IMG/VR virus record: IMGVR_UViG_3300047498_000076 | Location: 1-50,790 of that record | Direction: 5' to 3' (one strand) | Origin: a virus | DNA: 50,790 nt | Shown here: positions 1-50,790 of the stretch, piece by piece | Layout of the letters: every line of letters starts with the position of its first letter | How positions within the stretch are numbered: the stretch's first letter is position 1 | Position numbers and translations under genes: made by a program | Notes under the pieces: model-generated | What the model saw: the letters and a program-made list of their open reading frames with translations, nothing else | Database searches by the model: none | What the model was told of the DNA's origin: nothing

Positions 1-840
1 CACGCAGTCGGTGACCGGGCTGTTGACGTTGAGGTAGGCCTGCACCTTCGCGACGAGCTCGTCGGACGGGATGACCGAGATCGGGTCGCCGTTGTCGATC
101 GCGGTGTCGATGTCGGTCGTGCCGGAGGTTATGTAGACGGCGACGGTGCCGAGCCCGAACGGGTAGCGGACCACGGACGCCGAGACCACCGACGGGTCGG
201 CCTCCTCGGCGTACTGGATGTAGTCGGAGACGCGCCCGACCGACAGGGGCTGGCGGATGCGCTGGACGATGCGCGCGCGCGCCTCGTCGACCGTCTCCTG
301 GTCGCGGGCGTCGGCGAGGCCCTCGGCGTCGACGGTGCCCTGGGGCAGGAGCCCGGCCGGCGGCGAGGAGATCGTGAGCTGCGCGTAGGGCAGGAGGTTC
401 TGCGCCTGGCCCGCGGCGACCGACTGGACGGGCACTGAGCCCGTGACCATGCCGCCCGTGGCGGCCGTCAGGACGACCGTCTCGGTCGACTGGTAGGCGT
501 TGCCGTTCGGGGAGTAGAGGAACTGGACGGCCTGCGGGACGGTCGTTCCGGGGTTGCCGGTGACGACGACGTTGCCGACCGACTGCGTGGCCTGGATGTA
601 GCCGCCGTTGAAGTAGAGGCTCAGGAAGCGCAGCACGGCGTCCTCGCGCGCGCGGTCGGGGAACGCGTCGTTGGCGATCAGGCGCTGGTCGGCGTAGACG
701 CCGGCGACGAGGCCGCCGGTGACGCGCGAGCGGATGTACCAGTCGGAGTCCTGGGTCGAGACGTCGACGTCTGGCTTCAACGCCTTGAGCGCCGTCAGGT
801 AGTCGTCCGCGATCTGAGAAGGGGTCTTGAAGGTCGTCAT
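1..840 (-). CDS. Baseplate J-like protein, N-terminal part (cut by window edge)
   Basis: Reads from an ATG at 840 to the window edge without a stop (280 codons). The sequence resembles the Mu gp47/P2 gpJ baseplate family: an N-terminal segment with RVTGGLVAGVYADQ, a central beta-rich segment, and an EARARIVQRIRQP segment typical of J proteins. In this family the protein forms the baseplate wedge arm. A GGGAGG Shine-Dalgarno lies in the end of the upstream gene, 3 bases away. The missing C-terminus is most likely the open frame at 50493-50790, but the two frames do not join exactly across the window ends, so some sequence is absent. Family call is by eye. Confidence 0.88.
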   Translation of the reverse strand, partial: MTTFKTPSQIADDYLTALKALKPDVDVSTQDSDWYIRSRVTGGLVAGVYADQRLIANDAFPDRAREDAVLRFLSLYFNGGYIQATQSVGNVVVTGNPGTTVPQAVQFLYSPNGNAYQSTETVVLTAATGGMVTGSVPVQSVAAGQAQNLLPYAQLTISSPPAGLLPQGTVDAEGLADARDQETVDEARARIVQRIRQPLSVGRVSDYIQYAEEADPSVVSASVVRYPFGLGTVAVYITSGTTDIDTAIDNGDPISVIPSDELVAKVQAYLNVNSPVTDCV

Positions 841-843
841 CTG

Positions 844-1215
844 TCAGCCTCCCACGGCCGGAAGGTTGAGCGTCTGCGGCTGGCCCTGCGCGTCCGTGAT
901 CTGGACGGACAGCTGGGTGTCGTAGAGGCTTTGGGGTGCGAGGTAGGTCGTCTCGACGTCGGTCGCGCGCCCGTCGTCGATCATGGGCTGCAGGGCCGCG
1001 TCGACGATGTTCGCGAGCGGGCTCACGTCGCCCGGGTTGAAGCGCTTTTTGATCGTGTAGAGGTCGGACCCGAAGCTGTCGTCGGGGGCGTAGAGCCAGC
1101 GCGTCCGCTTCGTCATGATCCGGTAGTAGGCCGGGTAGATCAGGGAGGGGTCGTCGACGGGGGCGCCGTTCGTCATCACGTAGTCGCCGGTCTTAGGGTT
1201 GATCCGCCAGCTCAT
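844..1215 (-). CDS. Baseplate wedge protein, Mu gp46 / GpW-gp25 type
   Basis: A 123-residue protein between the gp45-like and J-like genes, the place of Mu gp46. In that family the small protein joins the J-like protein in the baseplate wedge. The central segment with YTIKKRFNPGD and the following helix (LANIVDAALQPMIDDGR) fits the gp25/gp46 fold, where a short helix is followed by beta strands. Its ATG overlaps the stop of the preceding gene (ATGA), implying translational coupling. Assignment rests on length, position and general pattern rather than a strict motif. Confidence 0.75.
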   Translation of the reverse strand: MSWRINPKTGDYVMTNGAPVDDPSLIYPAYYRIMTKRTRWLYAPDDSFGSDLYTIKKRFNPGDVSPLANIVDAALQPMIDDGRATDVETTYLAPQSLYDTQLSVQITDAQGQPQTLNLPAVGG

Positions 1216-1430
1216 TGGACCGTCCCCGTTCCGGTAACCGGGTCGCCCGGCGGCGCGGAGATGAGCGCCGTGGGGAGCACCACGGCGTTGGCCTGGATGT
1301 ACTCGACGACGCCCTCGCCCACGGCGTCGCAGAACGCCTGGAGCTCGTCGCTGTTGGTGATGCTGATGCCGGGGATGGCCGAGATCTTCGATTTGATCAG
1401 GGCGCCCATGGCGTCGCCGCTCATAGCCAT
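1212..1430 (-). CDS. Small baseplate-region protein of unknown function
   Basis: A 72-residue protein starting MAMSGDAMG, with a helical N-terminus and a Pro/Gly/Thr-rich tail. It lies between gp45-like and gp46-like genes and overlaps the latter by 4 bases (ATGA). An AGGAAGG Shine-Dalgarno precedes the start. Similar small proteins occur at this place in other Mu-like tail clusters, but I recognise no domain. Probably a minor baseplate or assembly protein, inferred only from position. Confidence 0.65.
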   Translation of the reverse strand: MAMSGDAMGALIKSKISAIPGISITNSDELQAFCDAVGEGVVEYIQANAVVLPTALISAPPGDPVTGTGTVQ

Positions 1431-1431
1431 G

Positions 1432-1980
1432 TCAGAACCTTCCTCCGTCTTCAGATAGGATCTTATCGTTGTCGAGGAAGTTTGTCTTGAGCTCAGTGAA
1501 GTCGGCCTGGTTCGTGGGGGGCGCTCCGGGGGCCGCGTGGGTGTGCTCGACGATCAGCTCGACGAGCTGCGACAGGAACTCGTTCAGGGTCGTGCCCATG
1601 ACGGCCGGCTCCAGGTCGTCGCCCTTGCCGATCAGGATCATGCCCTGCCTCCAGACGACGCGGTAGCCGGAGCTCGAGTAGAGGCAGGTCTCGCCCTCCT
1701 CGAGGTCCGTCGGCCTGCCCGAGTCGCGGTGCCCTATGACCATGCGGTTGTGGATGTCGGCGCCGACCTTGGCGACGACCGAGATCGTGCCCTGGACCGC
1801 GCGGGAGACGAACCCCCACGGGTGCGCCACGGGCCGGGCCGTGATGCTCGGGCCGCCGGGGAAGAGCTTGTTGATCGTCTCGCTGTCGGTCGTCGTCTCG
1901 CCGACCTCGGCGTTCAGCACGACGTTGAGCTGGCGCTTGACCTCCTCGCGGATGAACCGGATTTGCTCGGAGTCCATCAT
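1432..1980 (-). CDS. Baseplate assembly protein V, Mu gp45-like (tail spike)
   Basis: A 182-residue protein whose central part (VVAKVGADIHNRMVIGHR onward to ILIGKG) is the beta-rich OB/spike pattern of Mu gp45 and P2 gpV. This family forms the trimeric membrane-piercing tip of contractile tails. The N-terminus is helical (RFIREEVKRQL). Near the end is VEHTHAAPGAPP, like the HTH... segments of gpV-type spikes that can bind metal. The ATG overlaps the stop of the hub gene (ATGA). Position after the hub protein matches Mu order. Confidence 0.82.
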   Translation of the reverse strand: MMDSEQIRFIREEVKRQLNVVLNAEVGETTTDSETINKLFPGGPSITARPVAHPWGFVSRAVQGTISVVAKVGADIHNRMVIGHRDSGRPTDLEEGETCLYSSSGYRVVWRQGMILIGKGDDLEPAVMGTTLNEFLSQLVELIVEHTHAAPGAPPTNQADFTELKTNFLDNDKILSEDGGRF

Positions 1981-3224
1981 GACGTCTGCGCCCCCGACGC
2001 CTGCTGCTTCACGGTCGACGCCTTGACCGACCGGACAGCGGCGTCGGCCACGATGCAGCCCAGGCGGCAGAAGGAGAGCGACGTCCTCTGGCCCTGCGTC
2101 CTGTTCAGGCTGTAGGCCACCGTGTGGAGGTACATCTTCTCGTTCAGGCTCGCGCGCGGGTAGTTGATGATGTAGGTCGAGTCGACCAGGATCGGCGTCA
2201 GGTCCTGGTTGTAGTGCCCCTGGATGTTGACCTGGACGCCGACCTCGTGGACGTTCGCGCGCGCGATCTCGCGCTTCGCGTACGCCTGGAGGATGTTGGA
2301 CCCGGCGACGACGATCTGGTTGGCGGCCGAGAGCGACTGCGGGTCGGCGCCCGACGGCGTCGAGACGACGACCGACTTCGGCACGCGGTGGTCGTTCTTG
2401 AAGAGCCGGCTCGGCCCCTGCGCCTTGTTGTAGATCGCCTGCTCGGGCGCGACGCGGCTCTGGACCGTCTCCTGGCCCGTCCAGACGGGCAGGACCACGT
2501 TCGGGATCTGCGTCGACGAGTAGCTGGCCTGGATCGAGAGGCAGTTGGCGATGCGGTTCTGTCGGTCCATGACGAACGTGCCCGTCGAGGAAGCGCCCAT
2601 GTCGGGGCGGCCCACGGCGATGGTCCCGTCGGGGTCCATCCAGACGATGCAGTTGAGCGGCTCGATGTACCGCTGCAGCGCCGAAAGCTTGCTCTCGCCC
2701 GGCTCGGTCGCGAAGAGGAAGCTGCCGCTCGGCGCCTGCTGGAGACGGTAGAAGTTGATCCGGGTCGAGTTAATAAGCGCGTTCACCGCCTGCTCGACCG
2801 TGACGCCGTTGCCCCAGATCGGGTCGTCCGTGTCGTTGATCGCGCTCTGGTCCTCGAGCTGCGCGATCAGCGTGCGGCCCGAGATGTGGATCATCTCGCC
2901 CGAGTCGGGGTCGGTCGCGATCGTCACCGTGTCTATGAGGCCGGTCGCGACGGTAACGCCGTTGGCGATCAGGGTCGCGATGTCGCCGTCCCGGATGAAG
3001 TCGTAGAGCGAGCCCGCCAGCGTCGGGTTCCTCGCCGTGAAGGAGAACGAGTCGACGGGGACCAGGACCGAGCTCTGGAAGCTGTACTCCTCGAACTGGG
3101 TCAGCACCACGGGCGACCGGCTCGCGTCGATCGGCTGGATGTGCAGCGAGACGAGCGGGAACCGCCCGTTCTTCTGCAGGTACGTCCCGAGCGGCGTCTG
3201 GACGAACGGCTTCGGGGTACCCAT
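1977..3224 (-). CDS. Baseplate hub protein, Mu gp44 / gpD-like
   Basis: A 415-residue protein. The N-terminal half contains FEEYSFQSSVLVPVDSFSFT and a phrase typical of hub proteins, DGDIATLIANGVTVATGLID, as in Mu gp44 and T4 gp27-like proteins. The hub is a trimeric ring holding the spike at the end of the tail tube. A second domain follows with VEQAVNALI and LSALQRYIEPLNCIVWMDPDG. Its stop overlaps the start of the gp45-like spike gene, its known partner. The start ATG overlaps the upstream stop as TGATG. Confidence 0.82.
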   Translation of the reverse strand: MGTPKPFVQTPLGTYLQKNGRFPLVSLHIQPIDASRSPVVLTQFEEYSFQSSVLVPVDSFSFTARNPTLAGSLYDFIRDGDIATLIANGVTVATGLIDTVTIATDPDSGEMIHISGRTLIAQLEDQSAINDTDDPIWGNGVTVEQAVNALINSTRINFYRLQQAPSGSFLFATEPGESKLSALQRYIEPLNCIVWMDPDGTIAVGRPDMGASSTGTFVMDRQNRIANCLSIQASYSSTQIPNVVLPVWTGQETVQSRVAPEQAIYNKAQGPSRLFKNDHRVPKSVVVSTPSGADPQSLSAANQIVVAGSNILQAYAKREIARANVHEVGVQVNIQGHYNQDLTPILVDSTYIINYPRASLNEKMYLHTVAYSLNRTQGQRTSLSFCRLGCIVADAAVRSVKASTVKQQASGAQTS

Positions 3225-4492
3225 CAGGTCGGCACCTGCAGGACCGTCCCCTTGGGGATCAGGTTCAGCGACAGCAGCAGCGGGTTCAGGACCTCGATGC
3301 TGTAGGAGTCGTCAGGGGTCAGACCGTTCGCGAAGCACACCTCGCGGACGCTCATGTCGCGCGGGGTCTGGTAGGTGATGACCGTGTTGCTCGAGGTCTG
3401 GAGCCCCTGCTCGAGCGCGGCCTGGATCGATACCGCCGACTGCTTCAGGGTCAGGATCGTGTCGTAGAAGATGAGCGCGCCCTGGCCCGACTCGGTCGCC
3501 TCGATCTGGCCGATCGCCGTGTTGAGCGAGGCCATGAGCGCCGAGACCGCGTCGACGGCCTGCTGGGACGCGAGCGCCGCCGTCAGCTGCTGGCTCTGCG
3601 CCGTCTGGGACGCCGTGATCGAGCCCGTGCCCGCGAAGACGTTCGTCCCGCCCGCGGTGGACGAGCTCACCGTCGCCGGCGACGAGGCCACGCCGAACAC
3701 GGTCGGGTCCTGCCCAGGGACGGTGGGGGCGAGGCCCGGTATGGTCGCAGCCGCGCCGGACGCGTTCGTGTTGAACGCCTGGTTGATCTGGGTCAGCGTC
3801 GCCGTGTAGCCCGTCTGGTAGCCCGACAGGAGCGAGGCCACGAGGTTGATCGTGTTCTTCGCGACGAACTCGAGCGACTGGGCGTTCGCGATCGACGCGG
3901 CGATGCCGCCGATGAAGCTGACCGCGGAGGTGAGCGCGGAGGTGAGCGTCGACGCGCTCGCGGCGGTCGCCGAGCCGTAGGTGATCGAGAAGCTGTGCTC
4001 GATGAAGCGCACGCGCAGCGCGACCGCCTGCTTCTTGTCCGACGAGTGCGTGACGATCCAGCTCTCGGCCGCGACCGTGACCCGTCCGTTCACCGGGTGT
4101 ATCAGCGTGCCCGGTATCGGGTTGTCGAACTCGGCCAGGAGCTTCTGGTACTGGGCCTTGTAGTTGGCCCCGAAGATCAGGATGTTGAAGTCGTAGACCT
4201 CGCCCTGCCGGCCCAGGTCGTCCGTGCTCTGGCCGTCCTGGTAGGGGAAGACGATCGGGATCTTGCGGTGGCCGCCCGTGTCCTGGACGTTGTCGAGCGC
4301 GGCGTCGAAGTTCGTCGCGGTCTTGAAGACGTGGAAGAGCACCTGGTTGCCGTTGTGGCCGTAGCTGCCCTCCTGGATGTCCCACTGGGCGTTGATCGCG
4401 CCCGTCAGGGACGTGAGCAGGCTCGACGCCCCGCCCACGGCGCCGCCGACCAGGCTGTTGAATCCGGATATCGTGTTCAGGTCTAGGCTCAA
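3224..4492 (-). CDS. Tail/baseplate protein, Mu gp43-like with C-terminal LysM domain
   Basis: A 422-residue protein. Residues roughly 30-170 match the DNA-circularisation N-terminal family (Mu gpN/gp43), with GGHRKIPIVFPYQDG and the strand FDNPIPGTLIHPVNGRV. The middle is long, helical and Ala/Ser/Thr-rich. The last 45 residues resemble a LysM-type module ending LNLIPKGTVLQVPT. In related phages this protein sits between tape measure and hub. The start codon appears to be TTG at 4492, overlapping the tape-measure stop as TTGA. The LysM part may bind peptidoglycan or act only in assembly. Confidence 0.8.
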   Translation of the reverse strand: MSLDLNTISGFNSLVGGAVGGASSLLTSLTGAINAQWDIQEGSYGHNGNQVLFHVFKTATNFDAALDNVQDTGGHRKIPIVFPYQDGQSTDDLGRQGEVYDFNILIFGANYKAQYQKLLAEFDNPIPGTLIHPVNGRVTVAAESWIVTHSSDKKQAVALRVRFIEHSFSITYGSATAASASTLTSALTSAVSFIGGIAASIANAQSLEFVAKNTINLVASLLSGYQTGYTATLTQINQAFNTNASGAAATIPGLAPTVPGQDPTVFGVASSPATVSSSTAGGTNVFAGTGSITASQTAQSQQLTAALASQQAVDAVSALMASLNTAIGQIEATESGQGALIFYDTILTLKQSAVSIQAALEQGLQTSSNTVITYQTPRDMSVREVCFANGLTPDDSYSIEVLNPLLLSLNLIPKGTVLQVPT

Positions 4493-6282
4493 TTGCTGCT
4501 CCCCCTGCTGCCCTTCTGCACGGCCTTAAGGCTTGAGTCCTTCGTCTCGACGTGGACGCGCACGTCCCTCGTCATCTGCTGGGCCTTCATGATCTGCGCC
4601 GCGCTGTCGCCGCCCAGGAGCTTGTCGAGCTTGAAGATCACGCGCTCGATCGCCGACCCCTCGTAGCCCTCGTCGGTCTTCCCCTGCGTGGTCTGGTCGA
4701 GCACGTTGTTGATCGCGCCGCCCGCCTGGTAGGCCGCGTAGCCGACGCCCGCGACGAGCCCCGCCTTGCCGACCGCGCCGAGCACGCCTGAGCCCGCGGC
4801 CGCGGCGCCTCCGCCCAGCCCCATGCCCGCGGGCCAGTTGATGACCTCGACCCTCTGGACCTTTTCGCCCGTGATGCCCTCGACCGCGCGGGTCTTGAGC
4901 TCGCCGCCCAGGAGCGCGCCGCCCACGCCCGAGAGCCCCTTCGACGTCAGGACCGCCGCGAGGAGCGCCGATCCACCGACTACCGCCGCCGATCCTATCG
5001 TGCTCTGGGAGGCGTCGCCCAGGCCCTTCGTCGCGCCCTCGATGCCGGTGTACTTCCGGACGGCCTTGAACTGCTCGCCGAAGCCCGCCTTCGTCGCGAG
5101 CCCCTGGAAGAAGTCTCCGACCTTGTCGCCGACCTCGGCCAGGCCGCCCTTCACCTTGTTGATGTTCGCCCGAAACGAGTCGCCGAACGTCATCGTGTCC
5201 ATGTACTCCTGGTTCAGGTCGATGACCGACGTGCGCGCCTTCTCGATCGCCGATCCGTTCTCCTTGAGCGCGTTCGCGAGGCGCAGGAAGCCCTTCGCCT
5301 CCTCCTCGGTCATGCCCATGGTCTGCAGGCCAAACTCGGCGTTTCCGCTGCCGCGCGCCTTCGCCTCCGACACCGTCGACTGGAAGGCCTTAGAGTCGAG
5401 CTGCCCGTCCTTCCCGATCAGGCGGCCCAGTCCTTGGGCCTCGTAGCCGGAGCGCTCCTGCTTGGACAGGCCCATGTAGCGCTCGAGGAACGCGGTCGAT
5501 CCCTGACCCCCGACGAGCCCCGCTGCGGCCAGGCTCACGCCCCCGCCCTGGAGAAGCCGTTTTTTGAAGTCCGTGTTGGCCGAGGAGAAGAGCTTGTTGA
5601 GCGTGTCGAGCGCCTCGGTCGCGCTCTTGCCCGTCGCGTTCCTGATCCGCACGATGTCCTCGGCGACCTTCTGCATCGCGCGCGGGTCGTTGGGGTTCCC
5701 GCCCTGCGCGACGACGACGTTAGCCATGCCCTTGGCGATCGTGCCCTCCTGGCCCTTCTGCTTTGAGATGCTCGCGATCTCGGACGCCGTCCGGGCGTAG
5801 GCGGTCAGGTTCTTGTCGCCGCGAACGTTCGTCTCGGCGAGGCCCTGGAGCGCGTTCGCCGCGGCGTCGGAGCCCAGGCCGATCTCGGACAGGTTCTTCA
5901 CCAGGGTCTGCTTGAACTTGTTGGCCGCCGACTCGTTCATGCCGAAGATCGGCGCGAGGTTCCGGATCGTGTCGTTCAGGGTCACGGCCTGGCGGACCGC
6001 GCCCGAGAACTGCTCGGAGAGCTTGAGGCCGCTCGCGATCGCGTTGACGGCGAAGAGGTTCTTGAAGTCCGACCCGAGCTGGCGGACGAGGTCCTTGCCG
6101 AAGGACCGGATCTTGTTCATGCCGCCCGAGACGACGGCGACCTGGTCGTTGACGCCCTTGCCGACCTCCTTGGTCGCCTCCGTCAGGGAGGCGCCTGTCT
6201 GCTCGGCGGTCTGGGCGATGACCTTCAGGTCCTCAACGATCTTGAGGAGGTCGCTTCTGACTGATACCTTTGTCTCGGCCAC
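4489..6282 (-). CDS. Tape measure protein
   Basis: A 597-residue, mostly helical protein between the tail chaperones and the gp43-like gene. It has an N-terminal coiled-coil-like stretch, a Gly/Ala-rich hydrophobic region in the last third (GGALLGGELK, GLGGGAAAAGSG, LVAGVGYAAYQAGGAI) and a charged C-terminus. This is the usual architecture of tail length tape measures, which fill the tail tube and may cross the host membrane. At about 0.15 nm per residue the tail would be near 90 nm, short for a contractile tail. The start is GTG with an AAGGGGG Shine-Dalgarno. Confidence 0.85.
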   Translation of the reverse strand: MAETKVSVRSDLLKIVEDLKVIAQTAEQTGASLTEATKEVGKGVNDQVAVVSGGMNKIRSFGKDLVRQLGSDFKNLFAVNAIASGLKLSEQFSGAVRQAVTLNDTIRNLAPIFGMNESAANKFKQTLVKNLSEIGLGSDAAANALQGLAETNVRGDKNLTAYARTASEIASISKQKGQEGTIAKGMANVVVAQGGNPNDPRAMQKVAEDIVRIRNATGKSATEALDTLNKLFSSANTDFKKRLLQGGGVSLAAAGLVGGQGSTAFLERYMGLSKQERSGYEAQGLGRLIGKDGQLDSKAFQSTVSEAKARGSGNAEFGLQTMGMTEEEAKGFLRLANALKENGSAIEKARTSVIDLNQEYMDTMTFGDSFRANINKVKGGLAEVGDKVGDFFQGLATKAGFGEQFKAVRKYTGIEGATKGLGDASQSTIGSAAVVGGSALLAAVLTSKGLSGVGGALLGGELKTRAVEGITGEKVQRVEVINWPAGMGLGGGAAAAGSGVLGAVGKAGLVAGVGYAAYQAGGAINNVLDQTTQGKTDEGYEGSAIERVIFKLDKLLGGDSAAQIMKAQQMTRDVRVHVETKDSSLKAVQKGSRGSSN

Positions 6283-6849
6283 GCGGATCCCCCTTCGCTA
6301 CAACCATATCACCCGAAACGATCCGATGCACGAGGAGCCAGACGAGCTGGCCGCTCGTCAGCCTGGAGACGGTCGGGACAAGTGGTGGCAGAGCGCGATC
6401 AAGCTCGAGATAGACAAGTCGGTCAAGAGTGACAGAGGATCTGAGTTTTTTTTTAGCTCGTCGGCCCACTCGCCGAGCTGCTCGTGCCCGACCATGTCGA
6501 ACGAGGGGTTCACCTTGTCGGTGACGCGCACGTACTGCTTCCAGAGGTGGTTGACTTCATCGGGCGTCATCATCTGGAGCATGGCCAGGGTCAGCCTGCC
6601 GGGCTCGCCGACGTCCGGGGAGGACGCCTTCTCGAGCTGGTGCATGGCCGACAGGAGCGACGCGGAGATGGAGCTCCTCTGGTTCTCGGGCAGGCTCTCG
6701 TAGGCGTCCGCGGCCGCGGCGGTCGCCTGGATGACCTCCAGGTTCGTCAGCGGCCGGACGGCGACCGAGAACTTGCGGCAGGTGATGTTGAAGCGGTAGT
6801 CGACGCCGTCGCGCATGGCGTCGAGCTGGGGGAAGTCGGAGCTCTTCAC
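6233..6849 (-). CDS. Tail assembly chaperone, -1 frameshift product (GT-like)
   Basis: Predicted fusion made when ribosomes slip back one base on the A9 run at 6454-6446. Reading then changes from AAA AAC TCA to AAA CTC AGA and continues in an open -1 frame to the stop at 6233, adding about 70 residues that include the basic stretch after KKKLRSS. The -1 frame has no independent start with a good Shine-Dalgarno, which supports frameshifting. This mirrors lambda G/GT and Mu-like phages. The T extension overlaps the tape-measure start by 50 bases. Confidence 0.8.
6358..6849 (-). CDS. Tail assembly chaperone, unshifted product (G-like)
   Basis: A 163-residue helical protein between tail tube and tape measure, where the chaperone that coats the tape measure is always found. 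The start is GTG with an AAGGAGG Shine-Dalgarno. The frame contains a run of nine A residues (minus strand) at 6446-6454, read CTA AAA AAA AAC. Normal translation passes it and stops at 6358. The alternative -1 product is listed separately. No homology motif was needed: position, size and slippery run support the call. Confidence 0.85.
   Translation of the reverse strand: MKSSDFPQLDAMRDGVDYRFNITCRKFSVAVRPLTNLEVIQATAAAADAYESLPENQRSSISASLLSAMHQLEKASSPDVGEPGRLTLAMLQMMTPDEVNHLWKQYVRVTDKVNPSFDMVGHEQLGEWADELKKNSDPLSLLTDLSISSLIALCHHLSRPSPG
6446..6454 (-). promoter_or_regulatory. Programmed -1 frameshift slippery site (A9)
   Basis: Nine consecutive A on the minus strand, in zero frame CTA AAA AAA AAC. 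This is a homopolymer slippery heptamer (A AAA AAA) inside the tail chaperone gene. The -1 frame downstream stays open for roughly 70 codons. In the GC-rich coding background such a run is conspicuous. Confidence 0.8.
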
Positions 6850-6869
6850 GGGGGAACCTCCTTAGCGGC

Positions 6870-7298
6870 CTAGCCGCCGCCGAGCTGGATGTTGAAGATC
6901 GCCGCGGCGTTTCCGACCGAGTCCACGAGCTTGATCGCGCCCATGGTAAAGGTCTTCTTCACCTCGGTGCCGATGCCGCTGGCGTTCTGGTCGGTGTTCT
7001 TCATGAAGAGGCCGCTCGCGACGTACTGGTCGGCGCCGCACACGAAGGTCAGCGCGATGTCGGCCGTCCCGAAGGGCAGGCTCTCGATCTTCGGGGACGC
7101 GAGCGTGTTCTGCACCGCGACCTCCATGTCGATGTCGATGTCGGTGTTGCCCTGGACGAACCCGCGGTTGAAAGTGTCGTTCGTCATCGTGGGCACGGCC
7201 TTGGCGTTGAAGTTCCGCTTCAGGGACGCGCTCTGGATGTCGATGACCGGAGCGCCGTTCACGCTGATGAAAGCCCGGTCTGCGTATACAGTTGCCAT
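6870..7298 (-). CDS. Major tail tube protein
   Basis: A 142-residue beta-rich protein directly after the sheath gene. The opening MATVYADRAFISVNGAPVID and the segment ASLKRNFNAKAVPTMTND are typical of Mu gpM-like tail tube proteins. These stack as hexameric rings inside the sheath. A GGAGG Shine-Dalgarno precedes the ATG. Sheath, tube, chaperone, tape-measure order makes the call secure even without a database search. Confidence 0.86.
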   Translation of the reverse strand: MATVYADRAFISVNGAPVIDIQSASLKRNFNAKAVPTMTNDTFNRGFVQGNTDIDIDMEVAVQNTLASPKIESLPFGTADIALTFVCGADQYVASGLFMKNTDQNASGIGTEVKKTFTMGAIKLVDSVGNAAAIFNIQLGGG

Positions 7299-7312
7299 TT
7301 AATGACCTCCCC

Positions 7313-8560
7313 TTAGATGGTGAACACGTCGCCGACGGTTCCCGCCTGCACGTTAGTAGCGATGACGTGGAGGCCAGGCACCACGTTGACAGGAATGAAG
7401 ACGTCGAAGCGGCTCCGGTCGGAGGCGTTCCGCTGGACCTGGACGAGCGGCGAGAGCCCGGACACGTTCTGGAACATGCCCTGGTCCTCGAAGGCCGACG
7501 CGAGCCGGATGATCTCGGACCGCGTCAGGTTCGCCTCGCCGATCGAGGCCTTCTCGTTCGTGAAGTCGGGCTGGTTGAAGCGCGCCACGACCGACTTCCG
7601 GAAGAAGTAGAGGACCTGGAAGTCCTGCACGTCGTAGTAGGCGGTCACGGCCGTCACGCCGTCGCCGGTCGTGAGGCGTGCGGTCACCGACCGGACGATC
7701 GCGACGTCGCCGTTGGCGAGCACGCGGAGCGGGGTGTAGCCCTGGTTCAGCGCGCTCTCGGACTCGAGCCTTGCGCCGACCGTGATCCAGTCGGACATGA
7801 GGGCCGGGGCCGCCACGTCTCCGATCACGTTGTTGTCGACCGGGTTGAAGGGCACGGCGTTGGCGCCGAGGATCCCGGCGTAGGCCGCTGCCATCTCGCC
7901 GATCGAGTAGGCCGGCGCGTTCGCGCCGGTCGAGGTGTCGCGCAGCCAGGGCAGCGTGATGAACTGGGTGTCGTACTTGAAGAGGGTCGATGGGTCGGTC
8001 ACCGCGCGGTTGAAGGCGACGGCGATCGTCCCGTACTGGCCGTTCTGCACGCGCGTGGCGCCGGACATGGCCTCGGCCTGGGCGATCAGCTGGTTAGTGA
8101 GCGTCTGGTTCTGGCTGTCGAACGGCGAGACGATGAACTCGGCCTCGAACTTGTCGCAGGCGGCAAGCGCGGCCGGGGTGCCGGACACGCTCGCCGGGCC
8201 GAAATTGACGTCGGCCTGCTGCAGGGGCACGCAGGTGATCATCGGGAAGTTGGATGCGGCGACGGTCTCGTTCGCCTGGATGCAGGCGATGACCATCTTG
8301 GCGAGCTCGGAGCCAGCGCCGAACTTCGCGTTCGCCTCGGTCGCCCCGGCGGTCGCGTCGCCGACGTTGTTGATCACGATGGGGACGTACGGCACCGCGG
8401 TGCCGGAGGCCACGCCCGAGACGGCCGGGCCGCCCGTGGGGCCCATCTGGCCGATCAGCGCGATCGTCTGGTTCGGGTTGGGGAGCCCGCCCTGCGCCGC
8501 GAAAGTGATCTCGGTGGGCCGAGCCGGAGTCTTCTGGAAGCCAATATCAGTCAAGGCCAT
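7313..8560 (-). CDS. Tail sheath protein
   Basis: A 415-residue protein beginning MALTDIGFQKTPARP. It has the Mu gpL-like sheath organisation: N-terminal strand, Rossmann-like central part with IALIGQMGPTG, and a C-terminal domain containing LTRSEIIRLASAFEDQGMFQN and a terminal strand for tube-sheath or sheath-sheath contact. This is the contractile layer of the tail and fixes the virion as myovirus-type. It overlaps the preceding gene by 14 bases. Confidence 0.88.
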   Translation of the reverse strand: MALTDIGFQKTPARPTEITFAAQGGLPNPNQTIALIGQMGPTGGPAVSGVASGTAVPYVPIVINNVGDATAGATEANAKFGAGSELAKMVIACIQANETVAASNFPMITCVPLQQADVNFGPASVSGTPAALAACDKFEAEFIVSPFDSQNQTLTNQLIAQAEAMSGATRVQNGQYGTIAVAFNRAVTDPSTLFKYDTQFITLPWLRDTSTGANAPAYSIGEMAAAYAGILGANAVPFNPVDNNVIGDVAAPALMSDWITVGARLESESALNQGYTPLRVLANGDVAIVRSVTARLTTGDGVTAVTAYYDVQDFQVLYFFRKSVVARFNQPDFTNEKASIGEANLTRSEIIRLASAFEDQGMFQNVSGLSPLVQVQRNASDRSRFDVFIPVNVVPGLHVIATNVQAGTVGDVFTI

Positions 8561-9233
8561 TTTGTGTTCCCCCTATTTTGACGGTCGCGTCGATCGCCGC
8601 CTGGTTGTCCGGCGTCCCGTCGTCCAGCACGGGCAGGATCTCGGCCGCGAACGTCCTCAAGTCCTTCAGCGTCACGTTGAACGGGTCGTCCTTCGTTCTG
8701 CCTGTACTCTCAAGATATGCGTCCCAGACCTTCAAATCAATCCGGAAGTTCGGCTTCATCTGCGTGATGGGCACGGCGCCGTCCGCGATCACGAGGCCTA
8801 GCGTCTTGTCGACGTCGAAGACCTTGCCGCACTCGTTGAGGCCCGGCACGAGCGCGCGCAGCGTCGCGAAGACGTTAGGGCGCCTGAACTGCTGCAGGAG
8901 CGCGGACGACATGATGTCCTGGAAGTACTGGAGCTCAGAGCGGCGAAGGCTCGCCGGGTAGAGCAGGTCCATGACGAGCTCGCCCTCGACGTAGTGCGAC
9001 TCCTGGACCTTGCGGTAGTGCTGGTTGTAGACGCGCAGCGCGGGCAGCGCGCGCATGGAGTAGTCGTCGCGCTCGTAGACGTCGATGTTGTCCTTGAAGA
9101 TGTAGGCGAACTCGGGGGTCGCCGCGATCTGCGCGGCCACTGCCTTGACGATCGCCTGCGTGGGCCCGTCGATGAAGGGGTTGATGCGGAGCCTGTCGAT
9201 CAGGTCCTTGGGCTCGACGCTGGTGGGGATCAA
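8547..9233 (-). CDS. Head-tail connector region protein, Mu gp37-like
   Basis: A 228-residue protein located between the gpG-like and sheath genes, the place of Mu gp37 or a related tail terminator. It contains DNIDVYERDDYSMRALPALRVY, a pattern seen in phage proteins acting at the head-tail neck. The start appears to be TTG at 9233, overlapping the upstream stop as TTGA. The sequence alone gives no catalytic motif. A role as tail terminator or adaptor is inferred from gene order. Confidence 0.6.
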   Translation of the reverse strand: MIPTSVEPKDLIDRLRINPFIDGPTQAIVKAVAAQIAATPEFAYIFKDNIDVYERDDYSMRALPALRVYNQHYRKVQESHYVEGELVMDLLYPASLRRSELQYFQDIMSSALLQQFRRPNVFATLRALVPGLNECGKVFDVDKTLGLVIADGAVPITQMKPNFRIDLKVWDAYLESTGRTKDDPFNVTLKDLRTFAAEILPVLDDGTPDNQAAIDATVKIGGTQNGLD

Positions 9234-9760
9234 GGCTCACCCAGGATTTCTGCGATCTGGTTCGCGATCGACTCGTTGAGCTCGTCGGTGTCCTGCTGGT
9301 TGCGGTCGGTGAACGGGCGCGCGGGGATGACCGACCTCTTCGAGAAGACGAACTTGCCGCTGCCGGGGTTCATGTAGCGGAGCGCCTGCTTCTTCACGGG
9401 CACGATGACCGCGCCCCTGTCGTGGACCGACGCGTAGATGAGCTTCGTCCCGACCTCGGTCAGAAGGTCCATGACGTTCCCCGACTGGTTGACGAAGCCC
9501 TGGCCGCCGGGCCTGCCGTCCGCGGCGGGCGGCGAGATCGACTTCCGGAGCGTGCCCGAGAGCGATAGGATCTGGCCCTGGCGCATCTTAAGCGGCGCCC
9601 ATTTCTCGTGCCCGTTCGACGCGCCCTCCTGGTCGAAGCGCATCCCGATCTGGGTCTGTATGGTCGATGCGATGTTGACCTCGATGTCGCGCTGGTGCGC
9701 CTGGAGCCGGTCGAAGAGCTTCGGGAACTCGAACTTGACGGTGACGCTGGCCCTAGCCAT
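9230..9760 (-). CDS. Virion morphogenesis protein, Mu gpG-like (tail completion)
   Basis: A 176-residue protein. The segment WAPLKMRQGQILSLSGTLRKSI is the signature region of the phage virion morphogenesis family (Mu gpG, P2 gpS), including the W-x-P-L and L-x-x-SG-x-L pattern. The following KLIYASVHDRGAVI matches the Y-A-x-x-H-x-x-G segment of the same family. These proteins finish the tail end before joining to heads. The ATG at 9760 is chosen because longer frames upstream only overlap the neighbouring gene. Confidence 0.82.
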   Translation of the reverse strand: MARASVTVKFEFPKLFDRLQAHQRDIEVNIASTIQTQIGMRFDQEGASNGHEKWAPLKMRQGQILSLSGTLRKSISPPAADGRPGGQGFVNQSGNVMDLLTEVGTKLIYASVHDRGAVIVPVKKQALRYMNPGSGKFVFSKRSVIPARPFTDRNQQDTDELNESIANQIAEILGEP

Positions 9761-10373
9761 GGTCCCCGCCGCCCCACTCGTGGTCGTGCTCGTCGAGGTT
9801 GCCGTTCCAGAAGTTCTCGCCCGGGGCGTTGATCTGCTCGATCGCGTAGGGCGCGGATGACGCGTGGTCGTCGGTCCTGCCGACGAAGCCCGCGAAGCCG
9901 TTGTCGGCCTGCGAGACATGGTAGTTGGACTTGAGGCCGGGCAGCGGCGGCGTCCTGAAGGTGTTGAAGGTGCCCTCTCTGAGGGTCATGAGGCCGGGCT
10001 TGCGGTCGTCGCCCCAGAGGATGACGTCGTAGCGCTTCTGGGACGCGTCGGCGTACTTGGCGCCGTCGATCCCTGACCCGCGGCCGAAGTCGGTCTCGAG
10101 CACGCGGATGACCGACAGGAGCTCGCAGAGCGTGCGGAGGATCTCCTTCGTCGGGCGCTCGGGGAGCGCCGCGAAGGGCTGGCACTTGACGGTCTCGAAG
10201 GGGGCGGAGTAGCGGGTCGAGAGGTCCTGCTCGACCTGTCCCTCGGCCTCGTTGATCAGGCGGTTAAGCAGCAGCAGGGGCAGGCGGTCGGGGTTGGCGA
10301 TCGGGTCGTCGGTGACCTTCACCTTGCCGGCTAGCCTCACGATGACCGCGTCCTGGCTGATGTATCTTCCCAC
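9753..10373 (-). CDS. Head-tail connector, DUF1320 / Mu gp36-like
   Basis: A 206-residue protein starting GTG with a strong AGGAGG Shine-Dalgarno. Residues such as LNRLINEAEGQVEQDLSTRYSA match the DUF1320/gp36 pattern: helices with an acidic patch and an L..RY.. motif. Mu gp36 is a head-tail adaptor. Its C-terminal end is rich in Gly, Asp and His. It overlaps the gpG-like gene by 8 bases. Confidence 0.75.
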   Translation of the reverse strand: MGRYISQDAVIVRLAGKVKVTDDPIANPDRLPLLLLNRLINEAEGQVEQDLSTRYSAPFETVKCQPFAALPERPTKEILRTLCELLSVIRVLETDFGRGSGIDGAKYADASQKRYDVILWGDDRKPGLMTLREGTFNTFRTPPLPGLKSNYHVSQADNGFAGFVGRTDDHASSAPYAIEQINAPGENFWNGNLDEHDHEWGGGDHG

Positions 10374-10391
10374 CTGTCTCCTCCTGAAAGA

Positions 10392-10419
10392 ACGCCCGAC
10401 CCCTCTCGGGGCCAGGCGT
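10392..10419 (-). terminator. Hairpin between capsid and connector genes
   Basis: On the minus strand a GC-rich stem-loop with arms ACGCCTGGCCCC and GGGGTCGGGCGT and loop GAGA is followed by TCTTTC. The U tract is weak, so it may be an attenuator or an RNA processing/stability element. It ends just upstream of the Shine-Dalgarno of the gp36-like gene. Confidence 0.5.
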
Positions 10420-10456
10420 CATCCGTTCCCCCGTTCCCCCGAAAAGAGGACCGGAT

Positions 10457-10735
10457 CTACTTGACCCGCTCGGCGCGGTGGATCACGGTCTTTCGCGCCA
10501 TGCTGGGGTCGATGTTGCCGAAGGCCTGCTTGTACCCGATGTCGAACGGGCGGTCGCAGAACTCCTTGGCCTCGTCCTCGGTGACCTCGACGGTGTTGCC
10601 GGGGGTCGTGATGACCTCCACGTCGCCCTTCATCGTGCGGATCGGGTGGATGGCCTTGATCCTCACCATGCGGGCCTGCTTCACCGGAGGGCTGGTCAGG
10701 GTGGTCTGGTTCTGATGCTGTTCGGGAGAACTCAT
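10457..10735 (-). CDS. Small head-region protein of unknown function
   Basis: A 92-residue protein between major capsid and gp36-like gene. It has a flexible N-terminus rich in Gln, Thr and Pro, then a beta-rich part (MVRIKAIHPIRTMKGDVEVI) and an acidic helix (TEDEAKEFCDRPFD). Small proteins at this place in other phages are connectors or head fibres. No domain was recognised. An AAAGGACG Shine-Dalgarno precedes the ATG. It is flanked by a terminator upstream and a hairpin downstream, so it is set apart transcriptionally. Confidence 0.7.
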   Translation of the reverse strand: MSSPEQHQNQTTLTSPPVKQARMVRIKAIHPIRTMKGDVEVITTPGNTVEVTEDEAKEFCDRPFDIGYKQAFGNIDPSMARKTVIHRAERVK

Positions 10736-10753
10736 GTCTGTCGTCCTTTCGTC

Positions 10754-10790
10754 AAAAAAAAGGGCACGGGTTGTGATCCTCCCGTGCCCT
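10754..10790 (-). terminator. Rho-independent terminator after major capsid gene
   Basis: On the minus strand a perfect 9-bp stem (GGGCACGGG / CCCGTGCCC) with a 10-base loop is followed by eight T residues. It lies 15 bases past the major capsid stop and is a textbook intrinsic terminator. It probably sets high capsid dosage relative to the tail genes downstream. Confidence 0.92.
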
Positions 10791-10804
10791 GCGTTGTAGG
10801 CTGA

Positions 10805-11926
10805 TCAGCTCGGGATGACGAGCGGCGTGCCGAGCACGTTCGCCGTCAGCACGTCGAAGCTGCGGTAGAGGTTGACCCCGCCGTACACACCGGAGGTGAT
10901 GTCGATGAAGGGGTTCTTCGGCCCCCCGCGGGTTCCGGGGGCGATGCACTCCTCGACGACGAGGAACTTCCCGAAGCCGGGGGACTCCATCGTGCCCGAG
11001 GCAAGGTTCAGGCCCTGCACGAACTCGCCGATGGTGTCGCCCGAGGGGAGCGTGCACTCGAAGAAGATGCCGCCGTCCGGGATGAAGTACACGGCGTTTC
11101 CGACCGTGACGCGGCCGTTGTTGGACGGGTTGGTCCCGGTGGAGACCGTCTCGTCCTGGAACCAGCCGTCGTAGATCACGACCTCAGGGCCGCCGGGGAT
11201 GAGGAACGCGATCAGCTTGGGAAGGTTCCACTCCGAGATGTTCGGGTTGGCGCCGATCGAGGACAGGTAGGCCTTGGTGTTCGCGTTCTCAAGCACCCAG
11301 CGCGCGGTGTTGGGGTTCATCACCAGGCGCTTGATGCGGTACTTGCGGAACGTCGCCAGGCCGCCGGTCACCCAGTAGCGGATGTCGGCGATGGGGTTCG
11401 CGGAGTTGTTCGGGTTGATCCCGTCGAGCGACCACACGGCGCCGAGCGGCACCGCGGTGTTCCCGGTCGGAATGCCGTAGCTGAACACGTTGCCCAAGTA
11501 CGGGAACGCGCCCTGGAAGATTGAGTTCCAGCGCAGGAGCTCGATGCGGGCCTCGAGCCGGCGGTTCATGCGGTCGATGTCGAGGTCGATGTACTGGCGG
11601 ATGCCGCGCTTCGACGGGTCGTTCTGGCCGACCTGGCGGAGGTGCAGGATCTTCTTTTCGTCGTAGTGGATCGACTCCTTGTACGCGGGGGGGGCGAACT
11701 CCTGGACCCGGGTTCCGAAGGACTGGATGTACTTCGGGTCGGTTCCGACCGCGTGCTCCATCGTCAGGCCGCCGGAGGCCTCGATGATCTCGACTCGGAC
11801 GCGGTCTACGGGGAGCGCGACCGACGGGATGTACTTGGCGCCGAGGTAGGTCGTCGGGTCGTTGACGATCTCCTGGACCAGCTTCTGGATGATCGAGGTG
11901 TACTCGTTTGTGAAGAATTCGTTCAT
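10805..11926 (-). CDS. Major capsid protein (gpE-like family)
   Basis: A 373-residue protein. FGTRVQEFAPPAYKESIHYDEKK resembles the phage capsid E family (lambda gpE-like), where an F-x-P-P strand precedes the E-loop/spine-helix region. RMNRRLEARIELLRWNSIF fits the conserved helix. It follows a decoration protein and a protease/scaffold gene, as in siphovirus and myovirus heads with HK97-fold capsids. A perfect terminator follows its stop. ATG with GGGGGA Shine-Dalgarno. Confidence 0.88.
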   Translation of the reverse strand: MNEFFTNEYTSIIQKLVQEIVNDPTTYLGAKYIPSVALPVDRVRVEIIEASGGLTMEHAVGTDPKYIQSFGTRVQEFAPPAYKESIHYDEKKILHLRQVGQNDPSKRGIRQYIDLDIDRMNRRLEARIELLRWNSIFQGAFPYLGNVFSYGIPTGNTAVPLGAVWSLDGINPNNSANPIADIRYWVTGGLATFRKYRIKRLVMNPNTARWVLENANTKAYLSSIGANPNISEWNLPKLIAFLIPGGPEVVIYDGWFQDETVSTGTNPSNNGRVTVGNAVYFIPDGGIFFECTLPSGDTIGEFVQGLNLASGTMESPGFGKFLVVEECIAPGTRGGPKNPFIDITSGVYGGVNLYRSFDVLTANVLGTPLVIPS

Positions 11927-11936
11927 GGCGTCCCCC

Positions 11937-12350
11937 TTAGAACTTCACGATCGCGATGCCGCTCGCGTCGGTGTATTGGCGGCCAGCGAGCTGGGTCGCG
12001 CCGGTGTAGTCGATCAGCTTGCTCGCGAACACGAAGCCCGAGAAGATGGCCCGAGCGAGCGCGCCGCCCGTCGGGGCGTCGACCCCTTGGGTGCCCTCGG
12101 TGTAGGACTCGACGTTCTCGAAGAGCACGCACACGGAGTCGACGGTCGAGCCGGACACCGCGCTGTACTTGCCGAAGATGCCGGTCGAGACCACGCGGGC
12201 CAGGACCTGGCCTGCGGAGTAGCCGTTCGCGTCGTACTGCAGGCGGACGGCGCTGATCTGGGCCAGCTCGCGCCGGAGCGCGATGACCATCGGATAATCC
12301 TTGCGGAAGATCTGGTTGTTTACTTCTGCGTCAATCGCTGTCTTGGACAT
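11937..12350 (-). CDS. Head decoration protein (gpD-like)
   Basis: A 137-residue protein upstream of the major capsid gene. YSAGQVLARVVSTGIFGKYSA and SGSTVDSVCVLFENV match the head decoration (HDPD/lambda gpD) pattern G-x-V-L-x-x-x...G-K-Y. Such trimers cap the capsid surface and stabilise it. The ATG at 12350 has GGGGAGG upstream and is preferred to a longer frame. It is placed between scaffold and capsid as in lambda. Confidence 0.8.
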   Translation of the reverse strand: MSKTAIDAEVNNQIFRKDYPMVIALRRELAQISAVRLQYDANGYSAGQVLARVVSTGIFGKYSAVSGSTVDSVCVLFENVESYTEGTQGVDAPTGGALARAIFSGFVFASKLIDYTGATQLAGRQYTDASGIAIVKF

Positions 12351-12366
12351 TGAAACCTCCCCTGAT

Positions 12367-13299
12367 TTACTTGAGCTCGTTCGGTTGGATGCCAAGCACG
12401 GGGGATGCGAGCGCGATCAACTGTTCGAGATTAGTTTGAAGTTCGGACTGCTTTTTGGCAAGGGCAGACATGTGGGCATCGGACTGCTCAGGGATCTCAA
12501 TCCCATGGTGGTCCATCATGTGCTTGAGGTGCTTCTTCAGCTCCTCGTGCTTGTCCTTGTCCTCGAGCATCTTGCACATCTCGTCGTAGGTCAGCTTCGT
12601 CAGCATGCCCTTCGACGGCGCGTCGTTCTCGTTCGGGTTGCCGACCTCGGCGAGCTCCTTCTTCTCCTCTTCGCCCAGGCGGGCGAGCTTGGCGGCGGCC
12701 TCGGCGCGCTTGGACGGCATGTTCATGCGCGTCTCGAGCTCGAGCTTGGCCATCCGGTACTTCTTCGTGATCTTGTCTATCGCCTCGGCCTTGGTGGTCC
12801 CGTGGGCGACGCCCAGCGGGAAGGGCTCGCGGGAGTCGAACGAGGACAGCGCCGCGTTCATCTCGCCGTCGGTGAGGAGCGACATCTTGACGACGTCGAG
12901 CTTCTTCATCTCGGCGGGCGTGATTTTGCCCTCGGAGCGCAGGCGCGACAGGCGCGCCGCGATCGTGGCCTTGCGCAGGTCAGTGCGGAGCTCGGAGTTC
13001 CCGGCGCGGACGCCCAGGGCGAGCTTCGTGAACTCGGCTTTTCGGGCCATCCTCTTGTCGTCGGACTCGCCTCCCGTGCCGCCGTCGGTCTCTTTTAGGT
13101 GCTTCATGGCGGTGTCGTACTCGTCCGACATGCGGGACATCTCCTCGTCCTTCGCGTCGGCCATGTGCTTGCCCATCTTCTCCTCGTCCATCCCCATGTG
13201 CTTCATGTGGTGGGCCAGGCACTCCTTGGACAGCTTTTCGGCGTCCTCGGCGGACATCTTCTTCTTGTCCATGAGGTGCTTCTTCAGCTTCTCGTGCAT
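12367..13299 (-). CDS. Nested scaffold protein (internal start)
   Basis: Predicted 310-residue product from ATG 13299, in frame with the protease gene. It is preceded by AAGGGAGA seven bases upstream, a better ribosome site than that of the full-length gene. This repeats the lambda C/Nu3 and Mu I/Z arrangement, where scaffold is made in excess from an internal start. The product begins with a Met/His/Lys-rich helical segment (MHEKLKKHLMDKKK) and ends with a helical capsid-binding tail. Supported by site quality and family precedent only. Confidence 0.65.
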   Translation of the reverse strand: MHEKLKKHLMDKKKMSAEDAEKLSKECLAHHMKHMGMDEEKMGKHMADAKDEEMSRMSDEYDTAMKHLKETDGGTGGESDDKRMARKAEFTKLALGVRAGNSELRTDLRKATIAARLSRLRSEGKITPAEMKKLDVVKMSLLTDGEMNAALSSFDSREPFPLGVAHGTTKAEAIDKITKKYRMAKLELETRMNMPSKRAEAAAKLARLGEEEKKELAEVGNPNENDAPSKGMLTKLTYDEMCKMLEDKDKHEELKKHLKHMMDHHGIEIPEQSDAHMSALAKKQSELQTNLEQLIALASPVLGIQPNELK

Positions 13300-13968
13300 A
13301 CTCGCGTCTCCCTTTTTCTCTTGGATGTACCGCTTCGCCTCGGCGTCAACCTCGGACGCGGAACCTGCGTGGTGGGTGACGATCTCGCCGCCCACGTAAA
13401 TGTCGTACTCCCCCGGCGACACCTCGACGACCTCGTACTCGACGCCGTCGAACGCGGCGAGCCGCTTCTTCGACAGCAGCGCGGCCTTCGGCGCGGCGGG
13501 GAAAGGGGTCACGGAGAGCTCGTTGATGATGCCCTCCTCGAGGTCTGCGCCGATCGAGACGTGCGTGTAGCGCCCGTCCTGCGCCTTCTCGACGTTCTCG
13601 CGGCCCAGGAACCGCGCGGTCCCGAACAGGGCCGGCACCTCGGCGCCGTCGATGTTCGCGAGCCCCTTGGTTAGCGGGCCCACCAGGCGGCCGATCGTGT
13701 GGGTCGCGGCAGCGGAGTGGTCGAGCTGGAGCGGCGGGCAGTCCTTCATGGGGACCGCGCCGTTCATGAGGCGCTTGACCTTCTCGAGCAGCGAGTTGTG
13801 GTTCCTCGCGAGCAGGTCGATCGTCTCCTCGGAGATCGTCACGGGCCCGTCCATCGAGTCGAACGACCCGACGTAGACCATCATGACCGGACGGTCGAAC
13901 ACGGTGTCGGAGACGCTCTCGCCGCCCTCACCGAAGAAGCCCGCCTCAAGTCTGATCTTCTTGCCCAT
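12367..13968 (-). CDS. Prohead protease with fused scaffold, Mu gpI-like
   Basis: A 533-residue protein. The N-terminal 160 residues have the phage protease pattern: DHSAAATH (His 84 or 90 candidate), THVSIGAD with Ser 138, and ELSVTPFPAAPKA at the end of the domain. The rest is charged and helical, suiting an internal scaffold. Residues 224-300 are unusually rich in Met, His and Lys. An in-frame internal ATG at 13299 with its own Shine-Dalgarno would make the scaffold alone (listed separately). In the family the protease removes scaffold during capsid maturation. Confidence 0.84.
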   Translation of the reverse strand: MGKKIRLEAGFFGEGGESVSDTVFDRPVMMVYVGSFDSMDGPVTISEETIDLLARNHNSLLEKVKRLMNGAVPMKDCPPLQLDHSAAATHTIGRLVGPLTKGLANIDGAEVPALFGTARFLGRENVEKAQDGRYTHVSIGADLEEGIINELSVTPFPAAPKAALLSKKRLAAFDGVEYEVVEVSPGEYDIYVGGEIVTHHAGSASEVDAEAKRYIQEKKGDASMHEKLKKHLMDKKKMSAEDAEKLSKECLAHHMKHMGMDEEKMGKHMADAKDEEMSRMSDEYDTAMKHLKETDGGTGGESDDKRMARKAEFTKLALGVRAGNSELRTDLRKATIAARLSRLRSEGKITPAEMKKLDVVKMSLLTDGEMNAALSSFDSREPFPLGVAHGTTKAEAIDKITKKYRMAKLELETRMNMPSKRAEAAAKLARLGEEEKKELAEVGNPNENDAPSKGMLTKLTYDEMCKMLEDKDKHEELKKHLKHMMDHHGIEIPEQSDAHMSALAKKQSELQTNLEQLIALASPVLGIQPNELK

Positions 13969-14008
13969 TGAGTCTGATCTTAGTTGCGTAAACGACTCAG
14001 CGCAACGG

Positions 14009-14869
14009 CTATTTGTTCCACCCCGGCGGCAGCGGCGTGCAGACGTGCCTCCTGCGCTGCGCGGACTCGTCGGCGATCAGCCTGCGGTGGACGGGATTGA
14101 AGCGGTTGAGCGGCAGCAGCTCGGACCTGCAGTTCCAGTGGACCGGCGGCGTCTCCCGGTCGAGCAGCGGATCGCCCTTCGCGTAGACGAGCCCGGACCT
14201 TCCGCGCTTTCCGTTCACGGTCTGCGCCGTGCACCACGGCGTCGTGCCCTTGTCCCTGACGGCGATGAAGAGGTAGTGGGTCACGACGTCGCCCTTGTCG
14301 TAGTAGTCGCGCCTCGCCTGGTTGTAGTACCGGGTCGTCTCCGTGCGGACGATGGTCGACGCCCGGCCGGCGTAGGTGTCGCCGGCCTCGGCTATCCTGT
14401 CCCTGATCTCGGCCTGCGTGTCCTCGCCGCCGTTCCTGAAGTCGTAGGAGTGCGCGTTCCACTCGGCCTGGACGGCCGCGATGTAGGCCTTCTTCATCGA
14501 GTTGGCCTTCTTCAGCGGCCTGCTCGGCTTCGATATGCCCTTCCGCCACTTGTCGTAGGCGCTCATGATGTCGGCGAGCGTCTTAGGCCTGCGCCCGAGG
14601 CGGATGCGGCTCTCGAGCTCCTCCTCGCTCTCGGCGAGCTTCAAGGCCGCGATCTGCACGTCGAAGTAGTGCTCGATGAAGAGCCCCTCGAAGTCGGGGG
14701 GCTCAACGGCGCCCCCGGCCGGCAGGCGCTCCGCGTTGGAGCGCGAGGCCTCCGCAATGGCCCGCGTCACCCTGCGGTCCCACTTGTTCTCGAGCGCCTG
14801 GGCGACCTTGGCCGAGTTCTTGAGGCGCGAAACGTCGTTTACTGACAGCCTGATACCGTTTACAAGCAT
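14009..14869 (-). CDS. Minor head protein, Mu gpF-like
   Basis: A 286-residue protein with the MuF signature in its C-terminal half: IVRTETTRYYNQARRDYY, then VRDKGTTPWCT and finally TPPVHWNCRSELLPL. MuF-domain proteins attach to the portal and enter the head. They normally lie right next to the portal gene, but here a 4-kb accessory island separates them. The first bases of this gene also hold the putative plus-strand promoter of the RmlD-like gene. Confidence 0.85.
   Translation of the reverse strand: MLVNGIRLSVNDVSRLKNSAKVAQALENKWDRRVTRAIAEASRSNAERLPAGGAVEPPDFEGLFIEHYFDVQIAALKLAESEEELESRIRLGRRPKTLADIMSAYDKWRKGISKPSRPLKKANSMKKAYIAAVQAEWNAHSYDFRNGGEDTQAEIRDRIAEAGDTYAGRASTIVRTETTRYYNQARRDYYDKGDVVTHYLFIAVRDKGTTPWCTAQTVNGKRGRSGLVYAKGDPLLDRETPPVHWNCRSELLPLNRFNPVHRRLIADESAQRRRHVCTPLPPGWNK
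14838..14866 (+). promoter_or_regulatory. Putative promoter of the RmlD-like gene
   Basis: TTTACT, 17-base spacer, TACAAG on the plus strand. The -35 resembles the TTTACA element found in three other promoters of this genome. The -10 is weaker. The expected start would be near 14873, followed by AGGAG and the ATG at 14887. It lies inside the start of the opposite-strand MuF-like gene. Confidence 0.45.
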
Positions 14870-14886
14870 AGGATAGGAGATCCCCC

Positions 14887-15669
14887 ATGAAGCACCTTAT
14901 CATCGGCAACGGCAACTTAGGCAAGGACTTGGAGCTGGCGCTCTCGGCCAGGGGCGAGGAGGTCACGATGCGCCCGCGCGACTGGGTCTATACGCTCGCG
15001 GAGCAGCGCTTCGACATCGTCTGGTGCACGGCCGGGAAGGGCGGACCCACCGACTGCATGGGGACCTTCGTCAAGCAGATCGAGGCGCACGTGCTGCTGA
15101 CGGCCGAGCTGATCAACAGGGCACCCAAGGAGACGCGCCTCGTCTTCTTCTCGACCCACTACCTGAACGAGGACCCGAAGGGGGACCTGTCACGCTACGC
15201 GATGACGAAGCGGATGCTCGAGGACCTGGCGCAGTCCGCGCCGAACGCCGTCGTGTACCGCGTGGGGTCGCTCTACGCCGAGCACAGGCCAGAGAGGACG
15301 TTCCCCGGAAAGCTGATCCCGAAGCTGCTCCAGGGCGAGCGCGTGCTCCTGCCCGAGAACCGGGTAGCTCCGACGTCGACGTCCTGGCTCGCGCAGAAGC
15401 TCATGGAGACGGAGCTCAGGCCCGAGCGCCTCAAGGGCAAGAACTTCATCATCGGCCCGAGCGGGTCGACGAGCGTGCGGGAGTGGGGCGCAAGGATCGC
15501 CTTGCAAACGCTGGGCAGCGACGATCTGATCGGCAGCCGAGGCTTCGACGTCAGCTACCCGAAGGACAGCATGATCGGCTTCATGAACGAGTGCGAGGAC
15601 TGGACCGAGATCTGGCGCAAGAGCGGCTGCGAGCTGTGCTCGCAGATCATACGGCGCTCGGTCCTTTGA
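14887..15669 (+). CDS. rmlD: RmlD-like dTDP-4-dehydrorhamnose reductase / SDR epimerase
   Basis: A 260-residue extended short-chain dehydrogenase. It has GNGNLG at residues 7-12 (nucleotide binding), FFSTHYL with the Ser/Thr of the active site near 89-90, and YAMTK at 104-108 (catalytic Tyr and Lys). The family reduces dTDP-4-keto-sugars with NAD(P)H. RmlD is usually nearer 290 residues, so this is a compact form and another nucleotide-sugar substrate is possible. It is the only plus-strand gene in the first 32 kb and overlaps the convergent HTH gene by 23 bases. With RmlB and RmlC elsewhere in the window it would complete dTDP-rhamnose synthesis from dTDP-glucose. Confidence 0.78.
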   Translation: MKHLIIGNGNLGKDLELALSARGEEVTMRPRDWVYTLAEQRFDIVWCTAGKGGPTDCMGTFVKQIEAHVLLTAELINRAPKETRLVFFSTHYLNEDPKGDLSRYAMTKRMLEDLAQSAPNAVVYRVGSLYAEHRPERTFPGKLIPKLLQGERVLLPENRVAPTSTSWLAQKLMETELRPERLKGKNFIIGPSGSTSVREWGARIALQTLGSDDLIGSRGFDVSYPKDSMIGFMNECEDWTEIWRKSGCELCSQIIRRSVL

Positions 15670-16006
15670 TGTCGTCGTCCCACGGCTGGTAGTCGTACGG
15701 CCCTGACTTCCCGTTCGGGTAGGTGTGCTGGCCTTCGAGCTCCATGCGGCGCTCGCCGATGGGCCTATACTTGCCCTCGATCGCGCCCGGGCTCGCCGAG
15801 AGCGCGTACTGGGGGAAGCCCTGCCAGTTGCTCTGCTTCCTGACGACGCCGTTCCTGACGAGCTCGCCGAAGGCGCGCTCGACGTAGGACGGGCTGACGC
15901 CGAACTCCCTCGACACCTCGGCGGTAACCTTGCCCCAGGTCGCGGGCTCGGCCCTGAGCGTCTTCAGGATCTCGGCCTTGATCTCCTCGGTGATTGAGAG
16001 CGCCAT
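15647..16006 (-). CDS. Winged-helix-like protein
   Basis: A 119-residue protein. The first 60 residues (EEIKAEILKTLRAEPATWGK, then EFGVSPSYVERAFGELVRNG) look like a winged-helix DNA-binding fold with a recognition helix and a turn to VVRK. The rest is Gly/Tyr/Pro-rich and ends DYQPWDDDIKGPSAV. It could regulate the neighbouring accessory island, but a structural role is not excluded. The ATG has AGGAGG upstream and overlaps the preceding stop as TGATG. Confidence 0.65.
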   Translation of the reverse strand: MALSITEEIKAEILKTLRAEPATWGKVTAEVSREFGVSPSYVERAFGELVRNGVVRKQSNWQGFPQYALSASPGAIEGKYRPIGERRMELEGQHTYPNGKSGPYDYQPWDDDIKGPSAV

Positions 16007-16197
16007 CAGCTGCCTCCTGGCACGATGAACGTCACCGCGCCCGTGGTCAGGTTAACCGATAGGTTCGGCAGGATCAAATTTGCCCAGAGGTCGGCGAGGT
16101 CCGTCGAGAGCTGGGCTACGCTCGCCGGGTCGGCGTTCGGGTTCTGGGCCGCGAGCAGGGCCTGGAGCTGGACCTGTAGGTATTGCGCAGGAGTCAT
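16006..16197 (-). CDS. Small helical protein of unknown function
   Basis: A 63-residue protein, Ala/Leu/Gln-rich helical at the start (LQVQLQALLAAQNP) and beta-like at the end (LSVNLTTGAVTFIVPGG). It overlaps both neighbours by a few bases (ATGA and TGATG), so it is part of the same translationally coupled series. No family recognised. May be a chaperone or small structural partner for the exported proteins upstream. Confidence 0.6.
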   Translation of the reverse strand: MTPAQYLQVQLQALLAAQNPNADPASVAQLSTDLADLWANLILPNLSVNLTTGAVTFIVPGGS

Positions 16198-16715
16198 TGG
16201 ATCCTCACGAGGTCGAGCTGAGAGGCAGCGGTGGTGACGGTGCTGGCGCTCGTCTGGCAGTAGACCTGGACCGCCTGCGAGCCGTTCACGGCGAAGATGG
16301 AGTTGAGGCCCTGCATGACGCGCTGGCTGCCCGACGTGAGAGTTCCGCCCGTGAAGGGCATGAACTTGCGCTGAGAGATCGTGAGCGCCGATCCGCCGAC
16401 GAAGTACTCGAGCGTCACCACCGTGCCGGCGTTGGCCGAGCTGAAGTCGCTGCTGTAGACGGCGAGGTAGGTGCCCGCGGCGGGCGTCACGGTCATGCCG
16501 GTCACCTGGCCGTTCGTCGTCGTGCAGGTGTAGGCGGTCGTCGACGAGGTCTCGGAGTAGCTCAGGCCCTGGGCCAATTGGCTGTTGGTGACGACCAGGG
16601 GCGACCCGTTCGTCGCGCCGAAGACCTGCTCGCCGATGAAGACGGAGGGGTTCACCACGCCCGCTGAGGCCGCTCTGGGCGCTAATAGGAGGAGCGCCAG
16701 TATCAGGCCCCTCAT
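16194..16715 (-). CDS. Secreted coat/fibre-like protein with Sec signal peptide
   Basis: A 173-residue protein with a clear type I signal peptide: MRGLILALLLLAPRAASA then G, with an A-x-A cleavage site. The mature part is Thr/Ser/Gly-rich and beta-like, with two cysteines (near YTCTT and VYCQT) that could form a disulfide outside the cytoplasm. The ATG overlaps the upstream stop (ATGA). It belongs to an island between portal and MuF-like genes. Function is unknown. A surface-displayed or periplasmic role is suggested by the signal. Confidence 0.75.
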   Translation of the reverse strand: MRGLILALLLLAPRAASAGVVNPSVFIGEQVFGATNGSPLVVTNSQLAQGLSYSETSSTTAYTCTTTNGQVTGMTVTPAAGTYLAVYSSDFSSANAGTVVTLEYFVGGSALTISQRKFMPFTGGTLTSGSQRVMQGLNSIFAVNGSQAVQVYCQTSASTVTTAASQLDLVRIQ

Positions 16716-17767
16716 TGGAACTCCTGGACCTGAAGCAGGGCCGCTCCGCCCGTCGTGATCGCGTTCACAGCGCCCGTGGTGAAACTCCACTGGTCCATGT
16801 TGAACACGCCGCCGGGGAGCAGCGTGAGCCCGGTCTGGTAGACCGGCGTCTGTCCGCCGAAGGCGATCGTGATCTGCTGGGAGCTCGCGTTCTGCAGGAT
16901 CAGGCCCTTGCGGTTGGCGTTCGCGCCCAGGACCGCGGTCGAGGTCGCATTGACCGAAATGTCTACTCCGGCGTTCGCCGTGATCGCCGACCGCGCGGTC
17001 GTCGGGATCGCGGTCTGGTCGGACGCGATGGCGACCGGCATGGACGCAGCCATCGGCATCTGCCCGAGCGTCGTGGGGATGCCCAAGTCGATGCTCGCGA
17101 GCGATGCGTTCGCCGTCGCCTGAAGCGCGGCCGTGGCCGCACCCGTGGGCAGCGCGCTCGCCGTGACGTTCGCGTTCAGTGACCCCGTCGTGGATGAGAG
17201 CGCGTTTCCGGAACCGTCCGAGAGCCACGCCGAGGCGAGCAGGTTCGCCGCGTTCAGCTGGTAGGCCATCGTAAAAGGGTTCGAGGCCACGCTCGCGCGG
17301 ACGACGACGTTCGCGGTGCCGCTCGTGTAGGACGAGAACTGCACCGTGTAGGTGCCGTATCCCTGCGGCGAGACGACGCGGTAGTTTCCTCCCGTGCTCA
17401 TGACGCTGCCCACGATCGCGGATGTGGCCGAGTTCTGGACGTAGTAGGTGCGCGAGCTGTAGGTGCCGACGCTGCTGATCGTGATGTTGCCGACGAACGT
17501 CCCGCCGATGTCGAGCGTGATCGAGCCGATCGCGTTCGCGGACGAGAGGGTGACGGCGCTCGCGAGGCCCGTGAGCGATCCCGAGGCGTTCAGGTCGTTT
17601 GATACCGTCGAGACCGAGTCGGTCGAGCTGCTCAGGGTCCAGTCGCGCGAGATGGGGTCGACGACGGTGCCTGCCGGGTTCTGGATCTGGGTCTGGAACT
17701 GCGGGGCCAGGTCGTTCGGCCCCGCCAGCGCCAGCGATGAGAGGAGGAGCAGGGGGAGTAGCCTCAT
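16712..17767 (-). CDS. Secreted beta-rich protein with Sec signal peptide
   Basis: A 351-residue protein beginning MRLLPLLLLSSLALA then GP, a short but convincing Sec signal with A-x-A type cleavage. The mature protein is Ser/Thr/Ala/Val-rich and predicted beta. The C-terminal 80 residues (ANRKGLILQNASSQQITIAF) resemble domains used in phage fibre or carbohydrate-contacting proteins. No cysteine-rich or catalytic motif. Translationally coupled with the next signal-peptide gene. Its presence in the head gene cluster is unusual. Confidence 0.72.
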   Translation of the reverse strand: MRLLPLLLLSSLALAGPNDLAPQFQTQIQNPAGTVVDPISRDWTLSSSTDSVSTVSNDLNASGSLTGLASAVTLSSANAIGSITLDIGGTFVGNITISSVGTYSSRTYYVQNSATSAIVGSVMSTGGNYRVVSPQGYGTYTVQFSSYTSGTANVVVRASVASNPFTMAYQLNAANLLASAWLSDGSGNALSSTTGSLNANVTASALPTGAATAALQATANASLASIDLGIPTTLGQMPMAASMPVAIASDQTAIPTTARSAITANAGVDISVNATSTAVLGANANRKGLILQNASSQQITIAFGGQTPVYQTGLTLLPGGVFNMDQWSFTTGAVNAITTGGAALLQVQEFQ

Positions 17768-17768
17768 A

Positions 17769-18347
17769 TTAGAACGGCAGCACCGCGAGGGTCGCGCTGA
17801 GGTCGGAGACCGTGCCGAGGTTGACGGCGCGGACCTGGAACACGGGGGTGTTCGCGGATGCGGGCACCATGAAGTAGTCGCTGCCGACGCCGATCGGTGC
17901 GCTGAACTCGCCCGGCCCGAGGATGGTCGAGTCGAGGACGACGAGCGATCCGCCGACGTCCGAGTAGACGAGCTGGAAGAGCGCGTCCCTGCGGCAGGTG
18001 ACCTTGCCGTTGAAGGCGCCGTAGCCCGAGGCCGCGACCGCCGGAACTGAGAGGACCGTCTGGTAGTTGGTGTAGTCGTTGGCCCCGGTGACGGCGAGCG
18101 CGCCCGCCACGCGGCCGTGGGCGCGGGATGGGACGTAGGTGACGGCGTCGGTGGTGACCTTGATGCGGCCCTGGGCGTCGAGCATCGGCAGGACGACGTT
18201 GCCGTTCACGTCCTGGAACGCGAAGCCGACGGAGCCGAAGACGAGCGTGGAGCTCGATCCGGGCTGGACGGAGGTCAGCGGAACGCCGACGCCCGCCAGG
18301 GACTGCGTGGTGCAGAAGACTTCTTGGACATCTATTGGAACGCTCAT
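17769..18347 (-). CDS. Beta-rich structural-like protein of unknown function
   Basis: A 192-residue protein without signal peptide, starting MSVPIDVQEVFCTTQ, with a predicted all-beta pattern (VLDSTILGPGEFSAPIGVGS). It lies directly after the portal-side gene and before the two exported proteins. Its content resembles head-fibre or decoration proteins, but I recognise no family. A GGGAGG Shine-Dalgarno precedes the ATG. Confidence 0.65.
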   Translation of the reverse strand: MSVPIDVQEVFCTTQSLAGVGVPLTSVQPGSSSTLVFGSVGFAFQDVNGNVVLPMLDAQGRIKVTTDAVTYVPSRAHGRVAGALAVTGANDYTNYQTVLSVPAVAASGYGAFNGKVTCRRDALFQLVYSDVGGSLVVLDSTILGPGEFSAPIGVGSDYFMVPASANTPVFQVRAVNLGTVSDLSATLAVLPF

Positions 18348-18358
18348 GGGACCTCCCG

Positions 18359-18877
18359 TTATGAAGCTGCGCTATCGGTTGCTTGTAGATAGCATTCTAC
18401 GCTCTGCACGGGGGAGTTCAAGCGGCTCGTAAACTGTACCTGATACTCCACCCCCGCGGCAATGGGTCTCGGAGGGCTGAACGTGAAGTGCCCGGTGCCG
18501 CCCGGGCCCGTTCGCCCCGATCCGATCATGACGCCGTCGGCGAGGATCGCGTAGGAGCCCGTGACGCGCGTCACGACCTGGACCTGGGATATGGCGCGGC
18601 TGACGTTGTCTGGGACCACCCCGTCGATGAGCGTCTGGGGCTCGCCGGGGGTCGTCTCGAACTCGGCGTCGTCGAAGTGCGGCGTGCCCGAGACCATGGA
18701 AGATCCGTCCTGGGTGTAGACGACGCCGGAGTCGTCCGACAGGATCGGTACCCAGACGCCCGACGTGCTGAGCGCGCCCGCGGGCACGATCTGCGTCGGT
18801 ATGTTGGTCTCCGGGTTGATGTAGACGTTGCCGGTTGGGTTGTTGACCGTGCGTATGTAGGGCGGGGGAGAGCTCAT
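18359..18877 (-). CDS. Beta-rich structural-like protein of unknown function
   Basis: A 172-residue protein beginning with a Pro-rich stretch (MSSPPPYIRTVNNPTG) followed by beta-rich sequence with many Gly, Thr and Pro. VQVVTRVTGSYAILADGVMI and the following strands could form an Ig-like or jelly-roll fold. It starts 6 bases after the portal stop. Role unknown, possibly a head or neck appendage. Confidence 0.6.
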   Translation of the reverse strand: MSSPPPYIRTVNNPTGNVYINPETNIPTQIVPAGALSTSGVWVPILSDDSGVVYTQDGSSMVSGTPHFDDAEFETTPGEPQTLIDGVVPDNVSRAISQVQVVTRVTGSYAILADGVMIGSGRTGPGGTGHFTFSPPRPIAAGVEYQVQFTSRLNSPVQSVECYLQATDSAAS

Positions 18878-18883
18878 CGCGGT

Positions 18884-20527
18884 CTACCTTCCGGCCAGGC
18901 GCTTGAACACGTCCGCGATCCGTCCGAACATCTTCTTCTCATCGGCCTTGGGCTCTTCGGCTCCGCCATCGTCATCGCCGCCTTCGCCGTCCTCGCCGAT
19001 GGGGCTGAGCGCCTCAATCGGCGTGTCGCGCTCCTCGAAGCCGATGGCGTCGCGCATCTTGTTGAGGTCGTTCAGGTCCTGCTGGTCGATCACTCCGGAG
19101 TTGATGCCCTGCTCGAACACCTGCATGACCTTCTGGATCTCGTCCTGCGACAAATCGCGCTTGGAGAACGCGCCCAGGCCGTCCTTCTCCCAGTTCGCGC
19201 GGGGGAAGTTCAGCATCAGGATGTCGCGCACCCACTGCTTGAGCAGGATGTCCTCTAGGCCGGCGTTGATGCCGTCGAGGACCTTGTCGAAGGTCTTGGC
19301 GTGGACCTCGCCTAGGGCGTAGCCGCCCTGCCCGTCGCCGAAGATGAGCGCCGGGATCGTGAGCGCCCTCAGGATCGACTTGTTGCAGAACTCGAGCGCC
19401 GCGATGAAGTCGGCCGCGTTCGAGGACTGAGACAGGGCGTCGATCGTGTAGATCTCGCCCTTCTTGCCGGGCAGGTAGATCACCGAGTCGTTGTGCAGGT
19501 TCCGCATGGCGTTCTCGGCGGCCTTGCCGGGGTGGATCGCGGCGTGCGGGTTGCCGCGCGCGCCCGACTGGTTCGTCGGGTCGGGCAGGCGGGAGGGGTC
19601 GTAGATCGGCGCGTTCGGGTCGTAGTAGACGACGGTCAGCGGAGTGCCCTTGCGGTCGAGCGCGATCGCCATCATCTGCAGGATCGCGTCCTTCATCACG
19701 TAGTACTTGTAGCACCGGCGGAGGAGCGACCGCCCGTAGGGGCTCTGGAACTTCCCCTGCGCGTCGAAGGCGTAGTGGATGCACTTGGCCTTCGGTATGC
19801 GGATGGAGAGGTAGTTGAACGAGTTGGCGGTCCTTATCGGAAACGGCAGATCGCCCAGCTTAGCGAACACATCAGGGCGAGAGTTAGAGCCAGCCGCAAA
19901 GCCCAGCCCGGCAGTAGTGGAGCCGCCAAAATAACCAATGCCTCGGCCAAGCAGATAAGGATTAAAATTTCTCTGATACTGTAGGATCCCGTCAGAACTG
20001 ATCTCACCCGTGCGCTCCGTTTCAAATAGCAGTGTGGAGGGGGGCAGCGGGACGATGCGCTTCGGTATGAAGCCCAGCTCCGGGTCCTCCTGGAAAACCT
20101 TCTCGCCGACGTAGAAGCCCGCCCAGCTCGCCGACATGATCTCCTTCACCGTGTTCGAGAACCCCCCGTCGACGGCCGACAGCGCCTTGTTGACGTGGTC
20201 GGTGATCTCCTTGTTGGGGTGCTGGTACCTGCCGAGCCTTGCGGCCAGGCAGGTGGTCAGGAAGTCGACCCCGGATCCGATGGTGTCGTCGGTGTCGACC
20301 ATCCGCTTGAAGGTCTCGACCGAGACCGCGGAAGGGTTCTGGATGAACTTGTAGAACTGGTTGAAGAGGGCCGGTATGGGCGTGCCCCTCTGCTCCTTCA
20401 GGTCCTCGAGGCTCTCGATCTCGACGTGCCTGGCGTAGAGCATCTCCTCGAACTCGGAGTTGTCCAGGTACTGCGACATGTAGTCGTTCTCTGGCAGCAG
20501 CTCTTTTGCGTCCGGTGAGTTGGGCAT
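18884..20527 (-). CDS. Portal protein, DUF935 / Mu gp29-like
   Basis: A 547-residue protein with the portal pattern of Mu-like phages: an N-terminal segment up to VSVETFKRMVDTDDTIGSGV, a central region with KCIHYAFDAQGKFQSPYGRS and LLRRCYKYYVMKDAIL, and LTIPALIFGDGQGGYALGE in the wing/stem region. The C-terminus is acidic (GEDGEGGDDDGGAEEP) and ends in a basic helix. The portal forms the dodecameric DNA gate. A stretch at about 19850-20035 has lower GC and different codons than the rest, suggesting recombination. Confidence 0.85.
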   Translation of the reverse strand: MPNSPDAKELLPENDYMSQYLDNSEFEEMLYARHVEIESLEDLKEQRGTPIPALFNQFYKFIQNPSAVSVETFKRMVDTDDTIGSGVDFLTTCLAARLGRYQHPNKEITDHVNKALSAVDGGFSNTVKEIMSASWAGFYVGEKVFQEDPELGFIPKRIVPLPPSTLLFETERTGEISSDGILQYQRNFNPYLLGRGIGYFGGSTTAGLGFAAGSNSRPDVFAKLGDLPFPIRTANSFNYLSIRIPKAKCIHYAFDAQGKFQSPYGRSLLRRCYKYYVMKDAILQMMAIALDRKGTPLTVVYYDPNAPIYDPSRLPDPTNQSGARGNPHAAIHPGKAAENAMRNLHNDSVIYLPGKKGEIYTIDALSQSSNAADFIAALEFCNKSILRALTIPALIFGDGQGGYALGEVHAKTFDKVLDGINAGLEDILLKQWVRDILMLNFPRANWEKDGLGAFSKRDLSQDEIQKVMQVFEQGINSGVIDQQDLNDLNKMRDAIGFEERDTPIEALSPIGEDGEGGDDDGGAEEPKADEKKMFGRIADVFKRLAGR

Positions 20528-20537
20528 AGGTGTGAGC

Positions 20538-21086
20538 TTACGCGATACTGCCCAGGTAGTCTACGAGGTTGGGGAGGGCCCGGTCCTTCTCGGACCGCGT
20601 CCAGTTGCCGGGCGGCCAGACCATGGCGACCTCGGGGCTCGTGGCGTTGATGCCCCCGTCGCTGGCCTTGTCGTAGGGCGTCGTGCAGCGGTAGTGGACC
20701 ATGGAGTCGGTGATCGCGATGAAGGCGTGCGCCGTGCCGGGGGGCAGGTAGAACGACCTCGGCTCGGATCCGTCCAGGATGAGCCTCGTCATCTTGAGAA
20801 AAGTCGGTGAGCCACGACGAGTATCGAGGCAGACATCCATAATCCGACCTGCCAGGCATGTAACGAGCTTCCCCTGGGGATGAGCGCGCTGAACATGAAA
20901 GCCACGAAGAACGCCGGCATAAGAAAAGGATACGTTGTCCTGGGCCCACGCCCAGGGGAGGGGGACTCCGGCATCTGCCATCGCCTTTCGGTTGTAGAGC
21001 TCCTCGAAGAAGCCCCGTTCGTCGCCGTGGCGGCCGTACTCGAGCACGCCGCACCCGTCGATCTCGTCGAAGGCCGTCCACCTCAC
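20538..21086 (-). CDS. rmlC: dTDP-4-dehydrorhamnose 3,5-epimerase (RmlC-like)
   Basis: A 182-residue cupin of normal RmlC length. VLRGFHVQ carries the conserved His at residue 64, HPQGKLV the Lys near 73, and HYRCTTPYD the active-site Tyr region near 132-138. ERGFFEELYN near the start is also a family mark. RmlC epimerises C3 and C5 of dTDP-4-keto-6-deoxyglucose. The start is GTG at 21086, overlapping the rmlB stop as GTGA, so the two are translationally coupled. Longer frames upstream are shadows of rmlB. Part of the gene near 20790-20940 has lower GC. Confidence 0.87.
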   Translation of the reverse strand: MRWTAFDEIDGCGVLEYGRHGDERGFFEELYNRKAMADAGVPLPWAWAQDNVSFSYAGVLRGFHVQRAHPQGKLVTCLAGRIMDVCLDTRRGSPTFLKMTRLILDGSEPRSFYLPPGTAHAFIAITDSMVHYRCTTPYDKASDGGINATSPEVAMVWPPGNWTRSEKDRALPNLVDYLGSIA

Positions 21087-22060
21087 GGCGCGTTCTCCCA
21101 GTACCAGCGGACCGTCTCGCGGAGCCTGCGCCGGAAGTAGTCGATGCCCGAGTCGACGGCCCACCCGCACTGCTCGAATATCTTCTCGGTGCTGACGGCG
21201 TAGCGCATGTCGTCCGTCGGACGGTCGCCCGTCCTGACGGTGCGGGCCTCGCCTTTCCAGCCGATCTCGTCGCGCATGGCCTGGGCGACCTCGTCGATGA
21301 CCTTCCAGTTCGGAAGCTCGAGCCCCGAGCCGACGCAGTACATCTCGCCCCGTATGCCCGAGCGCATGACGGAGTAGAGCGCACGGCAGTGGTCGTCGAC
21401 GTGGATCCAGTCGCGCGAGTGCGTGCCGTCGCCGTGCAGGGTCATGGGCTGGTTGGCCATGAGCCGGGTGATCGCCCTGGGGATGAGCTTCTCCTCGTGC
21501 TGGTTCGGGCCGAAGTTGTTCGTGCAACGCGTGATGACGGCGTCGAGCCCGTACGTCCTGACGTAGGCCCGGACCATGAGGTCTGACGCGGCCTTGCTGG
21601 CCGAGTAGGGCGAGCGCGGGTCGATGGCGGTAGTCTCCTCGAAGGGGCTCTGCCAATGCTGGAGCTCCCCGAAGGCCTCGTCGGTCGAGACGTGCAGCAT
21701 ACGGCCGCTGAAGCCGGTCTGGCGCAGGGCCTCGAGCAGGTTGAACGTGCCCATGAAGTTGGTCTCGGCGAAGGCCCTGGGGCCCGCGATGGACTTGCAG
21801 ACGTGGCTCTCGGCGGCGAGGTGATAGACGGCGTCGGGCCGGAAGTGCTCGATCGTCGCCCTGAGGCTCTTGAAGTCGCGCAGGTCGACGTTCGCCTCGA
21901 CGAAGCGCTCCTCCTCGGAGCGGAACGTCTCCCACACCCAATGGGGCCGAGACGCGTACGTGTGGCAGTCGAGGCCCAGCACCGTGTCGGCGTCCGACAT
22001 CAGCATGCGGGTCAGGTTGCTCCCGATGAACCCCGCGTAGCCCGTGATCATGATCCGCAT
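21083..22060 (-). CDS. rmlB: dTDP-glucose 4,6-dehydratase (RmlB-like)
   Basis: A 325-residue extended SDR enzyme. GYAGFIG at 7-13 binds NAD, STDEAF holds the catalytic Thr-Asp-Glu (126-128), and PYSASK the Tyr152/Lys156 pair, all intact. RmlB converts dTDP-glucose to dTDP-4-keto-6-deoxyglucose, feeding RmlC just downstream. The ATG at 22060 is chosen because it immediately precedes the nucleotide fold. It overlaps the CsrA-like gene by 13 bases. No RmlA is visible, so dTDP-glucose would come from the host. Confidence 0.9.
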   Translation of the reverse strand: MRIMITGYAGFIGSNLTRMLMSDADTVLGLDCHTYASRPHWVWETFRSEEERFVEANVDLRDFKSLRATIEHFRPDAVYHLAAESHVCKSIAGPRAFAETNFMGTFNLLEALRQTGFSGRMLHVSTDEAFGELQHWQSPFEETTAIDPRSPYSASKAASDLMVRAYVRTYGLDAVITRCTNNFGPNQHEEKLIPRAITRLMANQPMTLHGDGTHSRDWIHVDDHCRALYSVMRSGIRGEMYCVGSGLELPNWKVIDEVAQAMRDEIGWKGEARTVRTGDRPTDDMRYAVSTEKIFEQCGWAVDSGIDYFRRRLRETVRWYWENAP

Positions 22061-22248
22061 TCCATTGCCCCCAATCGGTCGATCTTGACCGTCCTGTCGG
22101 CCAACACCGAGAGCTTCACCTCCGAGCGCGACGACCACCTGACGGTCACCCTAATCTTGACTCCGTTCACCGTCAGCAGGATGGCCTCTCCGACCTTCCG
22201 CTTGAGCTGTAAACCGTTCCCCTTAGGCATCTCACTTTTCGACTCCAT
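22048..22248 (-). CDS. csrA: CsrA-like RNA-binding regulator
   Basis: A 66-residue protein. LKRKVGEAILLTVNGVKIRV parallels the start of CsrA (L-x-RKVGE-x-I), and EVKLSVLADRTVKIDR parallels the CsrA segment V-R-L-G-I-x-A-P-x-x-V-x-V-x-R. CsrA dimers bind GGA-containing leaders and change translation or stability. It differs from the host type by an extra N-terminal 12 residues and by lacking the usual G and P in the second motif. It lies between TerL and rmlB. Fold assignment is by eye and should be tested. Confidence 0.7.
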   Translation of the reverse strand: MESKSEMPKGNGLQLKRKVGEAILLTVNGVKIRVTVRWSSRSEVKLSVLADRTVKIDRLGAMECGS

Positions 22249-22262
22249 GTCAACCCCTCTGT

Positions 22263-23690
22263 TTACTCAGACGTTAGCAGCTGGTGGGCCTGGGAGGAAG
22301 TGGGCGCCACGATCATCGCAGGCATGCCCGGCGGGAAGAGCTTCCAGACGGCGTAGCCCGCGCCGTCTGAGGCGTGGGTCAGCGTCTTGTTGCCGCCGTC
22401 GTCGAGCTTCCCCTGGCCCTTTAGGTTCGTGTGCATCTTCCAGCCGACCATCTTAACGTCCGAGTCGAAGAGCGGGCAGGCCGACGGGCTGTAGGTCATC
22501 TGGGTCACGCCGCGCGCGTCGCGCGCCATGCGGTTCATGTTCTCGATCCGGTTCCTGACGAGCGGGTTGTTGCTCTGATCCGTGTCCACGCTGAACACGC
22601 AGCCGTGCTCAGCCAGGACCTCAGAGATCTGCGCGTAGTCGTGCCGCCCGGCGTTCGAGGTGGTCGCGCGAGCGCCTGATCGATCCCCGTAGATCCGGTA
22701 TACAAAACCGGGATAGCGACTGAGCAAGTAGAACGCCATCTCAGGGGAAGAAGCTCTGGATCGGGAAAGCTCTCCGAACCAGTGGATGTGGTTCGCCCAG
22801 AACTGGCCTTGGGGTCCATAGATCGGTGGGCCTATCTGCCCCACCATCCAAACGTGCGGGGAAGGGTCGAAGTTAAAGTCGCAACCGACAATGAGGGGAC
22901 GATCAGGGCTAGGCACGGCGTCCCCCCAGGGAGCAACGTGGCTGCGATTCCAGCCGCCGAAAGAATAATAAGCGCGGCCGCCCCGCACGTTGACGTGCTG
23001 GGCATAGATCTCCTGCTGAGCCATGAGCTCCGAGTAGGAGGCGAGCATGGTATCAAGATACTTCTGCGTGTGGATCCCGAGCCGGACGGCCTCGGTCGTG
23101 GGCACGTGCAGGCTCCCATAAAGTCGCTGCCCGGGTCGAGCACATGCAAAGCGCTTATATCCCCAGTCCTCGCCGTTGGTGGTAGAACCCAGCAGGCCTC
23201 GTGGGTCTCGGTAGCGCCGCATGCGAGACAGGATGACGTCATGCGTGTCCTGAGGAGTATCCCGCGTTTCATCGACTGAGTACCATCCGAACTGGATACC
23301 TCTGAGCGCATCGGCATCCGATAGCACCCTTGTAAACGCGTTGGCAACGCGCTTCTTTCCGACCCGAACCGAGATGACGTTCCGATAGTTGGGCAGCACC
23401 AGGGACGGCGTCCCCCAGGCCGCTGGCGGGCGCTTGTTGATCGTGTACTCGAAGCCGTAGGCCTCGAGCCAGACGAAGAGCTCGCGGAGCGTCGCCTGCG
23501 ACAGCTGGTCGTAGGAGTTTGCGCCGATGAAGCCGGGCACGTCGGGCCGCTCGGTGAACATGCGGATGTCGAAGTGGGCGAGCGAGTAGGTCTTGCCGCA
23601 CCCGACGCCCCCGAAAAAGCCGGTGTGGTCGTAGGGCGAGTAGACGGCCGCCATCTGGTAGGGAGTGAGGCTGAACCTAATCCGACTCAA
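22263..23690 (-). CDS. terL: Terminase large subunit
   Basis: A 475-residue packaging motor. Walker A is GGVGCGKT (27-34), Walker B ends in Asp140-Glu141 (SVDET), and the C-terminal RNase H-like nuclease has Asp272 (VGCDFNF), Asp336 (IYGDRSG) and Asp442 (HASDGAGYA). All key acidic residues are present. The apparent start is TTG at 23690, overlapping the upstream gene by 14 bases. Codon choice in the middle (about 22670-23390) looks different from the flanks. Confidence 0.92.
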   Translation of the reverse strand: MSRIRFSLTPYQMAAVYSPYDHTGFFGGVGCGKTYSLAHFDIRMFTERPDVPGFIGANSYDQLSQATLRELFVWLEAYGFEYTINKRPPAAWGTPSLVLPNYRNVISVRVGKKRVANAFTRVLSDADALRGIQFGWYSVDETRDTPQDTHDVILSRMRRYRDPRGLLGSTTNGEDWGYKRFACARPGQRLYGSLHVPTTEAVRLGIHTQKYLDTMLASYSELMAQQEIYAQHVNVRGGRAYYSFGGWNRSHVAPWGDAVPSPDRPLIVGCDFNFDPSPHVWMVGQIGPPIYGPQGQFWANHIHWFGELSRSRASSPEMAFYLLSRYPGFVYRIYGDRSGARATTSNAGRHDYAQISEVLAEHGCVFSVDTDQSNNPLVRNRIENMNRMARDARGVTQMTYSPSACPLFDSDVKMVGWKMHTNLKGQGKLDDGGNKTLTHASDGAGYAVWKLFPPGMPAMIVAPTSSQAHQLLTSE

Positions 23691-24429
23691 TTTTCTTCAC
23701 CTCCGCGGCCTCGGGCGCCTTCGCGGGCGCGTCGGGCTGGAACTGGTCGAAGTAGGACGCCATGAGCCTGACGGTGTCGTCGGCGGTCATCTGCGTCCCG
23801 ATCATGCTGACGTCGACCTCAGGCATGTCGTTGACCTCGTGGTCGATCTCCTTCTCGAGGCGCTTGACCTTCTCGGGGTCGGCGACGACGAGCATGGAGC
23901 GGAGCTCGAGCTGCTGGAGCCGCTCGGCGGTCGCGGCGATGACCGACATCTCGGAGGGCTCGAGCTTGAACTGGGCCTGCGCCCTGCCGGCTCGGATCGC
24001 GAGCATGTTCTGCTGGTCGTGGTTGAAGTCCCGGCCGTGCTTCTCGACCATGGCGTCGAACAGGGTCTTCAGGTAGCGCGACCGCTTGCCCCAGTCGTTG
24101 ACGTAGGCGATGCGCTGTCGGGTCACGACGGCGGCGGTGCTCAGGAGCTCGGGCGTCAGCTCCTCGTCGTAGACGTTGAGCTGCCTCTTCTGCCACTCGG
24201 TCTTCCACTCGACCCAGTTATGGTTTTTGCCCTCTCGGAAGAGGTCTGACCTGCGGCCGACGTCGTAGTTGTGGGTGCGGCAGAACGCCGTCCAGGAGTA
24301 GTCCCTGCCGTTGACGTACTGGTCGCGTACCTTCTCGACGTCGATGACGGGGCGGCCGCCCTGCTTGTCAGCCTTGGGGTTGCGCTTCTTGGGGAACGGG
24401 GTAAACTTCGCGCGGGTAGGCTCCGCCAC
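23677..24429 (-). CDS. Putative terminase small subunit
   Basis: A 250-residue protein directly upstream of and overlapping terL. The first third holds basic residues and a possible helix-turn-helix (VEKVRDQYVNGRDYSWTAFC, then NYDVGRRSDLFREG). The middle is helical (LQQLELRSMLVVADPEKVKR), suited to oligomer formation, and the end is acidic. Small subunits bind pac or cos DNA and load TerL. The identity is inferred from position, size and helical makeup. The start codon is GTG. Confidence 0.65.
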   Translation of the reverse strand: MAEPTRAKFTPFPKKRNPKADKQGGRPVIDVEKVRDQYVNGRDYSWTAFCRTHNYDVGRRSDLFREGKNHNWVEWKTEWQKRQLNVYDEELTPELLSTAAVVTRQRIAYVNDWGKRSRYLKTLFDAMVEKHGRDFNHDQQNMLAIRAGRAQAQFKLEPSEMSVIAATAERLQQLELRSMLVVADPEKVKRLEKEIDHEVNDMPEVDVSMIGTQMTADDTVRLMASYFDQFQPDAPAKAPEAAEVKKIESD

Positions 24430-24435
24430 GGTGCA

Positions 24436-24657
24436 TCAGCCCCTCTGGGGGTCGGTGTAGTCGGAGACCAGGGCGACGCAGCACTGCCGGAGGTACTCGG
24501 ACAGGTTGGTCCCGTGGCGCTCGCAGATGGACATGGCCTGGCCCTTGACGTCGTCCTCGAGGCGGAACGATGTGGGCTTCCCGGGGAGCGGGCGCGACGC
24601 GTGGACGGCGTTAGTGAGGGCTTCGTGGACGGAGGTTAGGGGACGGGGTTCTTCCAT
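24436..24657 (-). CDS. Ribbon-helix-helix-like protein
   Basis: A 73-residue protein. TSFRLEDDVKGQAMSICERH then GTNLSEYLRQCC has the ribbon-helix-helix order: a strand with alternating residues, a helix, and a turn leading into a second helix. Such proteins bind operators as dimers. It sits just before the terminase genes and could repress late transcription or act in packaging. ATG at 24657 chosen over a longer frame that only extends into the previous gene. Confidence 0.6.
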   Translation of the reverse strand: MEEPRPLTSVHEALTNAVHASRPLPGKPTSFRLEDDVKGQAMSICERHGTNLSEYLRQCCVALVSDYTDPQRG

Positions 24658-24842
24658 GGCCGTAGTACGCCACGTCGTACGTCGAATGTCAACGGCTTGA
24701 AGGCGTCGATCGCCTCCATGACCCGGCACCAGGTCCAAAAGTGCGGGCCATGGACTGTCTCTAGCTCCTCGACGAGCTGGAGGGCCGCGGTGATGAGCTC
24801 GCGGACGCGCGGGTCGTCAGTAGAACATCTTTCCGATGCCAT
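24636..24842 (-). CDS. Small hypothetical protein
   Basis: A 68-residue protein with helical content (RELITAALQLVEELETVHGP) and aromatic residues in HFWTWCRVMEAIDAF. It overlaps both the RHH-like gene (22 bases) and the 36-residue membrane peptide (26 bases). The overlaps lower confidence, but the composition looks coding rather than a shadow. Unknown function. Confidence 0.45.
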   Translation of the reverse strand: MASERCSTDDPRVRELITAALQLVEELETVHGPHFWTWCRVMEAIDAFKPLTFDVRRGVLRPWKNPVP

Positions 24843-24927
24843 TGATCGCCTCCCGGATCATCAGGAGGACCATGACGGTCGCGGGCCCGAAGGCGGCCAG
24901 GTAGTAGAGCTTTTGGAACAGGGTCAT
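24817..24927 (-). CDS. 36-residue membrane peptide
   Basis: A short open frame of 36 residues, starting MTLFQKLYYLAAFG with a hydrophobic stretch continuing through ATVMVLLMI, then REAINGIGKMFY. One transmembrane helix is likely. Its ATG overlaps the stop of the upstream gene (ATGA), which supports real translation. Could be a small holin-like or membrane-remodelling peptide. No family recognised. Confidence 0.5.
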   Translation of the reverse strand: MTLFQKLYYLAAFGPATVMVLLMIREAINGIGKMFY

Positions 24928-25154
24928 GACTCGCCCTCCGCTTGGGCAATGGCGCGCCTGACGATATCGAGTGTCACCGCGCATTGCGGCGGCAGCGCGC
25001 CCGACACGAGCTTCAGGGCGGCGAGGAGGTCGGGCGCAGCGGCTATTAGGCGCTTGTCCGCATCGTTCTGAGGGATGTGGTTTTTTCCGAACGGGTCGAG
25101 TTGACGCAGGTGTCCGTTAGAATGAATAGTCCAGGGTCCAGGGGTGTGCTTCAT
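24924..25154 (-). CDS. Conserved small phage protein with RLIAAAPDLL motif
   Basis: A 76-residue protein starting MKHTPGPWTI and containing RLIAAAPDLLAALK. This pair of motifs recurs in many phage and prophage small proteins of unknown function. The predicted promoter at 25161-25189 ends only 6 bases before the ATG, and no good Shine-Dalgarno precedes it, so the message may be leaderless. The operator-like inverted repeat reaches the start codon. It heads a run of small coupled genes leading to the terminase. Confidence 0.7.
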   Translation of the reverse strand: MKHTPGPWTIHSNGHLRQLDPFGKNHIPQNDADKRLIAAAPDLLAALKLVSGALPPQCAVTLDIVRRAIAQAEGES

Positions 25155-25179
25155 GACCTAAATATAACGCACTAGGTCA
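25154..25179 (-). promoter_or_regulatory. Operator-like inverted repeat (module A)
   Basis: TGACCTA at 25154-25160 and TAGGTCA at 25173-25179 form an exact 7-base inverted repeat around the -10 region of the promoter at 25161-25189. A closely related arrangement occurs at 39944-39969. The position would let a dimeric repressor block RNA polymerase. Confidence 0.6.
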
Positions 25180-25189
25180 CCGCTGTAAA
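25161..25189 (-). promoter_or_regulatory. Sigma70-type promoter (module A)
   Basis: On the minus strand: TTTACA (25189-25184), 17-base spacer, TATATT (25166-25161). Spacing is ideal and both boxes are close to consensus. It reads toward the small genes and terminase. The expected transcription start is at or next to the ATG at 25154. Confidence 0.7.
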
Positions 25190-25198
25190 CAGCTATTT

Positions 25199-25579
25199 TT
25201 AAGTCGTAAACGCCCGGTCCACGATCGCAAGGGCTTGATCTGACGTGGGAATTGTGGTCAAGCGCCCGGAGCTGTCGGCGGCGACCACGTAGGGGCCTTC
25301 GCCGCCGGTAAAGCATTGAACGAAGGGCGTTGACGCCGCGGGCAGGCTGACCGATATGGCGCCGCACGGGCCGGTGACGGCAGGCGCCAGGATGTCCGGG
25401 CCGCCGGACGCGGACGGGAAGAAGCCCGAGACGGCGTACTGAGACACGTCAACGGGCTCATGGTAGGAGCCGATGAGGTTCACGATCTTGCCGGTCAGCA
25501 GGAAGTCGTCGCCGCGGAAGAGCGTCACGAGGCCGTCGGGTCCGTATTGGGGTCTGTCGAGTATCCAGCGTAGCGCCAT
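25199..25579 (-). CDS. Structural-like protein of unknown function
   Basis: A 126-residue beta-rich protein beginning MALRWILDRPQYGPDG, with LFRGDDFLLTGKIVNLIGSY and a Gly/Thr/Ala-rich second half. It resembles small receptor-binding or accessory baseplate domains, but no motif fixes the family. ATG 25579 is preferred over an upstream Met because the extra residues look like a shadow. It ends just upstream of promoter module A. Confidence 0.6.
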   Translation of the reverse strand: MALRWILDRPQYGPDGLVTLFRGDDFLLTGKIVNLIGSYHEPVDVSQYAVSGFFPSASGGPDILAPAVTGPCGAISVSLPAASTPFVQCFTGGEGPYVVAADSSGRLTTIPTSDQALAIVDRAFTT

Positions 25580-25603
25580 GGGATGAATCCTACGTGAAGA
25601 AGG

Positions 25604-25678
25604 CGACCCCGGCAAGGCTCGAACTTGCGTCCTGCTGGGTGTCGGTCCCAGCCGCTCTACCCACTGAGCTACGGGGTC
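25604..25678 (-). tRNA. tRNA-like gene with unusual anticodon arm
   Basis: A cloverleaf can be drawn: acceptor GACCCCG/CGGGGTC (7 bp), D stem GCTC/GAGC with GG in the loop, T arm GCAAG-TTCGAGC-CTTGC (perfect) and discriminator G. CCA is not encoded. The anticodon arm pairs best as CTGGG/CCCAG with loop ACCGACA. That loop has no T at position 33, and the centre reads CGA. Serine is not expected because there is no long variable arm. Two extra bases lie between the D and T arms compared with standard. Amino-acid identity is left open. Confidence 0.7.
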
Positions 25679-25743
25679 AGTCCTGTCTCCTCGGATCGAT
25701 ACTTACGGGCTCGCACCGTTGGCTCGGGAGCGCCGAGGCCAGT

Positions 25744-25772
25744 AAAACCCGGAGGGCTTAGCCCCCCTCCGG
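25744..25772 (-). terminator. Possible terminator at the end of the RusA operon
   Basis: On the minus strand, stem CCGGAGGG/CCCTCCGG with an 8-base loop is followed by GTTTTAC. The stem includes the last codons and stop of the RusA-like gene. The T run is only four bases, so termination may be partial. Confidence 0.55.
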
Positions 25773-26150
25773 CCGCTCGATCCGTTCACGGAATAGCATG
25801 GGCTCACTCGACATCTCAACACGGATGTGGCCTTTCCTCAAGGGGGTGCGCTTCCAGAGGTACTCGGCGACGACGTTCTGGTTCCTGTCGTCGACGACGA
25901 AGCCGTAGCGGACGAGGGCGTCCCTGACGGGCTTGAAGCCGTGGACCAGGCCGTCGTAGTCGGGCTCGACGGACGAGCAGCGCGTGAAGCGGACGTAGAG
26001 GCGGTCGAGGGGGACCGCAGGGGCGAGGCCGATGAGCTCGCGCGCGACCCTGACCTTCCATTCCCTGCGCTCTCGCGCGCCCCTCTGCCAGCTGCCGTGT
26101 CCGCCGTTGGCCATGCGGGGCAGGCCCTGGATGGTGACGGCGATGTTCAA
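25758..26150 (-). CDS. rusA: RusA-like Holliday junction resolvase
   Basis: A 130-residue protein with the RusA pattern: early IQGLPRMANGG, then a central segment PDYDGLVHGFKPVRDAL and ending VVDDRN, where the acidic residues correspond to the catalytic Asp residues of RusA. RusA cuts four-way junctions and would resolve recombination intermediates before packaging. The start is taken as TTG at 26150, overlapping the upstream stop (TTGA). This matches the coupling style of the operon and gives a RusA-like length (about 120). Last gene of the operon. Confidence 0.75.
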   Translation of the reverse strand: MNIAVTIQGLPRMANGGHGSWQRGARERREWKVRVARELIGLAPAVPLDRLYVRFTRCSSVEPDYDGLVHGFKPVRDALVRYGFVVDDRNQNVVAEYLWKRTPLRKGHIRVEMSSEPMLFRERIERPEGG

Positions 26151-26437
26151 GGCTTCGCGTCCTTCGCGGCAAGCTGGGCACGTAAATCCACCACCTGTTT
26201 CATCGCCCATTCGACGTTTTCGTTTTTCCGTCCCAGGTTCCGGAGCTGTTCGTCGGAGCGGCCCCACTCGGCGCCTCTTCCGTGCGCGTAAACAAACTGT
26301 TCAGTTGTACTCCAATGATAAAAGCAGGTCCCGCAGTCGTAGAATGGGTGAGCGGGGTCGCATGTGCATTCAATCGAAAGTTCGGCCTGTTTTTCTGCCT
26401 CTTCCCTCGCCCGCTGCTTGAAATCGTCGTTGCTCAT
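26147..26437 (-). CDS. Cys/His-containing hypothetical protein
   Basis: A 96-residue protein: acidic helical start (MSNDDFKQRAREEAEKQAEL), then ECTCDPAHPFYDCGTCFYH with four Cys and two His that could hold a zinc ion, then a helical C-terminus (NENVEWAMKQVVDLRAQLA). It lies between a glycosyltransferase and the resolvase. Function unknown. Confidence 0.6.
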   Translation of the reverse strand: MSNDDFKQRAREEAEKQAELSIECTCDPAHPFYDCGTCFYHWSTTEQFVYAHGRGAEWGRSDEQLRNLGRKNENVEWAMKQVVDLRAQLAAKDAKP

Positions 26438-26458
26438 GGGTTCAATCCCTCCTGTTGA

Positions 26459-27466
26459 TTATGCGTTCGCGAACGCGAGCCACGCCTGCAGGGCCGTTCT
26501 CGAGTGCCTGCGCAGCAGGCGCTGGTTCCAGTCGACGAGCCGCTGCCACTGGTACACCCGGTGCATGACCTTGACCATGGAGTCGATCGAGTCGTCCTGG
26601 GCCATGCAGAGGCGCGAGGCCCAGTAGATCTCCTTCGAGACGACCATCGGGATGCCGGCCGTCGTGTAGTCGGCCGAGACGATCGAAAAGGTCTCGGTGA
26701 GGGAGACCTGCATGCCGATGTCGAGCATGGGCGCCATGGCGTCGACGAACTCGTCGTGCTCCATCCAGGGGTGCTCGACGAGCCGCGCGTGCTGCGAGCC
26801 CTCGAACAGGGCGCGCAGGTTCTTCAGCACGGGCTCGCCGCCGGTCTCGGTGCGGGTGGAGTTGATGTGGAACTTGAGCAGCCGGCCCTTCTCCTCGGCG
26901 AAGCGGATGGCGGCCATGGCCTGGAGCAGCTGGTTCTTGAGCGGCCGGATCGCGCCGAAGCATCCGATGTTCAGCCATCCGTACGGCGCGTCTTTTAAGT
27001 CCCGCCTGCGGGGAGTTCCCTCGTAGACGTTGTGGAGGAGGACGACCTGGCGTTCGCTGAGGACGGTCAGCAGGGCGCGGTGGCTTGCGTCGGAGTTGGC
27101 GATGATCCCGACGCCGCGCTGGGCGTAGCCGCTGATCCACTCCATGGCTATCCCCTCGATGGCTAAAAAGACCATGTGGGAGTGTAGGTGGACGTGCCAC
27201 TCGACGCCCGGGTGCAGCCTTTTCAGCACGTCGAACTTCTCGGGGACGACCCAAAGGGCCTCGATAATGGCCTTGTCTGGCCTGAACCGCGAGACCTCGC
27301 GGTCGATGTCGTTGTTGTCCCTGACCTCGACGATGTCGCACTCGACGCCGCGGGCGCGGAGGCCCTCGGCGACGAAGCTGACCGAGTTCCAGAGACCGGA
27401 GCTCCTCCGGCAGTAGGACACGAACGAGTAGACCTCGTTCCTTTTCAAAATGAACTGGATTCGCAT
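26459..27466 (-). CDS. Glycosyltransferase (GT4-like)
   Basis: A 335-residue protein. N-terminal Rossmann-like part with RRSSGLWNSVSFVAEGL and later WHVHLHSHMVFL; C-terminal part with YGWLNIGCFGAIRPLKNQL (typical start of the second GT-B domain) and ETFSIVSADYTTAGIPMVVS, like the E-x-F-x(7)-E nucleotide-sugar site of GT4 enzymes. It probably adds a sugar to a virion protein or host glycan. AAGGAAAG precedes the ATG at 27466. Confidence 0.75.
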   Translation of the reverse strand: MRIQFILKRNEVYSFVSYCRRSSGLWNSVSFVAEGLRARGVECDIVEVRDNNDIDREVSRFRPDKAIIEALWVVPEKFDVLKRLHPGVEWHVHLHSHMVFLAIEGIAMEWISGYAQRGVGIIANSDASHRALLTVLSERQVVLLHNVYEGTPRRRDLKDAPYGWLNIGCFGAIRPLKNQLLQAMAAIRFAEEKGRLLKFHINSTRTETGGEPVLKNLRALFEGSQHARLVEHPWMEHDEFVDAMAPMLDIGMQVSLTETFSIVSADYTTAGIPMVVSKEIYWASRLCMAQDDSIDSMVKVMHRVYQWQRLVDWNQRLLRRHSRTALQAWLAFANA

Positions 27467-27486
27467 ACACTTTCCTTGTTTAATAA

Positions 27487-27615
27487 TTATTCGTCGTCGT
27501 CGTCGAAGCCGTCGACGTCGAAGCCGTCCATGCAGCGGAAGCACTCGCCCTCGTCGGCGTCGACCTCGTCGTCGCTGAGCCCGCGGCCGCAGAGCCAGCA
27601 GTCGTAACTGGTCAC
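27487..27615 (-). CDS. 42-residue zinc-ribbon-like protein
   Basis: A short frame with GTG start overlapping the preceding stop (GTGA). It contains CWLC and CFRC pairs 18 residues apart, as in a zinc ribbon, and ends in an acidic stretch (GFDVDGFDDDDE). The coupling and the two CxxC pairs support it as a real gene. May be a small nucleic-acid or protein-binding adaptor. Confidence 0.6.
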   Translation of the reverse strand: MTSYDCWLCGRGLSDDEVDADEGECFRCMDGFDVDGFDDDDE

Positions 27616-28700
27616 TCCAGCTCCATGGCGGCCTCGTCGGGGTCCTCGATGCGCTGGTGCCCTTCGGGCCACTCGGACCTGCCGAGCGCGGCCGTGAGGG
27701 TCGCCTGGCGGATCGGGTTGACCGCGGAGAGCGTGAAGCGCTTGACGATGTGGTTCCAGGACATGCGGTGGAGCTCCTCGAGCTGGGCGGGCTCCATGGC
27801 CGTCAACGCCATGAGGCCCGCCTTGAAGCCGTCCTCGTCGCGGTAGGTGACGACGCCGGGCTGGCGCCACTCCTCCCAGTCGGGGGCGAGGACGACGCCG
27901 CCGGCCCAGGTCATTTCGAGCCAGGCGATGTTGGACTTGCAGAGGTTGAAGCGCGAGGGGTGGAGGGGGACGACGCCGACGCGGGCGGCGGTGGCGTAGA
28001 GGAAGTCCATGAACTCGCCGACGGGCATGGCGCCGGAGACGACGGCCTGCTTGGGGCGCATGTGCTTGGTGAGGAACCAGGGGTTGTAGCCGACGAAGAC
28101 GAAGGAGGTCTTGGGCGAGGCCTCGGCGGCCTCGGCCAGCTGCTTGGCGTAGGTCATGATGTCCTGCTCGTGGGTCGCCGATCCGCGCCAGACGACGGCG
28201 CCCTGTCGCCTCTCAACGGGCGGGGGCAGGCCGCGGCTGCCGGTGACCATGTGGACGTCGTCGAGGGCGTTCGGGACGACGTAGACCTTGTCGTTGAGCC
28301 CGCCGCGCGGGAGCTGGATGCAGCGCTTGAGCTCGCGGGTCGACACCCAGAGGCAGTCGGCCTCGCGCATGATGGTGACGATGCGCGACTGGGTCTCCTG
28401 GTTCATGTAGTGCTGGTAGGCGGGGTTGTCGACGGGGAGGTCAAAGAGCAGGTCGTCGTAGTCGACGATGACGGGGATGGAGAGGCGCTTGCAGATTCGG
28501 ATGGCCTCGAGCTCGGGCGCGGTGCAGGGGCGCTGGAAGAAGGCGGCGTCGTAGCCCATGACGGCGGGGGCCGACCACTCGCGGATGAGGTCGTATTGGA
28601 CGGGGAAGCCGCGCTTCCTCATGTGGGCGAGGGGGGAGACGGCGCGGTACCAGGCCGTGGCGTCGTGGGGGTTCGGGACGTGGCAGGCGAGGCGGATCAT
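27612..28700 (-). CDS. Glycosyltransferase (GT4-like)
   Basis: A 362-residue protein. N-terminal domain with DATAWYRAVSPLAHMRKRG and IVDYDDLLFDLP (seen in many GT4 proteins), then VVWRGSATHEQDI at the start of the second domain and RFNLCKSNIAWLEMTWAGG as the donor-binding loop. It precedes the second glycosyltransferase in the same coupled operon, suggesting successive sugar additions. Acceptor unknown. Its ATG overlaps the upstream stop (ATGA). Confidence 0.78.
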   Translation of the reverse strand: MIRLACHVPNPHDATAWYRAVSPLAHMRKRGFPVQYDLIREWSAPAVMGYDAAFFQRPCTAPELEAIRICKRLSIPVIVDYDDLLFDLPVDNPAYQHYMNQETQSRIVTIMREADCLWVSTRELKRCIQLPRGGLNDKVYVVPNALDDVHMVTGSRGLPPPVERRQGAVVWRGSATHEQDIMTYAKQLAEAAEASPKTSFVFVGYNPWFLTKHMRPKQAVVSGAMPVGEFMDFLYATAARVGVVPLHPSRFNLCKSNIAWLEMTWAGGVVLAPDWEEWRQPGVVTYRDEDGFKAGLMALTAMEPAQLEELHRMSWNHIVKRFTLSAVNPIRQATLTAALGRSEWPEGHQRIEDPDEAAMELE

Positions 28701-28945
28701 TGCGGCTCTCCCTTAACGGCCGGGCCCATGGGCGAGGGCAGGGGCTGCTTCATGATGCCGAGCATCTTGAGCTTCGAGATCTCGGAGACGAGCTCGCCCA
28801 TGGCGAGGAGGTCCCCGTCGGCGCCGCCGAGGAAGGTCTTGACCTCGCCGTTGGCGTGCATGACGGATACGGCGACGGCGCGCGTCCCCTGGCCGAAGCA
28901 GCCGAGGACGTGGGCCGCCTCTTTCATGTTGTGTTCTTTGATCAT
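28697..28945 (-). CDS. Small hypothetical protein
   Basis: An 82-residue protein, MIKEHNMKEAAHVLGCFGQG at the start and a helical central part (LLAMGELVSEISKLKMLGIM). The N-terminal strand pattern (RAVAVSVMHANGEVKTFLGG) suggests an alpha/beta fold. Overlaps both neighbours as ATGA. Unknown function. Confidence 0.6.
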   Translation of the reverse strand: MIKEHNMKEAAHVLGCFGQGTRAVAVSVMHANGEVKTFLGGADGDLLAMGELVSEISKLKMLGIMKQPLPSPMGPAVKGEPQ

Positions 28946-29106
28946 GTATTCTCCTTCGTGTTGTCGACCGCGAGGCTTAGGCCTAGGGTCGGGTTGGGCT
29001 GCTCGTCGCCGATGAGGCGGGCGCAGGCGTGGGTCTCGATGGCCCGGGCGATCCGGGCGAGCCCCCAGGTGAGGGCGAGGGCGGACACTGCGATGGAGAG
29101 GGCCAT
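28942..29106 (-). CDS. 54-residue protein with hydrophobic N-terminus
   Basis: MALSIAVSALALTWGLARIA could be a membrane helix or uncleaved anchor, followed by a polar tail (ETHACARLIGDEQPNPTLG). It overlaps the previous stop by one base and the next start by four. Coupling supports translation. No family recognised. Confidence 0.5.
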   Translation of the reverse strand: MALSIAVSALALTWGLARIARAIETHACARLIGDEQPNPTLGLSLAVDNTKENT

Positions 29107-29516
29107 TAGGCCTCCGGTTCGGTCGGTAGCACTTCTTGGGGTTTTACTGCGTTGGCGGGCCGCTCCTCGGGCGGGAGCTCCTGCTGGACCTGGATGTCGG
29201 CGAGCATCTGCTCGAGCATGCCGCGGCCGTTGACGCCGCGGGCGGCGAGGGTCATCGTGACGCCGAAGACGAGGCCCGCCTCGAAGGTCGTGGGCCTGCC
29301 CTCATGCGCCGCGCGGTCGATGATCTGCATGCAGTTGCCCAGGTGCGCCTCGGGCACGGAGTCGAGCGTCTGGAAGTTCTGGGTAAGCTGGGCGCGCTGG
29401 AGCATGGCCTCGGTGCGGTCGAGCGTGTTTCTGGTCATGAGCCGGATGAGGAGCCTCTTCACCAGCCGCGTGTCGACCGGCCAGTTCTTGGGCCTCATGG
29501 ACTGGACGTTCGTCAT
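29106..29516 (-). CDS. Helical hypothetical protein
   Basis: A 136-residue protein beginning MTNVQSMRPKNWPVD. Mostly helical and Leu/Arg/Glu-rich (TRLVKRLLIRLMTRNTLDRT), with an acidic Pro-rich end (PPEERPANAVKPQEVLPTEP). ATG 29516 overlaps the upstream stop (ATGA) and is preferred to a longer frame. No domain recognised. Confidence 0.6.
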   Translation of the reverse strand: MTNVQSMRPKNWPVDTRLVKRLLIRLMTRNTLDRTEAMLQRAQLTQNFQTLDSVPEAHLGNCMQIIDRAAHEGRPTTFEAGLVFGVTMTLAARGVNGRGMLEQMLADIQVQQELPPEERPANAVKPQEVLPTEPEA

Positions 29517-29761
29517 AGGGTGGCCTCGTCTTCCCGTCCGATGGTGCGGCTCTCGACGTAGTCGTAGACGCGCGAGGAGGGCTCGGGCTTGAAGATGATG
29601 GCGATCCCTGGGGCGAACTCGCAGAGGATGCTCTCGCCGTGCTGGGAGGCCTTGGCGGCGTGCTCGAGCCGGTCGGCGCACTCGCGGAGCGTCGCCGGGT
29701 CGGCGAGGATGATGCGGCGCTGGAGCGCCTGGGTGTTCCGCTTGACGGCCTCGAAGGTCAT
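29513..29761 (-). CDS. Small hypothetical protein
   Basis: An 82-residue protein: helical start (MTFEAVKRNTQALQRRIILA, CADRLEHAAKA), then beta-like ILCEFAPGIAIIFKPEP. ATGA overlaps at both ends. Function unknown. Confidence 0.6.
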   Translation of the reverse strand: MTFEAVKRNTQALQRRIILADPATLRECADRLEHAAKASQHGESILCEFAPGIAIIFKPEPSSRVYDYVESRTIGREDEATL

Positions 29762-29850
29762 ACGTCCCTCCGGGTGTCGAGCCAGAGTAGGTAGGCGACG
29801 CAGAGGGCGGTTGCCGCGACGAACGCGGCGATGCGGATGGCCTCGCTCAT
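29758..29850 (-). CDS. 30-residue membrane peptide
   Basis: MSEAIRIAAFVAATALCVAY continues into LLWLDTRRDV, giving one clear transmembrane helix with a basic end. It overlaps both neighbouring genes as ATGA, so it fits the translationally coupled operon exactly. Too short for family assignment. Confidence 0.5.
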   Translation of the reverse strand: MSEAIRIAAFVAATALCVAYLLWLDTRRDV

Positions 29851-30098
29851 GCCTGCCTCCGCCGGAACATGTCGAGCTGGCTTAACTGCTCGCCCTTCGC
29901 CAGAGGGCCCTGGGCGGCCTCTGAGGACGCTCCGTCGGGCAACCCGTCCCTCGCGTCGCAGTAGCGGTGCCAAGCGGCCTGGCGGGCGGCGTAGTGCCGT
30001 AAACCGTCATCCTCCGCCGGCATGAGCCGGGCCCACGCGCGGAAGCGCTCGTTCAATTCCTCTTGGGTCCGCTCAACGGACCGCGGTCGCTGCTTCAT
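29847..30098 (-). CDS. Small basic/helical protein, first gene of the operon
   Basis: An 83-residue protein, MKQRPRSVERTQEELNERFR onward, Arg- and Glu-rich with aromatic residues (YAARQAAWHRYCDARDG). A GGGGGGAAGAGG Shine-Dalgarno region precedes the ATG. It is the first gene after the origin-like region, and the operon running to the RusA gene starts here. Unknown function. Confidence 0.6.
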   Translation of the reverse strand: MKQRPRSVERTQEELNERFRAWARLMPAEDDGLRHYAARQAAWHRYCDARDGLPDGASSEAAQGPLAKGEQLSQLDMFRRRQA

Positions 30099-30197
30099 GC
30101 CTCTTCCCCCCGAAAGTTACAGTTGCCTAGTGTCCTTTCGGTAAACACCCGTTCCGGCCGCCTGTAAACAGAAAAGCCGGCCGCTTCGCGTCAATCG

Positions 30198-30221
30198 TTC
30201 ATTTTGGTCGACCAGAATGAA
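30198..30221. promoter_or_regulatory. 24-base palindrome, operator candidate
   Basis: Arms read outward from core TGGTCGACCA (30205-30214). Only one pair of the 12 (30204 with 30215) mismatches. It lies about 30 bases upstream of a TTTACA-like element read on the minus strand (30168-30163). Confidence 0.55.
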
Positions 30222-30287
30222 ACGCGATGCATCGACAATACCTGACTATGACGCGTGAAGTCGCGACCCAGGGGTTTTGTAGGGGCC

Positions 30288-30311
30288 GATTGTACGATTG
30301 TACGATTGTAA
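30288..30311. repeat. Three tandem GATTGTAC-type repeats (iteron-like)
   Basis: GATTGTAC at 30288-30295 and 30296-30303, then GATTGTAA at 30304-30311. Short tandem repeats beside an AT-rich tract are a common form of initiator binding site. Confidence 0.6.
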
Positions 30312-30394
30312 CACCCCTTATTAGGCTATCTATAGGTTCTTTATATATAATAATATATATATATATAATACAACAATTACGATTACGCCTTATC

Positions 30395-30411
30395 GACCGT
30401 TTTAAACGGTC
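30395..30411. repeat. Perfect palindrome GACCGTTTTAAACGGTC
   Basis: Two 8-base arms around a single central T, next to the AT tract and about 47 bases past the primase-helicase stop. It could be an initiator or repressor site, or a weak terminator for the primase-helicase message. Confidence 0.55.
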
Positions 30412-30457
30412 CTGTATTGCGTGTCAGACGAGGGGGTATTTTTTTCGATTACCCGAC

Positions 30458-32548
30458 CTATACTGTATGCCAAACTTTGCCGGAGGTCTTCGACAGGGTG
30501 CCGCGGATTTTGCCTTCGGCCTCGAGCGAGGCGAGGATCTCGTTCCTCTCCGGGGTCTTCAGGAACCGCGTTCGGCCGATGAGGTGGGAGTGCTCGACGG
30601 AGCCGGCCTTGCGGATGATGGCGAGCACGCGCATGGTGTTCGACTCCTGGGCGTTCTCGGCCGAGAGCGTGGGCAGGAGCGGCAGCGAGTTGTGCCAGAC
30701 TGCGGCGACGGTGTCGATGGCCCACCGGACGTCGTCCTCGTTGACGCGCAGGCCGTTAAGCGCCCCGTGGATGAGGGAGAGCTTGGTGACGTGCTCGCCC
30801 CGGCGGGTCATGAAGTCGCGCTCGAACTCGGGCATGTCCTTCTCGATGTCCTCGGCCTGCCGGCGCCAGTAGTCGCGCAGGAGTGCGTCGCCGGCGCGGT
30901 CGATCGGGATCTCGCGCGGGTCGGGCTTAGGGGCCATGAGGTTGCGCTTGCCCGCCTGGTCGCCGGACACGGCCTGGACCTCGGCGAAGAGGGAGACGGC
31001 GCGGGCGAGCGCGCCCTCGTCGAGGACGGGCTCGTCGCGGTAGGCGCCGTACTCGGCCTCGTGGAAGATCAGCGTGCGGGGCAGGAACCCCTTCGACATG
31101 AACCCCTTGTTGACGGAGCTCGATAGCCCGAGCGGCGTCGTCGACAGGAGCGCCGAGACGCACGGGTGCCAGACGGAGACCTTCTCCTTCATCATGCCCT
31201 CGGGGCCGATGAAGAGGGTCGAGGAGTCGGTCCAGAGCATGTTGAGCACGTCGATCATGTCGGACTGGAAGCTGCCGCCGGTGCGGATCATGTCGAAGAG
31301 GGCCGAGCACTCGTCGATGAGGTCGAGCCGCTCGCGCCTGCCGAGCAGGTCCTTGACGATCGCGGGCGAGGACTTGTAGCCCCCCGATCCGATCAGGTGG
31401 TCGAGCCCGTGCTCGGGCGACAGGATCCGCTTGATGACCTTGTAGGGGGTGTTCTTGCCGGAGCCGGTGCCGGCGACGTTGAGGACGTAGCAGTTGGGCC
31501 AGGAGTCCTTGAGCTTGAGGCGGTTCGAGACGACGGCTGCGCCGAGCGAGATCGCGCCGCCGAGCGAGAGGGCGGGGATGTCTCGGTAGGAGGCGCCGCG
31601 CATGAGCTCGCGCACGAGCCTGAGGCCGCCCTTGGGCTCGGGCCAGGCGGTCTGCCGCCAGGCCTGGCCGGCGGGAGCCAGGGCCGAGACGTCGAGGAGC
31701 TCCGAGCCCGAGATCGTGGGCACGGCGGGCGCGCCGCCCGAGACGACCTGCCTGCGGTTGAAGGTCTTCATGTTCGAGGCGTAGAAGAAGAGGGCGTTCG
31801 AGACGGGGTCGGCGAAGCAGTCGCCGCGCGTCTGGTCCCTGAAGTAGCCGACGGGCAGGTGGTTCTCCTCGTCGTAGCGGATGAGCTCGCGGATCGCCTC
31901 GTCGGGCGAGGCGCCGCGGGCGATCAGGGCGTTGGCGATGCACTTGAGCCGGTCGTGCGAGCCGTGCGGGCTGAGGCGCTTCGGGTCGTCGTTCCTCCAC
32001 GGGCCGCCGGCGACCTGGACTCCCGCCGTCGAGATCGCCTCGGTGCTCTGGGTCTCGAGCGCCGAGCGGAGGTCGGAGAGGTCCTTCGCGGTGAACTCGG
32101 GCAGCTCGTCGGCGGTCATCCCCTCGAGCGTGTCGGGCGTCACCCAGTGGTAGGGCTTGCCGGTCTCGGGGTGGACGGTGGGCGGCAGCAGCGTCTGGCG
32201 CCCGTGCGAGAGGACGTCGATGATGCCCGCGACCTTGCACGACTGGACCTCGGGGTCGTAGCGGAAGAAGCGCGTCTCGCCCTTCCTGCCGCGCTTCCTG
32301 ACGGGCGAGGGCTTGACGGCCTCGAGCACCCTGGGGTCGTCGGTGTCGATGTCGACGGCGAGCACGCGGGACGCGCGCCCGAGCGTGAGCCCGTAGCCGC
32401 GGGCGCCGGACCGCTCCCAGCGGTCGCACTCCTCCTCGGTCGGCAGGCGGTCGCAGAAGCGCTGCCACTCGTTGCCGACGTCGGGCATCTTCGTGCCGGG
32501 CTTGATCGGAATCAGGGATAGACCCATCTCGCGGTATCGGTTAAACAC
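30458..32548 (-). CDS. Bifunctional primase-polymerase / helicase-like protein
   Basis: A 696-residue protein. N-terminal prim-pol (AEP) domain, residues about 1-150: SLIPIKPGTK, VDIDTD with Asp66 and Asp68, and GRQTLLPPTVHPETGKPYHW, the classical third motif. The C-terminal ATPase part has GTGSGKN (361-367) and a Walker B ending Asp413-Glu414 (LIDECSA), as in DUF3987-type phage helicases. It would prime and unwind at the phage origin. The start is GTG at 32548 with GGAGAGGAG upstream, diverging from the recombination operon. Confidence 0.85.
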   Translation of the reverse strand: MFNRYREMGLSLIPIKPGTKMPDVGNEWQRFCDRLPTEEECDRWERSGARGYGLTLGRASRVLAVDIDTDDPRVLEAVKPSPVRKRGRKGETRFFRYDPEVQSCKVAGIIDVLSHGRQTLLPPTVHPETGKPYHWVTPDTLEGMTADELPEFTAKDLSDLRSALETQSTEAISTAGVQVAGGPWRNDDPKRLSPHGSHDRLKCIANALIARGASPDEAIRELIRYDEENHLPVGYFRDQTRGDCFADPVSNALFFYASNMKTFNRRQVVSGGAPAVPTISGSELLDVSALAPAGQAWRQTAWPEPKGGLRLVRELMRGASYRDIPALSLGGAISLGAAVVSNRLKLKDSWPNCYVLNVAGTGSGKNTPYKVIKRILSPEHGLDHLIGSGGYKSSPAIVKDLLGRRERLDLIDECSALFDMIRTGGSFQSDMIDVLNMLWTDSSTLFIGPEGMMKEKVSVWHPCVSALLSTTPLGLSSSVNKGFMSKGFLPRTLIFHEAEYGAYRDEPVLDEGALARAVSLFAEVQAVSGDQAGKRNLMAPKPDPREIPIDRAGDALLRDYWRRQAEDIEKDMPEFERDFMTRRGEHVTKLSLIHGALNGLRVNEDDVRWAIDTVAAVWHNSLPLLPTLSAENAQESNTMRVLAIIRKAGSVEHSHLIGRTRFLKTPERNEILASLEAEGKIRGTLSKTSGKVWHTV

Positions 32549-32600
32549 GTCTCACTCTCCTCTCCGCGCGCGCGCGGTCTGTTGCAGGGTGCCTAGGGAA

Positions 32601-32638
32601 CCGGAGCGGCGGACTAAAAATCGCCGCTCCGGTTTTTT
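32601..32638 (+). terminator. Intrinsic terminator on plus strand
   Basis: Perfect 11-bp stem CCGGAGCGGCG/CGCCGCTCCGG, 10-base loop, then six T. It stands between the divergent primase and Sak4 genes, just upstream of the plus-strand promoter, and would insulate the recombination operon from antisense read-through out of the primase gene. Confidence 0.88.
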
Positions 32639-32642
32639 CTTG

Positions 32643-32671
32643 TTTACAAGGGACATAGATCAACCTATTAA
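32643..32671 (+). promoter_or_regulatory. Sigma70-type promoter of the recombination operon
   Basis: TTTACA (32643-32648), 17-base spacer, TATTAA (32666-32671). The -35 is the same hexamer as in promoter modules A and B. Start expected near 32678, with AGGGGAGA before the ATG at 32720. Confidence 0.72.
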
Positions 32672-32719
32672 GCGCAACAGGCACTCAACGTACAACTAAA
32701 ACTGAAGGGGAGAAGCGAA

Positions 32720-33643
32720 ATGAGGATCCAGAACACGCTCGACGCGGAAGCGCCGGCGATCAAGATAGTCGTTGCCGGCGAGGCCGGCAACGGGAAGACG
32801 ACGCTCGCGAGGACGATCGAGCAGGCCCTGGGCGAGCGGGTGCTCCTGGTCTCGGCCGAGGCGGGGCTGCTGACGCTCCGCGGGTCGAGCGTCGACTACA
32901 TCGAGCTGCAGCGCAGGTTCGACGAGGACAGGAAGGCGTGGATCGAGGTGCCGAAGCAGGACCGCGTCGCGCGGCTGGTGGAGGTCTTCAAGTACGTCTC
33001 GCTGCCCGAGACGATGGCCAGGTACAAGTGGCTCTTCATCGACTCGCTGACGGAGATCAACCAGAACGTGCTCGAGTTCCTGGAGAGCCAGCCCGACTTC
33101 CAGGGCCCGGCCAACACGATCAAGAAGTACGGCGAGCTCTCTACCCGGATGCGCGGGCTGTGCAAGGCGTTCCGCGACCTCCCCCACTACAACGTCGTCT
33201 TCTCGGCGCTGGTGAAGAACGAGACCGACTCGGACAACCGGACCACGATGTCGATCGACATGACGGGGAAGTTCGCACACGTGCTGCCGTCGCTCTTCGA
33301 CGAGATCTTCTACCTGGGCGTGACGCCCGAGCAGGACGCCGGGGGGCGCCACGTGCGGATGCTGCTCACGCAGAAGACCGACAAGGTCTCGTTCCCGAAG
33401 GACCGCTCGGGGCGGCTCGCGCGCCTTGAGCCCGCGGACCTGGGCGCGGTCGTCCGGAAGATCCGGAGCGCCCCGCTCGTCGCCGACCTGTCGGCGCAGG
33501 GGAAGGCCGCGGCGGCGCAGGGGAAGGCCGCGGCGGCGCAGGGGAAGGCCGCGGCGGCGCAGGTCAAGGCGGCCCACTCGGCCGCCGTCGAGCCGATGCT
33601 GGCCGAGGTGAATCGGGAAGTGACGGAGGCGGCCCATGGCTAA
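32720..33643 (+). CDS. Sak4-like RecA-family recombination ATPase
   Basis: A 307-residue ATPase: Walker A GEAGNGKT (20-27), Walker B ending Asp108 (WLFIDSL). It is followed by FSALVKNETDSDNRTT and VRMLLTQKTDKV, as in phage AAA_24/Sak4 proteins. Sak4 stimulates single-strand annealing together with a phage SSB, and a DUF669-type SSB candidate follows in this operon. The C-terminal linker carries three exact copies of AQGKAAA plus a fourth variant. The linker is Ala/Lys-rich and probably flexible or helical. Confidence 0.8.
   Translation: MRIQNTLDAEAPAIKIVVAGEAGNGKTTLARTIEQALGERVLLVSAEAGLLTLRGSSVDYIELQRRFDEDRKAWIEVPKQDRVARLVEVFKYVSLPETMARYKWLFIDSLTEINQNVLEFLESQPDFQGPANTIKKYGELSTRMRGLCKAFRDLPHYNVVFSALVKNETDSDNRTTMSIDMTGKFAHVLPSLFDEIFYLGVTPEQDAGGRHVRMLLTQKTDKVSFPKDRSGRLARLEPADLGAVVRKIRSAPLVADLSAQGKAAAAQGKAAAAQGKAAAAQVKAAHSAAVEPMLAEVNREVTEAAHG
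33494..33556 (+). repeat. Three exact 21-base tandem repeats in the Sak4-like gene
   Basis: Units at 33494-33514, 33515-33535 and 33536-33556 encode AQGKAAA each. A partial copy follows and encodes AQVKAAH. The unit is a multiple of three, so copy number can change without a frameshift. Confidence 0.9.
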
Positions 33644-34031
33644 CGGCAACCCGAGGGTCGACTCGTTCTTCAGCATGAGGAGGCTGAAGGGCCTCAGCAT
33701 TATGGACGCCTCGAAGCGCTTGGGGATCAGCCCCGAGACGCTGACCCAGGGGGAGAACGGAACCGTCCCCTTCTCTGACGAGGAGTGGGCCACGATCCAG
33801 CACGCCCTGTCCACCTGCACCCATGGCGGAAAGAACCACGTCAAGCGGTGCAAGCCCGAGACGATCGCCGAGCGCAGGGCCGCGCACGCGGCCAAGCGCG
33901 GGGAGGTCGGTCCAGCGCCCAGGGGCGTTGACAGGTTCGACGTCCTGAAGAAGATCCTGAAGACGAACCCCGCCCTGCCGCTCGAGGGCGCGATGGCGCT
34001 CGCCGAGGAGCTGAGCAGGGGGCTCGCGTGA
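33636..34031 (+). CDS. HTH-like DNA-binding protein
   Basis: A 131-residue basic protein. MDASKRLGISPETLTQGENG looks like an XRE-type helix-turn-helix, followed by a basic stretch (KHVKRCKPETIAERRAAHAA without exact spacing) and a helical end. It overlaps the Sak4-like gene by 8 bases and the next gene as GTGA. It could regulate the operon, for example through the promoter at 32643. Confidence 0.6.
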   Translation: MANGNPRVDSFFSMRRLKGLSIMDASKRLGISPETLTQGENGTVPFSDEEWATIQHALSTCTHGGKNHVKRCKPETIAERRAAHAAKRGEVGPAPRGVDRFDVLKKILKTNPALPLEGAMALAEELSRGLA

Positions 34032-34228
34032 GCGAGCTCGCAATATTGGACCAGTACCAGGAGCGGTGCTACCGCATCCTGGAGTGGTCGAACGAGAACC
34101 CCGGCCGAAGCTTCGACTCCACGCTCATCGAGAACGTCCTGTGCCAGATCACGGACGCCGGGTTCGTGACGGAGAGGCAGCGGCGGGCAGTGGACGAGAT
34201 CATAGAGAGGTTCGAGATCCTCATGTGA
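34028..34228 (+). CDS. Small helical protein
   Basis: A 66-residue protein with GTG start overlapping the preceding stop (GTGA). Helical and acidic (DQYQERCYRILEWSNENPG, RQRRAVDEIIERFEILM). Unknown, perhaps a partner of the SSB or Sak4-like protein in the operon. Confidence 0.6.
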   Translation: MSELAILDQYQERCYRILEWSNENPGRSFDSTLIENVLCQITDAGFVTERQRRAVDEIIERFEILM

Positions 34229-34270
34229 GGAGATCGATTGGCACCCAACGAACGAAGAAGGAGAAAAAGC

Positions 34271-34732
34271 ATGATCGATTTAAGCGGAGTGGTTGAGCAG
34301 GGCGGGCCCGTCCCGGACGGGACGTACAGCGTGATGGTGGACAAGGCCGAGGTCTCGCCGACGAAGACGGGCGGCGAGATGATCAAGGTGCAGCTGAAGG
34401 TGCTCGACGGCGCCTGCCGCGGCCGGGTGATCTTCGACCAGTTCAACATCAAGAACGCGAACCCCCAGGCGGTCCAGATCGGGCTCGGGCAGATCAAGGG
34501 CATGATGAAGGCGTTCGGCCATCCGAACGTCAACCGCCTGGAGTCGAGCCAGGAGCTCGTGGGCCTCAAGGGCACGGTCCGGACGAAGGTCGAGGACAGC
34601 CCGGGCTACGCCTCTCAGGCCCGCGTGAAGGCGTACGGCGCCCTGCCCGCGTCGGCTGTTTCGGCGGCCGACCCGATGGGCATGCCGGCCGCGGCGCCGG
34701 CCGCGGGCCCGGCGTCAAACCCGTTCGGATGA
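34271..34732 (+). CDS. Phage single-stranded DNA-binding protein, DUF669-like
   Basis: A 153-residue protein. DGTYSVMVDKAEVSPTKTGG and MIKVQLKVLDGACRGRVIFD match DUF669, whose members are phage SSB-like proteins with an OB fold often paired with Sak4. The C-terminus is Pro/Ala/Gly-rich and ends NPFG, resembling the flexible acidic-hydrophobic tip of SSBs. AAGGAG precedes the ATG. A 20-bp hairpin follows the gene. Confidence 0.78.
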   Translation: MIDLSGVVEQGGPVPDGTYSVMVDKAEVSPTKTGGEMIKVQLKVLDGACRGRVIFDQFNIKNANPQAVQIGLGQIKGMMKAFGHPNVNRLESSQELVGLKGTVRTKVEDSPGYASQARVKAYGALPASAVSAADPMGMPAAAPAAGPASNPFG

Positions 34733-34749
34733 CCTGACGGTCAGCGGTG

Positions 34750-34793
34750 GGCCCCTACGACTACGTCCCCGCAGGGACGTAGTCGTAGGGGCC
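34750..34793. repeat. Perfect 20-bp inverted repeat with 4-base loop
   Basis: Arms 34750-34769 and 34774-34793 are exact reverse complements around CGCA. The plus strand continues TTAAACG, so there is no real U tract. The stem is far longer than a usual terminator. It lies between the SSB and helicase genes. Confidence 0.85.
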
Positions 34794-34852
34794 TTAAACG
34801 GCGAGGACGCGACGGCCGCTATTTTTTTAAACACAAGGAATTAAATCATGCC

Positions 34853-36523
34853 ATGCAGCTACGACCCTACCAGCTTGAGCTCATAGACGCCGTCTGGAGC
34901 GCGATCCACACGGGCCCCACCGCCCTCGCGCAGCTGCCCACGGGCGGCGGCAAGACCATGTGCTTTTCGCACCTGCTCAGGCGCGCGATGGACGTGAAGC
35001 CCGACATCCGGTGCGGCGTCGTCATGGGGCGCGTCGACCTCGTCAACCAGACCGAGCGCGCGCTCGCGCGCGTGATCGAGCGCAGGCACCTGGGCGTCTA
35101 CTGCGGGAGCCTGGGCAGGAAGGAGCTCGGGCGGCCCGTCACGATCGCGTCGATCCAGTCGATCGACACGATCCGGGCGCCCAGGATGAGCCTGCTCATC
35201 GTGGACGAGGCCCACAACTTCGACCAGCGGCAGGGCGCCTACCTCCGATTCATCGAGCGCGCGCGGGCCGAGAACCCGATGCTGAAGGTGGTCGGCTTCA
35301 CGGCGACGCCGTTCAGGTCGAAGGGCCTGATCTACGGCGAGGACATGTTCTTCAGGTCGCTGTGCTACAGGAAGACGATCCAGGACATGATCGCCATGGG
35401 CTACCTCTGCCGCCCGGTGCTGAGGCAGGGCGAGGGCGCGTTCGACACGGACTCGCTCAGGACGCGCGCCGGCGAGTACATGCAGGAGGACGTCGACGCC
35501 CTCGTCAGCGACGAGGACAAGGTGAGGGCGCAGGTCAGGGACGCGCTCTCGAAGCTCGGGGGCAGGCAGAGCGTCGCCTGGGCGACGGCCAACATCGAGC
35601 ACTGCTCGCGCGTCACCGACATGCTGATGCGCGAGGGCGAGATCTCGACGCAGGTGCACTCCAAACAGGACCGTGCGACGCGGGACGCGAGCCTGGCGGC
35701 CTTCATGGCGGGCTCCTGCCGCCACATGGTCTTCGTCTCCGTGCTGTCCGAGGGGTTCGACCACCCGCCGATCGACGCCGTGGTGCTGATGCGCCCCACG
35801 CGCTCCCCCGTGCTCTACGTCCAGACCGTGGGCCGCGGACTGCGGACGTGCGAGGGCAAGCGCGACTGCCTCGTCCTCGACTACGGCCAGGTCGTCCGCG
35901 AGCTCGGGCCGCTCGACGACCCGAAGGTGAAGGGCAAGGCGAAGGAAGGCGACGCGGTGCTGAAGTGCTGCCCGAGGTGCATGTCCTGGATCCCGGGCGG
36001 GCACCGGGAGTGCCCCGAGTGCGGGCACGCGTTCCCGCCGCCGGAGCCCGTCACCGAGAAGCTGACGAAGCGCGCGGACACGACGGCGAAGATCCTGTCG
36101 GACGCGAACCGGCCCGAGACGGAGACGCTGGGCCCCGTGTCGATCTGCATGCACGTGGCCAGGTCGGGCAACCTCTGCGTCAGGATCACCTACCAGGACC
36201 GGGGCATATCGACCCGCTGGGGCTACGGCGGGGTGTCCGAGTTCTTCGTGACGACGAGCCCCTGGGCGATGGAGCGGCTTGAGCAGAGGCTGGGCGCGCT
36301 CGACGCGTCGATCCCGGGGATTCCGTTCGAGGGCGAGGTCGTCGTCCAGGGATCGTTCGAGGTCGTCAAGAGGCTCGAGGGCAAGTACGACCGCGTGCTG
36401 TCCGTGCGCAGGCTGTCGGAGGAGACGCCGAGCGCGCCGGTGGGCTTCGGCGGCGAAGAGGACGCGTCGTTTGACTTCGGGGCGAACGCCCGGCCGGGCG
36501 CTCCGGCCGACATCGGTTTTTAA
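34853..36523 (+). CDS. SF2 DEAH helicase with zinc ribbon
   Basis: A 556-residue helicase: PTGGGKT (motif I, 29-35), DEAH (118-121), GFTATPFRSKG (motif III), and QTVGRGLR (motif VI, 324-331). A four-Cys zinc knuckle follows (C372 or 373, C376, C387, C390). This resembles phage SSL2/RecQ-independent SF2 helicases used in recombination or replication restart. AAGGA precedes the ATG. Confidence 0.88.
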   Translation: MQLRPYQLELIDAVWSAIHTGPTALAQLPTGGGKTMCFSHLLRRAMDVKPDIRCGVVMGRVDLVNQTERALARVIERRHLGVYCGSLGRKELGRPVTIASIQSIDTIRAPRMSLLIVDEAHNFDQRQGAYLRFIERARAENPMLKVVGFTATPFRSKGLIYGEDMFFRSLCYRKTIQDMIAMGYLCRPVLRQGEGAFDTDSLRTRAGEYMQEDVDALVSDEDKVRAQVRDALSKLGGRQSVAWATANIEHCSRVTDMLMREGEISTQVHSKQDRATRDASLAAFMAGSCRHMVFVSVLSEGFDHPPIDAVVLMRPTRSPVLYVQTVGRGLRTCEGKRDCLVLDYGQVVRELGPLDDPKVKGKAKEGDAVLKCCPRCMSWIPGGHRECPECGHAFPPPEPVTEKLTKRADTTAKILSDANRPETETLGPVSICMHVARSGNLCVRITYQDRGISTRWGYGGVSEFFVTTSPWAMERLEQRLGALDASIPGIPFEGEVVVQGSFEVVKRLEGKYDRVLSVRRLSEETPSAPVGFGGEEDASFDFGANARPGAPADIGF

Positions 36524-36538
36524 ACAAAGGAGATAGAT

Positions 36539-37594
36539 ATGGACGTTTCATGGGGAGAGGCTGGGGCGGTCGAGGCGGCGAGCCAGGATGAGGCGAAGGC
36601 CGTCCTCGCGAAGGATGGCGGCGAGCCGTGGAGGGCGCAGGGCACCGAGGCGTGGCGCGAGTGGCGCGGCAAGGGGCTCGGGTCATCGGACGCCGCGGTG
36701 CTGCTCGGGTGCTCGCCCTGGAAGGACGCCTTCCAGCTGTACGAGGAGAAGCTGGGCCTCTGGAAGCCGACGTTCGGCCCGCACCAGAGGGCCGCGATGG
36801 CGCGCGGCACGGAGCTCGAGCCTAAGATCCGCTACTGGTACGAGCAGAACTGGCGGCAGGGCGCGAGCTTCAAGGAGGACGTCCAGGAGGACGCCCAGGC
36901 CCCGCACCGCCGCGCGAGCTTCGACGGGATCAACCGCGAGTTCAGGAACCCCGAGGACGGGTCGGTGGGCCGCATCATCGAGATCAAGGCCGGCAACATG
37001 AAGGACCACGTCGCCGCGCGCGAGGCGGGTATCGTGCCCGAGAAGTACATGCCCCAGGTGCAGTGGCTCATGATGATCGCCGGCGTCCAGTGGGCCGACT
37101 ACGTGTCGTACGGGAGCGACGGGACGTACGCCGTCGTGCCGGTGCGCGCCGACGAGGCGATGCAGCTCGAGCTCAGGGAGCGATCGGACCTCTTCTGGCG
37201 CCACGTCCAGGCGAAGGCGCCGATCGCGGAGTGGCGAGCCTGGACCCGTCCGATGGCGCCGCTGTCCTTGGCCCGGGCCGAGGCGCCGGCCGAGCGGCAT
37301 GAGGATACGCCCCAGATCGGCGAGCAGGAGGTCGAGGCGCTCGTCGCCCAGGCGCTCGCGGCGCAGGCCGAGGCGAACGCGGCCGAGGCGCGCTTTGAGG
37401 CCCTGAAGCAGAAGCTCAAAACGGTTGCAGGCGACAGGGAGAAAACGGAGTGCGGGGAGGCCGTCTTCGGATGGCAGACGAGGAAGGGCACGGTCGACTA
37501 CTCGGTCATACCCGAGCTCATTGGGCTTGACCTCGACCAGTTCCGGAAGAAGGATACGAGGGCGTTCTACTTCAAACGAAAGGCAGAGAAATGA
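36539..37594 (+). CDS. YqaJ/lambda-exonuclease-family nuclease
   Basis: A 351-residue protein. The central 200 residues carry GTEAWREWRGKGLGSSDAA, SFDGI (Asp129) and IIEIKAG (Glu148, Lys150), the PD-(D/E)XK core of YqaJ recombinases, followed by QVQWLMMIAG. Such 5'-3' exonucleases make single strands for the annealing protein upstream. The C-terminus has a coiled-coil-like segment. Shine-Dalgarno AAAGGAG. Confidence 0.85.
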   Translation: MDVSWGEAGAVEAASQDEAKAVLAKDGGEPWRAQGTEAWREWRGKGLGSSDAAVLLGCSPWKDAFQLYEEKLGLWKPTFGPHQRAAMARGTELEPKIRYWYEQNWRQGASFKEDVQEDAQAPHRRASFDGINREFRNPEDGSVGRIIEIKAGNMKDHVAAREAGIVPEKYMPQVQWLMMIAGVQWADYVSYGSDGTYAVVPVRADEAMQLELRERSDLFWRHVQAKAPIAEWRAWTRPMAPLSLARAEAPAERHEDTPQIGEQEVEALVAQALAAQAEANAAEARFEALKQKLKTVAGDREKTECGEAVFGWQTRKGTVDYSVIPELIGLDLDQFRKKDTRAFYFKRKAEK

Positions 37595-38139
37595 ACCAAT
37601 TGAGAGTGTTCGAGAAGCCCCTGGGCCACATCCAGCCGTACGCGCGCAACGCGAAGACCCACCCGAAGGAGCAGGTCGACAGGATCGCCAAGCAGATCTC
37701 CGAGGTCGGCTTCCTGGTGCCGATCATCCTCGACCGCGACGGCGTGATCATCGCCGGGCACGGGCGCTACCTCGCGGCCGTGGCGCTGGGCCTGCCGACG
37801 GTTCCCGTCGTCATCGCCGAGCACCTGACCGAGGCGCAGGCGACGGCGTTCCGCATCGCCGACAACAAGGTCGCCGAGAGCGCCTGGGACTACCCGCTCC
37901 TGGCCTTCGAGCTCGGCACGCTCGAGCGCATGGAGGCGGACCTGACCCTGACGGGCATGGACATGGACGAGGCCCGGCGCGTGCTCGCGTCGATCAACGG
38001 CTCCGACCCCGGCTCGCCGGGGGGCGCCCCCGCCGAGAAGGCGGGCTCGACTGAAATGCCCGAGGGCTCGTTCCAGGACTTTAAGCACACCTGCCCGCGC
38101 TGCGGCTTCGGATTCGACGATGCAGCCAAGACCTCTTAG
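37591..38139 (+). CDS. ParB/Srx-domain protein with C-terminal zinc finger
   Basis: A 182-residue protein. Residues 1-100 are a ParB/sulfiredoxin-like domain: YARNAKTHPKEQVDRIAKQI, VPIILDRDGVIIAGHGRYLA and a later helix. Such domains are common beside phage DNA methylases and are distinct from chromosome-segregating ParB because no centromere-binding HTH is seen. A CPRCGFGF zinc-binding end follows an acidic linker. It is coupled to the exonuclease by ATGA and overlaps the methylase by 20 bases. Confidence 0.75.
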   Translation: MNQLRVFEKPLGHIQPYARNAKTHPKEQVDRIAKQISEVGFLVPIILDRDGVIIAGHGRYLAAVALGLPTVPVVIAEHLTEAQATAFRIADNKVAESAWDYPLLAFELGTLERMEADLTLTGMDMDEARRVLASINGSDPGSPGGAPAEKAGSTEMPEGSFQDFKHTCPRCGFGFDDAAKTS

Positions 38140-39169
38140 GACGGGGCCCTGGCGGCTCGCCGACCTAGAGCCTCCCGAAACGGATGCGCCGACCGTGTTC
38201 TCCTGCTTTCACTGCGGAGGCGGGTCGAGCATGGGATACAAGCTCGCGGGCTACCGCGTGCTGGGCGGCGTCGAGATCGACCCTCATATGATGGAGCTGT
38301 ACCGGGCGAACCACCGGCCGGAGCATTCCTACCTCATGGGCGTCCAGGAGTTCAAGGGCATCGCAGGCGACCTGCCGCAGGGCCTGCGCGATATCGACGT
38401 GCTCGACGGGTCGCCGCCGTGCTCGTCGTTCTCGATGGCCGGATCGAGGGAGGACGCCTGGGGCGACGCGAAGCGGTTCAGGGAGGGGCAGGTCAAGCAG
38501 GTGCTCGACGACCTCTTCTTCCACTTCATCGACATCGCCGAGCGGATGCGCCCGAAGGCCGTCATCGCGGAAAACGTGAAGGGCCTGATCATCGGCAAGG
38601 CCCGCGGCTACGTGAAGGAGATCTTCGAGGCGTTCAGGAGGGCGGGCTACGACTGTCAGCTGTTCCTGCTGAACTCGTCGCGCATGGGCGTTCCCCAGTC
38701 GCGCGAGCGCACGTTCTTCGTCGCCCGCCGCACGGACCTGGCGCTTCCGCGGATCGAGCTCCCGTTCGCCGAGCGGCCCATCTCCGTCCGCGAGGCCTGG
38801 CTTGGCCTGCCCATGGACGGACTTGAGATCACCGCGCAGCAGGCCCACTGGTGGCACCGGGTCGGCCCCGGGCAGGCGTTCTCGAAGGGGCACCCGAAAG
38901 GCCATTGGTTCACGGCGATTAAGCTGCACCCGGACCGCCCGGCGCCGACGCTCTGCGCGTCCGACGGAAACGCGGGGTTCTACCTCTGGGACAAGCCCAG
39001 GAGGACCGACTCGCGCATGCTGATCCGCGCGCAGTCGTTCCCCGAGGACTACGCGTTCCTGGGAGTCAAACCCCAGTACCTGCTCGGCATGAGCGTGCCG
39101 CCCTTTATGATGCAGAGGGTGGCCGACCAGGTGCTGCGCCAGTGGCTCCTGCCTTTGAGAGTGCGATGA
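38120..39169 (+). CDS. dcm: DNA cytosine-5 methyltransferase
   Basis: A 349-residue enzyme with the C5-methylase motifs in order: F-x-G-x-G type motif I as FHCGGGSSMGY, PPC with catalytic Cys101 (SPPCSSFSMAG), ENVKG (151-155), QSRER (193-197), and a C-terminal motif X region near DQVLRQWLLP. The target recognition part lies between about 220 and 310. It would protect phage DNA from host restriction. Its 3' end overlaps a minus-strand gene by 65 bases. Confidence 0.9.
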   Translation: MQPRPLRTGPWRLADLEPPETDAPTVFSCFHCGGGSSMGYKLAGYRVLGGVEIDPHMMELYRANHRPEHSYLMGVQEFKGIAGDLPQGLRDIDVLDGSPPCSSFSMAGSREDAWGDAKRFREGQVKQVLDDLFFHFIDIAERMRPKAVIAENVKGLIIGKARGYVKEIFEAFRRAGYDCQLFLLNSSRMGVPQSRERTFFVARRTDLALPRIELPFAERPISVREAWLGLPMDGLEITAQQAHWWHRVGPGQAFSKGHPKGHWFTAIKLHPDRPAPTLCASDGNAGFYLWDKPRRTDSRMLIRAQSFPEDYAFLGVKPQYLLGMSVPPFMMQRVADQVLRQWLLPLRVR

Positions 39170-39329
39170 GCGCGTGCAGGTCGTTCATGACGTTCAGGAA
39201 CCGCCGGGACGGCGGGTCGCAGACTTTGCCGGCTGAGTCGGCAATTTCGAGCGCGGACAGGATCGTCCGGAGCTCATGCAGGGTCAGGAGGAAGATCAGG
39301 CCGTTGTCGGACATAGCGATCAGCCTCAT
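39105..39329 (-). CDS. Small hypothetical protein antisense to methylase end
   Basis: A 74-residue protein, MRLIAMSDNGLIFLLTLHEL onward, helical, ending in a Gly/Ala/Pro stretch. Its ATG overlaps the Vsr-like stop as ATGA, which favours real translation. The last 65 bases are antisense to the end of the methylase gene. Unknown function. Confidence 0.55.
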   Translation of the reverse strand: MRLIAMSDNGLIFLLTLHELRTILSALEIADSAGKVCDPPSRRFLNVMNDLHALIALSKAGATGAAPGRPPSAS

Positions 39330-39697
39330 AGGGATGCCTTCAGTTTAGGGAGCAGCCTCGGGTCGTCGTCCCAGAGCCGGACCACGCGGTAGCCCAGGCG
39401 CCGGCAGATCAGGCGCGTCTCGCGGTCGCGCAGGGCGTTCCGGGCGACCTTGTCGCGCCAGTAGGGCGACATCGTCCGGGTGCGGTGCATGGGGTCGTGC
39501 CAAAAGCGGCCGTCGACGAAGACGAGGAGGTCGCCGACTTTAAAGTCGGCTGACCTCTTCGTCCCTGGGATCTGAAAGTGGCAACGGTGAGGAACGCGGT
39601 TCCGGACGAGGCACAGGTGGACGCGCCGCTCGGGCAGCGTCCACCTGCTCGGCCCTAGGACCGCCATGTCCGGCTTAGGCCGCTGCTTTTTTCTTGG
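39326..39697 (-). CDS. vsr: Very-short-patch (Vsr)-like endonuclease
   Basis: A 123-residue protein. DFKVGDLLVFVDGRFWHDP, then W-R-D-K-V-A-R-N and NALRDRETRLICRRLGYRVV followed by RLWDDD, match the Vsr core, including the Asp residue and the FWH segment. Vsr nicks T:G mismatches left by 5-methylcytosine deamination, and here it sits next to a C5-methylase as in bacteria. GTG at 39697 has a good GGGGGA Shine-Dalgarno; a downstream ATG at 39667 is possible. It is shorter than E. coli Vsr (156). Confidence 0.72.
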   Translation of the reverse strand, partial: PRKKQRPKPDMAVLGPSRWTLPERRVHLCLVRNRVPHRCHFQIPGTKRSADFKVGDLLVFVDGRFWHDPMHRTRTMSPYWRDKVARNALRDRETRLICRRLGYRVVRLWDDDPRLLPKLKASL

Positions 39698-39887
39698 CAC
39701 GAGTCCCCCCGTTACGCGCCATCCAAGCATACCAGCGGGCGTAGTACTGGGCCTGCGGAACGAGGCGCGAGGAGATGTCTTCGGCGTCGAGCTTTCGGCG
39801 CAGTTCCTTGACCCGCGCTAGGCATATAGACCGATTCAGTTTACGAACGGGTTCGAGGCCGAGCTTTTCCATGATCGTTTTCTTCAT
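39675..39887 (-). CDS. Small basic protein, first gene after module B promoter
   Basis: A 70-residue basic protein (MKKTIMEKLGLEPVRKLNRS; end TRAKKKAAA) with helical content and Tyr/Trp-rich middle (AQYYARWYAWMARNGG). AAGGAGTCC Shine-Dalgarno. It follows promoter module B with a leader of about 57 bases. Could be a DNA-binding regulator, inferred from charge only. Confidence 0.65.
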   Translation of the reverse strand: MKKTIMEKLGLEPVRKLNRSICLARVKELRRKLDAEDISSRLVPQAQYYARWYAWMARNGGTRAKKKAAA

Positions 39888-39943
39888 ACTGAGGACTCCT
39901 TTGTATGATGATTGCATCGCTGTAAACGCTAAAGTGCGCAACG

Positions 39944-39969
39944 TGACTAAATAATAACGCAAATAGTCA
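39944..39969 (-). promoter_or_regulatory. Operator-like inverted repeat (module B)
   Basis: TGACTA (39944-39949) and TAGTCA (39964-39969) frame the -10 of promoter B. The arrangement, spacing and sequence parallel module A at 25154-25179. Confidence 0.6.
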
Positions 39970-39979
39970 TGGCTGTAAA
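39951..39979 (-). promoter_or_regulatory. Sigma70-type promoter (module B)
   Basis: On the minus strand: TTTACA (39979-39974), 17-base spacer, TATTAT (39956-39951). Same -35, same spacing and same flanking words (GCTGTAAACAG, TAACGCA) as module A. It drives the small basic protein and Vsr-like gene. Confidence 0.7.
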
Positions 39980-40005
39980 CAGGTATTTTAGGCAGCGATA
40001 GCGCG

Positions 40006-40023
40006 GTGTTCCACGTGGAACAC
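40006..40023. promoter_or_regulatory. parS-like perfect palindrome
   Basis: GTGTTCCACGTGGAACAC is an exact 18-base palindrome. The inner 16 bases match the widely conserved bacterial parS form TGTTNCACGTGAAACA except for one symmetric-side base. It lies 27 bases upstream of the promoter B -35 and 4 bases beyond the stop of the dioxygenase gene. It could recruit host ParB or bind a phage regulator. Confidence 0.6.
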
Positions 40024-40026
40024 TGC

Positions 40027-40866
40027 CTACATCGAGCGGTGGGTCGACTCGGCCGGCTCGGCGTAGCCGTGGGCGAATTCGAAGTAAAAACTTCCGTTCT
40101 CAATCCGCCTCAAGTGGGGCATATCTGGACGGGCATGGATCGAGGAGTAGTGGGAAATGAGTGCGCGGCGTTCGACCTGCCGATCGAGTGGCTTGCTGCC
40201 GCGATGGATGAGGCTGGCGTGCCAGAGCAGCACGTCGCCCCGCTTGCCCAGGAACTTCTCCACCGTGGCGCCTCGCGCTTCGATCTCAGCTTCGCAAGCG
40301 GCGCCGACCCAGTGCTGACTGTCCGATGGCCATGTGGGGCGCGTCGGATCCTGGTCCATGTCCCGCATCGCGGCCCAAACCTTCTCACGCTCGATGACCG
40401 GCCAGAGATGGGAGCCTGGTGCGTATTCGAAGGGGCCGGCGTCCGGTGACACGTCGTCGAGCGCGATCCACGCGGCGATGTACCGCTCCCCTACCCCTTC
40501 CGGGTTCAGGTAGCGGTCCTGGTGCCACGCCCGCTCCGTCGACTCAAAGCCCGTCAGGCACAGGTGAAGCCCAGGCTCAGATCCTATCAGCCCTCGAATC
40601 GCTTCGGTCAGCGGCCTGTAGAGGGCCAATCGTCGCATGGATTCCACGCGGAGGTATGGGACTGGATCGTTCCATCCCGGGCGCCACTTGGGAGTTCCCC
40701 CTAGCAGGCGGCGCCGCTCCTCGACGTATCCGTCGATCAGCTCGTCGGGGATGAGCCCGGGCAAATGCAGGACGCCCCGCTGCTCCCACTCGTGGTTGCC
40801 GTGCCGGTGGTGGTCGTTCGGTCCGGTGATGTCGGCAAAGGACTTCACAGTGCTTTCAGGATGCAT
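40027..40866 (-). CDS. PhyH-family Fe(II)/2-oxoglutarate dioxygenase
   Basis: A 279-residue protein. The pattern WHQDRY gives the H-x-D iron site (His115, Asp117), LIHRGS the distal His, and VERRALIS the 2-oxoglutarate Arg. GPFEYAPGSH is typical of PhyH proteins. Family members hydroxylate lipids, amino acids or sugars. Here the neighbouring methyltransferase and glycosyltransferase suggest a glycan or nucleotide-sugar substrate. Its start overlaps the methyltransferase by 22 bases. No Shine-Dalgarno of note. Confidence 0.8.
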   Translation of the reverse strand: MHPESTVKSFADITGPNDHHRHGNHEWEQRGVLHLPGLIPDELIDGYVEERRRLLGGTPKWRPGWNDPVPYLRVESMRRLALYRPLTEAIRGLIGSEPGLHLCLTGFESTERAWHQDRYLNPEGVGERYIAAWIALDDVSPDAGPFEYAPGSHLWPVIEREKVWAAMRDMDQDPTRPTWPSDSQHWVGAACEAEIEARGATVEKFLGKRGDVLLWHASLIHRGSKPLDRQVERRALISHYSSIHARPDMPHLRRIENGSFYFEFAHGYAEPAESTHRSM

Positions 40867-41492
40867 ATCTCTTCCGCTCCGTTGGTGACGAGCTCGACGG
40901 TCTCGAACAGCTTCGCCTTGTGCTGGGCCCAGTGCAGGATCTCGAGGATGGAGTCGCGCGTCCAGACGTGGAAGTGGATGTTCGACTTCGCGGCCACGCA
41001 GACGGCGACCTGGCGCTCGAGCGCCTCGCCCGTGAGGCCGTCGATCGTCGACAGCCAGTCGCGGTAGTGGGCCTCGTCGTCGGTCTCGGCGCAGGCGTAG
41101 TCGTCGAGCAGGTGCTGGAACGGCGTGACCGGCCGTGGGGCGTCGAAGGTCTTCGTCTTCTCGGGGATCGCGGCGTAGACGATGCCGCCCTTCCTGAGCC
41201 TGAGGAACCAGACCTGCAGCGTCTTCAGCGGGTTGCGCGTGTGCTCGAAGACGTGGTTGGCGATGATGAAGTCGAGCGTCGAGTTCTTGAACTGCGCGAG
41301 GCACTCGGCGTCGTCGACGACCGTCTCGTTCTCGACGACCTTGACGTCGGGGTCGCGCCTGAGCTCGTCGAGCGAGAGCCGGTCGACGTAGGTGACGAGC
41401 GCCCCCCGCGGGACCTTGAGCGGGCAGTGCCGCCCGCCGATCTCGATGCCGCGCCCGCGGATGTGCCTGTCTGCCAGCTGCTCCCTGATCAT
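40845..41492 (-). CDS. SAM-dependent methyltransferase (type 11-like)
   Basis: A 215-residue class I methyltransferase. RGRGIEIGGRHCPLKVPRG and VTYVDRLSLDELR are the nucleotide-binding start, LDFIIANHVFEHTRNPLKTL is the acidic-loop/post-I segment, and LRLRKGGIVYAAIPEK the motif III region. This form often accompanies glycosyltransferases in phage and bacterial glycan clusters. ATGA overlap with the glycosyltransferase. Confidence 0.8.
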   Translation of the reverse strand: MIREQLADRHIRGRGIEIGGRHCPLKVPRGALVTYVDRLSLDELRRDPDVKVVENETVVDDAECLAQFKNSTLDFIIANHVFEHTRNPLKTLQVWFLRLRKGGIVYAAIPEKTKTFDAPRPVTPFQHLLDDYACAETDDEAHYRDWLSTIDGLTGEALERQVAVCVAAKSNIHFHVWTRDSILEILHWAQHKAKLFETVELVTNGAEEICILKAL

Positions 41493-42217
41493 CCTATCCC
41501 CCTCACGAACTCGTCGAATCCCCCCGGGAACGTGCCGTCCTGGGCGTGCCTGCGCTTCCACTCCCGGTACTGCCAGTCCTGCAGGTCGTTCAAGCGGTGG
41601 TCCTCGCGGTACTGGGGCAAATAGCCCCAGCGCCGGCCGTCAAGCCGCGCCCACATGTCGGCCTCGAGCCCCCCGTAGAACGCGTTGGGCTCGTGGAAGC
41701 CGCCCGTGTGGCGCAGGAACTCGCCCGAGAACGCGCAGACGGAGAGCTGGCACTCGCGCTTGGGCAGGGCGACCTTCAAATAGCCGTCGACGAGCTCCTC
41801 GGTGCCGGCGCGGTCGACGAGCTCCTGCTCGATGACCGGGTGGACGAGGCCCGCGACGGCGAGGCGCCCGTGCGTGACCGCGGTGACGAGCGCCATGTCC
41901 CAGCCTGGGTCGAGCGGGTAGCTGTCGGGGTCGTAGAGGATGACGACGTCCTCGTCGGCCGGGCGGATGCGCTCCCAGACGAGGTTGAAGCCGTGGTGGA
42001 GGCCCAGGTTCCTGCCGGCGTCGTGCAGCACCAGGCGGTGCCTCCTGCAGGCCTCGCGGACCGCGTAGAAGCTGTCGGTCGGGTTGATCGGGTAGTGGCC
42101 GTCGAGCACGTGGTGGACGAGGCGCGTGTCCGCGTTCCGGGTCGCGTAGAGCCGGTCGAGCGACGCCATCAGGATTCGGCCCGGCGCGTGCGCCAGGGTG
42201 ACCATGTGGACCCTCAT
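41489..42217 (-). CDS. Glycosyltransferase (GT2-like)
   Basis: A 242-residue protein. DEDVVILYDPDSYPLDPGWD contains the D-x-D type nucleotide-sugar motif (DPDS), with hydrophobic strand before it as in GT-A enzymes. AFYGGLEADMWARLDGRRWG is an acceptor-side acidic motif. It probably transfers a sugar in the same pathway as the neighbouring methyltransferase and dioxygenase. ATG 42217 overlaps the upstream small gene (ATGA). Confidence 0.75.
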   Translation of the reverse strand: MRVHMVTLAHAPGRILMASLDRLYATRNADTRLVHHVLDGHYPINPTDSFYAVREACRRHRLVLHDAGRNLGLHHGFNLVWERIRPADEDVVILYDPDSYPLDPGWDMALVTAVTHGRLAVAGLVHPVIEQELVDRAGTEELVDGYLKVALPKRECQLSVCAFSGEFLRHTGGFHEPNAFYGGLEADMWARLDGRRWGYLPQYREDHRLNDLQDWQYREWKRRHAQDGTFPGGFDEFVRGIG

Positions 42218-42363
42218 CCCTGCTCCTTGCTGATGACCTTCTTCTTGGCCCACTTGGGCTGGGGCAGGTGCCAGCCCGCGACGGCGGCCGCGATCGGCGC
42301 CAGGAGCTTGACCCAGGCGCGGCCCTCGGCCGACGCCTTGAGCGACCACTCGCGCCAGGTCAC
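42214..42363 (-). CDS. 49-residue small protein with amphipathic/membrane segment
   Basis: GTG start overlapping the lipoprotein stop (GTGA), ending in ATGA overlap with the glycosyltransferase. The middle is hydrophobic (VKLLAPIAAAVAGWHL), the end basic (KWAKKKVISKEQG). It could be a membrane peptide of the lysis set. Too short for a family. Confidence 0.5.
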   Translation of the reverse strand: MTWREWSLKASAEGRAWVKLLAPIAAAVAGWHLPQPKWAKKKVISKEQG

Positions 42364-42833
42364 GGGCGCACCCTGAGCGCCTTGAGCGCGGACTGGACCT
42401 GGTAGCTGCAGCGGTCGCCGAGCTCGCGGCAGGCCTCCTGGGCCGCCGTCGTGAGCGCGACGTAGTCCGGGTCGGAGAGGATGACGCTCGCGCCGCGCGC
42501 GGGCAGCACGGCCGGGACGCCGCGCGACTGGTCGTCCGCGCAGGCCTCGATCCCGTTCTCGGTGACGGTCTTGCCGTCCGGGGCGAGCGCTTGGCCCGCG
42601 GGCACGCAGGTGCGGTCCTGGGGCTGGGCGTTAAGCAGGTCCAGGATCTCGGTCGTCGAGACCGGGTAGGCCGGGACCGCGTAAACGGTGTGGGCGCACA
42701 TGCCGCCCTGGGTGATGAGCCCCTGGACGGCGCACTTGTGGCCGTCCGGGATCGTCACGCACGCGCTAAGAGCCCATGCGGCCGAGAGTAGCGAAGCTAG
42801 CGAGAGCGTTCTGAAGGGCCTGCTGGTACTCAC
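42360..42833 (-). CDS. Lipoprotein of the lysis region
   Basis: A 157-residue protein with a lipoprotein signal: basic start, hydrophobic core, lipobox ending LSAC (Cys25). The mature part has several Cys and could be an outer-membrane lipoprotein, perhaps spanin-like, but no Pro-rich or coiled-coil spanin pattern is present. The start is GTG at 42833 with AAAGGAG, inside the end of the preceding gene (68-base overlap). Confidence 0.65.
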   Translation of the reverse strand: MSTSRPFRTLSLASLLSAAWALSACVTIPDGHKCAVQGLITQGGMCAHTVYAVPAYPVSTTEILDLLNAQPQDRTCVPAGQALAPDGKTVTENGIEACADDQSRGVPAVLPARGASVILSDPDYVALTTAAQEACRELGDRCSYQVQSALKALRVRP

Positions 42834-43149
42834 TTGAGGTGACTCCTTTTGTTTCGCCGATGATCACGAGCTCCTCGCTCGCGGCCTCGTAGGCCGACTG
42901 GCGCTCGGCCGAGACGAGCTCGATCGAGGCGACGTCGACGAGCAGCATGAGCTGGCTGAACGCGTAGTCCGTGACGGCCTGGATGGCGGCGTCCTCGACG
43001 CCCTGGACCACGGCGAAGTCGAGGAAGGGGATCGCCGCCTGGGCTCCCGCGATCCATACCTCGCCGGCCTTGATCATCGGATCCCAGATGAGGTCCTTGA
43101 ACGCCTGCTCGACGGAGGTGAGGGTCGGGTAGCCCGAGGCGGTCGACAC
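42766..43149 (-). CDS. Hypothetical protein in the lysis region
   Basis: A 127-residue protein with hydrophobic helices (AAIPFLDFAVVQGVEDAA, AFSQLMLLVDVASIELV), GTG start 3 bases after the previous stop. Its final 20 codons overlap the lipoprotein's signal sequence in another frame. No family recognised. Might interact with membrane or virion. Confidence 0.6.
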   Translation of the reverse strand: MSTASGYPTLTSVEQAFKDLIWDPMIKAGEVWIAGAQAAIPFLDFAVVQGVEDAAIQAVTDYAFSQLMLLVDVASIELVSAERQSAYEAASEELVIIGETKGVTSSEYQQALQNALASFATLGRMGS

Positions 43150-43152
43150 GGG

Positions 43153-43413
43153 CTACTGGGCGGCGACGAGGCCGTTGACGTAGGCCTCGGCGGCCTGGAC
43201 GTAGGGGAGGGCCATCAACGGAACGTGGGCGTTGACCCATGCCTCGCCGAGCTTCAGGCCCACTGAGCCCGCGCCGAGCTTGACCTTGCCCTGGCCCTCG
43301 ATGATGCCGGCAGCGGCTCCGCCGCCGAGCGACCCGTCGATGACGAGGTAGATGTCGCCGGCCTGCTCCTGGAACAGGACCGCGCCGCCGAAAAGGCTGA
43401 ATAGTGTCTTCAT
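43153..43413 (-). CDS. Hypothetical protein of the lysis region
   Basis: An 86-residue protein starting MKTLFSLFGG, with a Gly/Ala-rich centre (DGSLGGGAAAGIIEGQGKV) and hydrophobic segments. ATG 43413 has AAGGAG upstream. It follows the endolysin. Possibly membrane-associated; no domain recognised. Confidence 0.6.
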   Translation of the reverse strand: MKTLFSLFGGAVLFQEQAGDIYLVIDGSLGGGAAAGIIEGQGKVKLGAGSVGLKLGEAWVNAHVPLMALPYVQAAEAYVNGLVAAQ

Positions 43414-43467
43414 GGGGTTCTCCTTATGCTGTTTACGCAAACGTACTACAGCAGGATATCCCGCGGA

Positions 43468-44001
43468 TCAGGAAACCGCAACGCCGCAGATGCCGGCGAG
43501 GTCGTGCAGGCGGTTGAGCCAGCCCGCGAGGAACCGCCGCTGGCTCGGGTCCTTGGCGACGATGCCGACGAAGCGGTCGTGGCAGGCGCTGAGCAGCGCC
43601 GTGACGAAGGGCTTCTCGGGCTGGGCGTTAACCGCTGCGCGGGTCATGGGCCCCATGACGCCGTCGATGAGCGGGCAGCCCGCGCACCGCTGGGCGATGT
43701 GCGTGACGGTTCCGGTTCCCTGGAGCACGCCCTGGTCGAAGAGGCAGAGGGCGACGTCCTGGCTCTCGATCAGGTCGAGGCCCAGCGCGTCCCAGTAGAG
43801 GCGCTTGTAGATCGCGCGCGCGAGGTCGGCCGTGCAGGCCCTGATCTCCTCGTCGGTGACCGCGTGGCCGTAGTACTCGACGAAGTCCTCGCGGACGAGG
43901 CCCATGTTGGTGAGGCCGCCGTGGTCGTTTGGATCGTCCGAAATGCCGCCCTCGTGGCGCAGGGTGATCGGCAGGGCAAAGTCAAAGTTAGTCGTCGTCA
44001 T
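43468..44001 (-). CDS. Endolysin, GH108 lysozyme with peptidoglycan-binding domain
   Basis: A 177-residue protein. LRHEGGISDDPNDHGGLTNM holds the GH108 catalytic Glu17 and its EGG-x-D-x-N-D-x-GG-x-T pattern. The C-terminal half (LIDGVMGPMTRAAV onward) is a peptidoglycan-binding fold. Cuts host cell wall at lysis. It overlaps the holin-like gene by 14 bases, the classic lysis cassette order. Confidence 0.9.
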   Translation of the reverse strand: MTTTNFDFALPITLRHEGGISDDPNDHGGLTNMGLVREDFVEYYGHAVTDEEIRACTADLARAIYKRLYWDALGLDLIESQDVALCLFDQGVLQGTGTVTHIAQRCAGCPLIDGVMGPMTRAAVNAQPEKPFVTALLSACHDRFVGIVAKDPSQRRFLAGWLNRLHDLAGICGVAVS

Positions 44002-44383
44002 CTTCGTTTACCCCGGAGGCAATGCTGCTCGCCTTTGGAAGAAGGTCGTTGTTCTCGAGAGCGGTATAGCAGGCCGAGACCAGGTTTCCCAGCTTGTGTT
44101 GGCGCTTCCTGATCTTCATGATCCACTCGTAGTTTTCGCGCTGGTTTCTCTGGATATCGGCGACCACTCCGAGCTGCTGCTTCTCGAAAGAATTCATCCG
44201 CTCATCGAGCCGCGTGATGTGAATCGTCAGCGTCGTCTGGACCTGGTTCGATTCTTTGAGCTCGATCGTGTTGTCCTTCAGACCGTCTTTAAGGGACTTG
44301 ATCTGCCAGGTAAGCAGCACTCCGATGACCACCACGAGGAGGTTCAACACCCACATGGTGATGTCGTAGGAGTGCGCTTCCAT
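43988..44383 (-). CDS. Holin-like membrane protein with coiled coil
   Basis: A 131-residue protein: one N-terminal membrane helix (MWVLNLLVVVIGVLLTW), then a long charged coiled-coil region (LDERMNSFEKQQLG) and an acidic tail (GVNEDDDD). One membrane helix with coiled coil suits a holin or i-spanin-like role; adjacency to the endolysin favours lysis. GC is lower than in most of the window. Confidence 0.65.
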   Translation of the reverse strand: MEAHSYDITMWVLNLLVVVIGVLLTWQIKSLKDGLKDNTIELKESNQVQTTLTIHITRLDERMNSFEKQQLGVVADIQRNQRENYEWIMKIRKRQHKLGNLVSACYTALENNDLLPKASSIASGVNEDDDD

Positions 44384-44386
44384 GGA

Positions 44387-46609
44387 TTATTTAGGGCCGT
44401 CGCAAGTGAAAAAGACCGTGTCGTCAATTGCCGAGCTGGAACCGATGGTCGTCTGTTCGATATCGATGCCCGAGGTCGTCGCAAGATTGACCACGTGGTA
44501 AAGCCCGTTGTAACCCGAGCCCTGACAGAGCGGTGGAGAACTGAACATTCCCGCCACGAAGTGGACGGTGTAAAATCCCGTCGATCCACGCGTCACGCTC
44601 GAGACCCAGCTCGAACTCGGCTGGTAAATCGTGCATGGGGATGACGTGCAAGGCGAGCCCTGGGACGAAGACCCAGCGAACGATAGGTACTCGTGGCGGG
44701 TCGTCCCCGCGTTCCCGCTGATCACGCTATTCGGGATGACCAGCGAGGCCGCGCCGAAGTAGGCCGTGACCTTGATCAGACCGGAGCCGCCCGCGCCGCC
44801 AATCGTTCCGCTTGTTCCCGCTGCGCCCGAAGTTCCGGCAATACCGACAGAATAGGCATAGCTCGACAAGGGGAATGGAACCGAGGCATTTACGTAGGCG
44901 CCACTGCCGCCGCCAGCCCCAGAAATACTCGTACCCGTGGACCCAGCCCCGCCGCCACCAGACCCAGAATTTGTCGATGCCGCACTTCCGGCCGTAGAAA
45001 CAAGTCCTCCGCCACCAGCGCCGCCAAAAGCAGAAGCCGCTCCGGGTCCTCCTGCGGCATTCGCTATTTCGCTTGAGGCCGTTCCGCAGCCGCCAGGAAT
45101 GGTGATCCCGGTCGCTCCCGTGCCAATCGAGCCCGCGCTTCCGCATCCTGGATTTGGATTTCCTCCGCCTGTCGCGCCGGGGGCAGACAAAAACGAGGTT
45201 CCGAAGGTCGTGTTTCCGCCAGTCCCGCCAGTCCCGCCAGTACCTCCATTTCCTGCGCCGCTCCCGCCGCCGCCGCCGCCGACCATGAGGATCTCAAGGC
45301 GAGTCGCGCCCGGAGGCGTGATGTACGTACCCGAGCCCGAGAGATAGGTCGTGACCTGCGGCTGACTCATCTGGTTGATGGGAGTTGCGGTCTGGGATGG
45401 GAACGGAAAATAGAGAACGGAAATCGAAACCGTTTCGGTAGAGCCTTCGGAAGTGCCGAGATAAATATTTGCAGTCGATCCCGCCGCCGCACGGCCTTCC
45501 GCTTGAAATGTCAGGTTGGTTTGAGCGGTCGAGTAGCAAAAATCCGAAGAAAACGTAGCCATCGGATTTTGAATGGCCGAGCCGGAATAAATGCTGACCG
45601 CGTTGTCTACGCCGTTATTGGTGCCGTCATTGAAAGTAAAATAGGCGTAGGTGTTTCCCGACGACGTTCCCGCACCACCGTTGAAGGTGACGCGGTAACA
45701 GCCGGGCGCAGCACTGGGAACCACGACCTCTGGAAGGTTGGTGCCGGGAGCCTTGACCACCGCACCGACGCTTGCGGTCGGCGAAGGAATGGTGGAGCTG
45801 ACTCCAAACGAGCTATAGCTAGAGTTTGCGCTGTTAGTCCAGGAATGCAGCCCAGTGTTCCAGGTGAGAACGCCAAGATTTTGCGCTTGAGGACCGGCAA
45901 CGAAGATCGTACCGCCCGCCGAGAAGTCATCAACCTTGAGCGACGCAGAAGGAACGCCCGTGCTCGGAGCCGCAAACTTCACGATGACTTGCGGGGTGCC
46001 GGTCGACGGGCACAAGAATGAAAGCGGAGGCGTCAGCGCGGCGGGAACGCCCGAGACCGGAAGGAGCGACTCGCTCGCGAGCACGTTGCCCGAGCCGTCG
46101 GTCACGCTGAACACGTAGTTGCTCGTGGCCTCGGTCGTAGAATAATACATCTGCGCTTGGCAGCTTTGACCCTGAAGGACAGCGGGCACCGACACGGCCG
46201 CAGTGACGACTTTTTCGCTCGTTGCCGTCGGCGTGAAAATTGCCGAGTACGTCCCATCCAAAGGCGACGTTGAGCTAGTTACGAAATGAGCCGGGGTGTC
46301 GGCCGTGTAACTCGAAGTCGTATTGCTTTCAAAAGTCGAGTTGGCAATCTTAAGCGGAACACCCGTTCCGCCGCCGCCCGAGCCGCCAAGGTTTCCGCCA
46401 GAAATTGCGGTCGAGAGCTGCTGGTTCAGGTTGTTCGCCGTGACGTAGATCTTGGTGTCGTTGATCAGCTGGGACATCGACCCGCCGGCGTTCGTCAGGT
46501 CCGTCACGGACTTCACGTCCTCGTTCTGGATCTTGCCGACCGACCAGGCCAGGTTGCTCGTCAGGAGAGTCGTTATCGCGATCAGGGAGAGCAGTCTATT
46601 CATGCGCAT
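44387..46609 (-). CDS. Exported Gly-rich tail fibre / adhesin-like protein
   Basis: A 740-residue protein with an apparent Sec signal (MNRLLSLIAITTLLTSNLAW). The first part is beta-rich fibre-like. Residues about 430-610 form a Gly-rich domain (LEILMVGGGGGGSGAG and many GG, GT repeats), as in phage adhesins whose poly-glycine helices recognise receptors. The end is a beta domain with Cys pairs. It is a host-range candidate. Much of the gene is lower in GC than the core genes. Confidence 0.75.
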   Translation of the reverse strand: MRMNRLLSLIAITTLLTSNLAWSVGKIQNEDVKSVTDLTNAGGSMSQLINDTKIYVTANNLNQQLSTAISGGNLGGSGGGGTGVPLKIANSTFESNTTSSYTADTPAHFVTSSTSPLDGTYSAIFTPTATSEKVVTAAVSVPAVLQGQSCQAQMYYSTTEATSNYVFSVTDGSGNVLASESLLPVSGVPAALTPPLSFLCPSTGTPQVIVKFAAPSTGVPSASLKVDDFSAGGTIFVAGPQAQNLGVLTWNTGLHSWTNSANSSYSSFGVSSTIPSPTASVGAVVKAPGTNLPEVVVPSAAPGCYRVTFNGGAGTSSGNTYAYFTFNDGTNNGVDNAVSIYSGSAIQNPMATFSSDFCYSTAQTNLTFQAEGRAAAGSTANIYLGTSEGSTETVSISVLYFPFPSQTATPINQMSQPQVTTYLSGSGTYITPPGATRLEILMVGGGGGGSGAGNGGTGGTGGTGGNTTFGTSFLSAPGATGGGNPNPGCGSAGSIGTGATGITIPGGCGTASSEIANAAGGPGAASAFGGAGGGGLVSTAGSAASTNSGSGGGGAGSTGTSISGAGGGSGAYVNASVPFPLSSYAYSVGIAGTSGAAGTSGTIGGAGGSGLIKVTAYFGAASLVIPNSVISGNAGTTRHEYLSFAGSSSQGSPCTSSPCTIYQPSSSWVSSVTRGSTGFYTVHFVAGMFSSPPLCQGSGYNGLYHVVNLATTSGIDIEQTTIGSSSAIDDTVFFTCDGPK

Positions 46610-46623
46610 CTTTCGGGTCCTCG

Positions 46624-46992
46624 TCAGTATTTAGAGTACATCGCCCGGAGCTTTTGGCCAAGGGCTGGGGCGGTCGTCGTCGTGATCGTCGCCCCTGATA
46701 TCGTGTAGTCGGTTCCCTGGATCAGGATGATCCCGTCCTGGTTCAGCTCGACCGTGTTGGATGACCCCGGTGTGTTCGCGAGCGTGAAGGTCGCGTTCGT
46801 CCCGTTGACCGTGCCTGAGGGCGTCTCCTGGACATACCCCGACGAAATCGTCGCCGTGCCCGTGGCAGCCGGGAGCGTGACCGTCGAGGTATGCCCAGAG
46901 GAGATGAGTGCGTCCGCGTCAATCGTGCGGCCGGCGCTCGCCTGCGCAAGCTGGGGGATGAGCAGTGTGATGAGCAGCGCGAGCGTTCTCAT
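46624..46992 (-). CDS. Small exported fibre-domain protein
   Basis: A 122-residue protein: Sec signal MRTLALLITLLIPQLAQA then SAGRTID. The C-terminal 70 residues share the repeated domain found twice in the 638-residue fibre (P-x-G-x-V-N-G-T-N-x-x-F-T-L, then G-x-D-Y, then G-Q-K-L-R-A-M-Y). Probably a fibre or tip module that is also exported, or one whose hydrophobic N-terminus serves another purpose. Confidence 0.7.
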   Translation of the reverse strand: MRTLALLITLLIPQLAQASAGRTIDADALISSGHTSTVTLPAATGTATISSGYVQETPSGTVNGTNATFTLANTPGSSNTVELNQDGIILIQGTDYTISGATITTTTAPALGQKLRAMYSKY

Positions 46993-46995
46993 GGG

Positions 46996-47868
46996 TTAGC
47001 GCCTTGCGTCTTCGACCCAGAGGCCGCGGGTGATGTCGCAGTGGAGGATGATGGTGCTGTCGAGGCCGCCGACCCAGTTTCCGTTGAGGCTCAGGCCGCT
47101 GCTGGCTAGGTTCGACTGGTCCTGGAGCGTCACGGTGTTCGTGGCGCTGGTCGCGTGGACCTTGAGCTGCTGGCCGTCCGCGGTGCAAGCCGTGACGGAT
47201 GGCGTTTTCGTCACGGTGACTGCGCCGCCAGATCCTACGACCCAGACCTCGTTGAGGTAGGTGAGGCCGCTCAGCGACACGCCGCCGCTCGCGGTCACGG
47301 ACTCGGCCGATCCGGAGCCGCCGTTCAGCGCGGGTGCTGCGCCCGTGCCGTTCGACGCCGCGGTCACGAGGCCCTTCGCGTTCACCGTGATGTTGGCGTT
47401 CGTGAAAGACCCGACGTTCGAGTTCACGGTCGCGAGCGTCGCCGCCGCCCCGCTCGTCGTCACGTCGCCCGTGAGCGGTCCCGCCTGCTTCGAGTTGAAG
47501 GTCGACCAGTCGGTCGAGGTGAGCGCGCCCGTGGTGGACGAGCTCGCCGTGCCGAGCGAGAGCGCCTGGCCCGTGAGGGACAGGCCGTTCGCCGTTCCCA
47601 GGGTCACGTCGCCCGAGTTCGACCCGGAAAGCACCGAGCCGTTCCCGATCGCGCCGACAGGGATGTTCGTCGCCGTGTTCAAGCTGAAGTTGAGCGTCTT
47701 GTTCGTCAGCGCCTGGGTGGACGCGATGCCCGCGATGGTGTCGGTCGTCGTCGGCAGCGTCAGGACGGCGGCGCCGTTCGTGATCTGAGCGCCGTCGAGC
47801 GTTCGCGGGGAGTTCGCGAACGCCGGAGCGGCGATCAGGGTTGCGAGGAGCAGGAATAGGGACTTCAT
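46996..47868 (-). CDS. Exported tail fibre-like protein
   Basis: A 290-residue protein: Sec signal MKSLFLLLATLIAAPAFA then NSP. The mature part has the phage-fibre phrase TLPTTTDTIAGIASTQALTN and many Gly/Ser/Thr repeats. The C-terminal 90 residues, ending LWVEDARR, match the end of the upstream 638-residue protein (NWSEDSRR). Shared tips suggest a duplicated receptor-contact or trimerisation domain. Confidence 0.75.
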   Translation of the reverse strand: MKSLFLLLATLIAAPAFANSPRTLDGAQITNGAAVLTLPTTTDTIAGIASTQALTNKTLNFSLNTATNIPVGAIGNGSVLSGSNSGDVTLGTANGLSLTGQALSLGTASSSTTGALTSTDWSTFNSKQAGPLTGDVTTSGAAATLATVNSNVGSFTNANITVNAKGLVTAASNGTGAAPALNGGSGSAESVTASGGVSLSGLTYLNEVWVVGSGGAVTVTKTPSVTACTADGQQLKVHATSATNTVTLQDQSNLASSGLSLNGNWVGGLDSTIILHCDITRGLWVEDARR

Positions 47869-47871
47869 AGG

Positions 47872-49788
47872 TTACCTCCGTGAGTCCTCGGACCAGTTCA
47901 CACCGTCCCAGGATAGTTCGATTGTTGATCCCTCGATCGAGGCGGGGTCGCCCGTCGCGGGCCAGGGGCCATTGAGGTCGAGTCCGTCGCCGTCATTGAA
48001 CACGGGGAAGTTCGTCCCGTCCACGGCCTTGATCTTGACGACCTGGCCGACGGACGACCCGGCCGAGATCTGCGGGCTTTTCGTCACGACCTGCGCGCCC
48101 GATGGGCTCCGCACGAAATAGACCTGGAGCGGGTCGGACGTGGTCATGATACCGGAGGCGGGGTTGACGACTACGGGGGAGGCCTTCGACCCGTGCGGCG
48201 TGTAGCCCGCGGATCCGGATGCGCCTCCGCCGCCGCCCAAAAGGACGCCTAGGTAGAGGTACTTCGAGTAGATGCTCTGGCCGGGCTGGGGGATGAAGTC
48301 GGGGTTCGTGATCGTGAACGAGTTTCCGACGAGCGTGAAGTCGGTGAGTTCCAGGTGGTTCTCGTCGATCCAGACGTCGAGGCTGTCGGGGTCGACCGGG
48401 ACGCTCGAGAGCTGGAAGTCGGCGTTCGAACCGTCGACGGCGCCCGTCGGGATCTCCTGCTTGAAGCGCGCGGTCTGGACGCCCGACGATGGGTTGTTCG
48501 AGACGGCGCCGTAGACCAGGTATTTGGCCCAGACCGACTGGCCCGGCGCGGGCACCGCGCCCGGGTCGGTGATCGTGACCTCGTCGCCGTTGATTTCGTA
48601 CTGCTGGTCGGTGAGCAGGTTCTGGTCGACGTAGAAGTTGACGCTCTCGGGATCGGACGGCGTGCTCGACAGCGTGAAGACCGTGTTCGTTCCGTTGACC
48701 GCGCCGCGCGGCGTTTCGCCCCTGTACTTGGCCGCCGCCGCGCCGGAGCCCAGGAACGGCCGGCCGTCGAAGACCTGCACGTCCGAAACCGCGCCCGCGT
48801 TCGACGTGATGATGACGTAGGCGATGCCGAAGTTCCCGTCGGGAGCCGGGAGCGAACCCGGGCCCGAGAAGACCTGGTTCTGGATCGATGCCAGGCACTG
48901 ATCATAGGTCCCGTTGACGTCGCCGAAATTGAAGTTCAGCGTGTCCTTCTGGGTCAGCGTGACGACGCAGACGACCGACTTGTTGCCGGCCGGGGTCGTC
49001 GGGCCGAATGACGGCGTGGTCGAGTCGCCGCCCGAGACGACGCCGGTCGAGAAGTCGACGAACGTGTCCTCGGGCGTGAAGCTGCCCGCCGTGAGCGGGA
49101 AGAGGCTCGGCGTGAGCCGCCCCGGGTAGGAGAAGCACAGGGGCGCAGAGCCCACGTTCTGCGATGGCTTGATGCCCATGACCGTCGAGGACGATCGGTA
49201 GGGCCGCATCCGGTTGTCGAACCGGACCTGGTTCTGCGCGATCAGCGAGTTCACGCCGATGCTCTCCCTCGCCTCGAAGTCGAGCATGGATGAGGTGATC
49301 GAAGCCGCCCCTGGTGGTATGATCAGGCCGCACAGGATGACGTCGTTCGGCCCCTTGGACGGGTACTCCGGGCTCGACGACGGCGTCCCGGGGATGACCA
49401 TGACGGCCGCCTCCTGGAGCTGGTTGAGCGGTACTTGGGTGAACGGGGTTGTGGGGCTGTTAATCAGGTTCGAGTCGGTCGGCATCGGGGTGATGACGAC
49501 GAGTGAGCGCGTGATGAGCGACGGGTCGGCGCTCGGGATCGAGACGGTCTCAGACGACCCCAGGACGTCGAGGTACCCGCTCGCGCTGATCGCGATGCCC
49601 GCGGCGACGGAGACGGCCATGCCCGAGGCGGGCGCGACCGACAGGCCCCGGAGGACCGCGGCGCCCATGACGCCCTCGCCGATCCCGCGCGCGGTCTCGA
49701 CCATCGCCTCCTGGAAAGCGGTCATGTCGACGGCGCGGACCTTGTATCGGGAGTACCAGTAGAAGAAAGCGGTTGCGTCATTCGCCAT
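47872..49788 (-). CDS. Tail fibre / baseplate appendage protein with repeated domains
   Basis: A 638-residue protein without signal. N-terminal part (VETARGIGEGVMGAAVLRGL) resembles baseplate-attached fibre starts. Two tandem domains (about residues 360-510) share P-x-G-A-V-x-G-x-N, D-P-x-S-x, and P-G-Q-S. A C-terminal tip (ASIEGSTIELSWDGVNWSED) matches the 290-residue exported protein. Directly follows the gp48-like baseplate gene, so it is the likely fibre anchor. Confidence 0.75.
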   Translation of the reverse strand: MANDATAFFYWYSRYKVRAVDMTAFQEAMVETARGIGEGVMGAAVLRGLSVAPASGMAVSVAAGIAISASGYLDVLGSSETVSIPSADPSLITRSLVVITPMPTDSNLINSPTTPFTQVPLNQLQEAAVMVIPGTPSSSPEYPSKGPNDVILCGLIIPPGAASITSSMLDFEARESIGVNSLIAQNQVRFDNRMRPYRSSSTVMGIKPSQNVGSAPLCFSYPGRLTPSLFPLTAGSFTPEDTFVDFSTGVVSGGDSTTPSFGPTTPAGNKSVVCVVTLTQKDTLNFNFGDVNGTYDQCLASIQNQVFSGPGSLPAPDGNFGIAYVIITSNAGAVSDVQVFDGRPFLGSGAAAAKYRGETPRGAVNGTNTVFTLSSTPSDPESVNFYVDQNLLTDQQYEINGDEVTITDPGAVPAPGQSVWAKYLVYGAVSNNPSSGVQTARFKQEIPTGAVDGSNADFQLSSVPVDPDSLDVWIDENHLELTDFTLVGNSFTITNPDFIPQPGQSIYSKYLYLGVLLGGGGGASGSAGYTPHGSKASPVVVNPASGIMTTSDPLQVYFVRSPSGAQVVTKSPQISAGSSVGQVVKIKAVDGTNFPVFNDGDGLDLNGPWPATGDPASIEGSTIELSWDGVNWSEDSRR

Positions 49789-49790
49789 GG

Positions 49791-50492
49791 TTAGCAGTTC
49801 TCCATCAGGATCATATCAGCTGGGTCCAATCCATCAATCACTTGATGCTGACTCCTCGCCGGTTCCGCCGCGAGCAGGGCCGTCTCAAGGTCGCTCGACT
49901 CTTGCGCGGTCAGGGTGTAGCCGTAGATCCGGACCTCGTAGAAGTACGCCTCCTTCTGATACTCGGCGTACTCGGCGTCGGTCAAGCCGTAGTCGGCGGC
50001 CCCTTTCGAGCAGAGGTCCGGGCCCACGAGGATGAGGTTGTTGAACTGGTTCAGGATCGTCGAGTAGTCGAGCGTCGACACGTCGAGCACCCAGCCCGCG
50101 CACCCGCAGCCCCAGGGGACGATCTCGACCTGGACCGACGGGTCGACGACCGTGTAGACGGTGGCGAGGATGTCGGTGGCCGTCGTGCGCCGCTGCGACC
50201 GGATCTTCGCGATGACCTTCGCCTGGCGGTTGGCGAGGGTGTCCGACGAGCTCAGCTGCTGGCCCAGGTAGAGCTCCTCGAAAAGCGGCTGGGCGGAGTC
50301 GTCGCAGTAGTTCGGAAAGTAGTTGTCGTAGACGGCCTCCTGGTTCGCGTACGCGTCGCCCACGATCGAGGCCGTGGCGTCCGAGTCGGCCGTCGAGTAG
50401 AACGCTGTCGCGGGTCCGTCCGGGTAGACGCCGTCCGGCAGCTCCCTCTGGATGATCCGGTAGACCTGCTGCTGGGTCAGGAATATCGGCAT
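49791..50492 (-). CDS. Baseplate protein, Mu gp48 / YmfQ-like
   Basis: A 233-residue protein between baseplate J and the fibre, the place of Mu gp48 (tail protein I-like). TLANRQAKVIAKIRSQRRTT has the N-R-x-A-x-V-x-A-x-x-R pattern of these proteins, where the adapter joins wedge to fibre. It starts 1 base after the J stop. Several Cys (WGCGCAGWVL). Confidence 0.75.
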   Translation of the reverse strand: MPIFLTQQQVYRIIQRELPDGVYPDGPATAFYSTADSDATASIVGDAYANQEAVYDNYFPNYCDDSAQPLFEELYLGQQLSSSDTLANRQAKVIAKIRSQRRTTATDILATVYTVVDPSVQVEIVPWGCGCAGWVLDVSTLDYSTILNQFNNLILVGPDLCSKGAADYGLTDAEYAEYQKEAYFYEVRIYGYTLTAQESSDLETALLAAEPARSQHQVIDGLDPADMILMENC

Positions 50493-50790
50493 CTACATGG
50501 ACACCACTGTTATGGTTCCCGGGGTCGGGACCTCGTTCGGCAGCATGCCGCGGTTGTAGCCGCTCGAGGAGAGCGGCAGCACCTGGCGGTCAAGCAGGAT
50601 CGGGATCGTTCCGGTCTCGACTGACTCGCTCGAGAGCATGACGTCGATCGTCTGCTCGATGACGGACGCGACGATGTAGCCGGACGCGCCGATCTGCGTT
50701 CCGCCGACCGGGGTCTTGTAGATCGCGCGCATGACCTCCCTCTGGACGAGCTGGTCCTGGGTCAGCGTCTGGCCCGACAGGATCGTCGAG
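50493..50790 (-). CDS. Baseplate J-like protein, C-terminal part (cut by window edge)
   Basis: Open from the right edge to a TAG at 50493. STILSGQTLTQDQLVQREVM and the final LPNEVPTPGTITVVSM are typical of the J-like C-terminus, whose end usually has P-x-x-x-P-x-P-G-x-I-x-V. It is followed at once by the gp48-like gene, the Mu order gp47-gp48. An internal Met at 50732 is not believed to be the start. Confidence 0.8.
   Translation of the reverse strand, partial: STILSGQTLTQDQLVQREVMRAIYKTPVGGTQIGASGYIVASVIEQTIDVMLSSESVETGTIPILLDRQVLPLSSSGYNRGMLPNEVPTPGTITVVSM

Follow-up and report, generated by a model that had tools for sequence, protein, structure and literature searches.

Phage fibres are generally regarded as virion parts that are assembled in the cytoplasm, which raises the question of why three consecutive fibre-like genes of one virus record begin with N-termini of the Sec signal-peptide type. 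The window, that is, the whole stretch of DNA analysed here, is the 50,790-nt virus record IMGVR_UViG_3300047498_000076, with a GC content of 65.5%. A baseplate-J-like gene is apparently split between both ends of the window, so the record is probably circularly permuted. The window is that of a myovirus, with genes identified for the tail sheath (7313–8560), major head protein (10805–11926), portal (18884–20527) and terminase (22263–23690). Its nearest isolated relatives are remote, as TerL shares 25% identity with them and the sheath and capsid are hardly matched.

The trio lies on the minus strand between baseplate and lysis genes. Upstream of the fibres is a Mu Gp48-like baseplate protein (49791–50492, minus strand; PF10076 at E 5e-5, which is under the curated threshold); a single-sequence baseplate query of IMG/VR gave no match. 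The Gp48-like gene is followed by a signal-less tail fibre or baseplate-proximal protein (47872–49788, minus strand) with the conserved N-terminus FYxYxRYxWxAxDFTAFQ, then by the signal-bearing genes 46996, 46624 and 44387, an Rz-like spanin candidate (43988–44383, minus strand; phrog_739, E 4e-4), an endolysin of the glycosyl hydrolase 108 type with a PG_binding_3 domain (43468–44001, minus strand) and a lipoprotein with the lipobox LSAC (42360–42833, minus strand). By its position, the lipoprotein is a candidate outer spanin and would point to a diderm host.

Signal-bearing genes of the window

The sequence-only reading had described three open reading frames with Sec-type N-termini and Gly/Ser/Thr-rich bodies. 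All three are present on the minus strand, the score of 44387 being weak when taken alone, and Gly, Ser and Thr together make up 37–42% of the trio compared to 21% in the other window genes. The signal-bearing genes of the window number four instead of three, as 16712–17767 in the head module joins the trio. Gene 46996 (46996–47868, minus strand) encodes a 290-aa signal-bearing fibre-like protein in which the signal is followed by an RTLDGxxITN / LTLPTTTDT...LTNKT module and, at the C-terminus, by a beta domain containing C228 and C277. Its predicted Sec signal (47815–47868, minus strand; score 8.8) reads MKSLFLLLATLIAAPAFA followed by NSP, with cleavage before N19. The start codon has a strong Shine–Dalgarno sequence, GGAGG, and lies 3 nt downstream of the preceding gene; homologues were found at L012:4798-5535, L142:5125-6564, L126:12684-13769 and L229:8327-9874. 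Gene 46624 (46624–46992, minus strand) encodes a small signal-bearing fibre-like protein of 122 aa with homologues at L012:5538, L142:6588, L126:13789 and L153:7560. Its predicted signal (46939–46992, minus strand; score 10.4) is MRTLALLITLLIPQLAQA followed by SAG, with cleavage before S19, and an ETPxGxVNGTNxxFTL-like stretch of this protein is also present within the signal-less fibre 47872.

Gene 44387 (44387–46609, minus strand) encodes a large signal-bearing Gly/Ser/Thr-rich fibre-like protein of 740 aa with ten Cys in the mature part. Its predicted signal (46541–46609, minus strand; score 4.4) is MRMNRLLSLIAITTLLTSNLAWS followed by VGK, the site being placed by comparison with homologues in phage G024. 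We accepted this signal despite its weak score, as the G024 homologues have strong signals ahead of the same mature start (GKIQNED, GRLQNED or GRIQGAD). The mature N-terminus, VGKIQNEDVKSVTDLT, is similar to L229:12036 and L229:13483. The fourth gene, of structural type (16712–17767, minus strand), has a predicted signal (17723–17767, minus strand; score 10.6) of MRLLPLLLLSSLALA followed by GPN, and its C-terminal part resembles L015:959-1474. Its signal-less neighbour (17769–18347, minus strand) has homologues in L015 and L003 that resemble the adjoining signal-bearing gene, making them tandem paralogues.

The trio has no lipobox, its sites being of the SPase I type, and the neighbouring fibre 47872–49788 has no signal. 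The FYxYxRYxW N-terminus of baseplate-proximal fibres is absent from the signal-bearing fibres of the window and was seen only in the 47872 type. Fibre-type repeats and tip domains are present in the signal-bearing proteins, the fold match of 46996 being weak, and no S74 domain was found in the window. The AlphaFold model of 46996 was confident only in the C-terminal ~95 residues, and that of the head-side signal-bearing protein was poor. A PDB fold search gave no match below E 0.001, and in a viral structure library the fold matches, to predicted phage proteins including tail fibres, were weak; PDB sequence searches with the fibres of the window gave no informative match.

Signals were ranked with a home-made Sec/SPI scorer built on 29 hand-entered E. 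coli signals. Among all tiled open reading frames of the window, 16712, 46624, 46996 and 44387 rank first to fourth. The E. coli positives, which are also the training set, score 9.7–19.0, placing 46996 just below and 44387 well below their range. Among 214 non-tiled window frames, most of them spurious, the top score is 8.7, so the score of 44387 is not decisive by itself. Of 213 genes in four control phages, 5 reach a score of 7 or more, and a run of three signals is thus unlikely by chance. We compiled about 36 signal-bearing genes from relatives, unrelated phages and the Bdellovibrio phage phi1422, a set that was partly assembled by eye after the pattern had been seen and whose members are not phylogenetically independent. 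By the home-made score, they display the signal-type pattern of a basic n-region, a hydrophobic core and an A-x-A-type site at supported starts. The best cleavage site has Ala at −1 in 27 of 30 and at −3 in 21 of 30, the scorer itself favouring such sites. Of 34 signal starts, 28 have a Shine–Dalgarno match of at least 4 in front of them, compared to 4 of the 34 next in-frame starts, which lie a median of 42 codons downstream, mostly without such a match; 29 of the 34 signal starts are at most 25 nt from the upstream gene. Export of the trio and of 16712, as predicted from these features, is very likely and well supported.

Related and unrelated phages

Signal-bearing fibre genes are not peculiar to the window and recur, often in tandem, in its relatives and in unrelated phages. 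The relatives, collected by capsid and sheath searches, range from about 41 to 65% GC. One of them, G001, has the whole tandem trio of signal-bearing fibres and, in addition, two signal-bearing head-module genes, and further signal-bearing fibre-type genes were found in G005, G008, G013, G016 and G018. On a conserved-gene tree, in which several rows are fragments, the trait is scattered across the group, and no signal-bearing fibres were found in the clade of G009, G010, G014, G015, G017 and G019 (branch support 100). A domain that follows a signal in one gene can lack it in another (L008:4716 versus the 18359 type; L015:959 versus L015:374), and the gp48-adjacent fibre has a signal in G005 and G016 and none in G019. 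The mature domains of the relatives match PF07484, PF13884 and phrog tail fibres; one signal-bearing protein has a tail collar domain and another, the only one with Peptidase_S74, is encoded in G018 (L138:2831-4327).

All three families of the trio are represented among four consecutive signal-bearing fibres of G024 (175 kb). In G020 (53.6 kb), the 46996 and 46624 families account for two signal-bearing fibres, and three further genes with signals lie elsewhere; G025 has one signal-bearing fibre. No virion protein was detected in common between the window and G020, G024 or G025, and G020 has no detectable homologue of the window's sheath, capsid, portal or terminase. Signals as a general trait of fibres with the LTNKT-type module were ruled out, as only 2 of 79 fibres chosen by that module from other phages have one. 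Pooled over the three families, identity is 38% in the signals and 51% in the next 35 residues. Identity of this mature stretch is 54–71% within the 46996 family (19–25 of 33–35 residues), compared to 5–10 of 18–21 residues in the signals. The signals thus drift in sequence while their composition stays constant. Conservation of the post-signal region between phages whose virion proteins show no relationship at the sensitivity of these searches suggests that its partner is more likely a host component than the baseplate, and the region probably docks on the host side.

Folding in an oxidizing compartment should tend to give mature parts with even numbers of Cys. In the first set, mature parts with even and odd counts numbered 18 and 6, compared to 184 and 234 among other genes with homologues from the pooled genomes (p=0.003); in the extended set they numbered 23 and 7 against the same 184 and 234 (p=0.0005). 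Fibres of other phages that have the same module without a signal gave 10 even and 28 odd (p=4e-5 against 23 and 7). All these p-values are optimistic, as orthologues were counted separately and the set was partly picked by eye. The bias, which is disulphide-like, holds for the population and not for each protein. Cys228 and Cys277 of 46996 are kept in the signal-bearing orthologues of G001 and G020, whereas signal-less homologues from the window, G001 and G020 have Gly and Trp in their place; the C-terminal domain of 47872, homologous to that of 46996, has G and W at the two positions. The signal-bearing 46996-type homologues of G013 likewise have Gly and Trp instead of the Cys pair. Parity was used because Cys density proved uninformative: as a mark of export, 0.81 per 100 aa in signal-bearing proteins does not differ from 0.94 in other genes, and only the signal-less fibres are lower (0.13).

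Hosts and a cultured phage

Bdellovibrio bacteriovorus phage phi1422 is an isolated phage that is listed as lytic (PMC3391216). Exactly two genes of its genome (NC_019525) have a Sec/SPI score above 6, gp68 and gp75, both annotated as hypothetical. The first encodes a signal-bearing fibre-like protein of 614 aa with 8 Cys, directly after the tail fibre gene, and the second one of 170 aa with 2 Cys; no sequence homology was found between either protein and those of the window. Of three tailed Bdellovibrio phages examined, phi1402 and MAC3UK have no signal-bearing fibres, and members of the phi1422 group on other hosts (Aeromonas 56, ZF40, CP-T1 and PhiPLPE) have no signal on their fibres. These phi1422-related phages are dwarf myoviruses of Aeromonas, Pectobacterium, Vibrio and Iodobacter.

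Gene sharing with Bdellovibrio phages is good for G005 and G024, and no direct gene link of this kind was found for the window. The G005 helicase has phi1422 at the top of the matches listed, from 2222 records, and the lysin-like gene adjoining the G024 fibres has INPHARED matches only in Bdellovibrio phages. As a marker of such phages the lysin was rejected, since its exclusivity in INPHARED does not extend to IMG/VR, where 30–37% relatives occur in five other contigs with a different architecture and no signal-bearing fibre cassette seen. Judged from these genes, G005 and G024 probably infect Bdellovibrionota-like hosts. The window has a GC content far above the 44% of phi1422, and 46996-type fibres searched against INPHARED and PLSDB did not point to a host; its host is perhaps a Bdellovibrionota-like predator.

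A Bacteroidales host, taken from the MAG label of L015, was discarded. Strong Shine–Dalgarno usage like that of L015, whose genes have at least 5 matches in 53% of cases (random, 7%), is not expected in Bacteroidota, and the contig is therefore probably mis-binned.

Possible roles and known systems

The best explanation, to which we assign a probability of about 0.55, is that these genes encode late-made, exported fibre-type proteins that act on the host envelope in the manner of MAT (mosaic adhesive trimer) adhesins or T5 Llp. Judged from operon position, the trio and 16712 would be made late, alongside virion genes. Their cleavable Sec/SPase I signals are predicted to direct the proteins to the periplasm of a host with two membranes (diderm), and disulphides may form there in many of the fibres. 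The short post-signal region would anchor them to an envelope component, leaving C-terminal parts that may serve as variable phage-type adhesin or tip domains. By analogy, such fibres could work like the MAT fibres of Bdellovibrio. By filling sites on the envelope of the infected cell and on its debris, they could keep sister or progeny virions from being wasted there, as the exported lipoprotein Llp does for T5. Receptor occupancy is the most plausible use and one that we advance tentatively. The proteins may also act on the side of the prey or of the bdelloplast; their place in a late operon speaks against their helping the same cell attach to prey. A bolder and doubtful extension is that predator phages carry a transferable exported-fibre cassette that re-dresses the infected predator's envelope or the bdelloplast interior, with counterparts of the predator's own prey-recognition fibres that share the post-signal anchor and have an altered tip.

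The main rival is that these are virion fibres with a periplasmic step, exported, folded and disulphide-bonded in the periplasm and joining virions only at lysis. The location of the genes beside baseplate or head genes is in agreement with such a route, as are the tail collar and Peptidase_S74 domains; in G005 and G016, moreover, the signal precedes a KITQLP/EITALP module that forms the N-terminus of signal-less tail fibres in G019 and in phi1422 (gp67). The signal-bearing fibres of the window, however, do not have the FYxYxRYxW N-terminus of the signal-less fibre, the post-signal region is common to phages with unrelated virions, and some cassettes are placed after lysis genes (G013 and G020), so we regard this route as possible, with the odds well against it. 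It is unlikely that the genes are cargo, host-type fibre genes by which the phage alters the infected predator's surface, for instance its prey recognition. Bdellovibrio's own exported, phage-like MAT fibres recognize prey (PMC10769870), the cassettes are found in unrelated phages and some relatives also encode exported collagen-like lipoproteins, whereas the genes lie within late structural and lysis operons in the same orientation, no integrase was seen among the genes scanned and phi1422 is listed as lytic.

The sequence-only reading had listed display on the envelope, decoys, released adhesins and assembly with a periplasmic step as possible uses, of which conservation of the post-signal region favours those with a host-side partner. 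Export had been its main idea, and start sites, SPase I-type motifs, signal drift, homologues with and without signals and Cys parity all argue for it. Its alternative, docking of the hydrophobic N-terminus into the baseplate, is disfavoured. N-terminal docking is usual for fibres, and such a segment could also be a membrane tether for virion assembly instead of a signal. The n/h/c pattern with Ala at −1 and −3, drift at constant composition, presence or absence of the segment among homologues and Cys parity all speak against either version, and signals of the same type occur on head-module proteins, in cassettes behind the lysis genes and in phages without detected homologous virion proteins, making it highly improbable. 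Wrong start codons, with the hydrophobic stretch as upstream noise and the true proteins beginning later, can practically be dismissed, for although starts in high-GC phages are often misjudged, the signal starts have Shine–Dalgarno sites and tight spacing where the next in-frame starts mostly have no such site, and signal position is conserved in homologues.

Recurrent signal-bearing fibre genes, common to phages with unrelated virions, suggest that some phages use fibres as exported tools. In annotation, such genes would otherwise be labelled ordinary tail fibres. If the host is a Bdellovibrio-type predator, they would also link phage fibres to the predator's exported phage-like MAT fibres, and phi1422 makes the idea testable in a cultured system. 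In the literature searched, whose coverage was incomplete, no report of such an exported phage-fibre class was found.

Two known systems come close. The MAT fibres of Bdellovibrio are exported and serve prey recognition, with a signal peptide, an invariant N-terminal domain of ~130 aa and variable phage-like tips (PMC10769870). The proteins described here likewise have a signal peptide, a conserved region right after it, a phage-fibre-like body and apparently variable tips, with an S74 chaperone end in G018 only. Known here from sequence, they differ in being phage-encoded among late genes, not encoded by the Bdellovibrio cell, and in being often much shorter. PDB sequence searches with the signal-bearing fibres gave no MAT match, and the likeness noted here is one of architecture. 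The exclusion protein Llp of phage T5 is exported and contains a disulphide; its gene adjoins that of the receptor-binding protein, and Llp shields the receptor from further phage binding (PMC9586334). Like Llp/Cor, our proteins are phage-encoded, predicted to be exported and encoded beside a receptor-binding gene, with a disulphide-like Cys bias where Llp has a disulphide. Llp, however, is a small SPase II lipoprotein that is made early and is unlike the receptor-binding protein, whereas here SPase I-type fibre domains occur several per genome among late genes. We therefore class the signal-bearing fibres as neither MAT nor Llp/Cor, as one defining feature of each is lacking. Their mature domains are of the same kind as those of Caudoviricete tail fibres with LTNKT repeats, tail collar or S74, from which they differ in that 77 of 79 such fibres with the same module have no signal. 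Like gp68 and gp75 of phi1422, they are signal-bearing, Cys-even (as a population) and fibre-like.

Predicted exported proteins and an N-terminal motif in the compared phages

Collagen-like lipoprotein genes were located at L136:12176-12670 in G018, a relative of the window phage, and at L144:10826-11689 in G020, a phage of 53.6 kb. Both start with lipoprotein signals (MIAC, ATGC) that lead into collagen-like repeats, GPTGPTGPQ or NGTNGTNG, and the products are additional fibre-like phage proteins with export predicted from sequence. An FxxGFxKTA-like motif forms the N-terminal start of several mutually unrelated proteins, found on L143 and L144 (G020) and at L146:19183-19551 (G010). In the clade of G009 and G010, where no signal-bearing fibres were found, other predicted exported proteins (L121:3595-5019, L121:6665-7381, L121:2844-3494 and L146:10836-11450) comprise, as named by eye, one subtilase-like and one outer-membrane-barrel-like protein together with CAP-domain-like lipoproteins.

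Record ends and host label

A baseplate-J-like gene on the minus strand is apparently divided between the two ends of the window (1-840 and 50493-50789). In all probability, therefore, the record represents a nearly complete genome that is circularly permuted. It carries a minus-strand tRNA-Ser(CGA) gene at 25602-25678. L015, a contig with genes of this phage group, was placed in a 'Bacteroidales' MAG but uses strong Shine-Dalgarno sites, and is therefore probably mis-binned.

Cytochrome-like and lysin-like proteins of G024

In the 175-kb phage G024, a small signal-bearing protein containing CxxCH (L236:3253-3600) resembles a phage-borne c-type cytochrome. A lysin-like protein with a hydrophobic anchor and Pro-rich linker is common to G024 and three Bdellovibrio phages (L229:16056-16997 in G024; L245:1-828, L251:6592-7476 and L252:21158-22102); its relatives at 30-37% in L255, L256 and L258-L260 have different architectures.
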